Assembly: GCF_008033115.1 (NCBI RefSeq)
Contig: NZ_CP041203.1
Span: forward strand, 744,001-808,000
Direction of reading: 5' to 3'
Length of the DNA: 64,000 nt
Origin: Cellulomonas sp. Y8
GTDB taxonomy: Bacteria > Actinomycetota > Actinomycetes > Actinomycetales > Cellulomonadaceae
Shown: piece by piece, positions 1 to 64,000 of the stretch
How positions within the stretch are numbered: the stretch's first letter is position 1
Layout: each line of letters starts with the position of its first letter
Program-made: the position numbers and the translations under genes
Notes under the pieces: model-generated
The model's input: the letters and a program-made list of their open reading frames with translations, nothing else
Database searches by the model: none
Told to the model about the DNA's origin: nothing

Positions 1-240
1 GAAGGCCCCGTACCGGTCGTCCGCGCACGCCTCGGCGCGGATCACCGGTCCCTTGCCCACCACGGTCAGCTCGACCCGCTCGGCGGCAGCGGCCTGCCGG
101 GGGTTGGGCTCGTGGGTCACCTCGACGTCGATGCGCTGCGCCCGGGGGGCGAGCTGCTCGAGCCTGGCGAGCTTGTCCGTCACGTGCTGACGGAACCGCT
201 CGGGGACGTCGGTGTGACGGCCGGCGACGACGATCTCCAT
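1..240 (-). CDS. hpf: Ribosome hibernation promoting factor, N-terminal part
   Basis: The gene runs off the left edge of the window; the first 80 residues are present. They begin MEIVVAGRHTDVPERFRQHV and continue through the KLARLEQL helix and the VEVTHEPNPRQ strand, the pattern of the S30AE/YfiA domain that binds the 30S A/P-site region and inactivates or dimerises ribosomes in stationary phase. A GGAGG ribosome binding site lies 7 bases before the ATG. In mycobacteria the equivalent gene also lies next to a comF-like gene and lpqB-mtrBA, which supports the assignment. The C-terminal dimerisation domain that would separate long from short HPF lies outside the window. Confidence 0.93.
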   Translation of the reverse strand, partial: MEIVVAGRHTDVPERFRQHVTDKLARLEQLAPRAQRIDVEVTHEPNPRQAAAAERVELTVVGKGPVIRAEACADDRYGAF

Positions 241-403
241 GGGGTACCTCCTGGAGGTCCGGGGGCGGGTCGGTGCCCGCCCGGCAGCATGCTCGGAGCG
301 CCCTCGCGGGGCGCTGGTCTGCGGCACCACCTCCTCGTGCGGGCGTGCCCGTCGAGTCCCGGTACCGGGGGACGTCGTCGCCTCCCGGTGCTGTGGGACC
401 ACG

Positions 404-1180
404 CTAGCCCGGGTCGGCCGAGGCTTCCAACCAGCCGGTCGGCGATCCCGGCGGACGGGTGACGGCCAGCACCGTCGCACCCACGACCTGCGCCCCCGCG
501 GCCTCCAGCGCCGACCGGCACGCGGCCAGCGTCGCGCCCGTCGTCAGCACGTCGTCGACGAGGAGGGCGCGGGCACCGACCAGCGCCGCGCACGCCCGCG
601 GGCGGACCCGGACCCGGCCGGCGAGGTTCGCCGCGCGCCCCCGGGCGCCGAGCCCGACCTGGTCCCGGCCCGCCCCGGCGAGACGCAGCGCGGGCAGCGC
701 GACGGCCCCGCCGAGCCCGGCGGCCGCCGAGCGGGCCAGCGCCCCCACGAGGTCCTCGCCGCGGCGCGCCCGGCCCCGGGGCGACGCCGGCGCGGGCACG
801 ACCAGCAGCGGCCCCGGCGCGCCGTCGGCCGCCGCGCCCGCGAGCGCGCGGCGCACCGCCGGGCCCGCCCGGCGCAGCACGGCCCCGAACCACGGCGTCA
901 CGTCCGCCCGCCCCCGGTCCTTCCAGCCGACGACCGCCCGCCGCACTGCGCCGTCGTTCTCGGCGAGCGCCCACACCGGCACGGTGGTGCCGTCCATCCG
1001 GTCCAGCCGCCCCGCCGCGTGCTCGCACCGCCGCGGCGGCCCGGCGAACGCGTGGAGGCACACGGGGCACAGCGGCCGGCCCGGGACGCCGCACCCGGCG
1101 CACGTGACGGGGAGGACGAGGTCGAGGACCTCGCGGGCGGCGCGGGCGAGCGGGCCGCCGCGCACGGTGGTGACGGGCAC
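404..1180 (-). CDS. ComF family phosphoribosyltransferase-like protein
   Basis: 258 residues. The N-terminal part has a cysteine cluster (CAGCGVPGRPLCPVC and one further Cys, residues about 27-52) typical of the ComF zinc-binding region. The C-terminal part has the PRPP-binding loop LLVDDVLTTGATL near residue 210. ComF relatives function in DNA uptake in naturally competent bacteria; in actinobacteria the exact role is not established. It lies between hpf and lpqB on the same strand, as in mycobacteria. The 163 bp before hpf and the 130 bp after lpqB suggest it is loosely linked to the mtrAB-lpqB operon rather than tightly coupled. The extreme N-terminus is uncertain because several GTG codons are available. 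Confidence 0.9.
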   Translation of the reverse strand: MPVTTVRGGPLARAAREVLDLVLPVTCAGCGVPGRPLCPVCLHAFAGPPRRCEHAAGRLDRMDGTTVPVWALAENDGAVRRAVVGWKDRGRADVTPWFGAVLRRAGPAVRRALAGAAADGAPGPLLVVPAPASPRGRARRGEDLVGALARSAAAGLGGAVALPALRLAGAGRDQVGLGARGRAANLAGRVRVRPRACAALVGARALLVDDVLTTGATLAACRSALEAAGAQVVGATVLAVTRPPGSPTGWLEASADPG

Positions 1181-1310
1181 CCGACCACCCTCGCGCGGCG
1201 GTGCGGACGTGCGCGCCCCGCGTCCCCGGCGGCGGCACCGGCGGCGCGCCGACGGCCCCTGTGGTCGTCCCGGCGCCCCGGCGCACCGCGGCCCGGCCCG
1301 CTCGGCCCGC

Positions 1311-3065
1311 TCAGCCCGCGAAGGACGGGTCCCGCACGTCCGTCCCGACCGAGGCCCAGCTCGACCCCGCGCGCGCGAACAGCTCGCCCTCGGCCGTCGC
1401 CAGGTACAGCGCGCTGTCGCCCTTGCCGCCGGCGATGTCCACCGCGTCCGCGAGCGCCGGGCGCGTCTGCACCTCCCCCGCGAGCGGGACCAGGTGGTAG
1501 ACGGCGGTGGTGGTGCTGCCGGACCGCCCGAGCACGCCGAGCGTCGACTCGTCGACCCAGACCACCCGCGTCGCGTCGGTGAGGGTCACGCCGGTGCGCG
1601 AGGCCTCGCCGAGCACCTGGGGCGTCCCGGAGTCGTCGCGCACCACCGAGGCCACGTCGACCCGCACGCCGTCTGACCCGGACGACACCACGGCCACGCG
1701 GGTCGCGTCCCGCGCGACGCGCACGGACCGCACCGCGCGGTCCTGCAGCCACTCGGCGGCGACGTCGACGACGGTCCCGCGGTCGTCGACGGCCAGCAGC
1801 TGCCCGCTCGCGGAGGGCGACGCGGTCCAGACCCAGCCGAGGCGGTCGACCGACGGCGCCACCAGAGCGGGGGCCTGCAGCAGCCCGACGGACGCGGCGG
1901 CGGCCGTCGGGACGGTCACCAGCCGGTCGGGCCCCGAGAGCATGACCCGGAGGTCGCCCGAGCCGTCGCGGGCGGGGTCGCGCGCGTCCAGCCCGGCGAG
2001 CGGGGCGACGCCCTCGACGGGCTCGAGCTCGCCCGCGGACATCTGCACGAGCGTGCCGTCCTGCAGCGCCTCCAGCGCCCCGCCCCAGTCCTGGCCGCGC
2101 TCGAGCTCCGCCGCCTCGGTGTCCATCGCCACGCCGCCCGCGCTCACCTCCACCGTGCGCACCCGCGCGATCCGCAGGGACGCCTCCAGCTGCGCCTGCA
2201 TCCGGGCGCGCTCCTCCGGCTCGGTGGGGAGACCTCCCGCGCCGAGGCTGACCGTCGCGACACCGTCCGCGTCCACGGACACGGCGTCCGGCTGCAGCAC
2301 CGCGCCCTCGGGCACCGCGCTCCGCGCGGCGTCGCGGAGCCACCCCGACGGACCGGCGATGATCGCGCGGACGATCGACGTCGCCAGGTTGCGCACCGGG
2401 AACCACCGCGTCTCCGGGACCAGGAACTGCTCGTCCTGGGACAGGAAGTACAGGGTGGCGGACCGGTAGATCGCCTCGAAGTTCGGCTCGGACAGCACGA
2501 CGCCGTCCTCCAGGCCGGAGATGCGCCACTGCCCCTCGCTGTCCTGCACGAGGTCGAAGGTCAGCGACTCCTTGGCGTCCGGCCCGGCCTGGGCGTACCG
2601 GCCGTCGGCGTCCACCCGGGCGGCGACCCGCACGTCGACCTGCACCTGGGACTCGCCGACCAGCTCGATGTCGGGGCTCGACGCGGTCGCGTACACGACC
2701 ACGCGGTCGCGCGGGCTCCACGACCGCCGGGTCTCGCCGGACAGGTACTCGCGCGCGTTGCGGAAGTCGTCCGTCGCGTCGGCGGACGCGGACGCCCGGC
2801 TGAAGCCCGCGGCGCTCGCGCCGAGGAACCCCCGCACGATGTCCTCCGGAGCGCCGTCCTGGGGCGGCGGGTCGCCCAGCGGCTCGACGACGCCCTGGTC
2901 GGAGACGCCCTCGACGCCGACGCCGACGGGTCCCGACGTCGGGATGCCGACGCACGCGGACAGCGCGGCCAGCACGACGGCGAGCAGGGCCGCGACCCCC
3001 GCTCGGTGCGACGCCGGGCGGCGCGGGACGGTGCTCCCGGGGCGCGGACGGGACGGCGCGGTCAT
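1311..3065 (-). CDS. lpqB: Lipoprotein LpqB, MtrAB accessory factor
   Basis: 584 residues, the usual family length. A lipoprotein signal (basic start, hydrophobic AGVAALLAVVLAAL, lipobox LSAC with Cys38) anchors the protein on the outer face of the membrane. A GerMN-type domain follows (residues about 60-320), then a beta-propeller-like C-terminal half. LpqB contacts the extracellular part of MtrB and tunes signalling to MtrA in mycobacteria and streptomycetes. The start ATG overlaps the mtrB stop codon (ATGA), so translation is probably coupled. The start is set by this overlap and by the signal peptide. Confidence 0.94.
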   Translation of the reverse strand: MTAPSRPRPGSTVPRRPASHRAGVAALLAVVLAALSACVGIPTSGPVGVGVEGVSDQGVVEPLGDPPPQDGAPEDIVRGFLGASAAGFSRASASADATDDFRNAREYLSGETRRSWSPRDRVVVYATASSPDIELVGESQVQVDVRVAARVDADGRYAQAGPDAKESLTFDLVQDSEGQWRISGLEDGVVLSEPNFEAIYRSATLYFLSQDEQFLVPETRWFPVRNLATSIVRAIIAGPSGWLRDAARSAVPEGAVLQPDAVSVDADGVATVSLGAGGLPTEPEERARMQAQLEASLRIARVRTVEVSAGGVAMDTEAAELERGQDWGGALEALQDGTLVQMSAGELEPVEGVAPLAGLDARDPARDGSGDLRVMLSGPDRLVTVPTAAAASVGLLQAPALVAPSVDRLGWVWTASPSASGQLLAVDDRGTVVDVAAEWLQDRAVRSVRVARDATRVAVVSSGSDGVRVDVASVVRDDSGTPQVLGEASRTGVTLTDATRVVWVDESTLGVLGRSGSTTTAVYHLVPLAGEVQTRPALADAVDIAGGKGDSALYLATAEGELFARAGSSWASVGTDVRDPSFAG

Positions 3066-4999
3066 CGGGTCTCCCCCGGTCGGTCGGGGCCGCCGCGACG
3101 GGCGGGCTCGGGGTCGTGGGGCGGCCCGGCGTGCGGCGGCGCGGCGTGCGGCGGCGCGGCGTCCGGGTCCGGGGTCGCGTCCGGCGCACCGGGCGCATCG
3201 GGCGCCCCGTCCGCCCCGGCCCGCTCCTGCTCGCGCCGGCGCGCCACCGCGCGCTGCGCCTCCCGCGCGCGCTCGACCACGTCGAACGACCCGGTGGTCG
3301 GGGGCAGGTCGGGCAGCGCCGCGGGGTCCGGGCGGTCGACGTCCCGCTCCCGGGCGACCGGGCGGTCCGGCTCCGCCGGCGGCTCCAGCGGCAGCGGCGA
3401 CGACTCCAGCGTGATCCCGGCGCGCCGGGGCAGCGTGAGCCGGAAGCACGCGCCCTGCCGGGGCCGGCCCCACGCCTCCAGCCAGCCGCCGTGCAGGTGC
3501 GCGTCCTCCAGCGAGATCGCGAGGCCGAGGCCCGTGCCACCGGTCGTCCGCGCGCGGGCGGGGTCGGCCCGCCAGAACCGGTCGAACACGTGCGCCGCCT
3601 CGTCCCGGGTCATGCCGACGCCGCGGTCGCGGACGGTCACGGCGACCGCGCGGTCGTCCGCGCCGACGGTGACCTCGACGTCGCTGCCCTCGGCGTGCTC
3701 GATCGCGTTGACGAGCAGGTTCCGCAGCACCCGCTCGACGCGCCGCGGGTCGACGTCGGCGAGGCACGGCGCCTCGGGCTGCGTCACCGAGAGCCAGGAG
3801 CCCTTCGCACCGGCGAGCGGCACGGCCTGGTCGACCGCGGCGCCGACGACGTCGCGCAGGTCCCGGGCCTCGGCGTCCAGCACGGCGGCGCCCGCGTCGA
3901 AGCGGCTGATCTCCAGCAGGTCGCCCAGGAGGTCCTCGAACCGGTCGAGCTGCTGCTGGAGCAGCTCCGCGGACCGGCGGACCACCGGGTCGAAGTCGTC
4001 CCGGGACTCGTAGATCATCTCGCCGGCCATGCGCACGGTGGTCAGCGGCGTGCGCAGCTCGTGGGACACGTCGGAGACGAACCGCCGCTGCATGGCCGAC
4101 AGGTGCTCCATGCGGTCGATCTGGTCCTGGAGGCTCTCGGCCATCTCGTTGAACGACCGGCCCAGGCGGGCCATCTCGTCCTCGCCGCGCACCGGCATCC
4201 GCTCGGTGAGGCTGCCGTCGGCGATCCGCTCGGCGACGTGCGCGGCCTGCCGGACCGGGCGGACGACCTGCCGCGTCACCAGCCAGGTCATCGACACCAG
4301 CAGCGCCACGAGCGCGACGGCGCCGATGCCGAGGACGCTCTGCAGGAACTCCAGGCGGTCCTGCTCGGCCTGCAGGGAGTAGAGGAAGTACAGCTCGTAG
4401 GACCCGGCGGCGGGGACGGTGACCACCTGGCCGACCATCACCCCGGGCTCGACCCGGCCGGTGTCCGTCGAGGTCGCCGGCCACGCGACCGACTCCCAGC
4501 GCTGCCCCTCGCCCTCGGCGGTCGCGGTGCGCAGCGGCTCCGAGACCAGGCCGACGAGGCTCGAGTCGGTGGACTGACCGGTGACCAGGATCGGCTGCTG
4601 CTGCCCACGGGTGCGCAGCAGGAACACCTCCCGCTCGCCCGAGCCGCCGGAGCGCAGCGCGCGCACCATGTCGTTCACCAGGAGCTGGGCCTCGGGCGCG
4701 GTGGTCGCCGTCGACGCGTCGAACGTCTCCTGCGCCTGGGCGGCGCTGCGCGCGGACTCGGCGAGCACCTGGTCCACCCGCTGGGTGAACAGGCCGTCCC
4801 GCACGCTGACCGACAGGTAGCCGCCGAGCACCGCGAGCGCGAGCAGCCCGACCACCAGGGTCAGCGTGAGGACCCGCGCCTGCAGCGAGCCGCGCCAGGC
4901 GCGGACCATCCGGCGCGCGCGGGCGCCGGCCCGCACCGTGGCGAGCCGCCACGCGCGCGCCGCCCGCCCGGCGACGCCGCCGCGGGGGGAACCGGTCAC
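3062..4999 (-). CDS. mtrB: Sensor histidine kinase MtrB
   Basis: 645 residues from a GTG that overlaps the mtrA stop (GTGA). It has a first membrane helix (about residues 33-55), an extracytoplasmic sensor region, a second helix near residue 230, then HAMP and the dimerisation box with SDVSHELRTPLTTVR (His near residue 310). The catalytic ATPase domain shows NLLVNAIEHA, DRGVGM and TGGTGLGLAI. MtrB phosphorylates MtrA in response to cell-wall or osmotic status and is localised by division proteins in other actinobacteria. A proline/aspartate-rich tail of about 120 residues after the kinase domain is longer than in mycobacteria and looks disordered. Confidence 0.95.
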   Translation of the reverse strand: MTGSPRGGVAGRAARAWRLATVRAGARARRMVRAWRGSLQARVLTLTLVVGLLALAVLGGYLSVSVRDGLFTQRVDQVLAESARSAAQAQETFDASTATTAPEAQLLVNDMVRALRSGGSGEREVFLLRTRGQQQPILVTGQSTDSSLVGLVSEPLRTATAEGEGQRWESVAWPATSTDTGRVEPGVMVGQVVTVPAAGSYELYFLYSLQAEQDRLEFLQSVLGIGAVALVALLVSMTWLVTRQVVRPVRQAAHVAERIADGSLTERMPVRGEDEMARLGRSFNEMAESLQDQIDRMEHLSAMQRRFVSDVSHELRTPLTTVRMAGEMIYESRDDFDPVVRRSAELLQQQLDRFEDLLGDLLEISRFDAGAAVLDAEARDLRDVVGAAVDQAVPLAGAKGSWLSVTQPEAPCLADVDPRRVERVLRNLLVNAIEHAEGSDVEVTVGADDRAVAVTVRDRGVGMTRDEAAHVFDRFWRADPARARTTGGTGLGLAISLEDAHLHGGWLEAWGRPRQGACFRLTLPRRAGITLESSPLPLEPPAEPDRPVARERDVDRPDPAALPDLPPTTGSFDVVERAREAQRAVARRREQERAGADGAPDAPGAPDATPDPDAAPPHAAPPHAGPPHDPEPARRGGPDRPGETR

Positions 5000-5679
5000 G
5001 GGGGCGTCGCGCCCGCCTTGTAGCCGACGCCGCGCACGGTCACGACGATCTCGGGACGCTCGGGGTCGGCCTCGATCTTGGACCGCAGCCGCTGGACGTG
5101 GACGTTGACCAGCCGGGTGTCGGCGGCGTGCCGGTAGCCCCACACCCGCTCGAGCAGCACCTCGCGCGTGAACACCTGCCACGGCTTGCGGGCGAGCGCG
5201 ACCAGCAGGTCGAACTCCAGCGGCGTGAGCGAGATCGGCGCGCCGTCGCGGGTGACGCGGTGGCCGGTGACGTCGATCGACAGGTCGCCGATGCGCAGGT
5301 GCTCGGGCACGGGCTCGTCGCTGCGGCGCAGCCGTGCCCGCACGCGGGCGATCAGCTCCTTGGGCTTGAACGGCTTGGCGATGTAGTCGTCGGCGCCGGA
5401 CTCCAGCCCGAGGACCACGTCGACCGTGTCGGCCTTGGCGGTCAGCATGACGATCGGCACGCCCGACTCCGCCCGGATCAGCCGGCACACCTCGGTGCCG
5501 TCCTTGCCCGGGAGCATGAGGTCGAGCAGCACGAGGTCCGGCTGCGTCGACCGGAAGGCCTCCAGTGCCTCGTCCCCGTCCGCGCAGAAGACCGGCTCGA
5601 ACCCCTCCGAGCGCAGGACGATGCCGATCATCTCGGACAGGGCGGTGTCGTCGTCGACCACGAGAACGCGTCCCTTCAT
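4996..5679 (-). CDS. mtrA: Response regulator MtrA
   Basis: 227 residues, OmpR/PhoB type. The receiver domain has the acidic pair D10/D11, phosphorylation site D53 in LVLLDLMLPG, T80 and K102. The winged-helix DNA-binding domain (about residues 130-222) includes LTPLEFDLLVALARKP and VNVHVQRLRSKIE. MtrA is the essential or near-essential regulator of replication, division, peptidoglycan hydrolases and compatible-solute uptake in actinobacteria. It is first gene of mtrA-mtrB-lpqB. A GATCAT hexamer lies 6 bases before the ATG, so a leaderless transcript is possible though the hexamer is weak. An MtrA-like direct repeat occurs before the betaine transporter at 27 kb. Confidence 0.97.
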   Translation of the reverse strand: MKGRVLVVDDDTALSEMIGIVLRSEGFEPVFCADGDEALEAFRSTQPDLVLLDLMLPGKDGTEVCRLIRAESGVPIVMLTAKADTVDVVLGLESGADDYIAKPFKPKELIARVRARLRRSDEPVPEHLRIGDLSIDVTGHRVTRDGAPISLTPLEFDLLVALARKPWQVFTREVLLERVWGYRHAADTRLVNVHVQRLRSKIEADPERPEIVVTVRGVGYKAGATPP

Positions 5680-5846
5680 CTGCCCATGATCGCATCACGG
5701 CGGCCTGCACCGGGGGACCACCCGCGCGCGACCTCCGGACGGAGCAGCGGCCCGGACCCGGACCTGACGTGGCACGATGGCCGTCAGCAGCGCCCGGCGC
5801 CCCCGACGGGGGTCCCGGCGCACCCCGCCGCGACCCGAGGAGCACG

Positions 5847-7217
5847 ATGAGCACGCCTCACGACGAGGGCCGCCCCGAGGACGCGCCGCGGCAGGGCGAG
5901 GACCAGCGCCCGGCGCCCCGGTACGGGCAGTACGCCCCCGCGGGGTGGCAGCCGCCGACGGATCCCGCCGCGGGCGGGCGACCCGCCAACCCCTGGGGCG
6001 ACGCGGGCACCCGGCCGGGTGGCGGCCTTCCGGGTGACGCCGCCGGGCAGCCGGGCGCCGGTCCGGGCGCGCCGACCCCGCCCGGGTACGGGCAGCAGCC
6101 CGGCTACCCGACCCCGCCCGGGCAGGCGCCCGCGCCGGACTACGGCCAGCAGGGCTACGGCCAGCAGCCCGGCTACCCCGCCGCGCCCGGCTACGGCCAG
6201 CAGGGCTACGGACAGCAGCCCGGCCCGGCCCCCTACGGCTGGGGCGCGACGCCCTACCAGCCGGCCGCCGCGCAGCCCGGGATCATCCCGCTGCGCCCTC
6301 TGAGCATCTGGGAGATCTTCGACGGCGCGTTCCGCGCGATCCGGCACAACCCCGCGACGATGTTCGGCCTCACCGCCGTCGTCGTCGCGGTCGCCACCGC
6401 GGTCGGCGCGCTGATCCAGTGGTACCTCGCGGGCATCTTCGCCGGCGCGGTCAACGACCTGTTCACGAGCAGCGCGGGCCTCACCCCGGCCGACACCGAG
6501 CTGCTCGGCGACAGCTTCGGCACCTCGCTCGCGAGCGTCGCCGGCATCCCGCTCACCGCGCTCGCCACCACGATCCTCACCGGCCTGCTCATCCTGTCGG
6601 TCAGCCGCTCGGTCATCGGCCAGCGGATCTCGGCGCGCGACGTCGTGCGCGGCCAGGGCAAGCGCATCTTCTGGGTGATCGGGTTCGGCCTGCTGCTCGG
6701 CCTCGCGACCTCGGTCGCCGTGGCCGCGCTGGTCGGCCTGGTCGTCCTCGTGGGCTCGACCAGCGACAGCGTGGGGCTCACCGTGCTGGTCGGCCTGCTG
6801 GCCGCGGCCGTCGCCGTGGTCGGCGGCTTCTGGGTGACCATCCGCACGCTGCTCGCCCCCGCCGCGATCATGCTCGAGGGCGGCGGCTTCTGGGCCTCCG
6901 TGGCGCGCGCGTGGCGGCTGACCCGCGGGTCGTTCTGGCGGCTGCTCGGCCTGTACCTGCTGGTGTCGATCCTCGTCGGGATCATCTCGCAGATCGTCGT
7001 CGTGCCGGTGACGCTGATCTCCCAGCTCGTGCTCAACGACCCGCTGATGACCAGCGGACCGTCCATCGCGCTCACCGCGATCGGCACCGCGATCGCGACC
7101 ACCATCACCACGGTCTTCATGGCCGGCGTCGTCGCGCTCGCCTACATCGACGTCCGGATGCGCCGCGAGGGCCTGGACGTCGAGCTGGCCCGGGCCGCGG
7201 AGGGCGCCGGCCGGTGA
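5847..7217 (+). CDS. Integral membrane protein with YGQQ-repeat N-terminus
   Basis: 456 residues. Residues 1-145 are a low-complexity cytoplasmic stretch rich in Pro, Gly, Tyr and Gln with repeated YGQQGYGQQPGY-type units. Residues about 150-445 carry about six hydrophobic helices and resemble the membrane domain found with glycerophosphodiester phosphodiesterases (DUF7544/GPDP-loop type); no catalytic phosphodiesterase motif is present. The start ATG has GAGGAG 5 bases upstream. It is divergent from mtrA and its stop overlaps the GTG of the DUF4129 gene (GTGA), so it heads the MoxR-type operon. The function is unknown; such proteins usually belong to envelope-associated clusters with MoxR/DUF58. 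Confidence 0.85.
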   Translation: MSTPHDEGRPEDAPRQGEDQRPAPRYGQYAPAGWQPPTDPAAGGRPANPWGDAGTRPGGGLPGDAAGQPGAGPGAPTPPGYGQQPGYPTPPGQAPAPDYGQQGYGQQPGYPAAPGYGQQGYGQQPGPAPYGWGATPYQPAAAQPGIIPLRPLSIWEIFDGAFRAIRHNPATMFGLTAVVVAVATAVGALIQWYLAGIFAGAVNDLFTSSAGLTPADTELLGDSFGTSLASVAGIPLTALATTILTGLLILSVSRSVIGQRISARDVVRGQGKRIFWVIGFGLLLGLATSVAVAALVGLVVLVGSTSDSVGLTVLVGLLAAAVAVVGGFWVTIRTLLAPAAIMLEGGGFWASVARAWRLTRGSFWRLLGLYLLVSILVGIISQIVVVPVTLISQLVLNDPLMTSGPSIALTAIGTAIATTITTVFMAGVVALAYIDVRMRREGLDVELARAAEGAGR

Positions 7218-7852
7218 CCGTGCCCGTCGTCCCGGACGCCGAGCAGGCGCGCCGCTGGCTCGAGCAGGAGCTCGCCGACCCGGTCTACCACCAGCAGCCG
7301 AGCCTGCTGCAGCGGTTCCTGGACTGGCTCGGCCGCCTGTTCGACGGCGCCGACGGCCTGCCGATCGGCAACGTCGGCACGCTCCTGGCGATCCTGGCCG
7401 GGCTGGCCGTGCTCGTGACCGTGGCGTTCCTCGTCACCGGGCCGGTGCGCCGCAGCCGCCGGGTCGCGGGGACGCGGGGCGTGCTCGACGCCGACGACCG
7501 GCGCACCGCCGCCGAGCTCCGGGCGGCCGCCGACGCCGCCGCCGCGCGCGGGGACTGGGCGGACGCGGTCGCCGACCGGTTCCGGGCCGTGGTGCGGTCG
7601 CTCGAGGAGCGCGCCGTGCTGGAGGAGCAGCCGGGGCGCACCGCGCACGAGGCCGTCGAGGCCGCGGGGCTGCGCCTGCCCGCCCACGCGGTGGACCTGC
7701 GCGCCGCCGGGCGCCTGTTCGACGACGTGGTCTACGGCGAGCGCACGCCGCGCGCCGAGGACGACGCCACGCTGCGCGAGCTGGACGCGCGCGTCGCGGC
7801 GACCCGCCCGACCCTGCCCGCCGGGCTCGCCGCCGCGGGGGTGGACGCGTGA
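7214..7852 (+). CDS. DUF4129 domain-containing membrane protein
   Basis: 212 residues from a GTG overlapping the previous stop. The N-terminal QARRWLEQELADPVYHQQ segment is followed by one transmembrane helix (about residues 60-80) and the cytoplasmic DUF4129 helical domain (ADAAAARGDWADAVADRFR, then ERTPRAEDDATLRELDARV). DUF4129 is a recurrent partner of MoxR ATPases, DUF58 proteins and transglutaminase-like proteins. No enzymatic motif is visible; an adaptor role in the membrane complex is an inference from context. Its stop overlaps the start of the DUF4350 gene. Confidence 0.88.
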   Translation: MTVPVVPDAEQARRWLEQELADPVYHQQPSLLQRFLDWLGRLFDGADGLPIGNVGTLLAILAGLAVLVTVAFLVTGPVRRSRRVAGTRGVLDADDRRTAAELRAAADAAAARGDWADAVADRFRAVVRSLEERAVLEEQPGRTAHEAVEAAGLRLPAHAVDLRAAGRLFDDVVYGERTPRAEDDATLRELDARVAATRPTLPAGLAAAGVDA

Positions 7853-9095
7853 CCGCCCCGGCGACGACCCGCGCGCCGGGCGCACCGGCCGGGCCGGACC
7901 GCGCCGACGGCGTCGTCCTCGGCGACGGCACCACCGCCCGCACCCGCGCGGGCGCCCGCTGGCGCCGGGTGCGCTGGCTCGTGGTCGTCGCGGTCGTGCT
8001 CGGCATCGGGGTGCTCGCCGCCCTGCTGCCCGCCCCCACCCGCTCCGCCACCGCCCTCGCCCCGGACAACCCGCGGGAGAACGGCGCGATGGCGCTCGCC
8101 GAGGTGCTGCGCGACCAGGGTGTGGGGATCACCTACGTGCGCTCCGCGGGTGCGGCGGTCGCCGCCGCGGAGGCCGGCAGCACGCTGCTGGTCACGTCCG
8201 ACTGGCTGCTGTCCGGCGACCAGATCACGGCCCTCGCCGGCAGCGCCGCGGACCTCGTGCTGCTCGACCCGTCGTACCTCGTCGACCGGACGGTCCCGGG
8301 CCTGACCACCGGATGGTCGGGCGGCGCGCAGCCCTCCCCCGTCGCCGCCTCCTGCGACGACCCGGACGCCGCGGCCGCCGGGACGATCTCCGCGACCGGA
8401 GCCGGCGTCACCCCGCTCGGCGAGGCCGCCCCGGCGGGCACCACCCTCTGCTTCCCCGTGCCCGACAGCTCCCCGCAGGCCTTCCTCTACGCGACGTCCG
8501 AGGCGGACGGCCGCCGGGTCACGGTCCTGGGCGACGCCGGCCTGATCACCAACGCCCGGGTCGCGGACGAGGGCAACGCCGCGCTCGCGCTGCGGGCGCT
8601 CGGCCGGAACGCCGAGCTCGTCTGGTACGTGCCGTCCGCCGGCGACCTCGGCGTCGACGAGGGGAGCAGCGGCCCCGGCCTCGGCGACCTGCTGCCCCCG
8701 GTCGCCCGGGCGCTGCTGCTGCAGGCCCTCGTGGTCGTCCTCGTGATCGCGCTGTGGCGCGGGCGCCGGCTCGGCCGGGTCGTCGCCGAGCAGCTCCCGG
8801 TCGTCGTCCGCCCCGCCGAGACCACCCGCGGGCGGGCGCGCCTCTACCGGACCTCCCGGTCGTACGGGCACGCCGCCGCCTCGCTGCGGGCCGGCACCGC
8901 CGCCCGGCTCGCCCGCCGGCTGGGCGTCCCGCGGTCCGCCGCGGCGCCCGACGTCGTCATCGCGGTCGCGCGGGCCGCGCGCCGGGACGAGGCCGACGTC
9001 CGCGACCTGCTGTACGGACCACCCCCCACGTCAGACGCGGGCCTGGAGCACCTGGCCCGCCGGCTCGACCAGCTCGAGAGCGAGGTTCACCCCAC

Positions 9096-9099
<4 letters not shown>
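7849..9099 (+). CDS. DUF4350 domain-containing membrane protein
   Basis: 416 residues starting at a GTG overlapping the DUF4129 stop. A transmembrane helix near residues 40-62 precedes the extracytoplasmic DUF4350 domain, whose hallmark [19 protein letters not shown] lies at about residues 66-84. A second membrane helix (about 283-302) is followed by a basic C-terminal cytoplasmic part. The domain resembles the glutamine-amidotransferase-like fold seen in similar MoxR-cluster proteins, without catalytic residues that I can identify. It is coupled to moxR by a further GTGA overlap. Probably part of a MoxR-dependent envelope complex. Confidence 0.88.
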
Positions 9100-10258
<1,159 letters not shown>

Positions 10259-10268
10259 GGCCCGCGGC

Positions 10269-11562
10269 GTGGCGATCACCTGGCGCGCGGTCGCGCTGAC
10301 CGCGGTCGGCGCGCTGCCGGTGCTGCTCTGGCCCGTGCCCGGCACGGTGCTGGCGTGGGCGGTGCTGGTCGTGCTGCTGTGCGTGCTCGACGTCGCCCTG
10401 GCGGCGTCCCCACGCGCCGTGGCGATCCGCCGCGAGGTCACCGGCGCGGTTCGGCTGCACGAGCCGGGCGCGGTCCCGGCTCACCCTGACGCACACCGGC
10501 GCCCGGCGGCTCCGTGCTCTGGTCCGGGACGCGTGGCCGCCCTCGGCCGGCGCCGACCACAACCGGCACCGGGTCGACCTGCCGCCCGGGGAGTCGCGCC
10601 GCGTCGACACCGGCCTGCGCCCGAGCCGCCGCAGCGACCTGCGCGCCGACCGGGTCACCATCCGGTCGGCCGGCCCGCTCGGGCTCGCGGCCCGGCAGGC
10701 GTCGATCGCGGTGCCCGGCACGCAGCGGGTGCTGCCGGAGTTCGCGTCCCGCCGGCACCTGCCCAGCCGGCTCGCCCGGCTCCGGGAGATGGACGGCCGT
10801 GCCGCGGTGCAGGTCCGCGGGCAGGGCACCGAGTTCGACTCGCTCCGCGAGTACGTGATCGGCGACGACGTGCGGTCGATCGACTGGCGCGCGAGCGCCC
10901 GGCGCAACGACGTCGTGGTGCGCACCTGGCGCCCCGAGCGCGACCGCCGGGTGCTGATCGTGCTCGACACCTCGCGCACCAGCGCCGCGCGCACCGGCGA
11001 GGAGCCGCGCCTGGAGCCGTCGGTCGAGGCGGCGCTGCTGCTCGCCGCGCTGGCCTCGCGGGCGGGCGACCGGGTCGAGCTCCTCGCGTACGACCGGACG
11101 GTGCGGGCCCGGGTGGCCGGCGCCTCGGGTCCCCGGCTGATGCCCGCGATCGCGGACGCGCTGGCCGACGTCGAGCCGTCGCTCGTCGAGGCCGACTGGC
11201 CCGGCGTCGTCGCGCAGGTGCAGGAGCGGCTGTCCCAGAGGGCGCTGGTCGTGCTGCTGTCCGCCCTCGAGCCCGCGGCCGTCGAGAACGGGCTGCTCCG
11301 CGTCGTCGACCAGCTCGCGTCCCGGCACCAGGTGGTGCTCGCGTCGGTGCGGGACCCCGAGGTCGAGCGGCTGCGCACCGGGCGGGAGGACGTCGCGGCC
11401 CTGTTCGACGCCGCGGCGGCCGAGCGGACCGAGCTCGAGCGGATGGCGGTCGCGCAGCGGCTTCGGAGCCACGGGGTGGAGGTGGTCGACGCGCTGCCCG
11501 ACGACCTCGCCCCGCGTCTCGCGGACGCGTACCTCGCGCTGAAGGCCGCGGGCCGGCTGTAG
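10269..11562 (+). pseudogene. DUF58 domain-containing protein, broken by a +1 frameshift at 10466-10468
   Basis: Starts at GTG 10269, eleven bases after moxR. Two transmembrane helices (residues about 4-45) are followed by [14 protein letters not shown]; removing one G from GGG at 10466-10468 continues in frame as [15 protein letters not shown] and on through the DUF58 core [20 protein letters not shown] to the end [12 protein letters not shown]58 proteins have a VWA-like fold and are the standard partner of MoxR. The downstream part (from about 10470) is fully intact, and the only lesion is one base in a G run, so I regard the gene as probably functional in the organism. As written it is interrupted. 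Confidence 0.88.
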
Positions 11563-11605
11563 GACCGCGGGGCGACCATCCCGCGCGCCCGCGCTGCACA
11601 CCCGA

Positions 11606-11660
11606 CAGTGGAAGGTTGTGACGGACACGCCGCTGGCGTGTCCGTCACAACCTTCCACTG
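11606..11660. terminator. 26-bp perfect palindrome, copy 1 of a repeated hairpin
   Basis: Arms 11606-11631 and 11635-11660 are perfect reverse complements separated by GCT. The arm begins CAGTGGAAGGTTGTGACGG. It lies 43 bp after the DUF58 stop and before the next gene. A second, slightly diverged copy is at 43412-43466. Placement after operons suggests a terminator without a U-tract, but the sequence conservation between distant sites also fits a mobile or maintained intergenic repeat. Confidence 0.8.
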
Positions 11661-11691
11661 GAACGGTGGCCGACGTGTCGGGACGCGCGCG

Positions 11692-11697
11692 TAGCCT
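11692..11697 (+). promoter_or_regulatory. -10 element TAGCCT of a leaderless gene
   Basis: TAGCCT is followed by 7 bases and the GTG start of the winged-helix gene at 11705, with no ribosome binding site between. This is the arrangement of leaderless transcripts in actinobacteria. No clear -35 is visible, partly because the upstream hairpin ends at 11660. Confidence 0.55.
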
Positions 11698-11704
11698 CGG
11701 CACC

Positions 11705-12910
11705 GTGACGGGCGACACGGACCTCGCGGGCGGCGGCACCCTCACCACGCGCGGGCTCGGGCGCGCGCTGCTCGCGCGGCAGCACCTGCTCGACCGCACG
11801 GACGCCCCGGCGCTCGACGTGGTGCGGCACCTGGTGGCCCTGCAGTCGCAGAACCCGTCGTCGGCCTACCTGGCGCTGCACGCGCGGGTCGCCGGCCTCG
11901 CGCACGCCGACCTGGCCGACGCGATGTCCGACCGCCGGGTCGCCCGCCTGGCGCTGCTGCGGGACACCGTGCACCTCGTGACCGCCGACGACGCGCTGGC
12001 GCTGTGGCCGCTGCTCGCGCCCACGCTGCGGCGGCACCTCACCGCCAACGTCTCGGCGGCCCCGACGCTGCGGCAGGTCGACCTCGACGACCTGCGCACC
12101 GCCGCGCTCGACGCCCTGGCCGACGGGCCGCTCACCGCCCGGGACCTCGGGGCGCGGCTGGCGGCGACCTGGCCGGGCCTCGACCCCGGGTCGCTCGCGC
12201 AGGGCGCGCGCGGGCTGCTGCCGCTGGTGCAGGTCACCCCGCGCGGGGTGTGGGGCCGCAGCATGCCGACGACCTGGACGACCGCGTGGGCGTGGTTCGG
12301 CGTCGAGGGGCCGGGCGCCGACCTCGGGGACGAGGAGCGCGACGCCGCCCTCGCCGCCCTGGTCCGCCGCTACCTCGCCGCCTACGGGCCCGCGACCGCC
12401 GCCGACGTCCGGCAGTGGTCGGGCCTGACCGGGCTGGGCCCGGTGGTCGACCGGCTGCGGCCGGAGCTCGTCGAGCTCGTGCACGTCGACCCGCCGTCGG
12501 GCCGGCCCCGGGTCCTGCTCGACCTGCCCGACGCCCCGCGCCCGCCCGAGGACGCCCCGGCCCCCGTCCGGCTGCTCCCGGACTTCGAGAACCTGCTGCT
12601 GAGCCACGAGGACCGCAGCCGGGTGATCCCGCCCGAGATCCGGCCCGCGCTGGCGAGCCGCAACGGGATGCCCCCGGGGACGGTGCTGCTCGACGGGCTG
12701 GTGGCCGGCTCCTGGGCCGTCCGGCGCGAGCGCCTCCCCCGCCCGGCCGGGGCGCCGCGGGCCCGCCGGGAGCGCGCGACGCTGACCGTCACCCCGCTCC
12801 GGCGGTGGACCGCGGCGGAGCCCCGGGCGGTGCTGCCGGAGGCCGAGCACCTCGTGCGGTTCGTCGCCGACGACGCCGCCGAGCACGCGGTGGCGGTCGC
12901 GGAGCGCTGA
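11705..12910 (+). CDS. Winged-helix DNA-binding protein, AlkZ/YcaQ-like (HTH_42)
   Basis: 401 residues. The family includes AlkZ and YcaQ DNA glycosylases that unhook interstrand crosslinks. The N-terminal [12 protein letters not shown] helix and [19 protein letters not shown] match it; LQSQ supplies the Q-x-Q catalytic motif known in AlkZ. Central winged-helix repeats ([33 protein letters not shown]) and the C-terminal [19 protein letters not shown] block are also typical. The start is the GTG 7 bases after a TAGCCT box. The protein probably acts on damaged DNA; which lesion cannot be read from sequence. It stands alone between DUF58 and mdh. Confidence 0.85.
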
Positions 12911-12939
12911 CGTCGCCGCGCGACACGGCAGCACCGCCC

Positions 12940-12968
12940 TTGAACTGCGCGGGGACCCCGCCTACCGT
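12940..12968 (+). promoter_or_regulatory. Probable mdh promoter (TTGAAC-17-TACCGT)
   Basis: TTGAAC at 12940-12945 and TACCGT at 12963-12968 are separated by exactly 17 bases, close to the primary sigma factor consensus of actinobacteria. The start of mdh is 72 bases downstream of the -10, leaving a leader of about 65 bases in which I see no conserved structure. Confidence 0.65.
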
Positions 12969-13040
12969 CGACCGGACCGTCGCCGCCGACGCTCCTGGCG
13001 CCGACGCCCCCACCCCGACGCCGACCACCAGGAGTCCCCC

Positions 13041-14027
13041 GTGCCCCGTCCCGCCGTCACGCTCACGCTGTCCGGCGCCGCCGGGCAGATCGGCTACTCG
13101 CTGATGTTCCGGGTCGCGAGCGGGGAGCTGCTCGGCCCGGACACGCCGGTCCGGGTGCGGATGCTCGAGCGGCCCGAGGCGCTGCACGCCGCGCACGGCG
13201 TGGCGCTGGAGCTGCAGGACGTCGCCTCGCCCCTGCTGGTCGACGTGGACGTCACGGCCGACCCGCGCGCCGCGTTCGACGGCGCGGACATCGCGGTCCT
13301 GGTCGGCGCGCAGCCGCGGACCGCGGGCATGGAGCGGGCGGACCTGCTCGAGGCCAACGCCGGCATCTTCCGCTCCCAGGGCACGGCGATCAACGACGTC
13401 GCCGCGGACGGCATCCGGGTGCTGGTGATCGGCAACCCCGCGAACACCAACGCGATGATCGCCGCGGCGCACGCGCCGGACGTGCCGCGCGACCGGTTCA
13501 CCGCCCTGACCCGGCTGGACCACAACCGCGCCCTCGCCCAGCTCGCGCTGCGCACCGGCGTGAACCCTCGGGAGATCACCCGGGTCACCGTGTGGGGCAA
13601 CCACTCGCGCACCCAGTACCCCGACCTGCGGCACGCGCTGGTCGCCGGGCGACCCGCGCTGGAGGTCGTCGACCGGGAGTGGGCCGAGGGCGCGTTCATC
13701 GACACCGTCGCCCAGCGCGGGGCCGCGATCATCGCCGCCCGCGGCGGCTCGTCGGTCGCGTCGACCGTGAGCGCGATCATCGACCACGGCCACCTGCGCC
13801 GCGGTGGCACCCCGGCCGGCGACTGGACGTCGGCCGGCCGGGTGTCGGACGGGTCCTACGGGGTGCCCGAGGGGCTGGTCTGCTCGTTCCCGGTCACCGC
13901 CGTCGACGGGGTGTGGCGGATCGTCCCCGACCTGGAGGTCGACGCGTTCTCGCGCGCCCGGATCGACGCGTCGGTGGCGGAGCTCGCCGAGGAGCGGGAC
14001 GCCGTGCGGCACCTCGGTCTGATCTGA
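13041..14027 (+). CDS. mdh: Malate dehydrogenase
   Basis: 328 residues; catalyses NAD-dependent malate/oxaloacetate interconversion in the TCA cycle. The N-terminal Rossmann loop is [20 protein letters not shown]. Substrate-binding and catalytic motifs are [40 protein letters not shown] and [12 protein letters not shown] (proton-acceptor His about residue 192). This is the cytosolic-type dimeric family found in most actinobacteria. A GTG start has CAGGAG 6 bases upstream. It is transcribed alone from the promoter at 12940 and ends 16 bp before the convergent ABC transporter gene. Confidence 0.97.
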
Positions 14028-14043
14028 GGCGCGGGACGGGCCC

Positions 14044-15930
14044 TCAGCGCGCCGTCGCGTACTGCGTCTCGTACAGCTCCGCGTACAGCCCGCCCGCCGC
14101 CAGCAGCTCGGCGTGCGTGCCCTGCTCCGCGACCCGCCCGCCGTCGAGCACGACGATCGAGTCCGCCTCGCGGATCGTCGACAGCCGGTGCGCGATCACG
14201 AGCGCCGTCCGCCCGACGAGCGCCTCCGCGAGCGCCCGCTGCACCGCCGCCTCGGACTCCGAGTCGAGGTGCGCGGTCGCCTCGTCGAGCACCACGACCG
14301 GCGGCGCCTTGAGCAGCAGCCGGGCGATGGCCAGCCGCTGGCGCTCGCCGCCGCTGAGCCGGTAGCCCCGGTCCCCCACGACGGTGTCGACGCCGTCCGG
14401 CAGCCGGGACACCAGGTCCCAGATCTGCGCCCGCCGGAGCGCCTGCTCCAGCTCGGCGTCGGTCGCGCCGGGCCGGGCGTACAGCAGGTTCGCGCGGATG
14501 GTGTCGTGGAACAGGTGCGCGTCCTGGGACACGATGCCGATCGCGTCCCGCAGGCTCTCCTGCGTGACCTCGCGGACGTCCTGGCCCGCGACGCGGACGG
14601 TGCCGGACGTGACGTCGTACAGCCGCGCGACCAGCGCGGAGATCGTCGTCTTGCCCGCGCCGGACGGCCCGACCAGCGCGACCAGGTGGCCGTGCGGGAC
14701 CGTGAACGAGACGTGCTCGAGCGTCGTGCCCGGCACCTCGGTCTGCAGCCGGGCGACGGACTCCAGCGACGCCAGCGACACCTCGGAGGCGGCCGGGTAA
14801 CGGAACGACACGTCGTCGAGCTCGACGCTCGCGGTGCTCGCGACGTCGGCGGGCAGCGGCCGGGCATCGGGCGCGTCCGCCACGGTCGGCTTCAGGTCGA
14901 GCACCTCGATGACCCGCTCGAAGGACACCAGCGTCGTCATGACGTCGACCTGGACGTTCGACAGTGAGGTGATCGGGCCGTACAGCCGGGTCAGGTAGGA
15001 GGTGAGCGCGACGACGACGCCGACCGTCAGCGAGCCCTGGATCGCGAGCACGCCGCCCAGCCCGTAGACGATCGCGACGGCCACGGCGGCGATCAGCGTG
15101 AGCCCGATCCGGAACACCGCGGCGTACATCGCGGACGTGATGCCGATGTCCCGCACCCGGGCGGCGCGGGAGGCGAACTCCGCGGTCTCGTCCTCGGGAC
15201 GCCCGTAGAGCTTGACCAGCTGCGCGCCGGCGACGTTGAACCGCTCGGTCATCGTCTGGCCCATCGCGGCGTTGAGCGTGTACGACTCCTGCGTCACGCC
15301 CGCGAGGCGGCGACCCATCGCGCGCACCGGCAGCACGAACGCGGGCAGCAGCACCAGGGAGAGCAGGGTGATCTGCCAGGACAGCGACAGCATCGCGGCG
15401 ATGACCAGCACGACGGTGAGCACGTTGGACACGACGTTGGACAGCGTGGACGTGAACGCCTGCTGCGCGCCGAGCACGTCGCCGTTGAGCCGCTGGACCA
15501 GCGCGCCGGTCTGGGTGCGGGAGAAGAACGCCAGCGGCATCCGCTGGACGTGGTCGAACACCTGCGTGCGCAGGTCGAGGATCAGGCCCTCGCCGATCCG
15601 CGCGGAGAACCAGCGGGACGCGAGCGTCAGCCCGGCCGAGACGACCGCGAGCAGCGCCACGACGCCGGCGAGCCCGAGCACCAGCCCGGTGCGGCCCTGG
15701 GCGATGCCGTGGTCGATGATCTGCCGGAACAGCAGCGGGGTGACCGCGCCGATCGCGGCGTCGAGCGCGACGACGACGAGGAACACGGTGAGCAGCCCGC
15801 GGTAGGGGCGGGCGAAGGCGAGGATGCGCCGCAGCACGTCGCGGGTGATGCGACGCCGGGCGACGGACGGGTCGAGGCGGAACGACCGGTACATCGCCGG
15901 TCCACCGCCCCCTCCTCCGTGCATGGACAT
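14044..15930 (-). CDS. ABC exporter, fused permease and ATPase (multidrug/lipid type)
   Basis: 628 residues, a half-transporter that should work as a dimer. The N-terminal glycine-rich MHGGGGGG segment precedes six membrane helices (residues about 45-330). The ATPase domain has Walker A GPSGAGKTT (about residue 435), signature LSGGERQRLAIARL, Walker B VVVLDEATAHLD and the H-loop IAHRLSTI. It is divergent from the marR gene at 16002, with a perfect operator-like palindrome between the two, so MarR-type derepression by the exported compound is likely. The substrate is unknown. Confidence 0.93.
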   Translation of the reverse strand: MSMHGGGGGGPAMYRSFRLDPSVARRRITRDVLRRILAFARPYRGLLTVFLVVVALDAAIGAVTPLLFRQIIDHGIAQGRTGLVLGLAGVVALLAVVSAGLTLASRWFSARIGEGLILDLRTQVFDHVQRMPLAFFSRTQTGALVQRLNGDVLGAQQAFTSTLSNVVSNVLTVVLVIAAMLSLSWQITLLSLVLLPAFVLPVRAMGRRLAGVTQESYTLNAAMGQTMTERFNVAGAQLVKLYGRPEDETAEFASRAARVRDIGITSAMYAAVFRIGLTLIAAVAVAIVYGLGGVLAIQGSLTVGVVVALTSYLTRLYGPITSLSNVQVDVMTTLVSFERVIEVLDLKPTVADAPDARPLPADVASTASVELDDVSFRYPAASEVSLASLESVARLQTEVPGTTLEHVSFTVPHGHLVALVGPSGAGKTTISALVARLYDVTSGTVRVAGQDVREVTQESLRDAIGIVSQDAHLFHDTIRANLLYARPGATDAELEQALRRAQIWDLVSRLPDGVDTVVGDRGYRLSGGERQRLAIARLLLKAPPVVVLDEATAHLDSESEAAVQRALAEALVGRTALVIAHRLSTIREADSIVVLDGGRVAEQGTHAELLAAGGLYAELYETQYATAR

Positions 15931-15954
15931 GGGGCCTCCAGGGGGACGATTCCG

Positions 15955-15975
15955 ATAGAGAGGGTACCTCTCTAT
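15955..15975. promoter_or_regulatory. MarR-type operator palindrome
   Basis: Perfect inverted repeat ATAGAGAGG-GTA-CCTCTCTAT in the 71-bp region between the divergent ABC exporter (starts at 15930) and marR (starts at 16002). It lies 13 bp upstream of the marR -10 box TATCCT, so it would cover the -35 region, and 25 bp from the exporter start. The size and symmetry fit a MarR dimer; one site could control both genes. Confidence 0.8.
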
Positions 15976-15988
15976 GTGCGGAACTCGC

Positions 15989-15994
15989 TATCCT
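15989..15994 (+). promoter_or_regulatory. -10 element TATCCT of marR
   Basis: TATCCT followed by 7 bases and the ATG of marR. The intervening GAGG could serve as a weak ribosome binding site, but transcription starting at the -10 spacing would give a leaderless or nearly leaderless mRNA. Confidence 0.55.
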
Positions 15995-16001
15995 GAGGCG
16001 C

Positions 16002-16484
16002 ATGACGCCCGTCACCCCGGCCCCCGCGCACCGCCACCCCGCCCCGGGCAACCCCGGCGACGAGCTGTTCTGGCTGCTCCGCCGGGCCATGCACACGATG
16101 CGGCGCGACGTCCGGGAGCGCGTGGACCTCACGCCGTCCCGGCACCGGCTGCTGCGCGTCGTGGCGCGCGAGGAGCCGCAACGGCAGACCGCGCTCGCCG
16201 CGGCGCTCGACGTGGTGCCGCGGTCGGTCACGTCGCTGGTCGACGACCTGGAGCGCGCCGGCCTGGTCGAGCGCCGGCCCGACCCGACCGACCGGCGCGC
16301 GACCCTCGTGGCGGCAACCGACGAGGGCCGCGCGGTGCTCGCCGAGGCGGACGCCGAGCGGCGCCGGCACGCGGAGGAGCTGCTGGCGCGCCTCGCGCCG
16401 GGCGAGCAGGACGAGCTGCTCCGCCTCCTGCACCGCCTGGTCGACGACCCCGCGGGCGCCCCCGCGGAGTGCGCCCGGGACTGA
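16002..16484 (+). CDS. MarR family transcriptional regulator
   Basis: 160 residues. The winged-helix core includes LTPSRHRLLRVVAREEP, the recognition helix region QTALAAALDVVPRSVTSLVDDLERAGLVERR and the wing DPTDRRATLVAATDEGRAVL, a near-textbook MarR pattern. Flanking helices form the dimer interface. It is divergent from the ABC exporter and probably represses both itself and the exporter through the palindrome at 15955-15975. The ligand is unknown. Twenty-one bp separate its stop from the convergent gdhA stop. Confidence 0.95.
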   Translation: MTPVTPAPAHRHPAPGNPGDELFWLLRRAMHTMRRDVRERVDLTPSRHRLLRVVAREEPQRQTALAAALDVVPRSVTSLVDDLERAGLVERRPDPTDRRATLVAATDEGRAVLAEADAERRRHAEELLARLAPGEQDELLRLLHRLVDDPAGAPAECARD

Positions 16485-16505
16485 CCGGCCCGCGCGGCGC
16501 GGGCG

Positions 16506-17939
<1,434 letters not shown>

Positions 17940-18764
17940 TCAGCGGGTGGGGTCCGGCACGCCGTGCGGCAGCCGGTGCAGCGTCACGGCCTCGGTCGCC
18001 GAGCGCTGGGCCGCGCGCGTGGCGGCGTCGTACTCGCGGTCCCGCCGGGTCGCGAGCACCGCGGCGAGGAACGCCTCCGGGTGGGTCCCGGCGGGCGGCC
18101 CGGGGGCGACGTACCGGGCGACCTCGCCGGCCAGCTGCTGGCCGAGCGCGTACCGCGAGCCGGGGTGCAGCCGGGGCGCGCGCCCGAGGAACTGGCGGAC
18201 GGAGAGCGCGAGTCCGTCGGGGAGCCGGGCCACGTCGGCCTGCTGCGCCCAGGGCGCGAGGAACGGCGGCATGACGACGACCGCCCGGTTCTCGGTGCGG
18301 CCGCGCACCCGGACGGCGTACGTCCCGGCCAGGATGTCGCCGAGCCGCTTGCCCTGCGGGTTCACCAGCGAGGTGATGAGCGCGACCGACCCCAGGGTCA
18401 GCCAGAGCTCCAGGATGCCGACCAGCGCCCGGACGAACGCCTGGCGGAACCGGATCGGGCCGCCGTCGTCCCGCACCACCCGGATCCCCACGGCGAGCTT
18501 GCCGAGCGACCGGCCGCGGGTCAGCGTGTCGACCGTCGTCGGGATGACCACCAGGACCGTCACCATCACCACGACGAACGTGATCTGGAGGACGTCCTGG
18601 CTCGGCGCGACGACCACGAACCGGGTGAGCACCCAGGCCACGGCGATCGCCACCACGCCGAGCGCGATCAGGTCGATCACCGCGCCGGCGAGCCGGCTCG
18701 CGAACGACGTCGGCCGCGCGTCCAGCAGCACGCCCTCGCCGATGACGATGCCCTCGTCCTGCAC
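17940..18764 (-). CDS. RDD family membrane protein
   Basis: 274 residues. The RDD domain (about residues 18-152) has the name-giving Arg in FASRLAGAVIDLI, the Asp pair region, and TRGRSLGKLAVGIRVVRDDGG, with about four membrane helices. It is followed by a soluble C-terminal tail of 120 residues without recognisable motifs. RDD proteins occur beside SpoIIM-like proteins, MoxR and DUF58 in many actinobacteria; here the pair is separated from the MoxR run by the mdh-gdhA block. It is divergent from the SpoIIM-like gene. The function is unknown. Confidence 0.9.
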   Translation of the reverse strand: MQDEGIVIGEGVLLDARPTSFASRLAGAVIDLIALGVVAIAVAWVLTRFVVVAPSQDVLQITFVVVMVTVLVVIPTTVDTLTRGRSLGKLAVGIRVVRDDGGPIRFRQAFVRALVGILELWLTLGSVALITSLVNPQGKRLGDILAGTYAVRVRGRTENRAVVVMPPFLAPWAQQADVARLPDGLALSVRQFLGRAPRLHPGSRYALGQQLAGEVARYVAPGPPAGTHPEAFLAAVLATRRDREYDAATRAAQRSATEAVTLHRLPHGVPDPTR

Positions 18765-18836
18765 GCCCCACCTCCGCCGACGTCCTGCCCCAGGTCACCC
18801 GGTCGGGACCGGGCCTCGTGTGGCAGGGTATCGGGC

Positions 18837-19826
18837 GTGGACCTGGACGCCTTCTCCGCCGTGCGCGAGCCCTCCTGGGCGCGCCTGGACGAGCTGTCCC
18901 GGCGGCGGGGCCTCGACGGCGCCGAGGCGGACGAGCTCGTCCGGCTCTACCAGGCCGCCGCGACCGACCTGTCGACCATCCGGTCCTCGGCGCCCGACCC
19001 GGACGTGGTGGCCCGGCTGTCCCAGCTGCTGGCCCGCGCCCGGTCCCGGATCGCGGGGACGCACGAGCCCGCCTGGCGGGACGTCCGCCGGTTCGTCGTG
19101 CTCTCGCTGCCGGCCGCGCTGTACCGGCTGCGCTGGTGGACGGTCGGCGTGATGGTCGCGTGCCTGGCCGTCGCGACCGTCGCCGGCTGGTGGGTCGCGA
19201 CCAACCCGGACGCCCTCGCCGCGATGGGCACGCCCAGCGAGCGGCAGCAGTACGTGGACGAGGCGTTCGCGTCGTACTACGACCCCGGCGCCGGGTTCGC
19301 CGCCGTGGTGTGGACGAACAACGCGTGGGTCGCGGCGCTCTGCGTCGCGCTCGGCATCTCCGGGATCGGCACGCTGTACGTGCTCGCGAACAACGCGGTG
19401 AACGTCGGCGCGACCGGCGGCATGATGGCCGCGCACGACAGCCTGGGCGTCTTCTTCCAGCTCATCACGCCGCACGGCCTGCTCGAGCTGACCTCGATCT
19501 TCGTCGCCGGCGCCGCGGGGCTGCGGCTGTTCTGGGCGTGGGTCGACCCGCAGGGGCGGCCGCGGGCACGCGCGCTGGCCGAGGAGGGCCGGGCGCTCAT
19601 CACCGTGGTGATCGGGCTGGCCGGGGCGCTGCTGCTGTCCGGCGTCGTCGAGGGCTTCGTGACCGGCTCGACGCTGCCGTGGTGGCTGAAGATCGTCATC
19701 GGCGCGATCGCGCTGGCCGCGTTCTGGACCTACACGATCGTGCTCGGCCGCCGGGCGGTGGCCGAGGGCGAGACCGGCGACCTCGAGGAGGACGCCGCGG
19801 GCTACGCGGTCGCGATCGCGGCCTGA
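18837..19826 (+). CDS. Stage II sporulation protein M-like membrane protein (DUF95)
   Basis: 329 residues from GTG 18837. The N-terminal region LDAFSAVREPSWARLDELSRR and RLYQAAATDLSTIR is the conserved soluble part in non-sporulating actinobacterial homologues. It is followed by five or six membrane helices with NNAWVAALCVALGISGIGTL and TPHGLLELTSIFVAGAAGL, the SpoIIM core. In Bacillus SpoIIM belongs to a peptidoglycan-remodelling complex; in non-sporulating actinobacteria the role is unknown. The gene is divergent from the RDD gene and overlaps the 3' end of the convergent gene at 19802 by 25 bp. Confidence 0.92.
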   Translation: MDLDAFSAVREPSWARLDELSRRRGLDGAEADELVRLYQAAATDLSTIRSSAPDPDVVARLSQLLARARSRIAGTHEPAWRDVRRFVVLSLPAALYRLRWWTVGVMVACLAVATVAGWWVATNPDALAAMGTPSERQQYVDEAFASYYDPGAGFAAVVWTNNAWVAALCVALGISGIGTLYVLANNAVNVGATGGMMAAHDSLGVFFQLITPHGLLELTSIFVAGAAGLRLFWAWVDPQGRPRARALAEEGRALITVVIGLAGALLLSGVVEGFVTGSTLPWWLKIVIGAIALAAFWTYTIVLGRRAVAEGETGDLEEDAAGYAVAIAA

Positions 19827-20464
19827 GCCCGGGCGACGGCGCCGTCGCGCCCCCTCCCGCCGGACCGCAGCGCGCCGAGCCAGAGCGACGCCGCCCCGAG
19901 CGGGGTGCGCGCCACCTCCGCGAACCCGAGCGCGCGCAGGTCCGCCACCTGCGCGAGGTCGACCGTCACCGCCAGCACGTCCCGGCCCTGGGCCGCCTGC
20001 TCGGCCGCGACGGGCGCCAGCAGGTCGGCGAGCAGCGCCTCCCGCTCCCCCGCGTCCGCGCGCCCGTCGTCGGCCAGCAGGACGAGCACGCGCTCCGCGC
20101 CCGACTCCCGGACGAGGGCGAGCGTGCGGGCGGTGGCCTCGGCGATGGCCCGCATCGGCGCGCGGGCCGGCTCGGGGCGCGGGTCGGGCCGGACGCCGAG
20201 CTCGCGGGTGACGACGCGCTGGAGGTCGGTGCCGAGGCGGTCGGCGTCGGGCGGGAGCCAGACGGCGACGGCGACGACCTCGGCTGGGGCGGCGGGCGCG
20301 GCGGCGGGCGCGGCGGGCGCGTCGGCGAGCCACACCTCGCCGTGCTCCATCGCGCCGAGGCTCAGCATGAGCCGGGTCGCCGGCCCCGCCTGCTCCGGGT
20401 CCGGCCCGGGATCGGGCTCGCCGTCGCCGTCGAGGTCGACGAACGGCCGGTGCGCGGCGATCAT
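19802..20464 (-). CDS. Hypothetical protein, Ala-rich
   Basis: I do not recognise a family. From ATG 20464 the product is 220 residues: MIAAHRPFVDLDGDGEPDPG, an alanine-rich middle (APAAPAAAPAAPAEV), then alternating helix and strand with VLVLLADDGRADAGEREALL and a C-terminal ALGFAEVARTPLGAASLWLG that loosely recalls the last strand-helix of acetyltransferases. An upstream in-frame GTG at 20599 would add 45 residues, but these are Arg/Pro-rich and unconvincing. The frame is supported by its codon bias over the whole length. It overlaps the SpoIIM-like gene tail to tail. Confidence 0.6.
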   Translation of the reverse strand: MIAAHRPFVDLDGDGEPDPGPDPEQAGPATRLMLSLGAMEHGEVWLADAPAAPAAAPAAPAEVVAVAVWLPPDADRLGTDLQRVVTRELGVRPDPRPEPARAPMRAIAEATARTLALVRESGAERVLVLLADDGRADAGEREALLADLLAPVAAEQAAQGRDVLAVTVDLAQVADLRALGFAEVARTPLGAASLWLGALRSGGRGRDGAVARAQAAIATA

Positions 20465-20663
20465 CCGGGCGAGCGGGTTGACGTCGAGCAGGCCCGCGCG
20501 CCGGACGCGCCACGGCCGGCGCGTGCCGCCGTCCGGGGAACCGCCATCGATCGGGCAGGGTGTGGACGGGACGCCTCGTCGGGTCTGGTCGTGCGGCACC
20601 CGCCCAGCCCAGCACCCGGACCTGGGAGCCCGCTGGGAGCGTGCCGGCGCCGCTCGTACCGCG

Positions 20664-21230
20664 TCAGGTCGGATCGACCACGAACCCGATCTCGGTCGCG
20701 TGCGTGGTGACGGCGACAGGCACCGCAATGCCCTCGACCGGCCCCGCCCGCAGCGCGTCCCGCACCAGACGCAGGTACGAGATGTTCACGAGGAAGACCG
20801 CGTCCTGGAACGCCGAGGACTCTGCGTGGTCGCGCATCGCCTCCTGCATGGACTCCCAGCCGCGCAGGTGGAGGTCGTGCTCGTAGTGCAGCGGGAAGTC
20901 CTTCGGCCCGTCCTCGCCCAGGTCCCCGAAGGTGGCGAGCGGCCCGTCCCAGGCCTCCAGCGAGGCGGTCCACCGATCGGTGTTGACCTCGAAGCCGTTC
21001 ATCTCCGTGTAGAACGCCGGGATGTCGTCGTACATGGCGGCGAGCAGAGCCGCGCACCGTGACAACCACACGCGCACCTCGTCCACCGAGGTGCTGAAGC
21101 CACCCGCCGCCGCGGCGACGAACGGCGCGTCGCCCGAGCCCTCGACGCGCGCACGCAGCTCCCGGTACGCCAGCTCGAGCTCGCCCGCGTCGGCCCACGC
21201 CCTGACCTGGTCCTCCATCGTGTCCACCAT
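20664..21230 (-). CDS. Hypothetical protein of the accessory patch
   Basis: 188 residues: MVDTMEDQVRAWADAGELEL, predicted mostly helical, with aromatic-rich segments (YDDIPAFYTEMNGF, DFPLHYEHDLHLRGWESM). There is no signal peptide, membrane helix or known motif. The region from about 20.6 to 22.4 kb is slightly less GC-rich than its surroundings and holds other orphan genes and a nucleotidyltransferase antitoxin, so horizontal acquisition is plausible. The start is the ATG of the MVDTMEDQ sequence; the ATG at the second Met is an alternative. Confidence 0.65.
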   Translation of the reverse strand: MVDTMEDQVRAWADAGELELAYRELRARVEGSGDAPFVAAAAGGFSTSVDEVRVWLSRCAALLAAMYDDIPAFYTEMNGFEVNTDRWTASLEAWDGPLATFGDLGEDGPKDFPLHYEHDLHLRGWESMQEAMRDHAESSAFQDAVFLVNISYLRLVRDALRAGPVEGIAVPVAVTTHATEIGFVVDPT

Positions 21231-21355
21231 GGGCGCGACGCTAGCTGCGTGCCCCGACGGTGCGCGGCCGCTTCCGCACCGTTCACCCGGGTGCGCCTGC
21301 CCGGGGTGACGCGGGTACTGCGGTCGCCGCCCCGGAACGGGGGCGGCTGACGGAT

Positions 21356-21505
21356 TCAGTGGTCGAGCGTCGCGTCCATCTCGACGGCCCAGTAGCGGTC
21401 TCGAGCTCCGCGACCGCCTTGCCGTCGGTCAGGTCGACGATCCGGGCGCAGGCCTCGACCATCCCGGTCAGGTACAGGCGGTCACGCTGCAGAGAGCGGA
21501 CGGGC
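21356..21505 (-). pseudogene. HepT-like (HEPN/DUF86) remnant
   Basis: Directly after the MNT gene, a short stretch reads RDRLYLTGMVEACARIVDLTDGKAVAELE, which resembles the first helix of HEPN toxins of the HepT type that pair with MNT antitoxins. It then loses similarity; one frame continues with unrelated residues and another stops at 21356 after RDRYWAVEMDATLDH. The usual RNase motif (R-x4-6-H) and about two-thirds of the domain are missing. I infer a decayed toxin. The exact limits and the start codon are uncertain. Confidence 0.4.
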
Positions 21506-21778
21506 CTCGGCCTCGACCTGGTCCCGGAGCAGGGGGTGCAGCGCTCGCCTGGACACGAGGTCGACCGGGCGTCCGAGGATCCGAGCGAGGTCGTCGGCCG
21601 CGTCGACCACCTCCCACGAGAGGTGGCGGCCCGGCACGAGGTCGTACAGGACGTCGACGTCCGAGTCGGCCGTCGCCTCGTCGCGCGCCTCGGACCCGAA
21701 GACATCGAGACGCGCGAAGCGGTAGCGCCGGCAGTAGGCGGCGATCGCGTCCCTGAGGATGTCGTCGAGCTGGACCAT
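21482..21778 (-). CDS. Minimal nucleotidyltransferase (MNT) antitoxin
   Basis: 98 residues. The sequence FGSEARDEATADSDVDVLYDL contains the GSX10DXD signature of MntA-type minimal nucleotidyltransferases. In complete modules these AMPylate and neutralise an adjacent HEPN toxin. Upstream MVQLDDILRDAIAAYCRRY and downstream GRPVDLVSRRALHPLLRDQVEAEA complete the small fold. Its normal partner should follow immediately on the same strand, where only a remnant is found. It is divergent from the hypothetical gene at 21881. Confidence 0.85.
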   Translation of the reverse strand: MVQLDDILRDAIAAYCRRYRFARLDVFGSEARDEATADSDVDVLYDLVPGRHLSWEVVDAADDLARILGRPVDLVSRRALHPLLRDQVEAEARPLSAA

Positions 21779-21880
21779 GCCCTCCACGCTGGCGACCGGT
21801 CGCCGAGCTCCGCGAGCCCTCCTCCTGACCTGTGGACGACCGCCATCAGGGACGAGGCCCGGCGTGCCGATGTCCTGGGT

Positions 21881-22444
21881 GTGATCAGACGAGCCACCGA
21901 TGCCTTCATCCGGGAGCGCGCGAACCAGCGCGCCCGGCTCCAAGGCCACCCGCCCTTCTCCGGCGTGCTCGATCAGCTCGTGACCGTGCCCCCGGACCGA
22001 GCGGGCCGTCCGGGCTACGTCCTGCAGACCGGCGGACCGTCGCACGACATCCGCAGGCGGGGTCCCAGCGGGTCCCGCGCCGACTTCGCCGTGGCGTCGG
22101 GCCGGCGCACCGTCGCCGTGGGCACCTGCATCGGGCGGGTGCCGCGCGCCGGCTCTGCTGCAGAGACCGCGGCCGCGGCGGTGTCCCACCACGTCAGCGA
22201 CCACGGGTACGTCGTGCTGAGCCCGCCCACCCCGTCGCAGTTCGCCGGGGAACCCGCCGTCCGCGTCGAGATCGGTGTCAGGACCTCCGACGGCACCGGG
22301 TACCGCGTGCTGTCCCGCGACTGGCACTTCAGCCACCGAGGCTGGGCGTTCGTCGCGGGCTGGGTGCACGCGACGAGCGACCCGCCGGAGTGCCGCGACA
22401 CCGCGGAGCTGATCCTCGCCTCCTGGCGCTGGCTCACGCACTGA
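21881..22444 (+). CDS. Hypothetical protein
   Basis: 187 residues if started at GTG 21881 (VIRRATDAFIRERANQRARL). The C-terminal half has strand-rich segments (GYVVLSPPTPSQFAGEPAVRVEI; YRVLSRDWHFSHRGWAFVAGW) and ends ELILASWRWLTH. I do not recognise a domain. In-frame codons extend upstream, so the start is uncertain. The last 11 bp overlap the convergent acyltransferase gene. Composition and neighbours place it in the accessory patch. Confidence 0.55.
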   Translation: MIRRATDAFIRERANQRARLQGHPPFSGVLDQLVTVPPDRAGRPGYVLQTGGPSHDIRRRGPSGSRADFAVASGRRTVAVGTCIGRVPRAGSAAETAAAAVSHHVSDHGYVVLSPPTPSQFAGEPAVRVEIGVRTSDGTGYRVLSRDWHFSHRGWAFVAGWVHATSDPPECRDTAELILASWRWLTH

Positions 22445-23681
22445 CCCGCGCACGCCGCGGCAGGAGCCGCTCCGCCGCGCGGCTCGCCACGACCAGCCCC
22501 GCGAGGACCACCCCCGCCGCGGCGAGGTACGACGCCCGGGTCGCCCACCAGTCCCACGTCCACGGCTCCGGCAGCACCTCGCCGACCCCGAGCAGGACGA
22601 CGCCCGACACCGCGAACATCGCGGTCAGGTGCCACAGGTACAGCCCCATCGACCGCGACCCGGCCCAGCGCACGAGCCGCGACCGGGCGGCCCACCGGGC
22701 GACGGCGTCCCGGACGAGCAGCGCCGCCGCGACCTGCGCCACCGCGAAGCCCACGACCGGGGCGGTCGGCGGGGCGAGGTTGGAGAGCGCGTCGCCGGGC
22801 ATCCCGATCAGCGACCGCGGGTACGGGCCGACGGCCAGGAGCAGCACCGTGGCCGCGAGCCCGCCGAGCGCGAGCAGCGTCAGCGCGGTGCGCTCCGGGA
22901 CGAGATCGCGGGCGGCGACGTCCTCGGGCGCGGCGAGCCGGCGGGCGGCGTAGACCAGGCCGCCCAGGTACGGCACCGCCCACACCAGCAGCACGTTCGG
23001 CGCCCCGGGGAGCCCGACCTCGTCGGAGAACCGCAGCAGGTCGACGACCACCGGGAGCGCCGCCGCGACGACCAGCACCCGGGCGGCGCCCCACCGGCGC
23101 AGGGCCCGCAGCAGCACGGGCGTCAGCGCGAGCAGGCCGATCTGCACGCCCAGGAACCACAGCGGCTGCGGCACGATCCGGGCGACCCGGTCGACGGCCG
23201 CGACGGGGACCCCGAGCCACGGCAGCGCCGCGACCAGCAGCGCCCACACCCCGACGAACACCGCCACCGGCCGCGCCATGCGCAGCAGCCGGACGCCCGC
23301 GAACCGCCAGCCCGGCTCGCCGGGGTGCCGGTCCAGGTCGTAGCGGGCCGCGGCCCCCGCGGCGAAGAACAGCAGCGGCAGCGGCTGGAGCCAGGTCAGC
23401 AGCCAGGCGCCGCCGTGGGCGAGGGCGTTGCCGACGATCAGCGTCTCGCCGTCCCAGGTGGCCTCGACCATCAGCCAGTGCAGCGCCACGACGAGCAGGA
23501 TGCCGACGGCGCGGACGCCGTCGACGAACGGGTCGCGGCGGGGACGGGGCGCCGCGGCGGCCGCCGCAGGGGCCACGACCGCGGGTGCGGGAGCGCCGCG
23601 GACCGGGCGGGTGGGTGCGGGACCGGCGGAGAGCGCGAGGGTGTTCGCCTCGCGGGGCGGTGCAGGCAGGACGGTCGACAT
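22434..23681 (-). CDS. Acyltransferase 3 family membrane protein
   Basis: 415 residues. After a cytoplasmic Pro/Ala-rich N-terminus (about 50 residues) the sequence DPFVDGVRAVGILLVVALHWL contains the family R-x10-H pattern of membrane O-acyltransferases. About ten membrane helices follow, including PLPLLFFAAGAAARYDL, PLWFLGVQIGLLAL and SMGLYLWHLTAMF. Such enzymes transfer acyl groups to envelope glycans, lipids or antibiotics; the substrate cannot be inferred. ATG 23681 has GGAG 8 bases upstream. It stands alone, with 278 bp of non-coding DNA on its 5' side. Confidence 0.88.
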   Translation of the reverse strand: MSTVLPAPPREANTLALSAGPAPTRPVRGAPAPAVVAPAAAAAAPRPRRDPFVDGVRAVGILLVVALHWLMVEATWDGETLIVGNALAHGGAWLLTWLQPLPLLFFAAGAAARYDLDRHPGEPGWRFAGVRLLRMARPVAVFVGVWALLVAALPWLGVPVAAVDRVARIVPQPLWFLGVQIGLLALTPVLLRALRRWGAARVLVVAAALPVVVDLLRFSDEVGLPGAPNVLLVWAVPYLGGLVYAARRLAAPEDVAARDLVPERTALTLLALGGLAATVLLLAVGPYPRSLIGMPGDALSNLAPPTAPVVGFAVAQVAAALLVRDAVARWAARSRLVRWAGSRSMGLYLWHLTAMFAVSGVVLLGVGEVLPEPWTWDWWATRASYLAAAGVVLAGLVVASRAAERLLPRRARVSA

Positions 23682-23927
23682 GGCGGCGCTCCCGAGGGGA
23701 CCGCGCGGCCTCCCGCGCGGGTGCCCGGCGATCGGGCACGGCACCAGCCTGTCGAACGGAACCGCAGGTCAGAACGGGTGCGACCCCCGTCCTGCGTGGC
23801 GGTCAACCCGACGTCGGACGGGGGCTGTCCCCCGGCTCCGGCACCGCGCCGGCGTGCCGTCGCACGCCCGCGGGCACCAGCGAGCCGGCGACCGGCGCCG
23901 CGCCGAGCACGGTGCGGCCGGTCGTCC

Positions 23928-23958
23928 CCGCCGACCGCGGTCGCGCCGCGGTCGGCGG
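23928..23958 (-). terminator. Hairpin after the Gly/Tyr-rich membrane protein gene
   Basis: Perfect 13-bp arms CCGCCGACCGCGG and CCGCGGTCGGCGG around TCGCG, beginning one base past the TAG stop of the minus-strand gene at 23960. The tight position and strong stem fit a terminator lacking a U-tract. The rest of 23682-23927 shows no gene or other structure that I can support. Confidence 0.75.
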
Positions 23959-23959
23959 G

Positions 23960-24598
23960 CTAGCGGTCGCCCGCCGAGGGGGTCGGGCGGTCCTGCTCGG
24001 GGGCCGGACCCGGCCCGGGTTCGGCCGTCGGAGCCTGGGACCCGTCCTGGTGGGTCGCGGGCGCGCCCGGAGTCGACGGGTGGGCGGCCTGCTGGGGCGC
24101 AGGTGCGCCGGGCGTCGGGCCGTACCCGCTGGCCTCGGGTGCGGTGCCGTACCCGCCCGGTGCGGGGTGGCCGCCCGCCGGCGCGCCGTACCCGCTGCCT
24201 GCGGGAGCGCCGTACCCGCCGCCCGCCGGCGCGCCGTACCCGCCCGAGGTCGGGGCGGGCGCGGGCGCGCCGTACCCGCCCGCCACCGGGTAGCCGCCGC
24301 CCGGCTGACCCGGGACGCCGCCGTACGGCTGCCCCGGCGCGCCCCCGTACGGCTGCGGCTGCGCCGGCCGGGGCGCCGCCGGTCCGCGCTGGAGCGCACC
24401 CACGACGAACGCCCCGCCGATCATCGCCGCGCCGACCACGGTCAGTGCGCTGCCCACGGTCTGCGCGAACCCGTACAGCCAGGAGGCCCGGTACAGCAGC
24501 TCGATGAACAGCGCCTGCCCGATCCAGCCCCCGATGATGCCGACGACGACGAGCACGACGCCCGTCCAGAGCAGCTGCGGTGCAGTGAGCTTCGGCAT
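23960..24598 (-). CDS. Two-helix membrane protein with GGYGAPA repeat tail
   Basis: 212 residues. Two hydrophobic helices (LLWTGVVLVVVGIIGGWIG, about residues 9-28, and VGSALTVVGAAMIGGAFVVGAL, about 48-69) are followed by 140 residues of low-complexity sequence with repeated YGGAPGQP and GGYGAPAG units and a Pro/Glu-rich end. There is no enzymatic motif. Similar small membrane proteins with disordered tails are common and poorly understood in Micrococcales. It lies downstream of a response regulator on the same strand with a 164-bp gap, so co-transcription is uncertain. Confidence 0.8.
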   Translation of the reverse strand: MPKLTAPQLLWTGVVLVVVGIIGGWIGQALFIELLYRASWLYGFAQTVGSALTVVGAAMIGGAFVVGALQRGPAAPRPAQPQPYGGAPGQPYGGVPGQPGGGYPVAGGYGAPAPAPTSGGYGAPAGGGYGAPAGSGYGAPAGGHPAPGGYGTAPEASGYGPTPGAPAPQQAAHPSTPGAPATHQDGSQAPTAEPGPGPAPEQDRPTPSAGDR

Positions 24599-24691
24599 GG
24601 CGGGGGTCCCTCCGTCGGCTGGCGCGGGCGCGCTCGACCGACGCTAGCGCGAGGTCGTGGCTTCCGTCCGCGGGAGGGGGTGCGGAACCGA

Positions 24692-24748
24692 CGACCTCGG
24701 GCGCAACCGCCGACCTCGGGCGGGGACGCGCGCCGGGGACGCGCGCCG
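24692..24748. repeat. Two short tandem or near-tandem repeats in an intergenic region
   Basis: CGACCTCGGGCG occurs at 24692-24703 and 24711-24722. It is followed by two adjacent copies of GGGACGCGCGCCG (24723-24735, 24736-24748). They lie between the response regulator stop (24763) and the next start (24598). They might contribute to a terminator or read-through control; nothing more can be said. Confidence 0.7.
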
Positions 24749-24762
24749 GGCAGGCGCCGGCG

Positions 24763-25428
24763 TCAGGCCTCCAGGTTGAGGTAGCGGAGGACCGCCAGGA
24801 CACGGCGGTGGTCGCCGGCGTCGGGGGCCAGGTCGAGCTTGCCGAAGATGGCCGTCACGTGCTTCTCGACGGCGCCGTACGTCAGCACGAGCGCGTCGGC
24901 GATCGCCCCGTTCGACCGGCCCTGCGCCATCAGCTCCAGCACCTCGGACTCCCGCGGGGTCAGCCGCGTGATGCCCGGGTCGACGCGCGCGGCGCCCATG
25001 AGCTGCGTGACGACCTCGGGGTCGAGCACGGTGCGCCCGGCGGCGATCCGCTCCAGCGCGTCGAGGAAGTCGGAGACGTCGGCGACCCGGTCCTTGAGCA
25101 GGTAGCCGACCCCGCGGGCGTCGCCGCCGAACAGCTGCGCGGCGTACCGGGTCTCGACGTACTGCGAGAACAGCAGCACGCCAAGGCCGGCGTGGGTCTC
25201 GCGCAGGGTCAGCGCGGCGCGCAGCCCCTCGTCGGTGAACCCGGGCGGCATCCGCACGTCGACCACGGCGATGTCCGGCAGCGCGTCGGCGGCCGCGAGC
25301 GCCGCGACCTCCTTCACGAGCGCGTCCCCGTCGCCGACCGCCGCGACCACCTCGTGGTTGCGGCGGGCGAGCAGCGCCGCGAGCCCGTCGCGGAGGATCA
25401 CCGAGTCCTCGGCGATCACGACCCGCAC
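24763..25428 (-). CDS. NarL/LuxR-type response regulator
   Basis: 221 residues. The receiver domain has the acidic residues in VVIAEDSVILRDGL, phospho-acceptor Asp in DIAVVDVRMPP (about residue 54) and Lys in GYLLKDRV. The C-terminal LuxR helix-turn-helix reads LTPRESEVLELMAQGRSNGAIADAL followed by AVEKHVTAIFGKL. GTG 25428 is preceded by a G-rich ribosome binding site. It lies 52 bp after the histidine kinase on the same strand and should be its cognate regulator. Its targets are unknown. Confidence 0.94.
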   Translation of the reverse strand: MRVVIAEDSVILRDGLAALLARRNHEVVAAVGDGDALVKEVAALAAADALPDIAVVDVRMPPGFTDEGLRAALTLRETHAGLGVLLFSQYVETRYAAQLFGGDARGVGYLLKDRVADVSDFLDALERIAAGRTVLDPEVVTQLMGAARVDPGITRLTPRESEVLELMAQGRSNGAIADALVLTYGAVEKHVTAIFGKLDLAPDAGDHRRVLAVLRYLNLEA

Positions 25429-25480
25429 GGGGCACCCCCCGCCGGGGTGCGGACGTGCGACGGGCGGGGAACCGGTCGGC

Positions 25481-26914
25481 TCATCGGGCGCTCAGCGGCA
25501 GGTGCACGGTCACCACCGTAGGGCCTCCGACCGGGCTGTCGAGGTCGAGCTCGCCGTCGACCGTCGCCACCCGGTCGGCCAGGCCGGCCAGGCCCGAGCC
25601 GCCGGACGCCCCGGGCAGGCCGAGCCGCGCGCCGCCGTGGCCGTCGTCGCGCACCCGCAGCCACAGCGCGCCGCCGTCGGCCTCGACCCGGACGTAGGCC
25701 CCGGTGGCGCCCGAGTGCCGGACGACGTTCGTGAGCAGCTCGGCGACCGCGAAGTACGCGATCGTCTCGACCTCGGGCGCGGGCCGGACGGCGGCCAGGT
25801 CGACGTCGACGGTCACCGGCACCGGGCTCCGCGCGGCCAGCGTCTCCAGCGCCACCGCGAGCCCGTTGTCGAGCGCCGGCGGGTGGATGCCCCGGGCGAT
25901 CTCGCGGAGCTCGGTCAGCGTGTCCTTGAGCGCGCCGTGCGCCTCGTCGAGCAGCCCGACCGTCGCCGGGTCGGCGCCGGGTTCGTGCGCGAGCCGGTCC
26001 CGGGCGTCGCCGATCTGCATGGCGACCGCCACCAGCCGGGCCTGCGTCCCGTCGTGCAGGTCCCGCTCGATGCGGCGGAGCCGGGTGTCGGCGTCGGTCA
26101 CGGCGGTGCCGCGGGTCTGCTCGAGGTGCGCGACGCGCAGGCTGGACCCGGTCGGGCCGAGCAGGCTGGTGCTGAGCAGCCGGAACAGGTGCGCGAACCC
26201 GAGGGTCAGCCGGTGCCAGGCCAGGAAGGCCAGCAGGCCGACGGCGATCAGGATCCACTGCCGCGGCGGGGTGTCGATGAAGTAGTCGGTGCCGAACGAC
26301 GCCCCGCGGTGCAGCGTGCCGTCGGACGCCTCCTGCAGCGGGAGCCACCGGTACCAGAACCAGTGCGTGGTGCCGCCGAGCGCGACGGCGAGGAACGTCG
26401 TCGGCACCACGAAGCCGACGATCGCGAGCGGCAGCGACAGCGCCCCGAACGCGACCCCGCGCCAGCCGGGCGCGTCGCCCAGCAGGACCCCGAGCCGGCG
26501 CCAGAACCCGCGCCGCCGGCGGCGGGGCATCGGCGCCGCGATCGAGGTGCCGAGCATCCCGCGCGCCATCCCCCGGTACAGCGCCGCCCACATCCGGCCG
26601 CCGACGACCACCCAGCCCGCGACGAACAGGCCGACGACCGTGATCGCCACCGACGGGGGCAGCACGACCGCGACCACCGCGTACGCGAAGGCGAACGGCG
26701 CGATCAGCAGCGCCAGGAACAGGTAGCCGTACTCGCGCCACGCCCGTCCCATGACGCCGGGCGCCCAGATCGCGCCGCGCGGCAGGTCGGCGGTGAGGTG
26801 CACCGGGACGGTCGCGACCGGAGACCCGGGGGCGTACGCGGCGGGGTACGGTCCGCCGGGGTGGGCCGCGGCCGGGCCGGCGGGTCCGGCGGGGGCCGGC
26901 TGGGTGGCGGACAT
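25481..26914 (-). CDS. Sensor histidine kinase, NarX/LiaS (HisKA_3) type
   Basis: 477 residues. A Pro/Ala-rich N-terminus precedes about four to six membrane helices arranged as in the putative sensor domain (PSDC) found in many actinobacterial kinases (residues about 55-265). The HisKA_3 box is ERDLHDGTQARL (His about residue 302), followed by EIARGIHPPALDNGL and the ATPase N-box AELLTNVVRHSGA, with RDDGHGG and GLAGLADRV. It pairs with the downstream NarL-type regulator. There is no extracytoplasmic domain of note, so it may sense the membrane itself, as LiaS-type kinases do. Confidence 0.93.
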   Translation of the reverse strand: MSATQPAPAGPAGPAAAHPGGPYPAAYAPGSPVATVPVHLTADLPRGAIWAPGVMGRAWREYGYLFLALLIAPFAFAYAVVAVVLPPSVAITVVGLFVAGWVVVGGRMWAALYRGMARGMLGTSIAAPMPRRRRRGFWRRLGVLLGDAPGWRGVAFGALSLPLAIVGFVVPTTFLAVALGGTTHWFWYRWLPLQEASDGTLHRGASFGTDYFIDTPPRQWILIAVGLLAFLAWHRLTLGFAHLFRLLSTSLLGPTGSSLRVAHLEQTRGTAVTDADTRLRRIERDLHDGTQARLVAVAMQIGDARDRLAHEPGADPATVGLLDEAHGALKDTLTELREIARGIHPPALDNGLAVALETLAARSPVPVTVDVDLAAVRPAPEVETIAYFAVAELLTNVVRHSGATGAYVRVEADGGALWLRVRDDGHGGARLGLPGASGGSGLAGLADRVATVDGELDLDSPVGGPTVVTVHLPLSAR

Positions 26915-27454
26915 GGCGTGCTCCTCGTGCGGGGCCGGTGCGCCGCGGTGGCGCTCCGGGTCGGTCGGACCCCACCATCGTCCCGTGCGGGGTGCACCCG
27001 GCGGCACCCGGTGCGCCACCCACCCGTCCGGGGGACGTCCCCCGGGTCGGCACCCCCGAGTTCCCGACCGCCAGGTCACAAAGCGGTAACAATACAAGAA
27101 ATGGTAAAGTCGCAGGTCAGACGGACTTTACCTAGGTAAAATCGTCCCACGACGCACCGTTTCGACACGTCTGCGCCTCGCGATCCGCGCCGAGATGGGG
27201 CACGGTGGTTCCCGACCAGATCGACGAATGGTCGGCGTGCGACGCCTGCTTCCGGCCCTCGCAGCGCCCCTCCCCGGGGTGCGGCAGCGAGGGCCGAGGC
27301 GTGTCCCGCCGCCGCGCAACCGGCCCCCTCCGGGCGGGCCGCGCGGCGCTGCCGACCGACGCTGCGCCCCCGGCGCGCCCCACCCCCGGGGCGCACCCGA
27401 CCTCCGCCCGCGGAGGGGATGGGGCCGCGCGTCATGACGTGACGAGGTGGATGA
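26915..27454. other. 540-bp divergent intergenic region
   Basis: No gene is supported between the histidine kinase (minus) and proV (plus). The only notable part is an AT-rich island at about 27070-27145 in otherwise GC-rich DNA, described separately. The 300 bp between it and proV contain no conserved motif that I can name, which leaves a long untranslated leader if transcription starts in the island. Confidence 0.7.
27075..27142. promoter_or_regulatory. AT-rich promoter/operator island upstream of proVWX
   Basis: The island contains a direct repeat GTCACA (27075-27080) and GTAACA (27086-27091) offset by 11 bp; an inverted repeat GGTAAAGTC (27103-27111) and GACTTTACC (27124-27132); and a 14-bp perfect palindrome TTTACCTAGGTAAA (27127-27140). 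TAAAGT at 27105-27110 and TAAAAT at 27137-27142 are good rightward -10 candidates. The 11-bp direct repeat recalls MtrA sites, and MtrA is known to control compatible-solute carriers in Corynebacterium. The assignment of regulator is inference. Confidence 0.55.
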
Positions 27455-28822
27455 GTGACAGGACTGCGCGTCGAAGGCGTGTACAAGGTGTTCGGCCGCC
27501 GGCCGAACGAGGCGGTGAAGCGGCTCCGCGACGGGTCGTCCCGCGAGGACGTGCGCCAGTGGGGCACGGCGGCGGTGATCGACGCCGACCTGGAGATCCG
27601 CAGCGGCGAGACCTTCGTGGTGATGGGGCTCTCGGGCTCCGGCAAGTCGACCCTGATCCGGATGCTGAACGGGCTGCTCAAGCCGACGGCCGGACGCGTC
27701 GTCCTCGGCGACGACGACCTGAGCGCCGTCAGCGCGGCCCAGCTCCGGTCCATCCGGCAGCGCAAGGTCAGCATGGTGTTCCAGCACTTCGCGCTGCTCC
27801 CGCACCGCACGGTGCGCGACAACGCGGCCTACCCGCTGGCGCTCCAGGGCATGGACAAGGCCGAGCGGCGGAAGAAGGCCGACGAGGCCCTCGAGATGGT
27901 CGGCCTCGGCGAGTGGGGCGACTCGCTCCCCCACGAGCTGTCCGGCGGCATGCAGCAGCGCGTCGGCCTGGCCCGCGCGCTCGCCGCGGACACCGACATC
28001 CTGCTGATGGACGAGGCGTTCTCCGCGCTCGACCCGCTGATCCGCCGCGAGATGCAGGACCAGCTGCTCGAGCTCCAGCAGACGCTGGGCAAGACGATCG
28101 TGTTCATCACGCACGACCTCAACGAGGCCATGTACCTCGGCGACCGGATCGCCGTCATGCGCGACGGCCGCGTCGTCCAGGTGGGCACCAGCGAGCAGAT
28201 CCTGTCCGCGCCCGCCGACGACTACGTGGCCCAGTTCGTCGCCGACGTCGACCGCACCCGCGTGCTGACCGCGTCCTCCGTGATGCGCCGGCCCGCCGCC
28301 GTCGCGTTCGCCGGGGGCGGCCCGCGCCTCGCGCTGCGCACCATGCGCGACGCCCAGGTGGCCGCGGCCTACGTCGTCGACCGCACCCGCGTGCTGCGCG
28401 GCATCGTCCGGGACGCCGACGCCGTCGACGCCACCCGCGCCGGCAAGGACACGCTCGAGGGGCTGATCGACGACAGCCTGACCTCGGTGTCCGTCGACAC
28501 CCCGCTGGCCGAGGTGTTCGCGCCCGCCGCGGAGTCGCCGCTGCCGGTCCCCGTGACCGACGACAAGGGCCGCCTGGTCGGCGTCATCCCCCGGGCGATC
28601 CTGCTCGAGGCGATGGTCCCCGTCGACACCAGCACCCCGCCGAAGGGCACCCCGACGGCCGACCAGGCCGCGACGTCCGCCGCGTCCGCTGCCGGCGACG
28701 CCGACCCGACCGCGGCCACCGCCCCGGCGCCGGGGGCCGACCCCCTCGGCACCGCCCCGGACGCCACCACCGCCGCCCCCAGCGCGGGCCGTGCGGCCGA
28801 CACGACGGAGGTGCGCGCGTGA
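27455..28822 (+). CDS. proV: Glycine betaine/proline ABC transporter ATPase
   Basis: 455 residues. The N-terminal VEGVYKVFGRRPNEAVKRL matches the ProV/OpuAA family, which couples betaine or proline uptake to ATP hydrolysis during osmotic stress. Walker A is GLSGSGKST (about residue 62), then Q-loop VFQHFALLPHRTV, signature LSGGMQQRVGLARAL and Walker B ILLMDEAFSALD. A CBS-type regulatory module occupies residues about 275-385 and may sense ionic strength. The last 70 residues are an Ala/Thr/Pro/Asp-rich disordered tail not usual for the family. It starts at GTG 27455; its stop overlaps the proW start. Confidence 0.94.
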   Translation: MTGLRVEGVYKVFGRRPNEAVKRLRDGSSREDVRQWGTAAVIDADLEIRSGETFVVMGLSGSGKSTLIRMLNGLLKPTAGRVVLGDDDLSAVSAAQLRSIRQRKVSMVFQHFALLPHRTVRDNAAYPLALQGMDKAERRKKADEALEMVGLGEWGDSLPHELSGGMQQRVGLARALAADTDILLMDEAFSALDPLIRREMQDQLLELQQTLGKTIVFITHDLNEAMYLGDRIAVMRDGRVVQVGTSEQILSAPADDYVAQFVADVDRTRVLTASSVMRRPAAVAFAGGGPRLALRTMRDAQVAAAYVVDRTRVLRGIVRDADAVDATRAGKDTLEGLIDDSLTSVSVDTPLAEVFAPAAESPLPVPVTDDKGRLVGVIPRAILLEAMVPVDTSTPPKGTPTADQAATSAASAAGDADPTAATAPAPGADPLGTAPDATTAAPSAGRAADTTEVRA

Positions 28823-29719
28823 CCGCCCCGATCCTCGCCCTCGAGTCCACCGACCAGGGTGTCCCCCGCCTGCCGCTCGGCGAGTGGGTGGACGTCGCCG
28901 TCGACTGGGTGACCACGACGTTCCGCGGCCTGTTCTCCGCGATCAAGAGCATCTTCGAGGGCGCCTACGACGGCCTCGACACCGTGCTCAGCGGCCCGCC
29001 GTTCTGGTTCATCGCGGTGGCGCTCGCGCTGGTCGCGCTGTTCGCGAAGGGCTGGAAGCTCGCCGTCGGCACGCTGGCCGGGCTCGTCGTCATCGCCGGC
29101 GTGAACCAGTGGGAGAACGCGATGGACAGCCTCGCGCTGGTCATCCTGGCGAGCGTCGTGGCGCTCGTCATCGCGATCCCGCTCGGCATCTGGGCCGCCC
29201 GCAACGACCGGGTGTCCCGGGCCGTGCGGCCGGTGCTCGACTTCATGCAGACGATGCCCGCCTTCGTCTACCTGATCCCGACCGTCGTCATCTTCCGCGT
29301 CGGCGTCGTCCCCGGCATCGTCGCGACCGTCATCTTCGCGATGGCGCCCGGCGTCCGGTTCACCGAGCTCGGGCTGCGCCAGGTCGACCGCGAGGTCGTC
29401 GAGGCCGGGCACGCGTTCGGCTCCTCCGACGGCCGCATCCTCCGGCAGATCCAGCTCCCGCTGGCGATGCCGACGATCATGGCCGGCGTCAACCAGGGTG
29501 ATCATGCTCGCCCTGTCGATGGTGGTCATCTCCGGCATGGCCGGCGCCCCCGGCCTCGGCGGCGACGTCGTCCAGGCCCTGCAGCGCGTCAACGTCTCGC
29601 TCGGCTTCGAGGCCGGTCTGGCCGTGGTCATCCTCGCGATGTTCCTCGACCGCGTGACCTCGGCGTTCGGCACCCGCTCGAAGACGGCCCGCGCGGTCGC
29701 CGCGGCGACGAAGGCCTGA
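28819..29719 (+). pseudogene. proW: Glycine betaine ABC transporter permease, +1 frameshift at 29496-29498
   Basis: Starts at a GTG overlapping proV's stop. It reads as a ProW/OpuAB permease with helices beginning FWFIAVALALVALFA and the cytoplasmic coupling loop ELGLRQVDREVVEAGHAFGSSDGRIL. After IMAGVNQ one extra G in GGG at 29496-29498 throws the frame; dropping it continues VIMLALSMVVISGMAGAPGLGG to the normal end at 29719. As written, translation would run on in the wrong frame. A single G-run error in the consensus is the simplest explanation because flanking proV and proX are intact and all residues beyond are conserved. Confidence 0.92.
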
Positions 29720-29820
29720 CGCCTCCTTCTCCCACCGGGGCCGCTCGGCGGTCCGTCCCGCACCCCACCCACCCCCACCCGGGCGACGGCACGCTGCCGC
29801 GCGCCCACGGAAGGACACGC

Positions 29821-30747
29821 ATGCGCACCCGCACCCGCCGTTCCGCCCTCGCCGCCTCGGCGCTCGTCGCCGGCCTGGCCCTGACGGCCTGCGCCTCCGA
29901 GGGCGGCTCCGGCAGCGCCTCCGACGAGGAGCGCCTCGAGAACGGCGACCTGCCCACCGTGTCGATCGGCGTGCACTCCGGCTGGGACGAGGGCATCGCC
30001 GTGTCGGCGCTGTTCCAGACCATGCTGGAGGAGGACGGCTACACGGTGGAGTCGCAGGAGGCGGACGCCGGCGTCGTCTACACCGGCCTGGCCGGTGGCG
30101 ACTTCGACGTCAACTTCGACATGTGGCTGCCCACCACGCACGAGGACTACCTCGAGCAGTACGGCGACGACATGGAGCAGCTTGGCGTCTGGTACGACGA
30201 CGCCCGCCTCACCATCGCGGTGAACGAGGACGCGCCCATCACCTCGATCGACGAGCTCGCCGAGAACGCCGACGCGTTCGGCAACCGGATCGTCGGCATC
30301 GAGTCCGGTGCCGGCCTGACCCGGATCACCCAGGACGAGGCCATCCCGACCTACGGCCTGGACGACATGGAGTTCGTCGTCTCCTCGACCCCGGCGATGC
30401 TCGCCGAGCTCAAGGGCGCGACCGACGCCGGCGAGAACATCGCCGTCACCCTGTGGCGCCCGCACTGGGCGTACGACGCCTACCCCGTCCGCGACCTCGA
30501 GGACCCCGAGGGCGCCATGGGCGAGGCCGAGGAGATCCACACCGTCGGCCGCACCGGCTTCGGCGAGGACTACCCGACGCTGACCAAGCTCATCGGCGCG
30601 TTCGAGCTGACCGACGAGCAGCTGTTCTCGCTCGAGAACCTCATGTTCAACGAGAACGGCGGGTCGGACCCGACCGGCTCCGCGCAGCAGTGGCTCGACG
30701 AGAACCCGGACTTCGTCACGGACCTCAAGGAGAAGGCGGGCGTCTGA
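29821..30747 (+). CDS. proX: Glycine betaine-binding lipoprotein (OpuAC type)
   Basis: 308 residues. A lipoprotein signal ends in LTAC (Cys24). The OpuAC-type binding domain follows, with aromatic residues expected to cage the quaternary ammonium in HSGWDEG, FDMWLPTTHEDYLEQY and TLWRPHWAYDAYP. The ATG follows proW by about 100 bp with AAGGA 5 bases upstream. It delivers betaine or a related compatible solute to ProVW. The operon ends at the strong hairpin at 30766. Confidence 0.95.
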   Translation: MRTRTRRSALAASALVAGLALTACASEGGSGSASDEERLENGDLPTVSIGVHSGWDEGIAVSALFQTMLEEDGYTVESQEADAGVVYTGLAGGDFDVNFDMWLPTTHEDYLEQYGDDMEQLGVWYDDARLTIAVNEDAPITSIDELAENADAFGNRIVGIESGAGLTRITQDEAIPTYGLDDMEFVVSSTPAMLAELKGATDAGENIAVTLWRPHWAYDAYPVRDLEDPEGAMGEAEEIHTVGRTGFGEDYPTLTKLIGAFELTDEQLFSLENLMFNENGGSDPTGSAQQWLDENPDFVTDLKEKAGV

Positions 30748-30765
30748 CGCCCTGCTCGGCCTGAC

Positions 30766-30799
30766 GACGGCCCCCGCACCCCCGGGTGCGGGGGCCGTC
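30766..30799. terminator. Bidirectional terminator hairpin between proX and tetR
   Basis: Perfect 16-bp arms (30766-30781 and 30784-30799; left arm GACGGCCCCCGCACCC) with a 2-base turn, located 19 bp after proX and 60 bp after the convergent tetR end. A very stable stem without a U-tract, the usual actinobacterial form. Confidence 0.85.
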
Positions 30800-30858
30800 G
30801 CCGTCCCCGGGCCTGCCCGCCCCGCCGCCCGTCGGTGGGGAGAGCGGGAGACTGGCGG

Positions 30859-31590
30859 TCAGTCCGCCTGGGGGACCGTTTCACGGAAGCGGGCCGCCAG
30901 GGACTCGCCCGCCGCCACGGCGCCCGCGATCTCCGGCTCCGGGACGTGCGCGAGGCGCAGGCAGCCGCGCACCACGGCCTCGGCGTAGGCCGCGCGGGTG
31001 CCGTCGTCGCCCCACTGCCGCTGGCTGATGATGCCCTCGACCAGCCCGAACGCCAGCTCCAGGTCCGCCTCGGGCAGCTCCGCCGCGTCGACGCCCTGCC
31101 GCTCCAGCACCGCCACGGACAGCGCACGGTAGTGCGCGCGCAGCGCGACCTGGCTCTCCCGGGTCTCGGCGAACTCGGTCTCGGCGATGTCGAGCAGCCG
31201 GTAGACGACGTGCAGGTTCCACCGGTCGCGCAGCAGCCCGTCGAGGTCGTACCGCGCGAGGCCGGCGAGCGCAGCGGCCGGGTCGACGGGGCCGCCGTCC
31301 GGGCCGGCCGTGCGCAGCCAGTCGGCGAACTGCACGGACGGCGCCACGGTGCCCTTGAGCAGCGAGCGCAGGATCTGGCTCTTGTCGGCGAAGTGGTAGT
31401 ACAGCGACGCCTGCTTGATGCCCACGGCGTCGGCGATCTGCCGGGTCGTGGTCTCGGTGTAGCCCTGCGAGCCGAACAGCGACGCGGCGGCCGCCAGGAT
31501 CTCCTCGCGGGTGCTCAGCGCGGAGTTCGCGCGCGGGGCCGACCGCGGCCGGCCCCGGCGGCGCGGCGCGGCCTCGGCCTGCTCAGCCAC
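30859..31590 (-). CDS. TetR family regulator of the nitrogen-compound island
   Basis: 243 residues. The basic N-terminus RRRGRPRSAPRANS leads into the TetR helix-turn-helix REEILAAAASLFGSQGYTETTTRQIADAVGIKQASLYYHF (about residues 29-68). The rest is the helical ligand and dimerisation domain. GTG 31590 overlaps the 3' end of the amidohydrolase gene by 8 bp, so the two are co-transcribed. Two copies of a CNGTCACNGACAG motif in the divergent promoter region at 32.9 kb are candidate operators. The inducer is probably an intermediate of the pathway encoded to the right. Confidence 0.93.
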   Translation of the reverse strand: MAEQAEAAPRRRGRPRSAPRANSALSTREEILAAAASLFGSQGYTETTTRQIADAVGIKQASLYYHFADKSQILRSLLKGTVAPSVQFADWLRTAGPDGGPVDPAAALAGLARYDLDGLLRDRWNLHVVYRLLDIAETEFAETRESQVALRAHYRALSVAVLERQGVDAAELPEADLELAFGLVEGIISQRQWGDDGTRAAYAEAVVRGCLRLAHVPEPEIAGAVAAGESLAARFRETVPQAD

Positions 31591-32848
31591 GGTCCACCGT
31601 CCTCCCGTCGTCGGCGCGGGCGTCCTTGACGACCCGCCCATCCTGCACCACGACGCGCACCCGGCGGGGGTCCGCGAGCGCGTCGATGCTGGTGAGCGGG
31701 TCGACGTCGGTGAGCACCAGGTCGGCGCGCAGCCCCGGCGCCACCGTGCCCACCTGATCCGCGATCCCGAGCATCCGCGCCGCCCCGGAGGTGCCCGCGA
31801 CGATCGCGGCGGCCGGTGACAGCCCGTGCTCGACGAGCAGGGCCAGCTCGGTGAGGTTGGTGCCGTGCGGGGCGATGCCCGCGTCGGTGCCGAGCGCGAC
31901 CGGCACGCCGGCCGAGATCGCCACGTGCAGCCGCTCCCGCGCGGTGTCCTCCACGGCGCGGCGCTTGGCGGCGACCCACGGCGCGACCCCGTCCGCCACC
32001 GGGCGGGTCAGCGTGGACAGCGTCGGCACGAGCCAGGTGCCGCGCTCCCCCATCAGGTCGATGGTGGCGTCGTCCACGAGGTAGCCGTGCTCGACGCTGC
32101 GCACCCCGGCCCGGACCGCGGCGGCGATGCCCGCGGCGCCCTGCGCGTGCGCGGCCACCCCGACGCCGCCGTGCCGGTCGGCCTCCTCGACGACGGCGCG
32201 GAGCTCGGGCTCCGACAGGCCGCCGGACTCCGGGTGGCTGCGGGGGCTGCCCATGCCGCCGGTCGCGGCGACCTTGACCCAGTCGGCGCCCTGCCGCAGC
32301 ACCTCGCGGACCGCGCGCACGAACTCGGCCGGCGAGTCGGCCACCGCTCCCGCACCGGGACCCGTGTCCAGCGCCACCCCCTCGATCGTGCGCCAGTCGC
32401 CGTGCCCGCCGGTGATCGACAGGATCCGGATGGCGACCTGCAGTCGCGGGCCGCGCACCAGCCCCTGCTCCAGCGCGTCCCGGAACCCGGAGTCCGCCCC
32501 GGCCAAATCGCGGGCGGTCGTCACGCCGGCGTCGAGGGTCGCCGACAGGTGCGGGACGGACCGCAGGGTGAGCAGCGACTCCGGCGCCAGGACGGTGCCG
32601 AGGGTGTCGCCGCCGGGCGACGTGCTGACGTGCACGTGGCAGTCGAGGAACCCGGGCAGCAGCGTGCGGCCGGCCCCGTCGAGGACGGCGAGGCGGGCCG
32701 GGTCGGCGGTCGCGGCGCCGGGCACCACGGTCCCGGTGGGCCCGACGGCGGCGATCAGGCCGCCCGAGACCAGCACGTCCGTGCCTGGGCGCGGGTCGGC
32801 CCCCGTGCCGTCGATCAGGCGCACGTCGCGCAGCAGCAGGTCGGTCAC
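31583..32848 (-). CDS. Amidohydrolase family metalloenzyme
   Basis: 421 residues, a TIM-barrel amidohydrolase of the imidazolonepropionase/prolidase-like group. The metal ligands are HxH in DCHVHVS (about residue 66), a likely carboxylated Lys in DWVKVAATGG, His in VAAHAQGAAGI and SVEHGYL, and Asp in LGTDAGIAPHG. It should hydrolyse an amide or cyclic amidine-like bond. It is divergent from the ABC importer and allophanate genes, suggesting that it processes an imported substrate before the downstream enzymes. GTG 32848 has GAGGAG 8 bases upstream; an ATG further upstream is less likely. Confidence 0.9.
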   Translation of the reverse strand: MTDLLLRDVRLIDGTGADPRPGTDVLVSGGLIAAVGPTGTVVPGAATADPARLAVLDGAGRTLLPGFLDCHVHVSTSPGGDTLGTVLAPESLLTLRSVPHLSATLDAGVTTARDLAGADSGFRDALEQGLVRGPRLQVAIRILSITGGHGDWRTIEGVALDTGPGAGAVADSPAEFVRAVREVLRQGADWVKVAATGGMGSPRSHPESGGLSEPELRAVVEEADRHGGVGVAAHAQGAAGIAAAVRAGVRSVEHGYLVDDATIDLMGERGTWLVPTLSTLTRPVADGVAPWVAAKRRAVEDTARERLHVAISAGVPVALGTDAGIAPHGTNLTELALLVEHGLSPAAAIVAGTSGAARMLGIADQVGTVAPGLRADLVLTDVDPLTSIDALADPRRVRVVVQDGRVVKDARADDGRTVDRG

Positions 32849-32892
32849 GGGCGTGCTCCTCGGGGTCGGGAGCGGCCAGGCTAGCCCATTAC

Positions 32893-32975
32893 CTGTCACA
32901 GACAGATTTTACGTCCCGGCAACACCGCGCAACCCCGTGGCAACGCTCCGGGTCTACTTTTCCGGTCACCGACAG
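32893..32975. promoter_or_regulatory. Paired TetR-type operators in the divergent promoter region
   Basis: CTGTCACAGACAG at 32893-32905 is a perfect palindrome (CTGTC-ACA-GACAG), and CGGTCACCGACAG at 32963-32975 matches it at 11 of 13 positions. The first overlaps the spacer of a leftward promoter whose -10 would be TAGCCT (32878-32883, minus strand). The second lies just after TACTTT (32955-32960), a rightward -10. One TetR protein could thus control both arms of the island. Confidence 0.65.
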
Positions 32976-33102
32976 GAAATGCGTCGGCCGCACCACGGCG
33001 CGGATCCGACGGGTCCGCCCTCCCCGCACCTCCCCTCCCCTCGGCGTCGCGGCCCCCTCCTCCCGCACCCGTCGACGCACCCCCGACCGAGAGGCACCGA
33101 GC

Positions 33103-34719
33103 ATGAGCCCGAGCACCGTCCGCGCCACCACGCGGTCCGCCCGCCGCCCCCGCACCGCCGCCCGCACGCGCACCACCACCGCGGCCGCCGCCGTCGCCGG
33201 GCTGCTGGCCCTGACCGCCTGCGGGCAGAGCGGCACCGTCGGCGGCGGGTCCGGCGACGACGACGACACCTTCACCGCCGTGATGCTCACCGGCTACACC
33301 ACGCCGCCGGACCCGGACGTCAACTACGACGGCCCCGGCCTCAACATCATCGAGAACACCTACGAGGGCCTGGTGGCCTATCAGGACGGCGTCGAGGAGC
33401 CGACGATCGTCCCGGAGCTCGCCGAGGAGTGGACCGTCTCGGACGACGGGCTCACCTACACGTTCACCCTGCGGTCGGGCGTCACGTTCCACGACGGCAC
33501 CGAGCTCACCTCCGAGGCGGTGGAGGCGTCGTTCGAGCGGCGCACCCAGGTCGACGCCGGCCCGGCGTACATGGTCGGCGACGTCGCGTCCGTCGAGACC
33601 CCGGACGACCTCACCGCCGTCGTCACGCTCACCGCGCCGAACGCCGCGTTCCCCGACTACCTCGCCTCGCCGTTCGGCGTGAAGCTCGTGAGCCCGACGG
33701 TGCTCGCCGACGAGGCCGGCGACGACTTCGCGCAGACCTACCTGACGACGCGCGACGCCGGCACCGGCCCGTACGAGCTGACCGCGGTCGAGACGGGTGA
33801 GCGCTACGAGCTCACCGCCTACGACGGCTACTGGGGCGACGCCCCGGAGCTCACCTCCATCGAGATCCAGGTCGCCGAGAACGCCTCGTCGGCGCAGCTG
33901 CAGCTCGAGCGCGGCGAGATCGACGCGATCCTCGGCAACCTCAACAAGACCTCGTTCGAGTCGTTCGAGGGCAGCGAGGACGTCACGACGTCGACCTTCC
34001 CGAACTTCACGACGCAGATGATCTACGTCAACCCGGGCTCGGCCTGGCTCGCCGACGTCGCGGACCGCGAGGCGCTGTTCGCGGGGATCGACAAGGAGTC
34101 GATCATCGACGAGGCCATGGGCAGCCTGGAGGTGCCGACCGACCAGCTGTTCCCGCAGGGCATGGTCGACGCGAGCATCGACGACCAGGGCATCGTCTAC
34201 GACGAGGGCGCCTGGGACGCGCTGGGCACGCCGGCCTCCGGCACCGTGCGCATCGCGTACGCCGGGTCCAGCGCCGACGGCAAGGCCGTCGCCGAGGAGC
34301 TCGGCTCGCGGCTGAGCACCGCCGGCATCCCCGCCGAGGCCGTCGCCTACTCGGCCGGCACCATCTACGGCATCGCCGACGAGGGCGCCGAGGGCCCGGA
34401 CCTCGCGGTGTTCTCCGTGTTCCCCGACGCCGGCCACCCGGACGCCTGGGCCAGCATCATCTACACCCCGGCCGGCGGCCTGGACCTGTTCGGCGCCGAG
34501 GTGCCGGGGCTGACCGACCTGCTCGGCACCGCCCGCGCCAGCGAGGACATCACGGCGTACGCGCCCGTCGCCGAGGCCATCAACGCCACGCGCTACTGGT
34601 ACTCGATCGGGTCGCTCAACACCACCCTGCTGACCACGCCGGACGTCACCGGCACGACCGAGGCGCAGAACGTCCTCGAGTACGACGTGCTGCACTTCGC
34701 GGCGCTCGGCCGGGGCTGA
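33103..34719 (+). CDS. ABC transporter substrate-binding lipoprotein, dipeptide/nickel (SBP_bac_5) type
   Basis: 538 residues. A long basic N-terminus precedes a lipobox LTAC (Cys40). The SBP_bac_5 pattern includes IIENTYEGLVAYQDG, AEEWTVSDDGLTYTFTLRSGVTFHDG and GTGPYELTAVETGERYEL. It is first gene of the rightward operon and should determine substrate specificity for the importer. Family members bind peptides, opines, nickel and other small polar molecules; the enzymes that follow suggest a nitrogen-rich compound here. Four-Asp and acidic stretches after the lipobox form the linker to the membrane. Confidence 0.94.
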   Translation: MSPSTVRATTRSARRPRTAARTRTTTAAAAVAGLLALTACGQSGTVGGGSGDDDDTFTAVMLTGYTTPPDPDVNYDGPGLNIIENTYEGLVAYQDGVEEPTIVPELAEEWTVSDDGLTYTFTLRSGVTFHDGTELTSEAVEASFERRTQVDAGPAYMVGDVASVETPDDLTAVVTLTAPNAAFPDYLASPFGVKLVSPTVLADEAGDDFAQTYLTTRDAGTGPYELTAVETGERYELTAYDGYWGDAPELTSIEIQVAENASSAQLQLERGEIDAILGNLNKTSFESFEGSEDVTTSTFPNFTTQMIYVNPGSAWLADVADREALFAGIDKESIIDEAMGSLEVPTDQLFPQGMVDASIDDQGIVYDEGAWDALGTPASGTVRIAYAGSSADGKAVAEELGSRLSTAGIPAEAVAYSAGTIYGIADEGAEGPDLAVFSVFPDAGHPDAWASIIYTPAGGLDLFGAEVPGLTDLLGTARASEDITAYAPVAEAINATRYWYSIGSLNTTLLTTPDVTGTTEAQNVLEYDVLHFAALGRG

Positions 34720-34814
34720 CCCCCGCGCCACCCCTGACCCCGGGGCGGGGTCGTCACCCCCTGACCGGCCCCGTCCCGGGCTCCACCCCTCGTTCCCTGC
34801 CCAAGGAGACCGCC

Positions 34815-36545
34815 ATGCCCGCTGCCGAGAGCCCCGTGCTCCGCGTCGACGGCCTCGACGTCCGGCTGACCCGCGACGGCGAGAGCGTGCACGCCGTCCG
34901 CGGCGTCGACCTGACCGTCGAGCGCGGCGAGGTCGTCGGCCTGGTCGGCGGGTCCGGCTCGGGCAAGAGCATCCTCGGCCTGTCGGTCATGGGCCTGCTG
35001 CCCGCCTCCGCCCGCCCCGTGGTCTCCGGGGCCGTCGACCTGGCCGGCACCGACATGATCGGCGCCCCCGACGCGGCCCGGCGCGCCGCCCGCCGGCAGC
35101 ACGTCGGCGCGGTGTTCCAGGACCCGATGACCTCGCTCGACCCGACCATGACGATCGGGCGGCAGCTCGGCGAGGTCACCCGCGACCGGGCCCACGCGCT
35201 GTCCCTGCTGGAGGACGTCGGCATCCCCCGCGCCGCGGACCGGCTGAAGGCCTACCCGCACCAGCTGTCCGGCGGCCTGCGCCAGCGCGTGATGATCGCG
35301 CTCGCCGTCGCCCGCCGCCCCTCGCTGATCCTCGCCGACGAGCCGACGACGGCCCTCGACGTCACGGTGCAGGCGCAGATCCTCGACCTGCTGCTGACGC
35401 TGCGCGAGGACATCGGCTGCTCGATCGTGTTCGTCACCCACGACCTCGGCGTCGCGGCGCAGGTCTGCGACCGGATCGCCGTGATGCAGCACGGGCGGAT
35501 CGTCGAGTCGGCCGGGGTCGACGAGGTGTTCGGCAACCCGACGCACGCGTACACGAAGAACCTGCTGCGGTCGCGGATCGACCTGCGGACGCCGCGGGAC
35601 CGGCCGCTGGCGGCGATGCCGGTGACCCCCGCCGCCCCCGCGCCCGGACCTGCCCCCGCGGACGACGACGTCGCCGTCGGCGCCGACGGCGTGCTCGACC
35701 TCGCCCCCGGCGCGCCCGCCCCCGGGCTCCCCGAGGTGTGGCCCCCGGTGGTCCTGCGCGACGGCGCCGCCGTCACCGTCCGCGACGCGCACCGCGTGTT
35801 CCGCAGCGGCCCGCCGTGGCGGCGCCGCGAGCTGGCCGCCCTGCGCGGCGTCGACCTCGACGTCCGCGCCGGCGAGGCCGTGGCGCTGGTCGGCGAGTCC
35901 GGCTGCGGCAAGTCGACGCTGCTGCGCGTCGTCGCCGGGCTGGAGACCACCACCGCCGGCGAGGTGACCGTCGCCGCGGGCGCCGCCCCGCAGATGGTGT
36001 TCCAGGACGCCGGCGCCTCGCTCACCCCGTGGCTGCGGGTCGGCACGATGCTCGACGAGCGGCTGCAGGCGCACGTCACGGGCATGTCCCGGGCGGAGCG
36101 CACCGACCGCGTCCTCGACGCCCTGCGCACGGTCGGCCTGCCGCCGGAGACGGCGCGGGCCCGCGGCGACCAGCTCTCCGGCGGCCAGCGGCAGCGCGTC
36201 GCGCTCGCCCGCGCGGTCATCGTGCCGCCGACCGTCCTGCTGTGCGACGAGCCGACCAGCGCGCTCGACGTGTCGCTCGCCGCCACGGTGCTCAACCTGA
36301 TCGGCCGGCTGCGCCGCGAGCTCGGGATGTCCGTGCTGTTCGTGACGCACGACCTCGCGGCCGCCCGCATCGTCGCCGACCGGGTCGCCGTGATGCGCGA
36401 GGGCCGGATCGTCGAGGTCGGCCCGACCGACGACGTCTGCGAGCGCCCGCAGCACGAGTACACCCGCACGCTGCTCGGCGCGATCCCCGGCCCGCAGCAC
36501 CGCCGCGACCGCGTCGCCACCCCCACGATCGGAGCCGCGCTGTGA
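34815..36545 (+). CDS. Fused double ABC ATPase (DppD-DppF type)
   Basis: 576 residues with two complete ATPase domains in one chain. Domain 1: Walker A GGSGSGKS (residues 45-52), signature LSGGLRQRVMIALAV, Walker B LILADEPTTALD. Domain 2: Walker A GESGCGKST (about 360), signature LSGGQRQRVALARAV, Walker B VLLCDEPTSALD. A Pro/Ala-rich linker of about 50 residues joins them. It powers the two permeases that follow. The C-terminal oligopeptide/dipeptide motif after domain 1 is shortened. Strong AAGGAG before the ATG. Its stop overlaps the next GTG. Confidence 0.95.
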   Translation: MPAAESPVLRVDGLDVRLTRDGESVHAVRGVDLTVERGEVVGLVGGSGSGKSILGLSVMGLLPASARPVVSGAVDLAGTDMIGAPDAARRAARRQHVGAVFQDPMTSLDPTMTIGRQLGEVTRDRAHALSLLEDVGIPRAADRLKAYPHQLSGGLRQRVMIALAVARRPSLILADEPTTALDVTVQAQILDLLLTLREDIGCSIVFVTHDLGVAAQVCDRIAVMQHGRIVESAGVDEVFGNPTHAYTKNLLRSRIDLRTPRDRPLAAMPVTPAAPAPGPAPADDDVAVGADGVLDLAPGAPAPGLPEVWPPVVLRDGAAVTVRDAHRVFRSGPPWRRRELAALRGVDLDVRAGEAVALVGESGCGKSTLLRVVAGLETTTAGEVTVAAGAAPQMVFQDAGASLTPWLRVGTMLDERLQAHVTGMSRAERTDRVLDALRTVGLPPETARARGDQLSGGQRQRVALARAVIVPPTVLLCDEPTSALDVSLAATVLNLIGRLRRELGMSVLFVTHDLAAARIVADRVAVMREGRIVEVGPTDDVCERPQHEYTRTLLGAIPGPQHRRDRVATPTIGAAL

Positions 36546-37426
36546 CCACCGCCGACCTCGCCGTCTCCCCCGGCGGCGCCACCACCCGCGCCGCCCGCCG
36601 CTGGGCCCGCGTCACCGCCGTCCGGCACCGCGCCCTCGGCGTCGACCTGGTCGCCATCGGCGCGCTCGCGCTGATCGTGGCCGTCGCGCTCGCCGCCCCC
36701 GTGCTCGCGCCCCACTCGCCGGTCCTGCGCAGCGGCGAGGCGTTCCTGCCGCCGCTGAGCCCCGAGCACCTGCTCGGCACCGACGCGCTGGGCTACGACA
36801 TCCTGTCCCGCCTGCTGTTCGGCATGCGGTCCAGCCTGGTCGCCGCGGTGATCGTGATCGCGTCCGGCGTGCTCGTCGGCGGGCTGATCGGCCTGCTGGC
36901 CGGAGCGCTGCCCGGCTGGGTCGACGCGCTGCTGATGCGCACCACCGACCTGTTCCTGGCGCTGCCCGGCCTGGTCATCGCGATGGCCGTCGCCGCCGCG
37001 CTCGGCGCGTCGTTCACCTCGGCGCTGGTCGGCGTCGCGGTGGTCTGGTGGCCGCTGTACGCGCGGCTGGTCCGCGGCGAGGTCCGCGCGTGGGCCGCCC
37101 GGCCGCACCTGGAGGCTGCGCGGCTCGCCGGCACCCCATGGGGCACCCGGGTCACCCGGCACCTGCTGCCGGGGGTCCGCTCCACGATCGTGGTCGCCGC
37201 GAGCCTCGACGTCGGCGGGCTGGTGGTCGCGCTGTCGGGCCTGTCGTTCATCGGCCTGTCGTCGCCCGCACCCGCGCCGGAGCTCGGCGCGATGGCCGCC
37301 CAGGGCATGGCGTACCTGCTGCAGGCCTGGTGGGTGCCGATCTTCCCCGGCCTGGCGGTCCTGGTGATCGCGCTGGCGGCGAACCTCGCCGGCGACGGCG
37401 TCCGCGACCTGATGCGGGGGCGCTGA
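36542..37426 (+). CDS. ABC transporter permease, DppC type
   Basis: 294 residues from a GTG overlapping the ATPase stop. The typical DppC N-terminus LVAIGALALIVAVALAAPVLA is followed by the PLSPEHLLGTDALGYDILSRLLFGMR signature. About six membrane helices and the coupling loop EAARLAGTPWGTRVTRHLLPG complete it. DppC normally follows DppB in such operons; here the order is reversed. It pairs with the 37502 permease to form the membrane channel. Confidence 0.95.
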   Translation: MTTADLAVSPGGATTRAARRWARVTAVRHRALGVDLVAIGALALIVAVALAAPVLAPHSPVLRSGEAFLPPLSPEHLLGTDALGYDILSRLLFGMRSSLVAAVIVIASGVLVGGLIGLLAGALPGWVDALLMRTTDLFLALPGLVIAMAVAAALGASFTSALVGVAVVWWPLYARLVRGEVRAWAARPHLEAARLAGTPWGTRVTRHLLPGVRSTIVVAASLDVGGLVVALSGLSFIGLSSPAPAPELGAMAAQGMAYLLQAWWVPIFPGLAVLVIALAANLAGDGVRDLMRGR

Positions 37427-37501
37427 GGTGCGCCGCCCCGCCCGCGCCGCGCGCCGCGCCGCCGCCCCCCGCCCGTCCCGAGCCGCCGAGGAGGCCCTCG
37501 C

Positions 37502-38500
37502 ATGGTGATGTTCCTGGTCAAGCGCGTCGCCGCGACGATCGGCGTGCTGCTCGCGCTCACGATGGCGCTGTTCGGCCTCCAGGAGGTCAGCGGCGTCGAC
37601 CCCGCCAAGGCGTACGTCGGGGCCAACGCCTCCGCCGACGCGGTGGCCGCCGCCCGCGAGCGCCTCGGCCTCGACGAGCCCCTGGTGCAGCGCTACCTCA
37701 CCTACCTCGACGGCCTGCTGCACGGGGACCTGCAGAACTCGCTGCGCAGCCGCACCCCGGTCGCCGACAACCTGGCCCAGGTGCTGCCGGCCAGCCTCGA
37801 GCTCGCGGCGTGGGTGCTCGGCATCGCGCTGGTCCTGGGCGTGGCGTTCGCGGCCCTCACCACGCTGCGGTGGCGCGGCGCCGGCATCGTGCGGGTGGTG
37901 CTGCTCAGCGGCGCCGCCGCCCCGACGTTCCTGCTCGGGATGGTCGCGCTGCTGGTGTTCTACGGCAACCTCGGCTGGCTGCCGTCCGGCGGCCGCACCG
38001 GGCTGCGGGACGCCCCCGCCGGGCCGACCGGGTTCCTGGTGCTCGACGGGCTGCTGGCCGGCCGGTTCGACGTGGCCGGCGACGCCGTCACGCACCTCGC
38101 GCTGCCTGCCCTGTGCGCCGCCATCTCCCCCGCGGTCGCGATCGGCCGGGTGCTGGTGGACGGGCTCAAGGCCAACATGGCCGCCGACCACGCCCGCACC
38201 GCCCGCGCCGCCGGCATGGGCGAGCGGCAGATCCTCGTGCGGCACGCCGTCCGGAACTCCCTCGGTCCGACGCTGTCGATGGTCGGCATCCAGGCGGGCA
38301 TGCTCCTGGCCGGCCTGGTGGTCGTGGAGAAGATCTTCGACTGGCCCGGCGTCGGCTCCTACCTCGACAAGTCCGTCGCGGCCTCCGACTTCCCCGCCAT
38401 CGCGGGCGTCGCCCTGCTGCTCGGCGTCGTCTACGTCCTGCTCAACACCGTCGTCGACGTGCTCCAGGCCGCCGCCGACCGCCGCATCGCCCTCGCCTGA
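37502..38500 (+). CDS. ABC transporter permease, DppB type
   Basis: 332 residues. The N-terminal VKRVAATIGVLLALTMALFGL helix and the periplasmic ARERLGLDEPLVQRYLTYL motif define DppB-type permeases. The coupling loop reads ARTARAAGMGERQILVRHAVRNS. Six membrane helices. GAGG 8 bases upstream of the ATG. The 75-bp gap from dppC is pure GC filler with no structure that I can support. Confidence 0.95.
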   Translation: MVMFLVKRVAATIGVLLALTMALFGLQEVSGVDPAKAYVGANASADAVAAARERLGLDEPLVQRYLTYLDGLLHGDLQNSLRSRTPVADNLAQVLPASLELAAWVLGIALVLGVAFAALTTLRWRGAGIVRVVLLSGAAAPTFLLGMVALLVFYGNLGWLPSGGRTGLRDAPAGPTGFLVLDGLLAGRFDVAGDAVTHLALPALCAAISPAVAIGRVLVDGLKANMAADHARTARAAGMGERQILVRHAVRNSLGPTLSMVGIQAGMLLAGLVVVEKIFDWPGVGSYLDKSVAASDFPAIAGVALLLGVVYVLLNTVVDVLQAAADRRIALA

Positions 38501-38534
38501 GCGCGGTCGCACCACCCCCGGAAGGAACCACCTC

Positions 38535-39176
38535 ATGAACGTCACCGGCAACGCCGTGCTCATCGTCGTCGACATCCAGGGCGGCGACGTCGAGCGCGCC
38601 GAGTCCCGCACCGAGATCCCGTACATGCCCGGCCGCACCGAGCGGGCGCCGCGCGTGCGCAAGATGATCGCCACCTGCCGCGAGCAGGGCATCCCGGTGG
38701 TCTGGATCCAGGAGGTGCACAAGCCCTCGCTGATCGACATCGGCCGCGAGCTGGACGGCGCCGAGGGCCCGCACTGCGTCGAGGGCTGGCCGGAGACCGA
38801 GCTCGCGCAGGGCCTGGACCCGCGGCCCGACGAGTTCCTCATCCGCAAGCGCCGGTACTCCGCGTTCTTCGGCACCGAGCTGGAGATCGTGCTCAAGGCG
38901 TACCAGGCCGACACCGTGATCCTCATCGGCGGCCTGACCGACGTGTGCATCCACTACACCGCCGTCGACGCCCACCAGCACGACTACCGGGTGCGGGTCG
39001 TCACCGACGCGGTCGGCGGGTCCTCCCAGGAGGCGCACGACGCCGCGCTGCGCGCCATCGACTACCTGCAGCGAGACGCGCTGGTCACCGCGGAGGACGT
39101 GCAGCAGTGGCTCGTCACCGCGGAGCCGAACCCCGAGGTGCAGCGCGCGCTCGCCACCACCGCCCAGGCCGTCTGA
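38535..39176 (+). CDS. Isochorismatase-like cysteine hydrolase, possible biuret hydrolase
   Basis: 213 residues. The catalytic triad of the family is present: Asp13 in LIVVDIQGGD, Lys105 in IRKRRYSAFFGT and the nucleophile Cys138 in GGLTDVCIHYTAVDA, with the preceding non-proline cis-peptide region. Family members include biuret hydrolase, ureidoacrylate and N-carbamoyl amidohydrolases. The location directly before two DUF1989 genes and an allophanate-hydrolase-type amidase favours biuret-like hydrolysis yielding allophanate, but close relatives with other substrates share these motifs. AAGGA precedes the ATG by 9 bases. Confidence 0.88.
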   Translation: MNVTGNAVLIVVDIQGGDVERAESRTEIPYMPGRTERAPRVRKMIATCREQGIPVVWIQEVHKPSLIDIGRELDGAEGPHCVEGWPETELAQGLDPRPDEFLIRKRRYSAFFGTELEIVLKAYQADTVILIGGLTDVCIHYTAVDAHQHDYRVRVVTDAVGGSSQEAHDAALRAIDYLQRDALVTAEDVQQWLVTAEPNPEVQRALATTAQAV

Positions 39177-39185
39177 GGAGGACCG

Positions 39186-40022
39186 ATGACCAGCATCTCC
39201 ACCGCCTCGCCGCTGGGGGCGCGCGACCACGCGCGCGCCCAGGGCGGCACGGTCGTCGGCACGATGCCGACCGTGCCCGCGGCGACCGCCGCCGACTGGC
39301 CCGCCGACGTCGCGCCCGAGGACCGGCTGCACGCCGAGACCGTCGCCGGCGGGAACTACACCACCGTCGTCCTGGCCCGCGGCTCGGTGCTCGAGCTCAC
39401 CGACCTGGAGGGCGACGCGTGCGCCCACCTCGTGCTCACCAACGCGGCCCAGGTCGACGAGCGGCTGAACGTCGCCGACACCGTGAAGATCCAGTGGCAG
39501 GCCTACCTGGGCGCCGTCTCGATGCTGCTGTCCGACCGCGGCCGGGTGCTCGCGACGGTCGTCGAGGACACCTCGGGCCGGCACGACACCTTCGCCGGGA
39601 CGTCGTCGAAGGCCGCGAACGAGGCCCGGTACGGCGACGGGTCCCCGCAGGGCGGCACCCCCGCCGGCCGCGAGCTGCTGCTGCTCGCCGCGCTGAAGAA
39701 CGGGCTGGACGCGCGCGACGTGCCGCCGAGCCTGTCGTTCTTCCAGGGCGTCCGCATCGCCGACGACGGGACCACGGAGTTCACCGGGTCGGCCGGCGCC
39801 GGTGCGCGGGTCCGGCTGCGGCTCGAGCTGCCGTGCGTCGTGCTGCTCGCCAACGTGCCCCACCCGGTCGACCCGCGCGCGGAGTACGTCTCGACGCCGC
39901 TGCGGGTCCGCGCCTGGCGCGGGGCGCCCGCGGGGCTGGACGCGCCGGAGGCCACGGCCGGCCCGGAGGCCGAGCGGGCCTTCGCCAACACCATCGACTA
40001 CGCCCGCGCGAGGGGACTGTGA
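39186..40022 (+). CDS. DUF1989 protein 1, urea carboxylase-associated / carboxyguanidine deiminase-type subunit
   Basis: 278 residues. The DUF1989 core begins near residue 50 (GGNYTTVVLARGSVLELTDLEGDAC) and includes GRHDTFAGTSSKAANEARYG and FFQGVRIADDGTTEF. Paired DUF1989 proteins were long called urea carboxylase-associated proteins; work on guanidine metabolism showed that such pairs can act as carboxyguanidine deiminase (CgdAB), giving allophanate. GAGGAGG directly upstream of the ATG. Its stop overlaps the second DUF1989 gene's GTG. Whether it acts on carboxyguanidine here is doubtful because no carboxylase is nearby. Confidence 0.9.
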   Translation: MTSISTASPLGARDHARAQGGTVVGTMPTVPAATAADWPADVAPEDRLHAETVAGGNYTTVVLARGSVLELTDLEGDACAHLVLTNAAQVDERLNVADTVKIQWQAYLGAVSMLLSDRGRVLATVVEDTSGRHDTFAGTSSKAANEARYGDGSPQGGTPAGRELLLLAALKNGLDARDVPPSLSFFQGVRIADDGTTEFTGSAGAGARVRLRLELPCVVLLANVPHPVDPRAEYVSTPLRVRAWRGAPAGLDAPEATAGPEAERAFANTIDYARARGL

Positions 40023-40024
40023 CC

Positions 40025-40699
40025 ATGACCGCTGCACCCACCTCCCCCGTCCCCTCGACGGACGCGCGACCCGCGCGCCTCGCCGGCGCCGCCGTCGTGC
40101 TCGACGAGGTCGTCCCGCGCCGGTCCGCGTGGTCGACCGTCGTCCGCGCCGGCCAGGAGCTCACCATCGTCGACCTGGAGGGCAACCAGGCCGTCGACTG
40201 CCTGCTCTACGACGCGCACGACACGTCCGTCCGGTACTCCGCGTCCGACACGATCGCGGCGCAGCGCAACGTCTACCTGGTGCAGGGCTCCGTGCTGCGG
40301 GCCGGCACCGGTGACGCGCTGATGACGCTGGTGCACGACGAGGTCGGCCGGCACGACACCATCGGCGGCGCCTGCTCCAAGGAGTCCAACTCCCTGCGGT
40401 ACGGCCACCACACCGTGCACCAGCACGCCTGCGTCGAGAACTTCCTCGCCGAGGGCGCCCGGTGGGGGCTCGGCAAGCGGGACCTGGTGTCGAACATCAA
40501 CTGGTACATGAACGTGCCGGTCGAGGCGGACGGCGCGCTGGGCATCGTCGACGGGATCTCGTCCCCCGGCCTGTCGCTGACGCTGCGCGCCGAGCGGGAC
40601 GTCCTGGTGCTGGTGTCGAACTGCCCGCAGATCAACAACCCGTGCAACGGGTTCGACCCGACCCCGGTGCGGATGATCGTGACGGAGGGGGCGGCGTGA
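40025..40699 (+). CDS. DUF1989 protein 2, urea carboxylase-associated / carboxyguanidine deiminase-type subunit
   Basis: 224 residues from ATG 40025 (a GTG at 40019 overlapping the previous stop is an alternative). It shares with its partner the DLEGNQAVDCLLYDA strand and the GRHDTIGGACSKESNSLRYG motif, and adds the Cys-containing HQHACVENFL, LVSNINWYMNVPV and NCPQINNPCNGFDPTPVR segments. It should form a heteromer with the 39186 product. The stop overlaps the start of the amidase gene (GTGA), which supports a common pathway leading to allophanate. Confidence 0.9.
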   Translation: MTAAPTSPVPSTDARPARLAGAAVVLDEVVPRRSAWSTVVRAGQELTIVDLEGNQAVDCLLYDAHDTSVRYSASDTIAAQRNVYLVQGSVLRAGTGDALMTLVHDEVGRHDTIGGACSKESNSLRYGHHTVHQHACVENFLAEGARWGLGKRDLVSNINWYMNVPVEADGALGIVDGISSPGLSLTLRAERDVLVLVSNCPQINNPCNGFDPTPVRMIVTEGAA

Positions 40700-42126
40700 C
40701 CTCGGTGGCCGGGCTCGACGCGGTCACGCGCGCCTACGCCCGGATCGCCGAGGTCGACCGGCCCGAGGTGTGGATCCACCTGCGGCCCCGGGCCGACGTC
40801 GAGGCCGACGTGCGCGCGCAGGCCGACCGGGCGGCGGCGGGCGCGGACCTGCCGCTCCTCGGCCGCCTGGTCGCGGTGAAGGACAACATCGACGTCGCGG
40901 GGCTGCCGACGACCGCGGGCTGCCCCGGCGTCGCGTGGACCCCGGCCGCGGACGCCACCGCCGTCGCCCGGCTGCGGGCCGCCGGCGCCGTGGTGCTGGG
41001 CAAGACGAACCTCGACCAGTTCGCCACCGGGCTCGTCGGCACCCGCAGCCCCTACGGCGCGGTTCGGTCCGCCGACCACCCCGACCGGATCTCCGGCGGG
41101 TCGTCGTCCGGGTCGGCCGTCGCCGTCGCGCTCGGGATCGTCGACCTCGCGCTCGGCACGGACACCGCCGGGTCGAACCGGGTGCCCGCCGCGCTCCAGG
41201 GCGTCGTCGGGGTCAAGCCGACGCCCGGGCTCGTGCCGACCACCGGGGTGCTGCCGGCGTGCCGGTCGCTCGACTGCGCGGGGGTGTTCGCGCGGTCGCT
41301 GCCGCTGGCGGCCCTCGCGGTGGGCCTGATGGCCGGGCCGGACGGGGTGGACGCGCTGGCGGCGCGGCCCGTGCCCGCCGACGTCGCGGGGCACGCGCCG
41401 GACGCCCCGGTGCTCGCCGTGCCCCGGGCGGCGGACCTCGACGCGCTCGCCCCGCTGTGGCGGTCGGCGTTCGACGCGACCGTCGCGTCGCTCCGGTCCG
41501 CCGGGTGGACGCTGCGCGAGGTCGACCTCACGCCGTTCCTCGACGCCGCGCGGCTGCTGTACGACGGGGCGTTCGTCGCCGAGCGGTACGCCGCCGTCGG
41601 CGGGCTGGTCGACTCCGGGCCCGAGGGCCTGGACCCGGTGGTGGCAGGCATCATCCGCGCCGCGGGCGAGCTCCCCGCGCACCGGTACGCCGCGGACCTC
41701 GTCACGCTCGCGGAGCTGCGCGTCGTCGCGGAGGCCGCGCTGGGCGACGCCGACGCGCTGCTGCTGCCGACGACCACGCACCACCCGACGCTGGCCGAGG
41801 TGGCCGCGGCGCCGGTGGCGGTGAACTCCCGGCTCGGGACGTACACCAATTTCTGCAACCTGTTCGGGTACGCCGCGGTGGCCGTGCCGGTCGACGCCGG
41901 GGTCCCCGGCGAGCGGGTCGGCGTCTCCGTGCTGACCCGCGGGTTCGCGGACGGCGCCGCGCTGGACCTCGCGGGGCGGCTGCTGGCCGACGCCGGGCCG
42001 CGGGCGTGGGAGGTGCTGGACGGCGCGCCGGGGACCGCGGCGGAGGACGGCGCGGCCGCCGCGTCGGCGCTGGCCGCGTCGGTGCGGGTCGGCGCGGGCC
42101 GGGTCGCGGACCCGGTGCCGGCGTGA
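40696..42126 (+). CDS. Allophanate hydrolase-type amidase, without C-terminal domain
   Basis: 476 residues, amidase signature family. Catalytic Lys62 (VAVKDNID), cis-Ser about 136 in ISGGSSSGSAVA and nucleophile Ser160 in LGTDTAGSNRVPAAL are present. The segment GVLPACRSLDCAGVFARS and FVAERYAAVGGLVD are characteristic of allophanate hydrolases (AtzF/DUR1) rather than general amidases. Full AtzF has a further C-terminal domain of about 130 residues that processes N-carboxycarbamate; it is missing here. The usual Gly after TAGS is Asn. It should turn allophanate into ammonia and CO2. Coupled on both sides by GTGA overlaps. Confidence 0.88.
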   Translation: MTSVAGLDAVTRAYARIAEVDRPEVWIHLRPRADVEADVRAQADRAAAGADLPLLGRLVAVKDNIDVAGLPTTAGCPGVAWTPAADATAVARLRAAGAVVLGKTNLDQFATGLVGTRSPYGAVRSADHPDRISGGSSSGSAVAVALGIVDLALGTDTAGSNRVPAALQGVVGVKPTPGLVPTTGVLPACRSLDCAGVFARSLPLAALAVGLMAGPDGVDALAARPVPADVAGHAPDAPVLAVPRAADLDALAPLWRSAFDATVASLRSAGWTLREVDLTPFLDAARLLYDGAFVAERYAAVGGLVDSGPEGLDPVVAGIIRAAGELPAHRYAADLVTLAELRVVAEAALGDADALLLPTTTHHPTLAEVAAAPVAVNSRLGTYTNFCNLFGYAAVAVPVDAGVPGERVGVSVLTRGFADGAALDLAGRLLADAGPRAWEVLDGAPGTAAEDGAAAASALAASVRVGAGRVADPVPA

Positions 42127-43388
42127 CGCTCGACGCCGCCACCCCGCCCGTCGCCCCGCCCGCGCCGGGCCCCGCGCGCGGACCCCGGCTCTGGCCGATG
42201 GCGACCGGGACGTTCGCGATCGGGTTCGGCTCGTACGTCATGGCCGGGCTGGTGCCGAGCGTGTCCGCGGAGCTCGACGTGTCGGTCAGCCAGGTCGGCA
42301 CGCTGGTCAGCGTCTACGGCTTCACGTACGCGGTGTCCACGCCGCTGCTCACGCTCGTCGTCGGGCGCGTGCCGCGCCGGCTGCTCATGGCCGTGGCGCT
42401 GGGCCTGTTCGCGCTGGCCACCGGCGCGACGGCGTTCGCCACGACCTACGACCAGGTGGCCGTGCTGCGCGGGCTGTCGGCGGTCGCGGCCGGCGGGTTC
42501 ACGCCGACGGCCACGGTGCTGGCGGCGCGGCTGGCCCCGCCCGGGCGGCGCGGGCGGGCGGTCGCGACGGTGTTCGGCGGGCTGACGACGGCGACCGTCC
42601 TCGGGGCGCCGGCGGGCAACCTGCTCGGCCCGGCGCTCGGCTACCGCGGCGTCTACGCCCTGGTGGGCGCCCTGGCGCTGGTGGCGCTGGTGAGCGTCCT
42701 GGCGCTGGTCCGCGTCCCGCGCACGGCCGCGGAGAACGCCGAGATCGGTGCTTCGCGCCGAGATCGGTCCGTTGAAGCACCGATCTCGGACCGAACCACC
42801 GCTCTGGGCGCGCCAGGCGCCGCCCTGCCCGGGCTCGTCGCCGTCGTGCTGCTGGTGTCGATGCTCGAGACCGCGTCGGCGCTCATGGTGCAGACCTACT
42901 CGTCGCCGCTGCTCACCGACCTCGGCGGGCTGACCGGCGCGCTGCTCAGCGCCGTGCTGCTGGCGTACGGCGTGGCGGGGGTCGCGGGCAACGTCGTGGG
43001 CGGGCGGCTCGCCGACCGGTTCGGCGCCGCCCGCAGCATCGTGCTCGCGCTGGGGACGTCGGTGGTGGCGCTGCTGCTGCTCACCCCGGCGACGGCGACC
43101 GCGTGGACCGCGCTGGCGGTGTTCGCGCTGTGGGGGTTCGCCGCATGGGCGATGAACTCTCCCCTGCAGAACGTGCTGCTCACGCTGGCGGGCCGGCACG
43201 GGCAGCTGGTGGTGGCGCTGAACTCGTCGATCATCTCGCTCGGCACCGGCCTCGGCGCCCTGGTGGGCGGCTGGGTCGTGGCCGGCCCGGGCTACGCGGT
43301 GCTCGGCGCCGCGGCGGCGGCGGTCATGCTCGTGGCGGTCGTCCTGGTCGCGGTCCTGTCCCGCCGTCCGGCGGTCGCGGCCGTCTGA
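42123..43388 (+). CDS. MFS transporter with an in-frame palindromic insert
   Basis: 421 residues, twelve-helix major facilitator of the DHA1/AraJ-like type. The conserved loop between helices 2 and 3 reads VVGRVPRRLLMAVAL, and GGRLADRFGAARSIV is its counterpart in the second half. The central cytoplasmic loop (residues about 206-223) is encoded by a 51-bp palindromic element. It is last gene of the island operon, overlapping the amidase stop; it may export an intermediate or toxic analogue, or import the substrate by a second route. Transcription probably ends at the repeat hairpin at 43412. Confidence 0.9.
   Translation: MTLDAATPPVAPPAPGPARGPRLWPMATGTFAIGFGSYVMAGLVPSVSAELDVSVSQVGTLVSVYGFTYAVSTPLLTLVVGRVPRRLLMAVALGLFALATGATAFATTYDQVAVLRGLSAVAAGGFTPTATVLAARLAPPGRRGRAVATVFGGLTTATVLGAPAGNLLGPALGYRGVYALVGALALVALVSVLALVRVPRTAAENAEIGASRRDRSVEAPISDRTTALGAPGAALPGLVAVVLLVSMLETASALMVQTYSSPLLTDLGGLTGALLSAVLLAYGVAGVAGNVVGGRLADRFGAARSIVLALGTSVVALLLLTPATATAWTALAVFALWGFAAWAMNSPLQNVLLTLAGRHGQLVVALNSSIISLGTGLGALVGGWVVAGPGYAVLGAAAAAVMLVAVVLVAVLSRRPAVAAV
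42739..42789. repeat. Palindromic element inside the MFS coding sequence
   Basis: Perfect 16-bp arms CCGAGATCGGTGCTTC (42739-42754) and GAAGCACCGATCTCGG (42774-42789) flank a 19-base loop that carries a third copy of CCGAGATCGGT. It is read in frame, adding EIGASRRDRSVEAPISD to the loop between transmembrane helices 6 and 7. Location and symmetry resemble insertable palindromic repeats known from other bacteria. Confidence 0.8.
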
Positions 43389-43409
43389 CCGCCCGTCCCC
43401 ACCTCGGAC

Positions 43410-43468
43410 GACAGTGGAAGGTTGTGACGGACATGCCGACGGCGTGTCCGTCACAAGCTTCCACTGTC
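43410..43468. terminator. Repeated hairpin, copy 2, between convergent genes
   Basis: Arms 43412-43437 and 43441-43466 correspond to the palindrome at 11606-11660, with one G-U pair, one mismatch and a GAC turn; here the pairing extends two more bases on each side. It sits between the convergent MFS and CDF genes, 22 bp from each stop, an ideal bidirectional terminator position. Confidence 0.8.
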
Positions 43469-43488
43469 AGGCCGGAAGAGCCCCGGGG

Positions 43489-44412
43489 TCAGCTCGCGGC
43501 GAGCGCGTGCCGCAGGTCCGGCTCCAGGTAGATCACCCGCGCGATCGGCACCGCCGCCCGCACCCGCTGCTCCGCCGCGTCGATCGCCTCCGCGACGTCC
43601 GCCGCGCTCGACGCCGCCGGCACCTCGATCTTCGCCGCGACCAGCAGCTCCTCCGGACCGAGGTGCAGCGTGCGCAGGTGGATGACGGACGGGACGCCCG
43701 GGCCGACCAGCGCGGCGCGGATCGCGTCGACGTCCTTGCGCGTCGCCGACTCCCCGAGCAGCAGGCTCTTGGTCTCGACCGCCAGCACGATCGCGATGAC
43801 GACGAGCAGCAGGCCGATCGCGGCCGACCCGATCGCGTCCCACCGGCCGTCGCCGGTCACGAGCGTCATGGAGACGCCGAACAGCGCGAGCACCAGTCCG
43901 ATGAGCGCCCCGAAGTCCTCCAGCAGCACCACGGGCAGCTCGGGCGCCTTCGCGGTGCGGATGTACGACACCCAGCCCTGCTTGCCGCGGGTGTGGTTCG
44001 CCTCGCCGATCGCGGTGCGGAAGGACAGACCCTCCATGACGATCGCCGCGACCAGCACCACGAGCGGCACCCACTGCCAGGACTCGATCGGATGCGGGTC
44101 GGCGAACTTGTGCCACGCCTCGTACAGCGCGAACAGGCCGCCGAGGCTGAACAGCACGATCGCGACGATGAACGCGTACATGTACCGCTCGCGCCCGTAG
44201 CCGAACGGGTGCTCCTCGTCCGCCGCCCGCCGGGCCCGGCGGCCGCCGACGAGCAGCAGCAGCTGGTTGCCGGAGTCGGCGACCGAGTGCACCGCCTCGG
44301 CCAGCATCGAGCTCGACGAGGTGAGCAGGAAGGCGATGAACTTCGTCACCGCGATGCCCAGGTTCGCGGACAGCGCGGCGATGATCGCCTTGTTCCCGCC
44401 TCCGTGTGCCAT
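43489..44412 (-). CDS. Cation diffusion facilitator family transporter
   Basis: 307 residues. Six membrane helices; the metal site in helix 2 is HSVADSGNQ and in helix 5 EDFGALIG, the pattern of the ZnT9-like branch. HPFGYGRERYMYAF is the conserved loop between helices 2 and 3. The C-terminal cytoplasmic domain (LHLGPEELLVAAKIEV) is the metallochaperone-like fold. It should export a divalent cation such as zinc, cobalt or iron by proton exchange. Monocistronic, converging on the nitrogen island. Confidence 0.93.
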   Translation of the reverse strand: MAHGGGNKAIIAALSANLGIAVTKFIAFLLTSSSSMLAEAVHSVADSGNQLLLLVGGRRARRAADEEHPFGYGRERYMYAFIVAIVLFSLGGLFALYEAWHKFADPHPIESWQWVPLVVLVAAIVMEGLSFRTAIGEANHTRGKQGWVSYIRTAKAPELPVVLLEDFGALIGLVLALFGVSMTLVTGDGRWDAIGSAAIGLLLVVIAIVLAVETKSLLLGESATRKDVDAIRAALVGPGVPSVIHLRTLHLGPEELLVAAKIEVPAASSAADVAEAIDAAEQRVRAAVPIARVIYLEPDLRHALAAS

Positions 44413-44488
44413 GCCGGTCCCTCCGCTGGTCAGCGCGCGGGCGACCGAGGTCCCCCGAGGCCGCCGCGCGGTGGCCCGAGCGGTGATG

Positions 44489-44698
44489 CTAGACCGGGCG
44501 GGCCTCGTCGGCGAGGAGGACGGGGATGCCGTCGCGCACGGGGTACGCCAGCGGGCGGTCCAGGTCCGTGGACACGAGCTCCGGCTGACCGCCCGGGCCG
44601 ACGCCGTCCACGAGCGTCGCGCCCGTCACGGGGCAGCGCAGCAGCTCCCGCACCCAGGGCGCGAGGCCGGTGGTGCCCACGGGCTCGGCTGCGCTCAC
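44489..44698 (-). CDS. Trm112 family small protein
   Basis: 69 residues: LLRCPVTGATLV, then RPLAYPVRDGIPVLLADEARPV, the Trm112/UPF0434 pattern; only one of the usual zinc-ligand Cys residues remains, which is common in bacteria. In eukaryotes Trm112 activates methyltransferases; its role in actinobacteria is unknown. GTG 44698 overlaps the phosphomannomutase stop, so the two are translated together, as in other actinobacteria. Confidence 0.88.
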   Translation of the reverse strand: MSAAEPVGTTGLAPWVRELLRCPVTGATLVDGVGPGGQPELVSTDLDRPLAYPVRDGIPVLLADEARPV

Positions 44699-46164
44699 GC
44701 GGCGCCGTCCTGGCGGACCAGCGCGAGCACGTCGTCGCGGACCTTCTCCATGATGTCCTCGTCCGCGGCCTCGACGTTCAGGCGCAGCAGCGGCTCGGTG
44801 TTCGACGCGCGCAGGTTGAACCACCACTGCGGCTGGGAGTCCCAGTGCGAGACCGTCAGCCCGTCCAGCTCGTCGACCGTCACCGGGCCGGCGCCCTGCT
44901 GCTCGACGTACGCCTCGACCACGCGGGCGCGGGCGGCGGCGACGTCGGAGACGCGGGAGTTGATCTCCCCCGAGGCGACGTACGGCTGGTACTGCTCGGC
45001 GAGCGCCGACAGCGGGTGCGGCTGGCCGCCGAGCGCGGCGAGCACGTGCAGCGCCGCGAGCATGCCGGTGTCCGCGAAGAAGAAGTCGCGGAAGTAGTAG
45101 TGCGCCGAGTGCTCGCCGCCGAACACCGCGTCCGACTCCGCCATCTGCGCCTTGATGAACGAGTGGCCCACGCGGGTCCGGACCGCCTTGGCGCCGGCCG
45201 CGGTCACCAGGTCCGGCACGACCATCGAGGTGATGAGGTTGTGGATCACGGTGGGCGTGCGGCCCTCCGCCTTCTCCCGCTCGATCTCGCGCAGGCCGAC
45301 CAGGGCCGTGATCGCGGACGGGCTGACCGGGTCGCCGTTCTCGTCGACGACGAAGCAGCGGTCGGCGTCGCCGTCGAACGCCAGGCCGATGTCGGCGCCG
45401 TGCTCGACGACCGCCTTCTGCAGGTCGCGCAGGTTCTCCGGCTCCAGCGGGTTCGCCTCGTGGTTCGGGAAGGTCCCGTCCAGCTCGAAGTACAGCGGCA
45501 CGACCTCGAGCGGCAGCTCGGGCAGGCCTGCGCCGGTGCCGAGGACGGCCGGCGCGGTGAACCCGCCCATGCCGTTGCCGGCGTCCACGACGACCTTGAG
45601 CGGGCGGATGCCGGACAGGTCGACCAGGCCGCGCAGGAACGAGGCGTAGTCGCCCAGCAGGTCCTGCTCGGTGACCTCGCCGGCGGCCGCGCCCTCGGCC
45701 GCGGCCGGGACGCCGTCGCGCAGGTACTCGGCCGCGAGGTCGCGCACCCGGGACAGCCCGGAGTCCTGGCCGACGGGGCGTGCGCCCGCGCGGCACAGCT
45801 TGATGCCGTTGTACTCGGCGGGGTTGTGGCTCGCGGTGAACATGGCGCCGGGGATGCCGAGCTTGCCCGACGCGAAGTACAGACCGTCCGTCGAGCACAG
45901 CCCGATCGTGATGACGTCGACGCCGCGCGCGGCCAGCCCCTCGGCGAACGCACCGACGAGCTCCGGGCCGGAGGGGCGCATGTCGTTGCCGATGACCACG
46001 CGCGGGCGAGCCCCGTCCGCGGCCTCGGGCAGGACGACGACGTCGGCGAAGGCCGCGCCGATCGCGCGGGCGACCCCGGCGTTCAGCTGGTCCGGGACCG
46101 TGCCCCGGACGTCGTACGCCTTGATCAGGCCGGTCAGGTCGGGCAGCGCGGAGGTCTCAGGCAC
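44695..46164 (-). CDS. manB: Phosphomannomutase/phosphoglucomutase
   Basis: 489 residues from GTG 46164; an ATG at 46182 would add six. The phosphoserine loop is MFTASHNPAEYNGIK, the metal loop DGDADRCFVVDE and the sugar-binding GGEHSAHYYFRD. It interconverts mannose 6-phosphate and mannose 1-phosphate for GDP-mannose and envelope mannosylation. GTG 46164 is preferred because TACCGT ends 6 bases before it, giving a leaderless promoter. Its relation to manA (57701) and DUF3499 follows mycobacterial gene order. Confidence 0.95.
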   Translation of the reverse strand: MPETSALPDLTGLIKAYDVRGTVPDQLNAGVARAIGAAFADVVVLPEAADGARPRVVIGNDMRPSGPELVGAFAEGLAARGVDVITIGLCSTDGLYFASGKLGIPGAMFTASHNPAEYNGIKLCRAGARPVGQDSGLSRVRDLAAEYLRDGVPAAAEGAAAGEVTEQDLLGDYASFLRGLVDLSGIRPLKVVVDAGNGMGGFTAPAVLGTGAGLPELPLEVVPLYFELDGTFPNHEANPLEPENLRDLQKAVVEHGADIGLAFDGDADRCFVVDENGDPVSPSAITALVGLREIEREKAEGRTPTVIHNLITSMVVPDLVTAAGAKAVRTRVGHSFIKAQMAESDAVFGGEHSAHYYFRDFFFADTGMLAALHVLAALGGQPHPLSALAEQYQPYVASGEINSRVSDVAAARARVVEAYVEQQGAGPVTVDELDGLTVSHWDSQPQWWFNLRASNTEPLLRLNVEAADEDIMEKVRDDVLALVRQDGAA

Positions 46165-46170
46165 GGCGTC

Positions 46171-46176
46171 ACGGTA
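46171..46176 (-). promoter_or_regulatory. -10 element TACCGT of manB
   Basis: On the minus strand TACCGT is followed by GACGCC and GTG 46164. No ribosome binding site lies between, so this favours a leaderless transcript and the shorter protein. Confidence 0.5.
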
Positions 46177-46241
46177 TCCCATCGGGGCGGCGCCGCGGAG
46201 GCGCGGAGGCGTGCTGCCCCTCCGCCCGGACAGGTGCGGCG

Positions 46242-46535
46242 TCAGCCCCGGCTCGACCGCCGCACGACCTCGTCCCGGCTCAGCGACGTCCCGTCGCCGT
46301 CCAGCGGGAACCACGCCCGGTGCTCGCACTCGTGGCAGGACACGAACGTCACGTCCGTCCCGTCGGCCAGCGCGAGGTGCAGCCGGGTGAGTCGCGTCGA
46401 CCCGCAGACCTCGCACTCGCCCGTCCCCGGGGCGTGCTCCTGCCCGGCCTGGCTCAGCGACCCCAGCGGTGTCGGCTCGGGCTCGCCCCGGCGTCCCTTG
46501 CGGCGACCTGCCGCACCGCCCCCTGCACCGGCCAT
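46242..46535 (-). CDS. Small zinc-ribbon protein
   Basis: 97 residues. Basic, glycine-rich N-terminus (AGRRKGRRGEP), then a four-cysteine zinc-binding pattern CEVCGSTRLTRLHL and FVSCHECEHRAWFPLDG, ending in SLSRDEVVRRS. Found between DUF3499 and phosphomannomutase genes in many actinobacteria. No function is known. It starts 6 bp after the DUF3499 stop and is probably co-transcribed with it. Confidence 0.85.
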   Translation of the reverse strand: MAGAGGGAAGRRKGRRGEPEPTPLGSLSQAGQEHAPGTGECEVCGSTRLTRLHLALADGTDVTFVSCHECEHRAWFPLDGDGTSLSRDEVVRRSSRG

Positions 46536-46541
46536 CGCGCG

Positions 46542-46922
46542 CTAGCCCTCCTCGCCGCGCAGCACGCGCAGGTGGCCCCGGCGGCGCTCGGTGTCGAGCT
46601 CGGCGGCCGGCGGCAGGCCGTCGGGGACCGCCGCGGCGTGCCGGGGCGCCGGGCGGCCCGCCTCGCGCACGGCGTCGGCGAGCGCGAGCAGGTCGTCGTG
46701 GCTCGGGCCGGTCTCGACGAACTCGGGCGTCAGCCGGACGACCTCCCACCCCCGCGGGGCGGTGAGGCGCGAGGCGTGCTCGGCGCACAGGTCGTAGGAG
46801 TGCGGCTCGGCGAGGTTGGCGAGCGGGCCGAGGACGGCCGTCGAGTCGGCGTACACGTACGTCAGGGTCGCGACCGCCGGACGACCGCACGCGGTGCGGG
46901 AGCACTGGCGGACGGGTCTCAC
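46542..46922 (-). CDS. DUF3499 family protein
   Basis: 126 residues. RPVRQCSRTACGRPAVATLTYVYADS and YDLCAEHASRLTAPRGWEVVRL are the family hallmarks; cysteines at both ends of the domain suggest a zinc-bound fold. GTG 46922 is 7 bases from TAGGTT, giving a leaderless gene. Divergent from the metallopeptidase gene with only 73 bp between starts. In mycobacteria the equivalent gene (next to whiB2 and manB) has the same position. The function is unknown. Confidence 0.93.
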   Translation of the reverse strand: MRPVRQCSRTACGRPAVATLTYVYADSTAVLGPLANLAEPHSYDLCAEHASRLTAPRGWEVVRLTPEFVETGPSHDDLLALADAVREAGRPAPRHAAAVPDGLPPAAELDTERRRGHLRVLRGEEG

Positions 46923-46929
46923 GGGGTAG

Positions 46930-46935
46930 AACCTA
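46930..46935 (-). promoter_or_regulatory. -10 element TAGGTT of the DUF3499 gene
   Basis: Minus-strand TAGGTT, 7 bases before GTG 46922, no ribosome binding site. It forms a back-to-back leaderless pair with the element at 46984. Confidence 0.6.
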
Positions 46936-46983
46936 CCGCCGCCCGCGGCCGGAGCGTGCGCGCGACCCGCGTTGTCACCCGGA

Positions 46984-46989
46984 TACAGT
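46984..46989 (+). promoter_or_regulatory. -10 element TACAGT of the metallopeptidase gene
   Basis: TACAGT followed by GCCGTG and GTG 46996. The spacing selects the second of two adjacent GTG codons as the start of a leaderless message. Confidence 0.6.
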
Positions 46990-46995
46990 GCCGTG

Positions 46996-47475
46996 GTGGC
47001 ACCCCGTCGGCACGTCCCCGCCGCCCCCGGCACCCCGGGCGGACCGGTCCCCCGCGTCGGCGCCGTCCGCCGCCGCGACCGCCGTGGCCGCGGCATCCGC
47101 GGCCCGCTGCTCCCGGCCTCGCTCCCCGCGCACCGCACCCGCGCGGAGCGGTTCGACGACCTCGTGCTGGACTCGGTGGAGCGCCTGGAGGTCCGCTGGG
47201 GGAAGTACCTGGACGGGGTGGAGTTCGCCGTGGAGGACGTGCCCCCGTCCGACCCGGCGCCGTGGGAGTCCGGCGGCGTGCCGCTCGGGCGGTCGTTCCC
47301 GTCCCAGCCCGGCCTGCCGCCGCGGATCGTGGTGTACCGACGACCCGTGGAGTCCCGGGCCGTCGACGCGGACGAGCTCGCGGACGTCGTGCACGAGGTG
47401 GTCGTCGAGCAGGTCGCGCACCTGCTGGGACGCTCGCCCGACGAGGTCGACCCCGAGCTCGGGGACGGACGGTAG
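46996..47475 (+). CDS. Metallopeptidase family protein (zincin-like)
   Basis: 159 residues from GTG 46996. Basic, Pro/Arg-rich N-terminus of about 50 residues, then the domain with RFDDLVLDSVERLEVRWGKYL, and the region VDADELADVVHEVVVEQVAHLLGR; the HEVVVEQVAH arrangement preserves an HExxH-like metal site in altered form (H-E-x-x-x-E-x-x-x-H). Such proteins lie next to DUF3499 in actinobacteria (Rv3259 position). Substrates are unknown. The stop is 12 bp before the glycosyltransferase start. Confidence 0.88.
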   Translation: MAPRRHVPAAPGTPGGPVPRVGAVRRRDRRGRGIRGPLLPASLPAHRTRAERFDDLVLDSVERLEVRWGKYLDGVEFAVEDVPPSDPAPWESGGVPLGRSFPSQPGLPPRIVVYRRPVESRAVDADELADVVHEVVVEQVAHLLGRSPDEVDPELGDGR

Positions 47476-47487
47476 CCTGACCCGGCC

Positions 47488-48381
47488 ATGACGACGACCC
47501 CCGAGCCGAGCCGCGCCCCCGCCACCCCGTCCGCCGGCCGCCCCGCCGTCCGCGTGGTCACGATCGTGTACAACCCGGGTCCGGAGCTCACCGACTTCAC
47601 CCGGTCCCTCGCCACCGCGACGACCGCGCCCGTCGAGCTCGTCGTGGTCGACAACGGTGCCGACCCGACCGTCGCCGACCGGGTCGCCGCCGAGGCGGGC
47701 GGCCGCGTGGTCCGCACGGGCGAGAACCTCGGCTACGGCGGCGGCGCCAACGCCGGCGCACGCGGCGCGACGCAGCCGTTCCTGGTGGTGGCCAACCCGG
47801 ACGTCGTCTGGGAGCCGGGCTCGCTCGACGCCCTGCTCGACGCCGCGGAGCGGCACCCCGCGGCCGGGGCGCTCGGGCCCGCGCTGCTCAACGAGGACGG
47901 CACGGTCTACCCGTCGGCGCGCGAGCTGCCGTCGCTGACGCAGGGCGCCGGCCACGCCGTGCTCGGCAAGGTCTGGCCCGGGAACCCGTGGACGCGCGCC
48001 TACCAGCGCCGCCAGGAGACGGTCGGTGCCGAGCGGTCCGCCGGCTGGCTGTCCGGGGCCTGCCTGCTGCTGCGCCGGGACGCGTTCGAGGCGGTCGGCG
48101 GGTTCGACGACGCCTACTTCATGTTCTTCGAGGACGTCGACCTGGGCGAGCGTCTCGCGCTCGCGGGGCGGCCGAACGTCTACGTGCCGTCGGCGCGGGT
48201 GATGCACGTCGGCGGGGTGTCGTGGAAGGCGAAGCCGGCCGCGATGATCTCGGCGCACCACCGGTCCGCGGAGCGGTACCTGCACCGGCGGTACCACCGG
48301 TGGTACCAGTGGCCGGTGCGGGCGGCGGTGTCGGTCGGGCTGAAGGCGCGCGAGGTCGTGGAGCTGCGCGCGGCGCGCTGA
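47488..48381 (+). CDS. Glycosyltransferase family 2 (rhamnosyl/WbbL-like)
   Basis: 297 residues, soluble. Nucleotide-binding region VVTIVYNPG and LVVVDNGADP, metal-site region FLVVANPDVVWEP, acceptor region SGACLLLRRDAFEAVGGFDDAYFMFFEDVDLGERL. This matches the rhamnosyltransferase (WbbL) group that links rhamnose in actinobacterial cell walls. TAGCCT lies 9 bases before the ATG, so the leader is very short. rmlA and rmlD are in the same region, which supports a rhamnose donor. Confidence 0.9.
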   Translation: MTTTPEPSRAPATPSAGRPAVRVVTIVYNPGPELTDFTRSLATATTAPVELVVVDNGADPTVADRVAAEAGGRVVRTGENLGYGGGANAGARGATQPFLVVANPDVVWEPGSLDALLDAAERHPAAGALGPALLNEDGTVYPSARELPSLTQGAGHAVLGKVWPGNPWTRAYQRRQETVGAERSAGWLSGACLLLRRDAFEAVGGFDDAYFMFFEDVDLGERLALAGRPNVYVPSARVMHVGGVSWKAKPAAMISAHHRSAERYLHRRYHRWYQWPVRAAVSVGLKAREVVELRAAR

Positions 48382-48399
48382 GCCGCGCGGCCGTGCTCC

Positions 48400-50049
48400 T
48401 CAGTCCAGGCCGACCCGCGACCCCTCGCGCACCTGCGCGCGGGTGACCGCCTCGGCGTCGGTGACCGGGGACAGGACCGAGACGAGCACACCGCTCGCCT
48501 GGGCCACCGACGAGTGCAGGGCCCAGGCCAGGTCGGCGGGTCCGCCGTCCGGGGCCAGCACCTCGACGCCCACCACGCCGCTGCCGAGGTCGCGCACCGG
48601 GTACGGGAGGGTCGACCCCACCGGCACGTCGACCTCCCGCTCGCCGAGCACACCCGCCTCCCCGTACGCGCGCAGGGTGACCGTCGCCGTCGGACCCTGC
48701 GGCACCTGCGCCTCGTCGGGGTCGGGGACCTGGCCCTCGGTGGGCTCGGGGCTCGGCGCGGCGGTCGCGCCGGAGGTCGGGGTCGGCACCGGGGCCGTCC
48801 CGGCCTCGCCGGTGCGGGGAACCGCCGTCAGGACCAGCGTGCCCGTCGCGCCGGCCGGGACCGCCACCAGGCCGCTGCCGGGTGCCGCTGCCGCGACCCA
48901 CGCGCGCTCGAGGCGTGCCCCCGCGTCGAGCTCACCCGCCTTGGCCTCGCGCGCGATCATGGCGCCGGCGACCACGGCCCGGGACGACTCGACCACCGCC
49001 GTGTAGCTGCCGGCGGCCAGGCCCCCGAGCGAGACGTCGGTGACCTCGCCCGCCGGGAGCTCCAGCTCCTGGGCGCCCGGGAGGGCGACGTCGCCGTCCG
49101 GCCCGAGCAGCCGGACCGAGGCGGTCGCGTCCTCGTCGCCGGGCACGAGCAGCCGCAGTGCCCCCGCGTCCGCGGCGTCCACCTCGGTGGCGACCACCGT
49201 GATGCCCGGGACCACCTGGGTGGTCGCCGGGCCGGTGCCCGCGGTGACGAGGTCGGTGCCGCGGGGGGTGAACCCGTCGAGCAGGGAGTCCTGGAGGTAG
49301 GCCGAGACCTGGCCGCCCGCGGCGGTGACCCGGACCGCGATCCGGCGCTGCTCGGCGGCGACGCCGGGCAGCGACAGCACGCGCTCGGCCCCCGGCGCCA
49401 CGAGGAACGTGCCGCCGTTCGCGAGATCGACCGGGCCCGAGGGGCCCCAGACCTCCACCGTCACGTCCGCGGGCGTCGCGCCCGGGTTCACGACCACGAG
49501 ATCGGCGGTGCTCTCCAGCTCGGTGCTGCCGCCGACCAGCCAGACGTCGGCGGACGGGCGCGCGCACGACGCGGCGGACAGGCCGCGGAGATCGCCGTCG
49601 GTGACGACCGACGACGTGGCGCCGGCCACCCGGGCCGGCTCGCCGTCCACGGGCTCCGCGCGCAGCACCGTCGCGGCGCCCGGCGACGCGACCGACCCCG
49701 CGCCGTCCGCCAGCGCCACGGGGTCCGCGCCGAGCACGGTCAGCGAGGCGGTGGCGGACGCCACGGTGTCGAAGGCGGTGACCCGCTCGACGGGCGCGAC
49801 CGGCACCCGGTCGAACGCCGAGTCCCCGGACAGCGTGTCGTCCGGCAGCTGGAGCGGCCCCGGGCAGACCAGGGTAGTGGCCGTCGGCGCGACGTCGACG
49901 GTGGCGGCCGGCACCGGGCGGGCCTCGGTCGGCGGCGCCGCCACGGCGATCGCCACCACGCCGCCGGTGAGGCCGAGCACCAGCGCGCCGGAGAGCAGGC
50001 GCGCGGCGCGCCCGGTCCGGCGCGGACGCCCGACGGTCGGATCCGTCAT
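48400..50049 (-). CDS. DUF5719 family secreted/membrane-anchored protein
   Basis: 549 residues. A signal or anchor helix (AARLLSGALVLGLTGGVVAIAVA, about residues 15-37) is followed by beta-rich repeats such as SSTELESTADLVVVNPGATPADVTVEVWG and LEPPGA-like VAPGAERVLSLPG. DUF5719 proteins always follow a large membrane glycosyltransferase in actinobacteria. One base separates its start from the upstream gene's stop. Extracytoplasmic partner function for the transferase is an inference from this constant pairing. Confidence 0.88.
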   Translation of the reverse strand: MTDPTVGRPRRTGRAARLLSGALVLGLTGGVVAIAVAAPPTEARPVPAATVDVAPTATTLVCPGPLQLPDDTLSGDSAFDRVPVAPVERVTAFDTVASATASLTVLGADPVALADGAGSVASPGAATVLRAEPVDGEPARVAGATSSVVTDGDLRGLSAASCARPSADVWLVGGSTELESTADLVVVNPGATPADVTVEVWGPSGPVDLANGGTFLVAPGAERVLSLPGVAAEQRRIAVRVTAAGGQVSAYLQDSLLDGFTPRGTDLVTAGTGPATTQVVPGITVVATEVDAADAGALRLLVPGDEDATASVRLLGPDGDVALPGAQELELPAGEVTDVSLGGLAAGSYTAVVESSRAVVAGAMIAREAKAGELDAGARLERAWVAAAAPGSGLVAVPAGATGTLVLTAVPRTGEAGTAPVPTPTSGATAAPSPEPTEGQVPDPDEAQVPQGPTATVTLRAYGEAGVLGEREVDVPVGSTLPYPVRDLGSGVVGVEVLAPDGGPADLAWALHSSVAQASGVLVSVLSPVTDAEAVTRAQVREGSRVGLD

Positions 50050-50050
50050 G

Positions 50051-53000
50051 TCATCGCCTCCCAGCCCGACGGCGGCGGACGGGCAGCGCGAGCAGCAGGG
50101 CCAGCAGCCCCACGGCACCCTGCGCGACCGTCCACGCCGTCCGGTCGGGGGCGGTGTGCGTCACGACCAGGCGGCCGCCCTCACCCCCGACCTCGAACGT
50201 CTGCCGCCAGCCGTCGGTCACCGCGCGCAGCGGCCGGCCGTCGAGCGTCGCGCGCCACCCGGCGTCCGCGCGCTCGGCGAGCACGAGCAGCCGCCCGGTG
50301 TCGCCCGGCTCGATCTCGGTGTCCACCCGCGCGACGACGCCCGGCACCGCCGGCACGGCGACCGCGTCGGCGGACGCCAGGCCGGCCGCGTCCTGGGTGG
50401 CGCGGGCGTCCGGGACCAGGCGCGCCCAGGCGGTCACGACGGCGGGGACGGCGGAGTCGGCGGCCGGGGCGGCGTCGGCGGACGCGTCGGCCGTCGATCC
50501 CTGCGCGTCCTCGCCGACCGCGCCGCCCGAGGGCTGCACGCGCCAGATGACGCCGGAGTCGCCCTCGGTGATCCGCTCGAGGCCGGGCGTGGCGTCGAGG
50601 CGCCCGATCAGCGCGGTGCGCGCCTGCTGCCGCGTGAGGTCGTCCTCGGCCTCCGGGAGCGGCGGGACGAGCACGTCCGCGACGGCCAGGGCCGCCAGGT
50701 CGGCGGCGACGTCCGTGCTGGACCCGACGGCGAGCGTGCCGACGACGGCCTCGACCTCGGCGTCCGCGTCGTCCGGCTCCGCGGCGGCCGGGTCGGTCAG
50801 CCCGCCGGCGAGACCGGCCGTCCGCGCGGCCGCGGCGGACTCGAGGACCTGCGGTCCGTCGCCGCGCAGCAGCTGCCAGTCGACCGCGCCCGCGGCGGTG
50901 CCGCCGCTCGCGGGGTCCTCGGTCGAGGGGACGAGCGCGAGCACCCGCGGGGCGTCCTCGGACTGCTGGGTCTGCCGCCCGATCGCCGGCACGACCGCGC
51001 GGTCCATGGTCGTCAGGTCCGCGGCGGCGCCGTCGCGCGCCTGCCACGCCCAGCCGACCCACGCGGTCAGCGGCAGCACGACGACCACGGCGGTCACGAC
51101 GGCGGCGGTCAGCTGCCGCCAGCCGAACGACGCGCGGTCGAGCCACGCCCGCGCCCCGCGGGTGCCGAGCACCGCGGCGGCGAGCAGCCCGGCCATCGCG
51201 AGCGAGACGCCGGAGCCCGCCCAGCCGACGACGACCGTGCCGTCGTCCTCGCCGACGGCCACCCGGCCCGCGACCAGGGCGGCCACCAGGCCGACGGCGG
51301 CGACCACCCAGCCGAGCCGCACCGCCCGGGCGACCGGCGCCCCGCGCAGCAGGGGGCGATCAGCGCCAGCAGCAGCACGGCACCGCCGGTCACGACCGGC
51401 CACCAGGTGACGACGAGCTCCGGCACCCGGCCGGGCAGCCAGGACGGCACGAGCGCGGTGGCGTCGACCGGCACGCCGAGCGCCGCGGCGACCGCGGACG
51501 CCGGGTCGGAGGCGAGCGGCGCCCCGGGGTCGGCGACCAGCAGCCGCACGCCGTCGAGGCCGCGGGACACCGCCTCGGCCAGCAGCGGGCCCAGCAGGAC
51601 GAGCGCGGGCACCGCGGCGAGCACGACGCGCAGCCGGCGGCCGCGCGGGGCGCACACGGCGACCACCAGCAGGAGCAGGACGCCGGGCAGCAGCAGCACC
51701 GGCGCCCCGGCGGCCACGACGGCGAACGCGAGGGACGCGGCCGGCGGCCGCGGCGATCGAGCCCGCCGGGCGGGCGGGGGTGGCGGGGAGGTCGTCGGGG
51801 TGGGCGTCGGCCACGTCGTCGGTGGTGTCGTCAGTCGTCGTGCCGACGGTGTCGTCCGCCGCGTCGTCGGTCGCCGGGACCCGCGCCGTGACGACCTCGG
51901 CCGCCCCGGTGGTGGCCGGCACCGCGCGGGTGCCGCGCACCGGCGTCACGTCGCTGGCCTCGTCGCGGTCGCGCTCCTCGGCGGGCCCGTCCGCGGCCAC
52001 GGCGGGGGTGGCGCCCGTCGTCGGCCGGTCGTCGGCCGCCTCCGCGCGATCGCCCTCGACCTCGGGGGTCGAGCCGGTGACCGCGGGCGTCGCGCCGGGG
52101 ACCGCGGCGGTCGCGCCCGCCGCGCTCCCCGCGTCGTCGTCCCCGCGCCCCGCCGCCCGGCGCCCACGGCGACGTGCGGGCTCGCCCGCGCGCGCCCACG
52201 CCTCGGGGTCGGGCCACTCCTCAGCGCCGAGGTCCCGCCCGGGCACGGCGCCGTCCTCGGCGCGCGCGGCGGTGACGACGCCGGACAGCACCACGTCGAC
52301 CTGCTGCGCCCCGACGGCCCGCGCCAGCGCGAGCGCGAGCCACGGCAGCGCCACGTGCACGAGCACCGCCCCGGCGCGGCCCTGGCCCGCGGCGAGCAGC
52401 AGGCTCGGGAGCGCGGCCCAGACGACCGCGGCCCACACCCGGACGCCGACGGACCGGGTGGCGGCGCCCGCGGCGAACCACGCACCGAGCCCGGACAGCA
52501 GCACCGAGCCGAGCACGAGCACGGCGAGCGCGACGCCGAGGCTGCCGCCGGCGACCGCGGTCCCGGGCAGCAGGGCCGTGACCAGGGCGTCGCCGGGGCC
52601 GGGAGAGCCGAGGCCGCTCGACACCCAGCCGCTGGTGGCCGCGGCCCACACGTCGCCCAGCCCGGACGAGGCCGCGACCAGCGCACCCCCGACCAGCGAC
52701 TCGCCGGACAGCGTGCCGACCACGAGCGGCCCGAAGGCGGCGGCCGTCACGACGACGAGGGCGATGGCCACGACCGCGAGGCCGGCGCGGCGCCGCAGGG
52801 CCAGCGCCGCGAGCTCGCGCAGCTCCAGCTCGCTGGGCGCACGCACGACCCGGCGGGCCTCGGCGCGGGTGAGCCGCCGGTCGCGCCACTGCCGCCACAC
52901 GGTGCGGCCATCGGCCTGCAGGGGCCGCAGCGTCCGCCGCGGCACCGCGCGGGTGCGGCGGGCCTGCGCCCGGGCGCGGACGACGGCGGCGGGCCGGCCG

Positions 53001-54010
53001 AGGGCGCGCAGCGGCGCGGCGAGCTCGGCGGCTGCGAGGGCCGGCTCCTTGGTCGCGATCCGGACGAGCACGCGCACCAGCCCGGCCAGGACGGCCATGG
53101 CGGCGACGAACGGCACCAGGGGCAGCGGCGCCCACACCAGGCGCTGGTGCAGCAGCGCGGCCCGGCGCGCGGCGTACGACCGCCGCGGGTCGGCGCCGTC
53201 GGGCTCGCCGTCGGCGTCCAGGTCGACGATCGAGGCCGGGTCGGTGCCGGGGTCGCGGAGCCCGTGGTACGCCGCCTGGGCGTGCCGGACGACCGCCGAC
53301 GGCACCACGAGCACCCGGTGCCCGGCCAGGCGCGCGCGCCGGGAGAGGTCGAGGCCGTCGCCGAACGGGCCGAGCGCCGGGTCGGTCCCCCGCAGCTCCG
53401 CCCACACGTCCCGCCGCACGAGCGCGCCGACCAGGCCGACGCCGAGCACGTCCTCGCGCCCGTCGTGCTGGCCCTGGTCGACCTCGCCGGGCTCCACGTC
53501 GGTCATGCGCCGCCCGGACCGCGACGTGCGGACGCCGACCTCCAGCAGCCGCGCGGGCGCGGTCCAGGTGCGCTGCTTCACGCCGGCGACGCCGACGGAC
53601 GGCGCGGCCTGCACGGCGCGCACCAGCTCGGCAAGCGCGGCCGGGTCGGGGGCGGAGTCGTCGTGCAGCAGCCACAACCAGCGGGAGGCGCCGCCGGGCA
53701 GGTCGTCCTCGGCGGCGACGGCGGCGCGCACGGCGTCGCCGAAGGTGCGCGCGCCGGGGGCGGTCAGCAGCGTCGTCGTGCCCGCGGGGAGGCCCGCCTG
53801 GCGCAGCACCGCGGCGAGGCCCGGGTCGGGACGGTCGCCCGCGTCGACGAGCAGCACCCGCGCGGGCGCGCGGGTCTGGGCGGCGAGCGCGCGGAGCGTC
53901 GTCGCGACGAAGGGGGTGACGCCGCGGGCGACGACCACCGCCGTCGCGGGTGCGGCGGCGGGGAGGGAGCCCGTCGTGGGCGCGCCGGGGTGCAGCGTGC
54001 TGGCGGTCAC
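50051..54010 (-). CDS. Large membrane glycosyltransferase (GT2 plus multi-helix region), two compensating frameshifts
   Basis: Open for 1319 codons, but residues about 755-885 are out of frame. The N-terminal GT2 domain (VLLVDAGDRPDP, WLWLLHDDSAPDP, GVAGVKQRTW) is followed by a membrane region of a dozen or more helices and a C-terminal extracytoplasmic tail. Between about 51745 and 51355 the true sequence (AASLAFAVVAAGAPVLLLPG to LLLALIAPLLRGAPVA) lies in a neighbouring frame: one extra base near 51740-51750 and one missing C in the run at 51352-51356 cancel each other. The intact protein probably glycosylates an envelope polymer. Coupled to the DUF5719 gene downstream. Confidence 0.85.
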   Translation of the reverse strand: MTASTLHPGAPTTGSLPAAAPATAVVVARGVTPFVATTLRALAAQTRAPARVLLVDAGDRPDPGLAAVLRQAGLPAGTTTLLTAPGARTFGDAVRAAVAAEDDLPGGASRWLWLLHDDSAPDPAALAELVRAVQAAPSVGVAGVKQRTWTAPARLLEVGVRTSRSGRRMTDVEPGEVDQGQHDGREDVLGVGLVGALVRRDVWAELRGTDPALGPFGDGLDLSRRARLAGHRVLVVPSAVVRHAQAAYHGLRDPGTDPASIVDLDADGEPDGADPRRSYAARRAALLHQRLVWAPLPLVPFVAAMAVLAGLVRVLVRIATKEPALAAAELAAPLRALGRPAAVVRARAQARRTRAVPRRTLRPLQADGRTVWRQWRDRRLTRAEARRVVRAPSELELRELAALALRRRAGLAVVAIALVVVTAAAFGPLVVGTLSGESLVGGALVAASSGLGDVWAAATSGWVSSGLGSPGPGDALVTALLPGTAVAGGSLGVALAVLVLGSVLLSGLGAWFAAGAATRSVGVRVWAAVVWAALPSLLLAAGQGRAGAVLVHVALPWLALALARAVGAQQVDVVLSGVVTAARAEDGAVPGRDLGAEEWPDPEAWARAGEPARRRGRRAAGRGDDDAGSAAGATAAVPGATPAVTGSTPEVEGDRAEAADDRPTTGATPAVAADGPAEERDRDEASDVTPVRGTRAVPATTGAAEVVTARVPATDDAADDTVGTTTDDTTDDVADAHPDDLPATPARPAGSIAAAAGRVPRVRRRGRRGAGAAAARRPAPAGGRRVRPARPPAARRARRGARARPAGPAAGRGGVPRPRRRAAAGRRPRGAARLRPGVRGRRGARRAGRRHRARAVLAARPGAGARRHLVAGRDRRCRAAAGADRPLLRGAPVARAVRLGWVVAAVGLVAALVAGRVAVGEDDGTVVVGWAGSGVSLAMAGLLAAAVLGTRGARAWLDRASFGWRQLTAAVVTAVVVVLPLTAWVGWAWQARDGAAADLTTMDRAVVPAIGRQTQQSEDAPRVLALVPSTEDPASGGTAAGAVDWQLLRGDGPQVLESAAAARTAGLAGGLTDPAAAEPDDADAEVEAVVGTLAVGSSTDVAADLAALAVADVLVPPLPEAEDDLTRQQARTALIGRLDATPGLERITEGDSGVIWRVQPSGGAVGEDAQGSTADASADAAPAADSAVPAVVTAWARLVPDARATQDAAGLASADAVAVPAVPGVVARVDTEIEPGDTGRLLVLAERADAGWRATLDGRPLRAVTDGWRQTFEVGGEGGRLVVTHTAPDRTAWTVAQGAVGLLALLLALPVRRRRAGRR

Positions 54011-54036
54011 GACGTCAGGCGCCCCGGCGGGCGCGA

Positions 54037-54366
54037 TCAGACCACACGCCGCTTGAGCTTGCGGCGCTCACGCTCGGACAGGCCGCCCCAGATGCCGAAC
54101 CGCTCGTCGTTGGCGAGCGCGTACTCCAGGCACTCGGCCCGGACCTCGCAGCCGGTGCAGACCTTCTTGGCCTCGCGGGTCGAGCCGCCCTTCTCGGGGA
54201 AGAACGCCTCGGGGTCCGTCTGGGCGCACAGGGCGCGCTCCTGCCAGCCCATGATGCCGTCGTCCTCGGGCGTGCCGAAGAGCGGCAGCACGGGCGCGAC
54301 CGTCTCGGTCTGGGGCGTGCGCGCCTCGGACGGGAAGGGTCCCTCGTCGTCGAGCAGACTCCACAT
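54037..54366 (-). CDS. whiB2: WhiB family iron-sulfur regulator, WhiB2/WhmD-like
   Basis: 109 residues. Four cluster-binding cysteines: Cys47 (ALCAQTDPEAFFPEKGGS), Cys70 and Cys73 (VCTGCEVRAECLEYA) and Cys79; then GIWGGLSERERRKLKRR, the G-[IV]-W-G-G turn and basic DNA-binding tail. In mycobacteria WhiB2/WhmD controls septation and lies in the same gene neighbourhood as manB and DUF3499, which supports the name. A strong promoter is upstream at 54445-54473. An extended N-terminus (about 40 residues) is typical for this subgroup. Confidence 0.95.
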   Translation of the reverse strand: MWSLLDDEGPFPSEARTPQTETVAPVLPLFGTPEDDGIMGWQERALCAQTDPEAFFPEKGGSTREAKKVCTGCEVRAECLEYALANDERFGIWGGLSERERRKLKRRVV

Positions 54367-54444
54367 GTGTGCCTCCCCCGTCGTGCTCGTGTCGATGGTC
54401 CGCGGGGCGGTCCGCGATCACCCGCGCGCCACCCGTTCCAGGGA

Positions 54445-54473
54445 ATTACACGCGTGTCGTTCCGCGTAGTCAA
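54445..54473 (-). promoter_or_regulatory. Consensus promoter of whiB2 (TTGACT-17-TGTAAT)
   Basis: On the minus strand TTGACT (54473-54468) and TGTAAT (54450-54445) are separated by exactly 17 bases. This is the best sigma-70-like promoter in the window. The start would be about 70 bp before the whiB2 ATG. Confidence 0.8.
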
Positions 54474-54537
54474 GCGGAAGACTGGTACTGAAGCGCTTAC
54501 CGGGCGATATGTCCGGATCCTCGATATCACGGGCACC

Positions 54538-54543
54538 TAGGCT
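54538..54543 (+). promoter_or_regulatory. -10 element TAGGCT of the TIGR03089 gene
   Basis: TAGGCT, then GCTCCC, then GTG 54550: a leaderless arrangement with 6-base spacing and no ribosome binding site. Confidence 0.6.
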
Positions 54544-54549
54544 GCTCCC

Positions 54550-55308
54550 GTGCCCCTCTCGACGCCCCGCCCCGCCGCCTCCGTCGCCGACGTCCTGTCG
54601 GCCCTGCTCAGCGAGCCGGGGCGCCCCCGCGTGACCTGGTACGGACCCGCCGGCGAGCGGATCGAGCTGTCCGGCGCGGTGCTCGACAACTGGGTGAGCA
54701 AGACCACCAACCTGCTCGTGGAGGAGCTCGACGCCGGCCCCGGCACGCGCGTGCTCCTCGACCTGCCGCCGCACTGGCGCACCGTCGTCTGGGCGCTGGC
54801 CGCCTGGCGGGTGGGCGCGACGGTCGCCACCGACGCGCACGCCGCCGCGGCGACCGCCGACGTGGTCGTCTCGGACCGCCCGGCGGCGCTCGACCTGCCC
54901 CGCGGCGCCGGGGTGGTCGCGGTGGCGCTGCCCGCGCTGGCGCGGCGGTTCGACGGCGAGCTGCCCCCGGGCGCCCTCGACGCGGCGCAGTCGGTGATGA
55001 CCTACGGCGACGTCGTCGGCTGGGCGCCCGCGGTCGAGCCCGCGGAGCCCGCGCTGGAGGTGGGCGCGACTCCCGTGCCGCACGCGGGGCTGGTCGCGGC
55101 GGCGTCCGGCGCGGCGCCGGTGCCGGCGGGGTCGCGCGCGCTGCTGGCCGTGTCGGACGAGCGGGGCGCCACCGCGTCGGCGCTGCTCGCGACCCTGGGC
55201 GTGCTGGCGCGCGGCGGCTCGGCCGTGCTGCTGCGCCCGGAGCCCGGGGACGCCGCCGACCGCGCCGAGCGGATCGCGACGTCCGAGCGGGTGATGGCGC
55301 GCCTCTGA
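54550..55308 (+). CDS. TIGR03089 family protein
   Basis: 252 residues. RVTWYGPAGERIELSGAVLDNWVSKTTNLLVEEL and LDLPPHWRTVVWALAAWRVGATV recall the N-terminal part of acyl-CoA/AMP-ligases, but the AMP-binding P-loop and the adenylation core are absent. TIGR03089 is a conserved actinobacterial family of unknown function always found near envelope-polymer genes. Divergent from whiB2. It is followed by a 200-bp repeat-rich gap. Confidence 0.92.
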   Translation: MPLSTPRPAASVADVLSALLSEPGRPRVTWYGPAGERIELSGAVLDNWVSKTTNLLVEELDAGPGTRVLLDLPPHWRTVVWALAAWRVGATVATDAHAAAATADVVVSDRPAALDLPRGAGVVAVALPALARRFDGELPPGALDAAQSVMTYGDVVGWAPAVEPAEPALEVGATPVPHAGLVAAASGAAPVPAGSRALLAVSDERGATASALLATLGVLARGGSAVLLRPEPGDAADRAERIATSERVMARL

Positions 55309-55320
55309 CGCCGCCCCGGC

Positions 55321-55440
55321 GCGCGGCCGGCCCACCTCCCTCGCGCGGCCGGCCCACGAGGTCGTCACATCGTGGTGAGGTCGTCACACACGAGTGACGA
55401 CCTCACCCGCGAGTGACGACCTCACGCGGGTGTGACGACC
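55321..55440. repeat. Repeat-rich convergent intergenic region
   Basis: A 15-bp direct repeat GCGCGGCCGGCCCAC (55321-55335, 55343-55357) is followed by GAGGTCGTCAC twice (55358-55368, 55377-55387), its reverse complement twice (55394-55404, 55413-55423) and a partial copy GTGACGACC (55432-55440). The inverted pairs can fold into alternative stems. It lies between convergent genes, so it probably terminates transcription from both sides. Confidence 0.8.
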
Positions 55441-55508
55441 GCACCGCCCGGGTCGCACCTCGCCCCGGCCGGCGCCGGTGCCGGCCCGCCGGGGCCCCGG
55501 CGGCGCGC

Positions 55509-57693
55509 TCAGCCCGCCGGCGCGACGGTCCCGTCCGCCTGCACCAGGCCGATCCAGACCTCGCTCCACGCCGTGTCGACGGTCCGCGGCACGCCCGTCA
55601 GCGTCCGGCCCAGCGTCGTGGACGCCGTCGCGCCGACCGACTCCGCCGGCGGCACCGTCCAGGCGTAGCTGCCCGGGTCGAAGCTGAGCGCCGCGACCGG
55701 CCCCCCGCCCCACGCGGCGCGCACCGCCGCGAGGTCGGCCGTCGTCGGGGGCGTCACGAACTCGACCACCTCGACGTCGCACAGCACCCGCAGCGTCGCG
55801 AGGTACCGGAACGGGCTCGAGTGCGTCCACACCACGCGGTCGACGCCGAGGTCGTCGAGCGCGTCGCAGACGGCGTGCGCCTGCGTCGCCCGGCCCGACA
55901 GCTCGACGACCGTCGCGCCCGGCCGCCAGGTGCTGAGGGGGAACGCGACGACGGCGAGCGCGAGCCCGCCCGCGACCGCCCGGCGTGCGACACCCCACGG
56001 GGAGCGGAACCGGGTGGAGCGTCCCGCCCGACCCGCCGGCGCGTGCCGGGCAGGACGCTCCGCTCCGACGCCCCCGCCGGGCCACCTCCCCGCCAGCGCC
56101 GCGAGCGCCACCGTCCCCGCCAGCAGCACGCCCGGCAGCGTCGCGGGCAGCAGCCGGCGCACCGCCCAGATCTGGTCCGGCGTGATGCTGATCCGCACCA
56201 GCGGGAACACCGCGGCCACGCCCAGCACCGCGACCAGCAGCGCCGACGCCGGGTCCCTGCCTGCCACAGCCCGGCGCGCGAGCACCGCCAGCCCGGCGAA
56301 CCCCAGCACGACCGCCGGCACGCCCAGGTACCAGCCGACCCACGCGAGCGTGCGCTCGTCGTACGACCGGGCAGCGTCGAGCGGCTCCCCCGCCGCGGCC
56401 TGCAGCACCTGCACGGCGTAGCCGTACCCGGAGGCCGGGTCGGTGAACCTGCCCTCCCACCACAGCGGCCGCGACGCGAGCACGGCGCCCAGCAGCAGCG
56501 CCGCGCCGGCCGCGCACCGGCCGAGCGCCACCCGACGGCGGTGCAGCCACCGCCGGAGCCACCCGAGCCAGCCGCCGGGCAGCACGAGCACGACCACCGC
56601 CGCGACCAGCAGCACCGCCGTCGCCGCGAGCAGCGAGGTGAGCTGCGAGGAGTGCTCCCGCACGTACGCCGGGCTCAGCCGCAGCACGTCGACCATGCCG
56701 AGCGCGACCATCGTCGCCCCGGCCCCGATCGCCGCGAGCGCCGCCCGCACGCGGCGCGCCGGTCCCGCCGGCCCAGCGGCGAGGCGCCGACCAGCAGGTA
56801 GCCGAGCGCGAGCCCGACCACGGCGACGGCGCCGTCGATCCGCGCCGCGCCGACCGCGCCGACCAGCGCGCCGACGAGGAGGTGCGGGCCGACCCGGCCC
56901 CCGCCGCCGCGCCGGATCGCACGGGTGGGACGCCACGTGCCGTGCGCGACCGCCAGAGCCCCGCACAGGAACGCCACGGTCAGCGGCTCGGTGTACGCCG
57001 CGCGTGTGAACGTCAGCATCGGCAGGCTCTCAGCGCGAGCGCCGCGGTCGGCACCAGGGCCCAGAGCGGTCCGGCGAACCGGCGCGCGGCCGCGAACAGC
57101 GCGAGCAGGGCGACCGCGCCGATCACGACGTTCCCGCCGAGCACCGCGCGCTCCCCGCCCACCCAGCCCTGGACCGCGAGCAGCGCGGGCAGCATCTTGT
57201 TGCCCTGCGCGTGCAGCGCGCCGTCCTGCAGCCAGAACGCCTCCGTCCCGGCGCTCGCCGCCGATGCGGCCGCCGCAGCCACCTCGGCGGCACCCACGGG
57301 GACCGGCGCCGCGCGGTGGTCCGTGAGCCACAGCGCCTGGAGCGTGAGGAAGCCCGGGTCGCGGTTGACCACCACGTACTCGGCCACCGACCTCAGGCCG
57401 AGCGCCGTCCAGGCGACCGCCAGCGCCGAGACCGCCGCCGACGCGGCCAGGTGCGCCTTCGACGCGGGCGGCGGGGTGGGGACGAGCCGCCAGGACGCGC
57501 CGGCGAGCAGCACCGCGAGCGGCAGCACCACCCAGGGCCGGAACTGCCCGGCCAGGACCGACGCGAGCGCCGCCAGCCCGAGCGCGAGCACCAGCACGGG
57601 GAGCCGGTCCGGCAGGCTCAGCGCGAGCGCGAGGACCCGCGGCGGTCCGCCGGTGCGCCCTGAGGACGCGGGCTGCTCCGGGAGCGCCGCCAC
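55509..57693 (-). pseudogene. Multi-helix membrane protein, GT-C-like, two frameshifts
   Basis: Starts at GTG 57693 (VAALPEQPASSGRTGG), 7 bp after manA. Ten or more membrane helices with a luminal segment NRDPGFLTLQALWLTDH recall GT-C glycosyltransferases. Frame is lost twice: a CT duplication at about 57027-57031 (expected ALALSLPMLTFTR) and a missing base near 56751-56760 (expected RRARVRAALAAIG). Both continuations are well conserved, and the end AALSFDPGSYAWTVPP forms a soluble domain. As written, only the first 226 residues would be made. A sugar-phosphate lipid may be the donor, but this is not shown. Confidence 0.75.
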
Positions 57694-57700
57694 GCCCGGG

Positions 57701-58903
57701 TCAGGGGACGTCGGCCTGCACCAGCGTCCCGCCGCCGCTGACCCGCAGCGCGCCGTCCGACGCAGGCACGAAGGCGGCCTGACCCCGGCTCAGCGTGAGC
57801 GCGCCGTCGAACCGGGACGTGACCGTCATCCGGCCCTCGAGGCACAGCAGGACGCGGGGGCCGCGGCCGGGCAGCGGGTGGTCCTGGTCGTCGTCGACGG
57901 CGGTCACCGACAGCTCGAAGTCGTCCACCGGCGCGTAGAAGGACCGGGTGGCGCCGTGGAACTTCTCCGGGGCGATCCGGATCGGCGGTGCGGCGACGTA
58001 GTCGACGTTGCGCAGCAGCTCGTCGACGTCGACGTGCTTGGGCGTGAGACCGGCACGCAGCACGTTGTCCGACGACGCCATGATCTCGATGCCGAGGCCC
58101 CTGAGGTACGCGTGGACCCCGCCTGCGGGCACGAACAGCGCCTCGCCGGGCTGGAGCGTCACGGGGTTGAGCAGCAGGGAGGTCACCACCCCCGGGTCAC
58201 CCGGGTAGGCCGCCTGCAGCTGGACCACGGTGCGGTCGGCCCGGGGCGACGGCGAGCCCGCCTCGAGCCGGGCGGCGCACGCGACGGCGATCTCCCCGAC
58301 CTCCTCGGCGGTCGGGCGCGTCTCCGGGCGCAGCAGGCGGGTGAACGCGGCCTCGATGCCGGCCGCGGTCGGCTGCTCCGCGAGCAGCTCCCGCAGGCCC
58401 TTGGCGAGAGGGGTGTCCAGGCCCTCGAGCAGCTCGGCGGCCCGACGCGGGGCGCGGAACCCGCACATCGCCTCGAACCGGGTGAGCGCGTAGACGAGCT
58501 CGGGCTTGTGGTTCCGGTCGCGGAAGTTGCGGTGCGGCGCGTCCAGCGGCACGCCCGCGGCCTCCTCCTCCGCGAACCCCTCGCGCGCCCGGGCGACGTG
58601 CGGGTGGACCTGGAGCGACAGCGGGGTCTCCGCCGCGATGACCTTGAGCAGGTACGGCAGGGTCGCGCCGAACCGCGCCTCGACGTCCTCGCCGAGGACG
58701 CTCCCGGGGTCGGCCGCGATGACGTCGGGCATGGGGGCGCCCGTGCTGCCGTCGTCGCGCACGCAGTGCGACGGGGCGCTGCTGTGCGCACCGAACCACG
58801 CCTCGGCGACCGGCTCCCCGGTCGCCTCGGTGCCGAGCAGCTCGGGGATCGCGGCGGGCGAGCCCCAGGCGTAGTTCTGGATCGCGTTCGTCAGGCGGTA
58901 CAC
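57701..58903 (-). CDS. manA: Mannose-6-phosphate isomerase, class I
   Basis: 400 residues. Zinc ligands lie in SLQVHPHVARAREGF and HKPELVYALTRFEAMCGF, with the substrate-binding FVPAGGVHAYLRGLGIEIMASSDNVLRAG. Interconverts fructose 6-phosphate and mannose 6-phosphate, feeding ManB and GDP-mannose. The start is GTG 58903, MYRLTNAIQNYAWGSPAAIP being the conserved N-terminus. It heads an operon with the membrane protein that follows. Confidence 0.96.
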   Translation of the reverse strand: MYRLTNAIQNYAWGSPAAIPELLGTEATGEPVAEAWFGAHSSAPSHCVRDDGSTGAPMPDVIAADPGSVLGEDVEARFGATLPYLLKVIAAETPLSLQVHPHVARAREGFAEEEAAGVPLDAPHRNFRDRNHKPELVYALTRFEAMCGFRAPRRAAELLEGLDTPLAKGLRELLAEQPTAAGIEAAFTRLLRPETRPTAEEVGEIAVACAARLEAGSPSPRADRTVVQLQAAYPGDPGVVTSLLLNPVTLQPGEALFVPAGGVHAYLRGLGIEIMASSDNVLRAGLTPKHVDVDELLRNVDYVAAPPIRIAPEKFHGATRSFYAPVDDFELSVTAVDDDQDHPLPGRGPRVLLCLEGRMTVTSRFDGALTLSRGQAAFVPASDGALRVSGGGTLVQADVP

Positions 58904-58987
58904 GTGGTCCCTCGTGGGGTGCGGCGGCAGGGCGTCCGATGCTACCCAACGCCCCGCCGTCGAGGGACGTCCGCGCAGACGGACGGG

Positions 58988-59728
58988 TCAGCCGCGCGCG
59001 ATCCGGAGCACCGAGGACTCGCGCGGGAAGGGCAGCGACGGCACCCAGCCGCGGTGGCGCTCGACGCGCAGCCCGCTGCCGGCCAGCCCCGGGGCGTACC
59101 GCGGCCGCTGGGAGTCGTCGAACAGGACGATCCCGCCCGGCCCGAGGCGCGCGGCCGCCTGCTCGAGGCAGGCCACGCGGGCCCGGCCGTCGACCACGAC
59201 GAGGTCGAACTCGCCCGGGACGGCGTCGATGCTCGCCACGTACCCGGCGTAGTCGTTGCCCTCCTCGCCGCGGCGCTGCGACGGCACCACCGGGGAGTCG
59301 CCCGTCGTCGGCGCCACCTCGTGCAGCGTCACCGTGCCCTCGAGACCGGCCTCGGCGAGCACGCGGCGCATCACCCCCGCGAACCCCGCGTGGTGCTCCA
59401 CGCTGTGCACCTCGCCGGCGCGGCGGCCGAGCCAGACCGAGCTCGCGCCCGAGCCGTACTCGAAGACGCGCGCCCGGCCCTCCAGCGCCGCGAGGTGGGC
59501 GGCGACGGCGTCGATCGCGCCGTAGGTCCACCAGGGCTGGTCCAGGGCCACCAGGTCCTCGACGTCGTGGATGGCGAACAGCGTCCGCAGGTGCCCGCCG
59601 ACGCTGCGCGGCGCCTCGCGGTACCGGCGGTCCAGCCGGTCGAAGACACCGGTCCTGCGGGCGACGTCGCGGGCGGCGCGCGACGTCGCGACGTAGGCGG
59701 AACGGGCGATCTGTCCGGTACCGGGCAC
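58988..59728 (-). CDS. Class I SAM-dependent methyltransferase-like protein
   Basis: 246 residues. The SAM-binding region is ARVFEYGSGASSVWLGRRAGEVHSVEH, followed by FDLVVVDGRARVACLEQA and GPGGIVLFDDSQRPRY. GTG 59728 has AGGAGG 6 bases upstream, one of the best ribosome binding sites in the window, and is preferred to an upstream ATG. Proteins of this type often methylate sugars or lipids in envelope gene clusters. Divergent from the flippase-like gene. Confidence 0.88.
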   Translation of the reverse strand: MPGTGQIARSAYVATSRAARDVARRTGVFDRLDRRYREAPRSVGGHLRTLFAIHDVEDLVALDQPWWTYGAIDAVAAHLAALEGRARVFEYGSGASSVWLGRRAGEVHSVEHHAGFAGVMRRVLAEAGLEGTVTLHEVAPTTGDSPVVPSQRRGEEGNDYAGYVASIDAVPGEFDLVVVDGRARVACLEQAAARLGPGGIVLFDDSQRPRYAPGLAGSGLRVERHRGWVPSLPFPRESSVLRIARG

Positions 59729-59793
59729 GCCGGTCCTCCTCGGTGCTGGGTGGGTGCGGCTCCCGGACACCCTAGGCGATGGCCCCGTCCCCC

Positions 59794-59799
59794 TATCCT
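59794..59799 (+). promoter_or_regulatory. -10 element TATCCT of the UPF0104 gene
   Basis: TATCCT, then CGTGCG, then GTG 59806: leaderless arrangement with 6-base spacing, selecting the second of two nearby GTG codons. Confidence 0.6.
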
Positions 59800-59805
59800 C
59801 GTGCG

Positions 59806-60795
59806 GTGCGATCCAGGCGAGCTGTGGTGGGGGCGGTGTTCTTCGCCGTCGCGCTCGCGCTGCTCGTGTGGTCGGTGCTGAGGCGGCGCGAGGAGCTCGC
59901 GGACGCCCTGACGCGGCTGGACGCCGGCACGGTGGTGCTCTCCCTCGTGCTCGCCTGCGCGGGGCTCGTCGCGCAGATGCTGTCCTGGCGCAGCCTGCTC
60001 GCCGCCACGGGCGCGCCGCCGCCGCTGGGCGCCGCCGCGCGGATCTACTACCACGGCCAGCTCGGCAAGTACGTGCCCGGGAGCGTGTGGGCGGTCGTCG
60101 CGCAGGCCGAGCTCGGCCGGGCGCACCGCGTGTCCCGTGCCCGGAGCGCCGTCGTGGCCCTCGCCGCGCTCGCCGTGCTGCTCGTGGTCGGCGGCGCCGT
60201 CGCCGTCGTCGGGCTCGCCGCGGCGTCCCCCGGCTCGCTGTCGACCTACTGGTGGGCCGTCGCCGTCGTGCCCCTCGGGATCGTCGGGCTGCTGCCGCCG
60301 GTGTTCAACCGGCTGGTCGCGCTCGCCCTGCGGCTGCTGCGCCGGGGCGAGGAGCCCGTCCGGGTCGCCGGGCCCGGCCTGGCGCGCTCCGCCGCGTGGG
60401 CCCTCGTGATGTGGCTGCTGTTCGGCGCGCACGCCGTCGTGCTCGTCGCGGACCTGGCGCCCGGCGACCCCGGCCGCGCCGCCGTGCTCGGCACGGCGGC
60501 GTTCGCGCTCGCGTGGGTCGTCGGCCTGCTCGTCGTCATCGCCCCGGCGGGAGCCGGACCGCGCGAGGCGGCGCTGGTGCTCGCGCTGGCCCCGGTGCTG
60601 TCCTCGGCGGACGCCCTGCTGGTCGCGCTGGTCAGCCGCGTCCTCATGGTCGTCGCCGACGCCGGGGCGGCGGGCGTCGCGGCGCTGCTCGCCCGCCACG
60701 GCGGACCTCCCGCGCACGACCCGGCGCGCGACCCGGCCGACGGCCCGGCCGACGCCTCGGCTACGCCCCCGGGCCCGGGTACTGGATCTGCTTGA
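59806..60795 (+). CDS. Lysylphosphatidylglycerol synthase TM-region / UPF0104 family protein
   Basis: 329 residues, eight or so membrane helices. The segment RIYYHGQLGKYVPGSVWAVVAQAELGRAHRVSR is diagnostic for the family (AglD/MprF flippase-like region). No synthetase domain is attached, so it may move a glycolipid or phospholipid across the membrane. The last 35 bp overlap the convergent glycosyltransferase gene. Confidence 0.9.
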   Translation: MRSRRAVVGAVFFAVALALLVWSVLRRREELADALTRLDAGTVVLSLVLACAGLVAQMLSWRSLLAATGAPPPLGAAARIYYHGQLGKYVPGSVWAVVAQAELGRAHRVSRARSAVVALAALAVLLVVGGAVAVVGLAAASPGSLSTYWWAVAVVPLGIVGLLPPVFNRLVALALRLLRRGEEPVRVAGPGLARSAAWALVMWLLFGAHAVVLVADLAPGDPGRAAVLGTAAFALAWVVGLLVVIAPAGAGPREAALVLALAPVLSSADALLVALVSRVLMVVADAGAAGVAALLARHGGPPAHDPARDPADGPADASATPPGPGTGSA

Positions 60796-61711
60796 TCCGC
60801 TCCAGCTGCTCCTCGAGCAGCGTGCGGTTGGTGCGCAGCAGGTCCGACAGGATGCCCAGCGCGACCGAGAGCAGCGCGGCCACCGCCATGATCGCGGCGA
60901 AGATGAGCGACTGGACGTTGCCGTCGCCTCCCCCGTTCGCCCAGAGCACCAGGAACCGGACCGCCGGGACGAGCGCCAGCACGCCGAACACGGCGGCGAG
61001 CCACGCGAACAGCACGTGCGGCTTGTACATGAGGTAGCTGCGCACGATCGCGGAGGCCGACCTGGCGACGTGCTGGTGCGCGTGGCGGAACAGCCGCGAC
61101 TCGCGGGTCTTGGGGTTGGTCGTCACAGGGATCGAGACGATCCTGAGCCGCTTGTGCCCGGCCTGGATGATCGTCTCCATGCAGTAGGAGAACTCCGTGA
61201 CGACGTTGAGCCGGAGCAGGGCCGCGCGCGAGTACGCCCGGAACCCGCTGGCGGCGTCGGGCAGCGCCGTGTCCGCCGCCACGTTGACGACCGCGCTCCC
61301 GAACCGGTGCAGCAGCTTCTTCCCGGGCGAGAAGTGCGCGATCGTCGCCGTCTGCCGGTCCGCGACGACGATGTCCGCGCGGCCCTCCAGGACGGGGCGC
61401 AGCAGGTCCGGGATGCGCTCCTGGGGGTACTGGTTGTCGCCGTCGGTGTTCACGACGACGTCCGCGCCGTGCGCGAGCGCGTAGTCCACGCCGTCGCGGA
61501 ACGACCGGGCCAGGCCCTGCGTCCGGGTGTGCCGCAGGACGTGCCGGACGCCGTGCTCGCGGGCGACCTCCGACGTGCGGTCCGAGGACCCGTCGTCGAC
61601 CACCAGGACCTCGAGCTCGTCCACGCCCTCGATCTCGCGCGGGATGCTCGCGAGGACCGCCGGGAGCGTGCGCTCCTCGTCGAGGCAGGGGATCTGGACG
61701 AAGACCTTCAT
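60761..61711 (-). CDS. Dolichyl-phosphate mannosyltransferase-like glycosyltransferase
   Basis: 316 residues. GT2 domain with VQIPCLDEERTLPAVL, VVDDGSSDRTSEVA and VNTDGDNQYPQERIPDL (metal site), followed by two membrane helices (residues about 235-290) and a cytoplasmic tail with EEQLERIKQIQYPGPG. This is the ArnC/DPMS class that loads sugars on polyprenyl phosphate. It probably works with the neighbouring membrane transferases. Its start lies 113 bp from rmlA on the opposite strand. Confidence 0.92.
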   Translation of the reverse strand: MKVFVQIPCLDEERTLPAVLASIPREIEGVDELEVLVVDDGSSDRTSEVAREHGVRHVLRHTRTQGLARSFRDGVDYALAHGADVVVNTDGDNQYPQERIPDLLRPVLEGRADIVVADRQTATIAHFSPGKKLLHRFGSAVVNVAADTALPDAASGFRAYSRAALLRLNVVTEFSYCMETIIQAGHKRLRIVSIPVTTNPKTRESRLFRHAHQHVARSASAIVRSYLMYKPHVLFAWLAAVFGVLALVPAVRFLVLWANGGGDGNVQSLIFAAIMAVAALLSVALGILSDLLRTNRTLLEEQLERIKQIQYPGPGA

Positions 61712-61824
61712 GGGCCTCCTGACGCGCGGTGGGGCGAGGTGGTGGCGGTGCCCGCGCAGCGTAACGCGACGCCCGTGGGTCGGACCGCGCACGCCGGCCC
61801 GCCGGATGCGCCACAATGTCCCGC

Positions 61825-62694
61825 ATGCGCGGCATCATCCTGGCCGGGGGTTCCGGTACCCGACTGCACCCCATCACCCTCGGCGTCAGCAAGCAGCTCG
61901 TGCCCGTCTACGACAAGCCGATGATCTACTACCCGCTGTCGACGCTCATGCTCGCCGGCATCCGGGACATCCTCGTGATCACGACGCCGCACGACGCCGA
62001 GCAGTTCCGTCGCCTCCTCGGCGACGGCTCGCAGTTCGGCGTCTCGATCGAGTACACCGTCCAGGCGGAGCCCAACGGCCTGGCGCAGGCGTTCGTGCTC
62101 GGCGCGGACTTCGTGGGCTCGGACTCGGCGGCGCTCGTCCTGGGTGACAACATCTTCTACGGGGCCGGCCTGGGCTCGCAGCTCGAGCGCTTCGGCGCGA
62201 TCGACGGCGCGGCGGTGTTCGCCTACCGCGTCGCCGACCCGACGGCGTACGGCGTGGTCGAGTTCGACGACGCGGGCCGCGCCCTGTCGTTGGAGGAGAA
62301 GCCCACGGCCCCGCGGTCGAGCTACGCCGTGCCCGGGCTCTACTTCTACGACAACGACGTCGTGGCGATCGCCCGCGACCTCGCGCCGTCGGCGCGCGGC
62401 GAGTACGAGATCACCGACGTGAACCGCGCGTACCTCGAGCAGGGGCGCCTGCAGGTCGAGGTGCTGCCGCGCGGGACGGCGTGGCTGGACACGGGGACCT
62501 TCGACTCGCTCGTCGAGGCCTCCGACTACGTCCGCACCATCGAGCACCGCCAGGGCCTCAAGGTGGGCTGCCCGGAAGAGGTCGCGTGGCGCCGGGGCTT
62601 CCTGGACGACGACGGCCTGCGCCGCCGTGCCGAGGCCCTCGTGAAGTCCGGCTACGGCAGCTACCTGCTCGGCCTGCTGGACGAGCGGGGCTGA
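61825..62694 (+). CDS. rmlA: Glucose-1-phosphate thymidylyltransferase
   Basis: 289 residues, the usual length, from ATG 61825. [20 protein letters not shown] is the nucleotide loop; [29 protein letters not shown] and [15 protein letters not shown] are catalytic and regulatory motifs. Makes dTDP-glucose, the first step to dTDP-rhamnose. CACAAT lies 7 bases upstream, so a leaderless start is likely; an ATG three codons earlier is less likely. rmlD is nearby on the other strand. Confidence 0.97.
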
Positions 62695-62718
62695 CCGGCC
62701 GCGACCGGCACCTGCGCC

Positions 62719-63852
62719 TCAGCGGCGCCGGTGCCGGTCCAGCGCGGCCTCGAACGCGGCGACGTGCTCGCGCGCCGAGCGCTCCCAGGTGAACGTGGCC
62801 GCGCGGTCCAGTGCCCGGTCCGCGAGCCCGGCGCGCCCGGCGTCGTCGTCGAGCAGGTCCCGGAGCGCGGCACCGATCTCGACGTCGGAGGTCCCCGTGT
62901 AGGCGACCGCGTCGCCGCCCACCTCGGGCAGCGAGAGCTCGCGGCTCGTGAGCACGGCGGCACCGCACGCCATCGCCTCGAGGACGGGGAGCCCGAAGCC
63001 CTCGCCGAGGCTCGGGTAGGCCACGACCGCGGCCCCCGACAGGTACGCCGCCAGGCTCTCGAACGGCAGGTAGCCGGGCCGGAGGACGGTCAGCCGGGGG
63101 TCCACGGCGTCGACCTCCGGCGCGACCGAGGTGTCCCAGCCCTTGCCCCCCGCGAGCACGAGCGCGGGCGGCTCCGGCAGGTCCGCGACGGCGCGGGCCC
63201 AGCCGCGGACCAGCGCCGGGACGTTCTTGCGGGGCTCGAGGGTCCCCAGGAACGCGACGTACGACCGGCCCCCGAGCCCGAGGAGCTCGGCCACCTCCCG
63301 GCGGGCGGCATCACCCACCGGGTGGAACACCGCGCGGTCGACCCCGTGGTGGGCGACGTGGAACCGACGCACGTCGCCCCCGGTGTACCGGACGACCTCG
63401 TCGCGCGTCGCCCGGGACGGCACGACGAGCGCGTCCGCCCCGCGCACCGCCGCCCGGGTCGCGGCGGCGAAGAACCGGCGCTTGACCCGGCCGTGCACCT
63501 CCGGGGCGCTGAAGAAGGTCGCGTCGTGCAGGGTGACCACCCGCGCGGCCCCCGTGACGGTCGGCATCGTGTAGTGGGGGCTGAGCAGCACGTCGGCACC
63601 GGTCGCGCGCACCATGAGGGGCAGGCCGGACTGCTCCCACACGAGGCGTCCCGGCCGGGAGGCGATCCGGGCGGGCCCGACGAGGACCTCGGCGCCCGGG
63701 GCGCGCTCCGCGACCCAGGCCTCGGCTCCCGGGCGGCACGCCACGGCGACCGCGAGGCCGAGCGCGTCGAGCGCCGCGACGAGCTCGACCACGTACCGCC
63801 CCACGCCGCCGAGGTCGACGGGGATCGCGGTGGCGTCGACGAGGACCTTCAC
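62719..63852 (-). CDS. Glycosyltransferase family 4 (GT-B)
   Basis: 377 residues. N-terminal VDATAIPVDLGGVGRYVVELV and C-terminal FLGTLEPRKNVPALVRGW, then YPSLGEGFGLPVLEAMACG, the GT-B nucleotide-sugar site with the EGFGLP motif. Typical of mannosyl- or rhamnosyltransferases. GTG 63852 overlaps the rmlD stop (GTGA), which suggests that a dTDP-rhamnose donor is plausible. Confidence 0.94.
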   Translation of the reverse strand: MKVLVDATAIPVDLGGVGRYVVELVAALDALGLAVAVACRPGAEAWVAERAPGAEVLVGPARIASRPGRLVWEQSGLPLMVRATGADVLLSPHYTMPTVTGAARVVTLHDATFFSAPEVHGRVKRRFFAAATRAAVRGADALVVPSRATRDEVVRYTGGDVRRFHVAHHGVDRAVFHPVGDAARREVAELLGLGGRSYVAFLGTLEPRKNVPALVRGWARAVADLPEPPALVLAGGKGWDTSVAPEVDAVDPRLTVLRPGYLPFESLAAYLSGAAVVAYPSLGEGFGLPVLEAMACGAAVLTSRELSLPEVGGDAVAYTGTSDVEIGAALRDLLDDDAGRAGLADRALDRAATFTWERSAREHVAAFEAALDRHRRR

Positions 63853-64000
63853 GGGCGCGGCTCGGGGGCACCCGCCCCCGGCGCGAGGACGGACGCCGCC
63901 GCCTCCTCCCAGCGCTCGCGCCAGTCGCCGATCGGGGCCACCCCGGCGGCAGCCGCGGCGTCGTGGCCGAGGACGGAGTAGGCGGGGCGCGGGGCCGGCC
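63849..64000 (-). CDS. rmlD: dTDP-4-dehydrorhamnose reductase, C-terminal end
   Basis: Only the last 49 residues lie in the window. RPAYSVLGHDAAAAAGVAPIGDWRERWEEA matches the C-terminal substrate-binding end of RmlD, which reduces dTDP-4-keto-rhamnose to dTDP-L-rhamnose. A Pro/Ala-rich tail of about 15 residues follows. Its TGA overlaps the start of the following glycosyltransferase. Confidence 0.85.
   Translation of the reverse strand, partial: PAPRPAYSVLGHDAAAAAGVAPIGDWRERWEEAAASVLAPGAGAPEPRP

What the first reader, a model, noticed from the sequence alone, without database searches (positions are those of the whole stretch)
30859..43388. Self-contained island for an unidentified nitrogen-rich compound, converging on allophanate without a carboxylase
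Seen: TetR and amidohydrolase divergent from a run of SBP, fused double ATPase, DppC, DppB, cysteine hydrolase, two DUF1989 proteins, allophanate-hydrolase-type amidase and MFS, with GTGA overlaps linking the later genes. Known: cysteine hydrolases of this type include biuret hydrolase (product allophanate), DUF1989 pairs can be carboxyguanidine deiminase (product allophanate), and the amidase degrades allophanate. Odd: DUF1989 pairs normally accompany a biotin-dependent urea/guanidine carboxylase, and none is present here. Inference: the substrate may be imported already carboxylated or acylated, or the DUF1989 pair has another reaction, with the amidohydrolase doing the first cut.
Basis: partly seen in the sequence, partly recalled or inferred. 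Interest (0 to 1): 0.82.

Follow-up and report, generated by a model that had tools for sequence, protein, structure and literature searches.

The report
Carboxylase-free carboxyguanidine-to-allophanate catabolic island
A gene island in Cellulomonas-type bacteria seems to import a nitrogen-rich guanidine-like compound and break it down to ammonia by hydrolysis alone, skipping the ATP-using carboxylase that these deiminase genes normally accompany, and a little-known enzyme family that travels with it may make the bypass possible.

Summary
TetR and amidohydrolase (AmH) lie divergent from SBP, fused ATPase, DppC, DppB, cysteine hydrolase (CH), UAAP1, UAAP2 (the carboxyguanidine deiminase pair CgdAB), allophanate hydrolase and MFS. 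No urea/guanidine carboxylase was found in this genome or in seven others with all or part of the island. In 396 genomes sampled from the order, 41 of 44 with UAAP2 have a carboxylase; the three without carry this island. In that sample CH occurs in 19 genomes, all UAAP2-positive. Streptomyces shenzhenensis shows a second apparent case, with the AmH-Opp-CH module and a UAAP1-UAAP2-AtzF operon on different contigs. Island UAAP2 keeps every position conserved in the comparison set, so the usual reaction is likely.

Best reading: CH (perhaps after AmH) releases carboxyguanidine hydrolytically from a carbamoylguanidine such as guanylurea; CgdAB and AtzF finish. Substrate and CH reaction are inferred. 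CH is only 27% identical to a tested guanylurea hydrolase, whose reported product is guanidine, and 13 of 58 CH genomes from a separate scan lack UAAP2 over its cut-off. New variant of a known pathway.

The parts
30859..31590 (-). TetR regulator (longest ORF 30859-31641); groups with the TetRs of the same module in Streptomyces and Agreia
   Evidence: quick tree; 41% over 197 aa to a TetR divergent from a carboxylase-linked UAAP operon
31583..32848 (-). Amidohydrolase AmH (PF01979; kin of Xaa-Pro and arginine carboxypeptidase-type enzymes, weaker matches to phenylurea and molinate hydrolases)
   Evidence: relatives of 62-71% in the Streptomyces and Agreia modules
32893..32905 (.). Operator-like palindrome CTGTC-N3-GACAG (CTRTC-N3-GAYAG across loci), followed by ATTTTAC, in 9 aligned loci
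   Evidence: (20-base pattern to 32912, up to 2 mismatches: 1 match in window, 0.00 expected)
32963..32976 (.). Second operator-like site cGGTC-N3-GACAGg, about 70 bp downstream of the first, aligned in the same loci with changes
   Evidence: alignment, sequence
33103..34719 (+). Substrate-binding protein, SBP_bac_5 (peptide/nickel-type)
34815..36545 (+). Fused double ATPase of an Opp/Dpp-type importer
36542..37426 (+). DppC-type permease, GTGA overlap with the ATPase gene
37502..38500 (+). DppB-type permease
38535..39176 (+). CH: isochorismatase-like cysteine hydrolase; catalytic Asp13, Lys105, Cys138 by alignment; proposed to release carboxyguanidine
   Evidence: co-occurs with UAAP2 in 19 of 19 CH genomes of the order sample
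39186..40022 (+). UAAP1 / CgdA-type DUF1989 subunit
   Evidence: TIGR03425 281 bits, cut-off 206; PF09347
40019..40699 (+). UAAP2 / CgdB-type DUF1989 subunit (GTG at 40019 overlapping the UAAP1 stop, or ATG at 40025)
   Evidence: TIGR03424 322 bits, cut-off 285; 38 of 38 conserved positions kept
40696..42126 (+). Allophanate hydrolase amidase domain (476 aa; C-terminal domain not matched)
   Evidence: NF006043 544 bits, cut-off 487, profile 25-453 of 600; 41 of 42 conserved positions kept, R239 lost
42123..43388 (+). MFS transporter; in Agreia its 57% relative directly follows CH, without the UAAP-AtzF cassette
43410..43468 (.). Long inverted repeat (29-nt arms, 93% complementary) just after the last gene, possible transcription end

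Best explanation
The island is a carboxylase-free variant of the carboxyguanidine deiminase / allophanate hydrolase pathway. An Opp/Dpp-type ABC importer brings in a guanidino compound that already carries the carbonyl carbon, most simply a carbamoylguanidine (guanylurea type), possibly N-substituted. AmH may remove a substituent first. The cysteine hydrolase CH cleaves the terminal carboxamide, giving ammonia and carboxyguanidine, just as its distant relative biuret hydrolase turns biuret into allophanate. The UAAP1/UAAP2 pair deiminates carboxyguanidine to allophanate, and the amidase breaks allophanate to ammonia and CO2. No ATP or biotin is spent on the chemistry. A TetR of the group that sits beside actinobacterial guanidine-carboxylase operons controls the island through twin CTGTC-N3-GACAG-type sites. 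SHOWN here by sequence: gene content, no carboxylase found, conservation of deiminase and amidase positions, co-occurrence of CH with UAAP2, conserved operator-like sites. INFERRED: substrate, CH reaction and product, roles of AmH and MFS, TetR binding.
For: (1) No urea/guanidine carboxylase (TIGR02712) over cut-off in G000 (1 contig, 99.55% complete), G312, G220; no match at E<=1e-200 in five more genomes with all or part of the island (0 of 5). (2) Order sample: 41 of 44 UAAP2-positive genomes have one. (3) CH in 19 of 396 genomes, all 19 UAAP2-positive (25 of 377 otherwise); Fisher p=1e-20, by genus 5 of 5 against 11 of 109, p=4e-6. (4) UAAP operons with no carboxylase in the fetched stretch occur only in CH genomes of that sample, 6 of 19 against 0 of 25, p=0.004. 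(5) S. shenzhenensis: module on one contig, UAAP1-UAAP2-AtzF without carboxylase on another, no match at E<=1e-200 in the genome. (6) UAAP2 keeps 38 of 38, UAAP1 34 of 36, AtzF 41 of 42 conserved positions; island UAAP2 lies among carboxylase-linked ones in a quick tree. (7) Related regulator and half-site: CTGTC-N3/4-GACAG-type site in 10 of 27 TetR-UAAP1 spacers of the sample, all with N4, 0.09 expected, against N3 in the island. (8) CH has Tyr108 where biuret hydrolase has an essential Lys, as does the tested pMET-2 guanylurea hydrolase.
Against: CH is only 27% identical to the tested guanylurea hydrolase, and the Tyr is found in other members of the superfamily. Published guanylurea hydrolases are reported to give guanidine, not carboxyguanidine. 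Of the 19 CH genomes of the order sample, 13 keep a carboxylase beside UAAP and 3 elsewhere, so CH does not by itself imply a bypass. The 6 UAAP operons without a neighbouring carboxylase come from only two genera. CH also sits in clusters with phosphotriesterase-like, Rieske, amine-oxidase and amidase genes, suggesting larger or varied substrates. Thirteen of 58 other CH genomes have no UAAP2 over cut-off; Streptomyces radicis has CH, the TetR and its site but neither UAAP2 nor a carboxylase match. Seventeen of 27 TetR-UAAP1 spacers, all nine of family f9 among them, lack the exact site. All 7 island AtzF rows lose R239, conserved in 98% of the others. The statistics ignore shared ancestry except in the by-genus form.
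Confidence: 0.5

Rival explanations
1. The DUF1989 pair deiminates some other carboxylated or acylated guanidino compound made by AmH and CH, not free carboxyguanidine; allophanate or a substituted allophanate is still the end.
For: AmH and other metallo-hydrolases, RidA and amidases recur around CH, and a peptide-type importer suggests a larger substrate.
Against: All 38 UAAP2 positions conserved in the comparison set are kept, and the AtzF motif LLY-x7-R is intact (its role in allophanate binding is recalled).
Confidence: 0.2
2. Ordinary guanidine pathway: another biotin carboxylase (acyl-CoA type) or an undetected enzyme carboxylates guanidine.
For: Island genomes keep acyl-CoA-carboxylase-like proteins.
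Against: No full-length urea/guanidine carboxylase found in 8 island genomes or S. shenzhenensis (the last at E<=1e-200 on drafts). The separate match to model positions 445-752 is a stand-alone protein listed for at least 13 of 16 genomes, with or without UAAP-linked carboxylase.
Confidence: 0.1
3. CH is a biuret (or triuret) hydrolase feeding allophanate straight to AtzF, and the DUF1989 pair serves a side substrate.
For: Same superfamily; such hydrolases cluster with atzF (PMC7948467 passages).
Against: NF050097 64.8 bits, cut-off 370; the essential second Lys is Tyr. It would not explain why CH tracks UAAP2 in 19 of 19 genomes of the order sample.
Confidence: 0.08
4. UAAP1/UAAP2 are relics left after carboxylase loss and do nothing here.
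For: They lie among carboxylase-linked pairs in the tree.
Against: Tightly packed or overlapping genes in one run, kept with conserved positions in 8 genomes.
Confidence: 0.04

Closest known systems
Guanidine carboxylase pathway (guanidine carboxylase - CgdAB - AtzF)
   Same: CgdAB and allophanate hydrolase homologues over curated cut-offs (AtzF by NF006043), in one run of genes, TetR nearby as in many actinobacterial UAAP operons
   Different: No carboxylase found; instead an Opp importer, amidohydrolase, cysteine hydrolase and MFS; no guanidine-I riboswitch in the genome
Guanylurea mineralisation in Pseudomonas mendocina GU/MET (GuuH - guanidine carboxylase - CgdAB - AtzF)
   Same: An isochorismatase-like hydrolase ahead of CgdAB and AtzF in the proposed pathway
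   Different: There the reported product is guanidine and the carboxylase is present (PMC9800807 passages); CH is 27% identical to pMET-2 GuuH; different transporter
Biuret/triuret pathway (TrtA, BiuH, AtzF)
   Same: Hydrolase of the same superfamily, ending in allophanate hydrolysis
   Different: Second active-site Lys replaced by Tyr; NF050097 not met; DUF1989 pair added
AmH-Opp-CH module of Streptomyces (NBC_00564 plasmid, S. shenzhenensis) and Agreia
   Same: Same seven genes in the same order, similar operator-like sites, CH 78-83% identical
   Different: No UAAP-AtzF cassette beside it; NBC_00564 has two phosphotriesterase-like genes and RidA, Agreia goes straight to the MFS gene

Membership tests
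Carboxyguanidine deiminase CgdAB | Pair of DUF1989 subunits of the UAAP1 and UAAP2 types | tested here: met
   TIGR03425 and TIGR03424 over cut-off
Carboxyguanidine deiminase CgdAB | Positions conserved in other (mostly carboxylase-linked) pairs | tested here: met
   UAAP2 38 of 38 kept in all 9 island rows; UAAP1 34 of 36 (A64 in 7 of 9, G111 in 8 of 9, V in the window) (L048 and L133 are one locus)
Carboxyguanidine deiminase CgdAB | Turns carboxyguanidine into allophanate | not testable with these tools
   -
Guanidine carboxylase pathway | Guanidine carboxylase (TIGR02712) | tested here: not met
   none over cut-off in G000, G312, G220; none at E<=1e-200 in 5 further genomes
Guanidine carboxylase pathway | Guanidine riboswitch control | tested here: not met
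   no guanidine-I in the genome (other classes searched in the window only), no Rfam match in the window; none either in 6 related loci, 3 of them carboxylase-linked
Allophanate hydrolase AtzF | Curated model and conserved amidase positions | tested here: met
   NF006043 544 bits, cut-off 487; 41 of 42 positions incl. K62, S136, S160, Y289 and R297; TIGR02713 slightly under its cut-off; residue roles recalled, not from a call
Allophanate hydrolase AtzF | C-terminal domain | tested here: not met
   not matched in the window, L130, L132, L048; matched in L134
Biuret hydrolase BiuH | NF050097 over cut-off | tested here: not met
   64.8 against 370 bits
Biuret hydrolase BiuH | Second active-site Lys (K145 of BiuH) | tested here: not met
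   Tyr108 by alignment through GuuH
Guanylurea hydrolase GuuH | Close sequence kinship to a tested enzyme | tested here: not met
   27% over 171 aa to pMET-2 GuuH; the strain GU enzyme was not available
Guanylurea hydrolase GuuH | Activity on guanylurea | not testable with these tools
   -

The most novel reading that the evidence does not exclude
The CH family (loci found at 55-98% identity, nearly all in Actinomycetota) is a new family of carbamoylguanidine amidohydrolases that hand carboxyguanidine directly to CgdAB. This is an ATP- and biotin-free entrance to the guanidine pathway that let at least two lineages (Cellulomonas, Streptomyces shenzhenensis) do without the carboxylase.
Probability: 0.42. 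Interest if true: 0.76.

Novelty: new variant of a known kind. Interest (0 to 1): 0.63.

Why it matters
CgdAB is usually read as a mark of guanidine use through an ATP-dependent carboxylase. If carboxyguanidine can be made by hydrolysis, part of these annotations are wrong, a cheaper route for guanylurea-type nitrogen (from metformin, dicyandiamide fertiliser additive or unknown natural compounds) exists in actinomycetes, and the genomes that lack the carboxylase point to the substrate. The CH-CgdAB co-occurrence and the TetR sites give direct handles for finding it.

Tried and rejected
Rejected: biuret hydrolase identity of CH; guanidine riboswitch control; a distant carboxylase supplying the island; urease as the sink for an allophanate-derived urea (no urease alpha match in G000, G220, G312). 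Led nowhere: reading the substrate from SBP or AmH kin, from structures (the only UAAP2 hits of known function are TMAO demethylases), or from the Microbacterium and Curtobacterium CH clusters.

Errors on the way: the acyl-CoA carboxylase query and the UC query were antisense open frames; they located the genes but their identities mean nothing. onward uses the sense frame, whose 1410-aa open frame includes read-through upstream of the gene and hides some UAAP2 rows. In one search the UAAP2 query began out of frame; corrected. In one search the group 'UC_only' also holds three distant DUF1989 rows without a carboxylase (L084, L086, L089) and three whose carboxylase lies elsewhere (L074, L076, L077).

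Limits: one search was run at E<=1e-200, so a carboxylase split into two medium pieces on different contigs could be missed in those drafts. One search scored at most 7 candidates a genome. L048 and L133 were both kept.

Papers: passages only of PMC12186494, PMC9800807, PMC7948467, PMC12625717, PMC11647477, PMC11271267, PMC11410670; all others as search listings. The founding papers on CgdAB and GuuH are not held. A carboxylase-free route was not seen in the listings (20 of 36 listed; 10 of 530 listed) nor in the passages read; the library holds open-licence papers only.
Full report
WHAT IS THERE. The two DUF1989 genes pass NCBI's curated cut-offs for the urea-amidolyase-associated proteins UAAP1 and UAAP2. 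That these are the carboxyguanidine deiminase CgdAB rests on papers cited in the passages I read (PMC12186494, PMC11271267, PMC11410670) and on recall for the link to the name UAAP; PMC11271267 cites CgdAB as a case with an inactive cognate subunit. The amidase passes NF006043 for allophanate hydrolase, but its C-terminal domain is not matched (profile 25-453 of 600). The DUF1989 search of the own genome found only this pair.

NO CARBOXYLASE. The genome is a single contig, 99.55% complete. Its best match to the urea/guanidine carboxylase model is a 469-bit acyl-CoA-carboxylase-like protein, against a cut-off of 1304. Guanidine-I riboswitch: none in the genome. Rfam: nothing in the window.

HOW UNUSUAL. 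In 396 genomes sampled from the order, UAAP2 is over its cut-off in 44. I fetched about 20 kb around the other 43 (shorter at contig ends). In 38 a carboxylase homologue lies within the stretch (BLAST). Five lack it locally: G107, G177 and G065 have one elsewhere (G065 in two pieces at contig ends), while G312 and G220 have none over cut-off. So 41 of 44 have a carboxylase and 3 of 44 do not, and those three are exactly the genomes with this island. In an alignment of 71 carboxylase rows, some of them the same gene fetched twice, the Asp that marks guanidine rather than urea carboxylase (criterion read in PMC11410670) is D in 65, N in 4 and M in 2. The four N rows (three genes) are copies not linked to UAAP; the two M rows (L188, L288) are beside UAAP.

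THE ISLAND ELSEWHERE. A scan of genome contigs with nine CH sequences kept the best 80 loci of 362. The five others have UAAP2 (5 of 5) and no carboxylase match at E<=1e-200 (0 of 5). With G000, G312 and G220 that makes eight genomes without carboxylase found. G220 lacks the amidase inside the island but has an allophanate hydrolase elsewhere, as do G000 and G312; none of these three has a urease alpha match.

TWO BUILDING BLOCKS. TetR-AmH-SBP-ABC-DppC-DppB-CH is a module of its own: it is present without UAAP genes beside it in Streptomyces NBC_00564 (plasmid), S. shenzhenensis and Agreia. In Agreia the MFS gene directly follows CH; in the island UAAP1-UAAP2-AtzF sits between the two. The module's TetRs, with one from a Streptomyces radicis locus that shows only TetR and CH, form one clade (quick tree). 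Island UAAP2 lies among carboxylase-linked UAAP2, next to carboxylase-linked Cellulomonas copies (quick tree, support 79-96), so the pair probably descends from carboxylase-linked ancestors. It keeps 38 of 38 (UAAP2) and 34 of 36 (UAAP1) positions that are at least 95% conserved in the other rows; AtzF keeps 41 of 42 and loses R239 in all 7 island rows (the comparison rows include a few distant or carboxylase-unlinked copies).

CH TRACKS THE DEIMINASE. In the same 396 genomes CH (E<=1e-35) occurs in 19; all 19 are UAAP2-positive, against 25 of the other 377 (Fisher p=1e-20; by genus 5 of 5 against 11 of 109, p=4e-6). Related genomes inflate the first p-value; the genus form is fairer. UAAP operons without a carboxylase in the fetched stretch occur only in CH genomes: 6 of 19 against 0 of 25, p=0.004, though in two genera only. 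The other 13 CH genomes all have the carboxylase beside UAAP. Among CH genomes from the contig scan, UAAP2 is over cut-off in 8 of 9 (island genomes set aside; chosen to span contexts) and in 37 of 49 (a few overlap with the order sample, and some have UAAP in the same locus). I fetched 44 stretches around UAAP2 genes of such genomes (three places not fetched): 36 have a carboxylase, 8 do not. Only for one of the eight, S. shenzhenensis, was the genome searched: no match at E<=1e-200. There UAAP1-UAAP2-AtzF and the AmH-Opp-CH module are on different contigs, a second apparent carboxylase-free case that owes nothing to gene neighbourhood. In Microbacterium rhizomatis one UAAP pair has the carboxylase (L293) and a second sits in an Opp-CH-CH operon without it (L285). 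Against the pattern, S. radicis has CH but neither UAAP2 nor a carboxylase match.

REGULATION. Between AmH and SBP lie two palindromic sites, CTGTCacaGACAG (32893-32905) and cGGTCaccGACAGg (32963-32976), aligned with some changes across nine loci from Cellulomonas-type genomes, Streptomyces and Agreia (Streptomyces has CTATC). The extended first site occurs once in the window with none expected. In operons of the order sample with TetR beside UAAP1, a CTGTC-N4-GACAG site lies in the spacer in 10 of 27, 0.09 expected from shuffles; 17 of 27 lack it. The S. shenzhenensis UAAP operon has ATTTCTGTCGCCCGACAGAAAT upstream. Related regulators and a common half-site for the CH module and many guanidine operons suggest related inducers (inference).

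WHAT CH DOES. CH is not a biuret hydrolase by NCBI's model (64.8 against 370 bits). Of the BiuH residues listed in PMC7948467, the second Lys corresponds to Tyr108, as it does in the tested pMET-2 guanylurea hydrolase; this fits a cationic amidine better than a ureide, but Tyr occurs there in other superfamily members. Hydrolysing the carboxamide of guanylurea should give carboxyguanidine, the substrate of CgdAB; that published enzymes are reported to give guanidine could reflect loss of CO2 in the absence of CgdAB (inference). The CH family also occurs beside phosphotriesterase-like, Rieske, amine-oxidase and amidase genes, so the real substrate may be larger, with AmH or its substitutes acting first.

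VERDICT. The most likely mechanism is a hydrolytic entrance to carboxyguanidine followed by the known CgdAB-AtzF steps, at about even odds for the CH step. It is a new variant of a known pathway; the biochemical test is simple.

Noticed in passing
G000:C1:2408147-2409893 (L229 18148-19894): Allophanate hydrolase elsewhere in the genome. In G000 the model match continues in another frame near the C-terminus, so the gene looks frame-broken there; in G220 it is whole and followed by SsuA-, permease- and ntrCD-type ABC genes. In G000 genes of like size follow, not scanned.
   Followed up: partly
L147, L172: CH lies in large clusters with Rieske oxygenase, glutamine-synthetase-like, aldehyde dehydrogenase, GMC oxidoreductase, copper amine oxidase, phosphotriesterase-like and amidase genes: an uncharacterised catabolic network.
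   Followed up: partly
L123, L124, L125: Roseobacter and Paracoccus relatives of CH (48-52%): in L123 and L125 after a polar-amino-acid-type ABC transporter, with DMT transporter and ornithine-cyclodeaminase or RidA genes; no UAAP hit in these stretches.
   Followed up: no
window 42739-42789: Perfect 16-nt inverted repeat (CCGAGATCGGTGCTTC) with a 19-nt spacer inside the MFS gene, function unknown.
   Followed up: no
window 27455-30747: What looks by eye like a glycine betaine/proline-type ABC transporter operon just before the island (translations; no family search).
   Followed up: no
G000:C1:2506879-2507745 (in L091): Stand-alone match to positions 445-752 of the carboxylase model (157.9 bits), of a kind listed for at least 13 of 16 other genomes; probably not a urea/guanidine carboxylase.
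   Followed up: no
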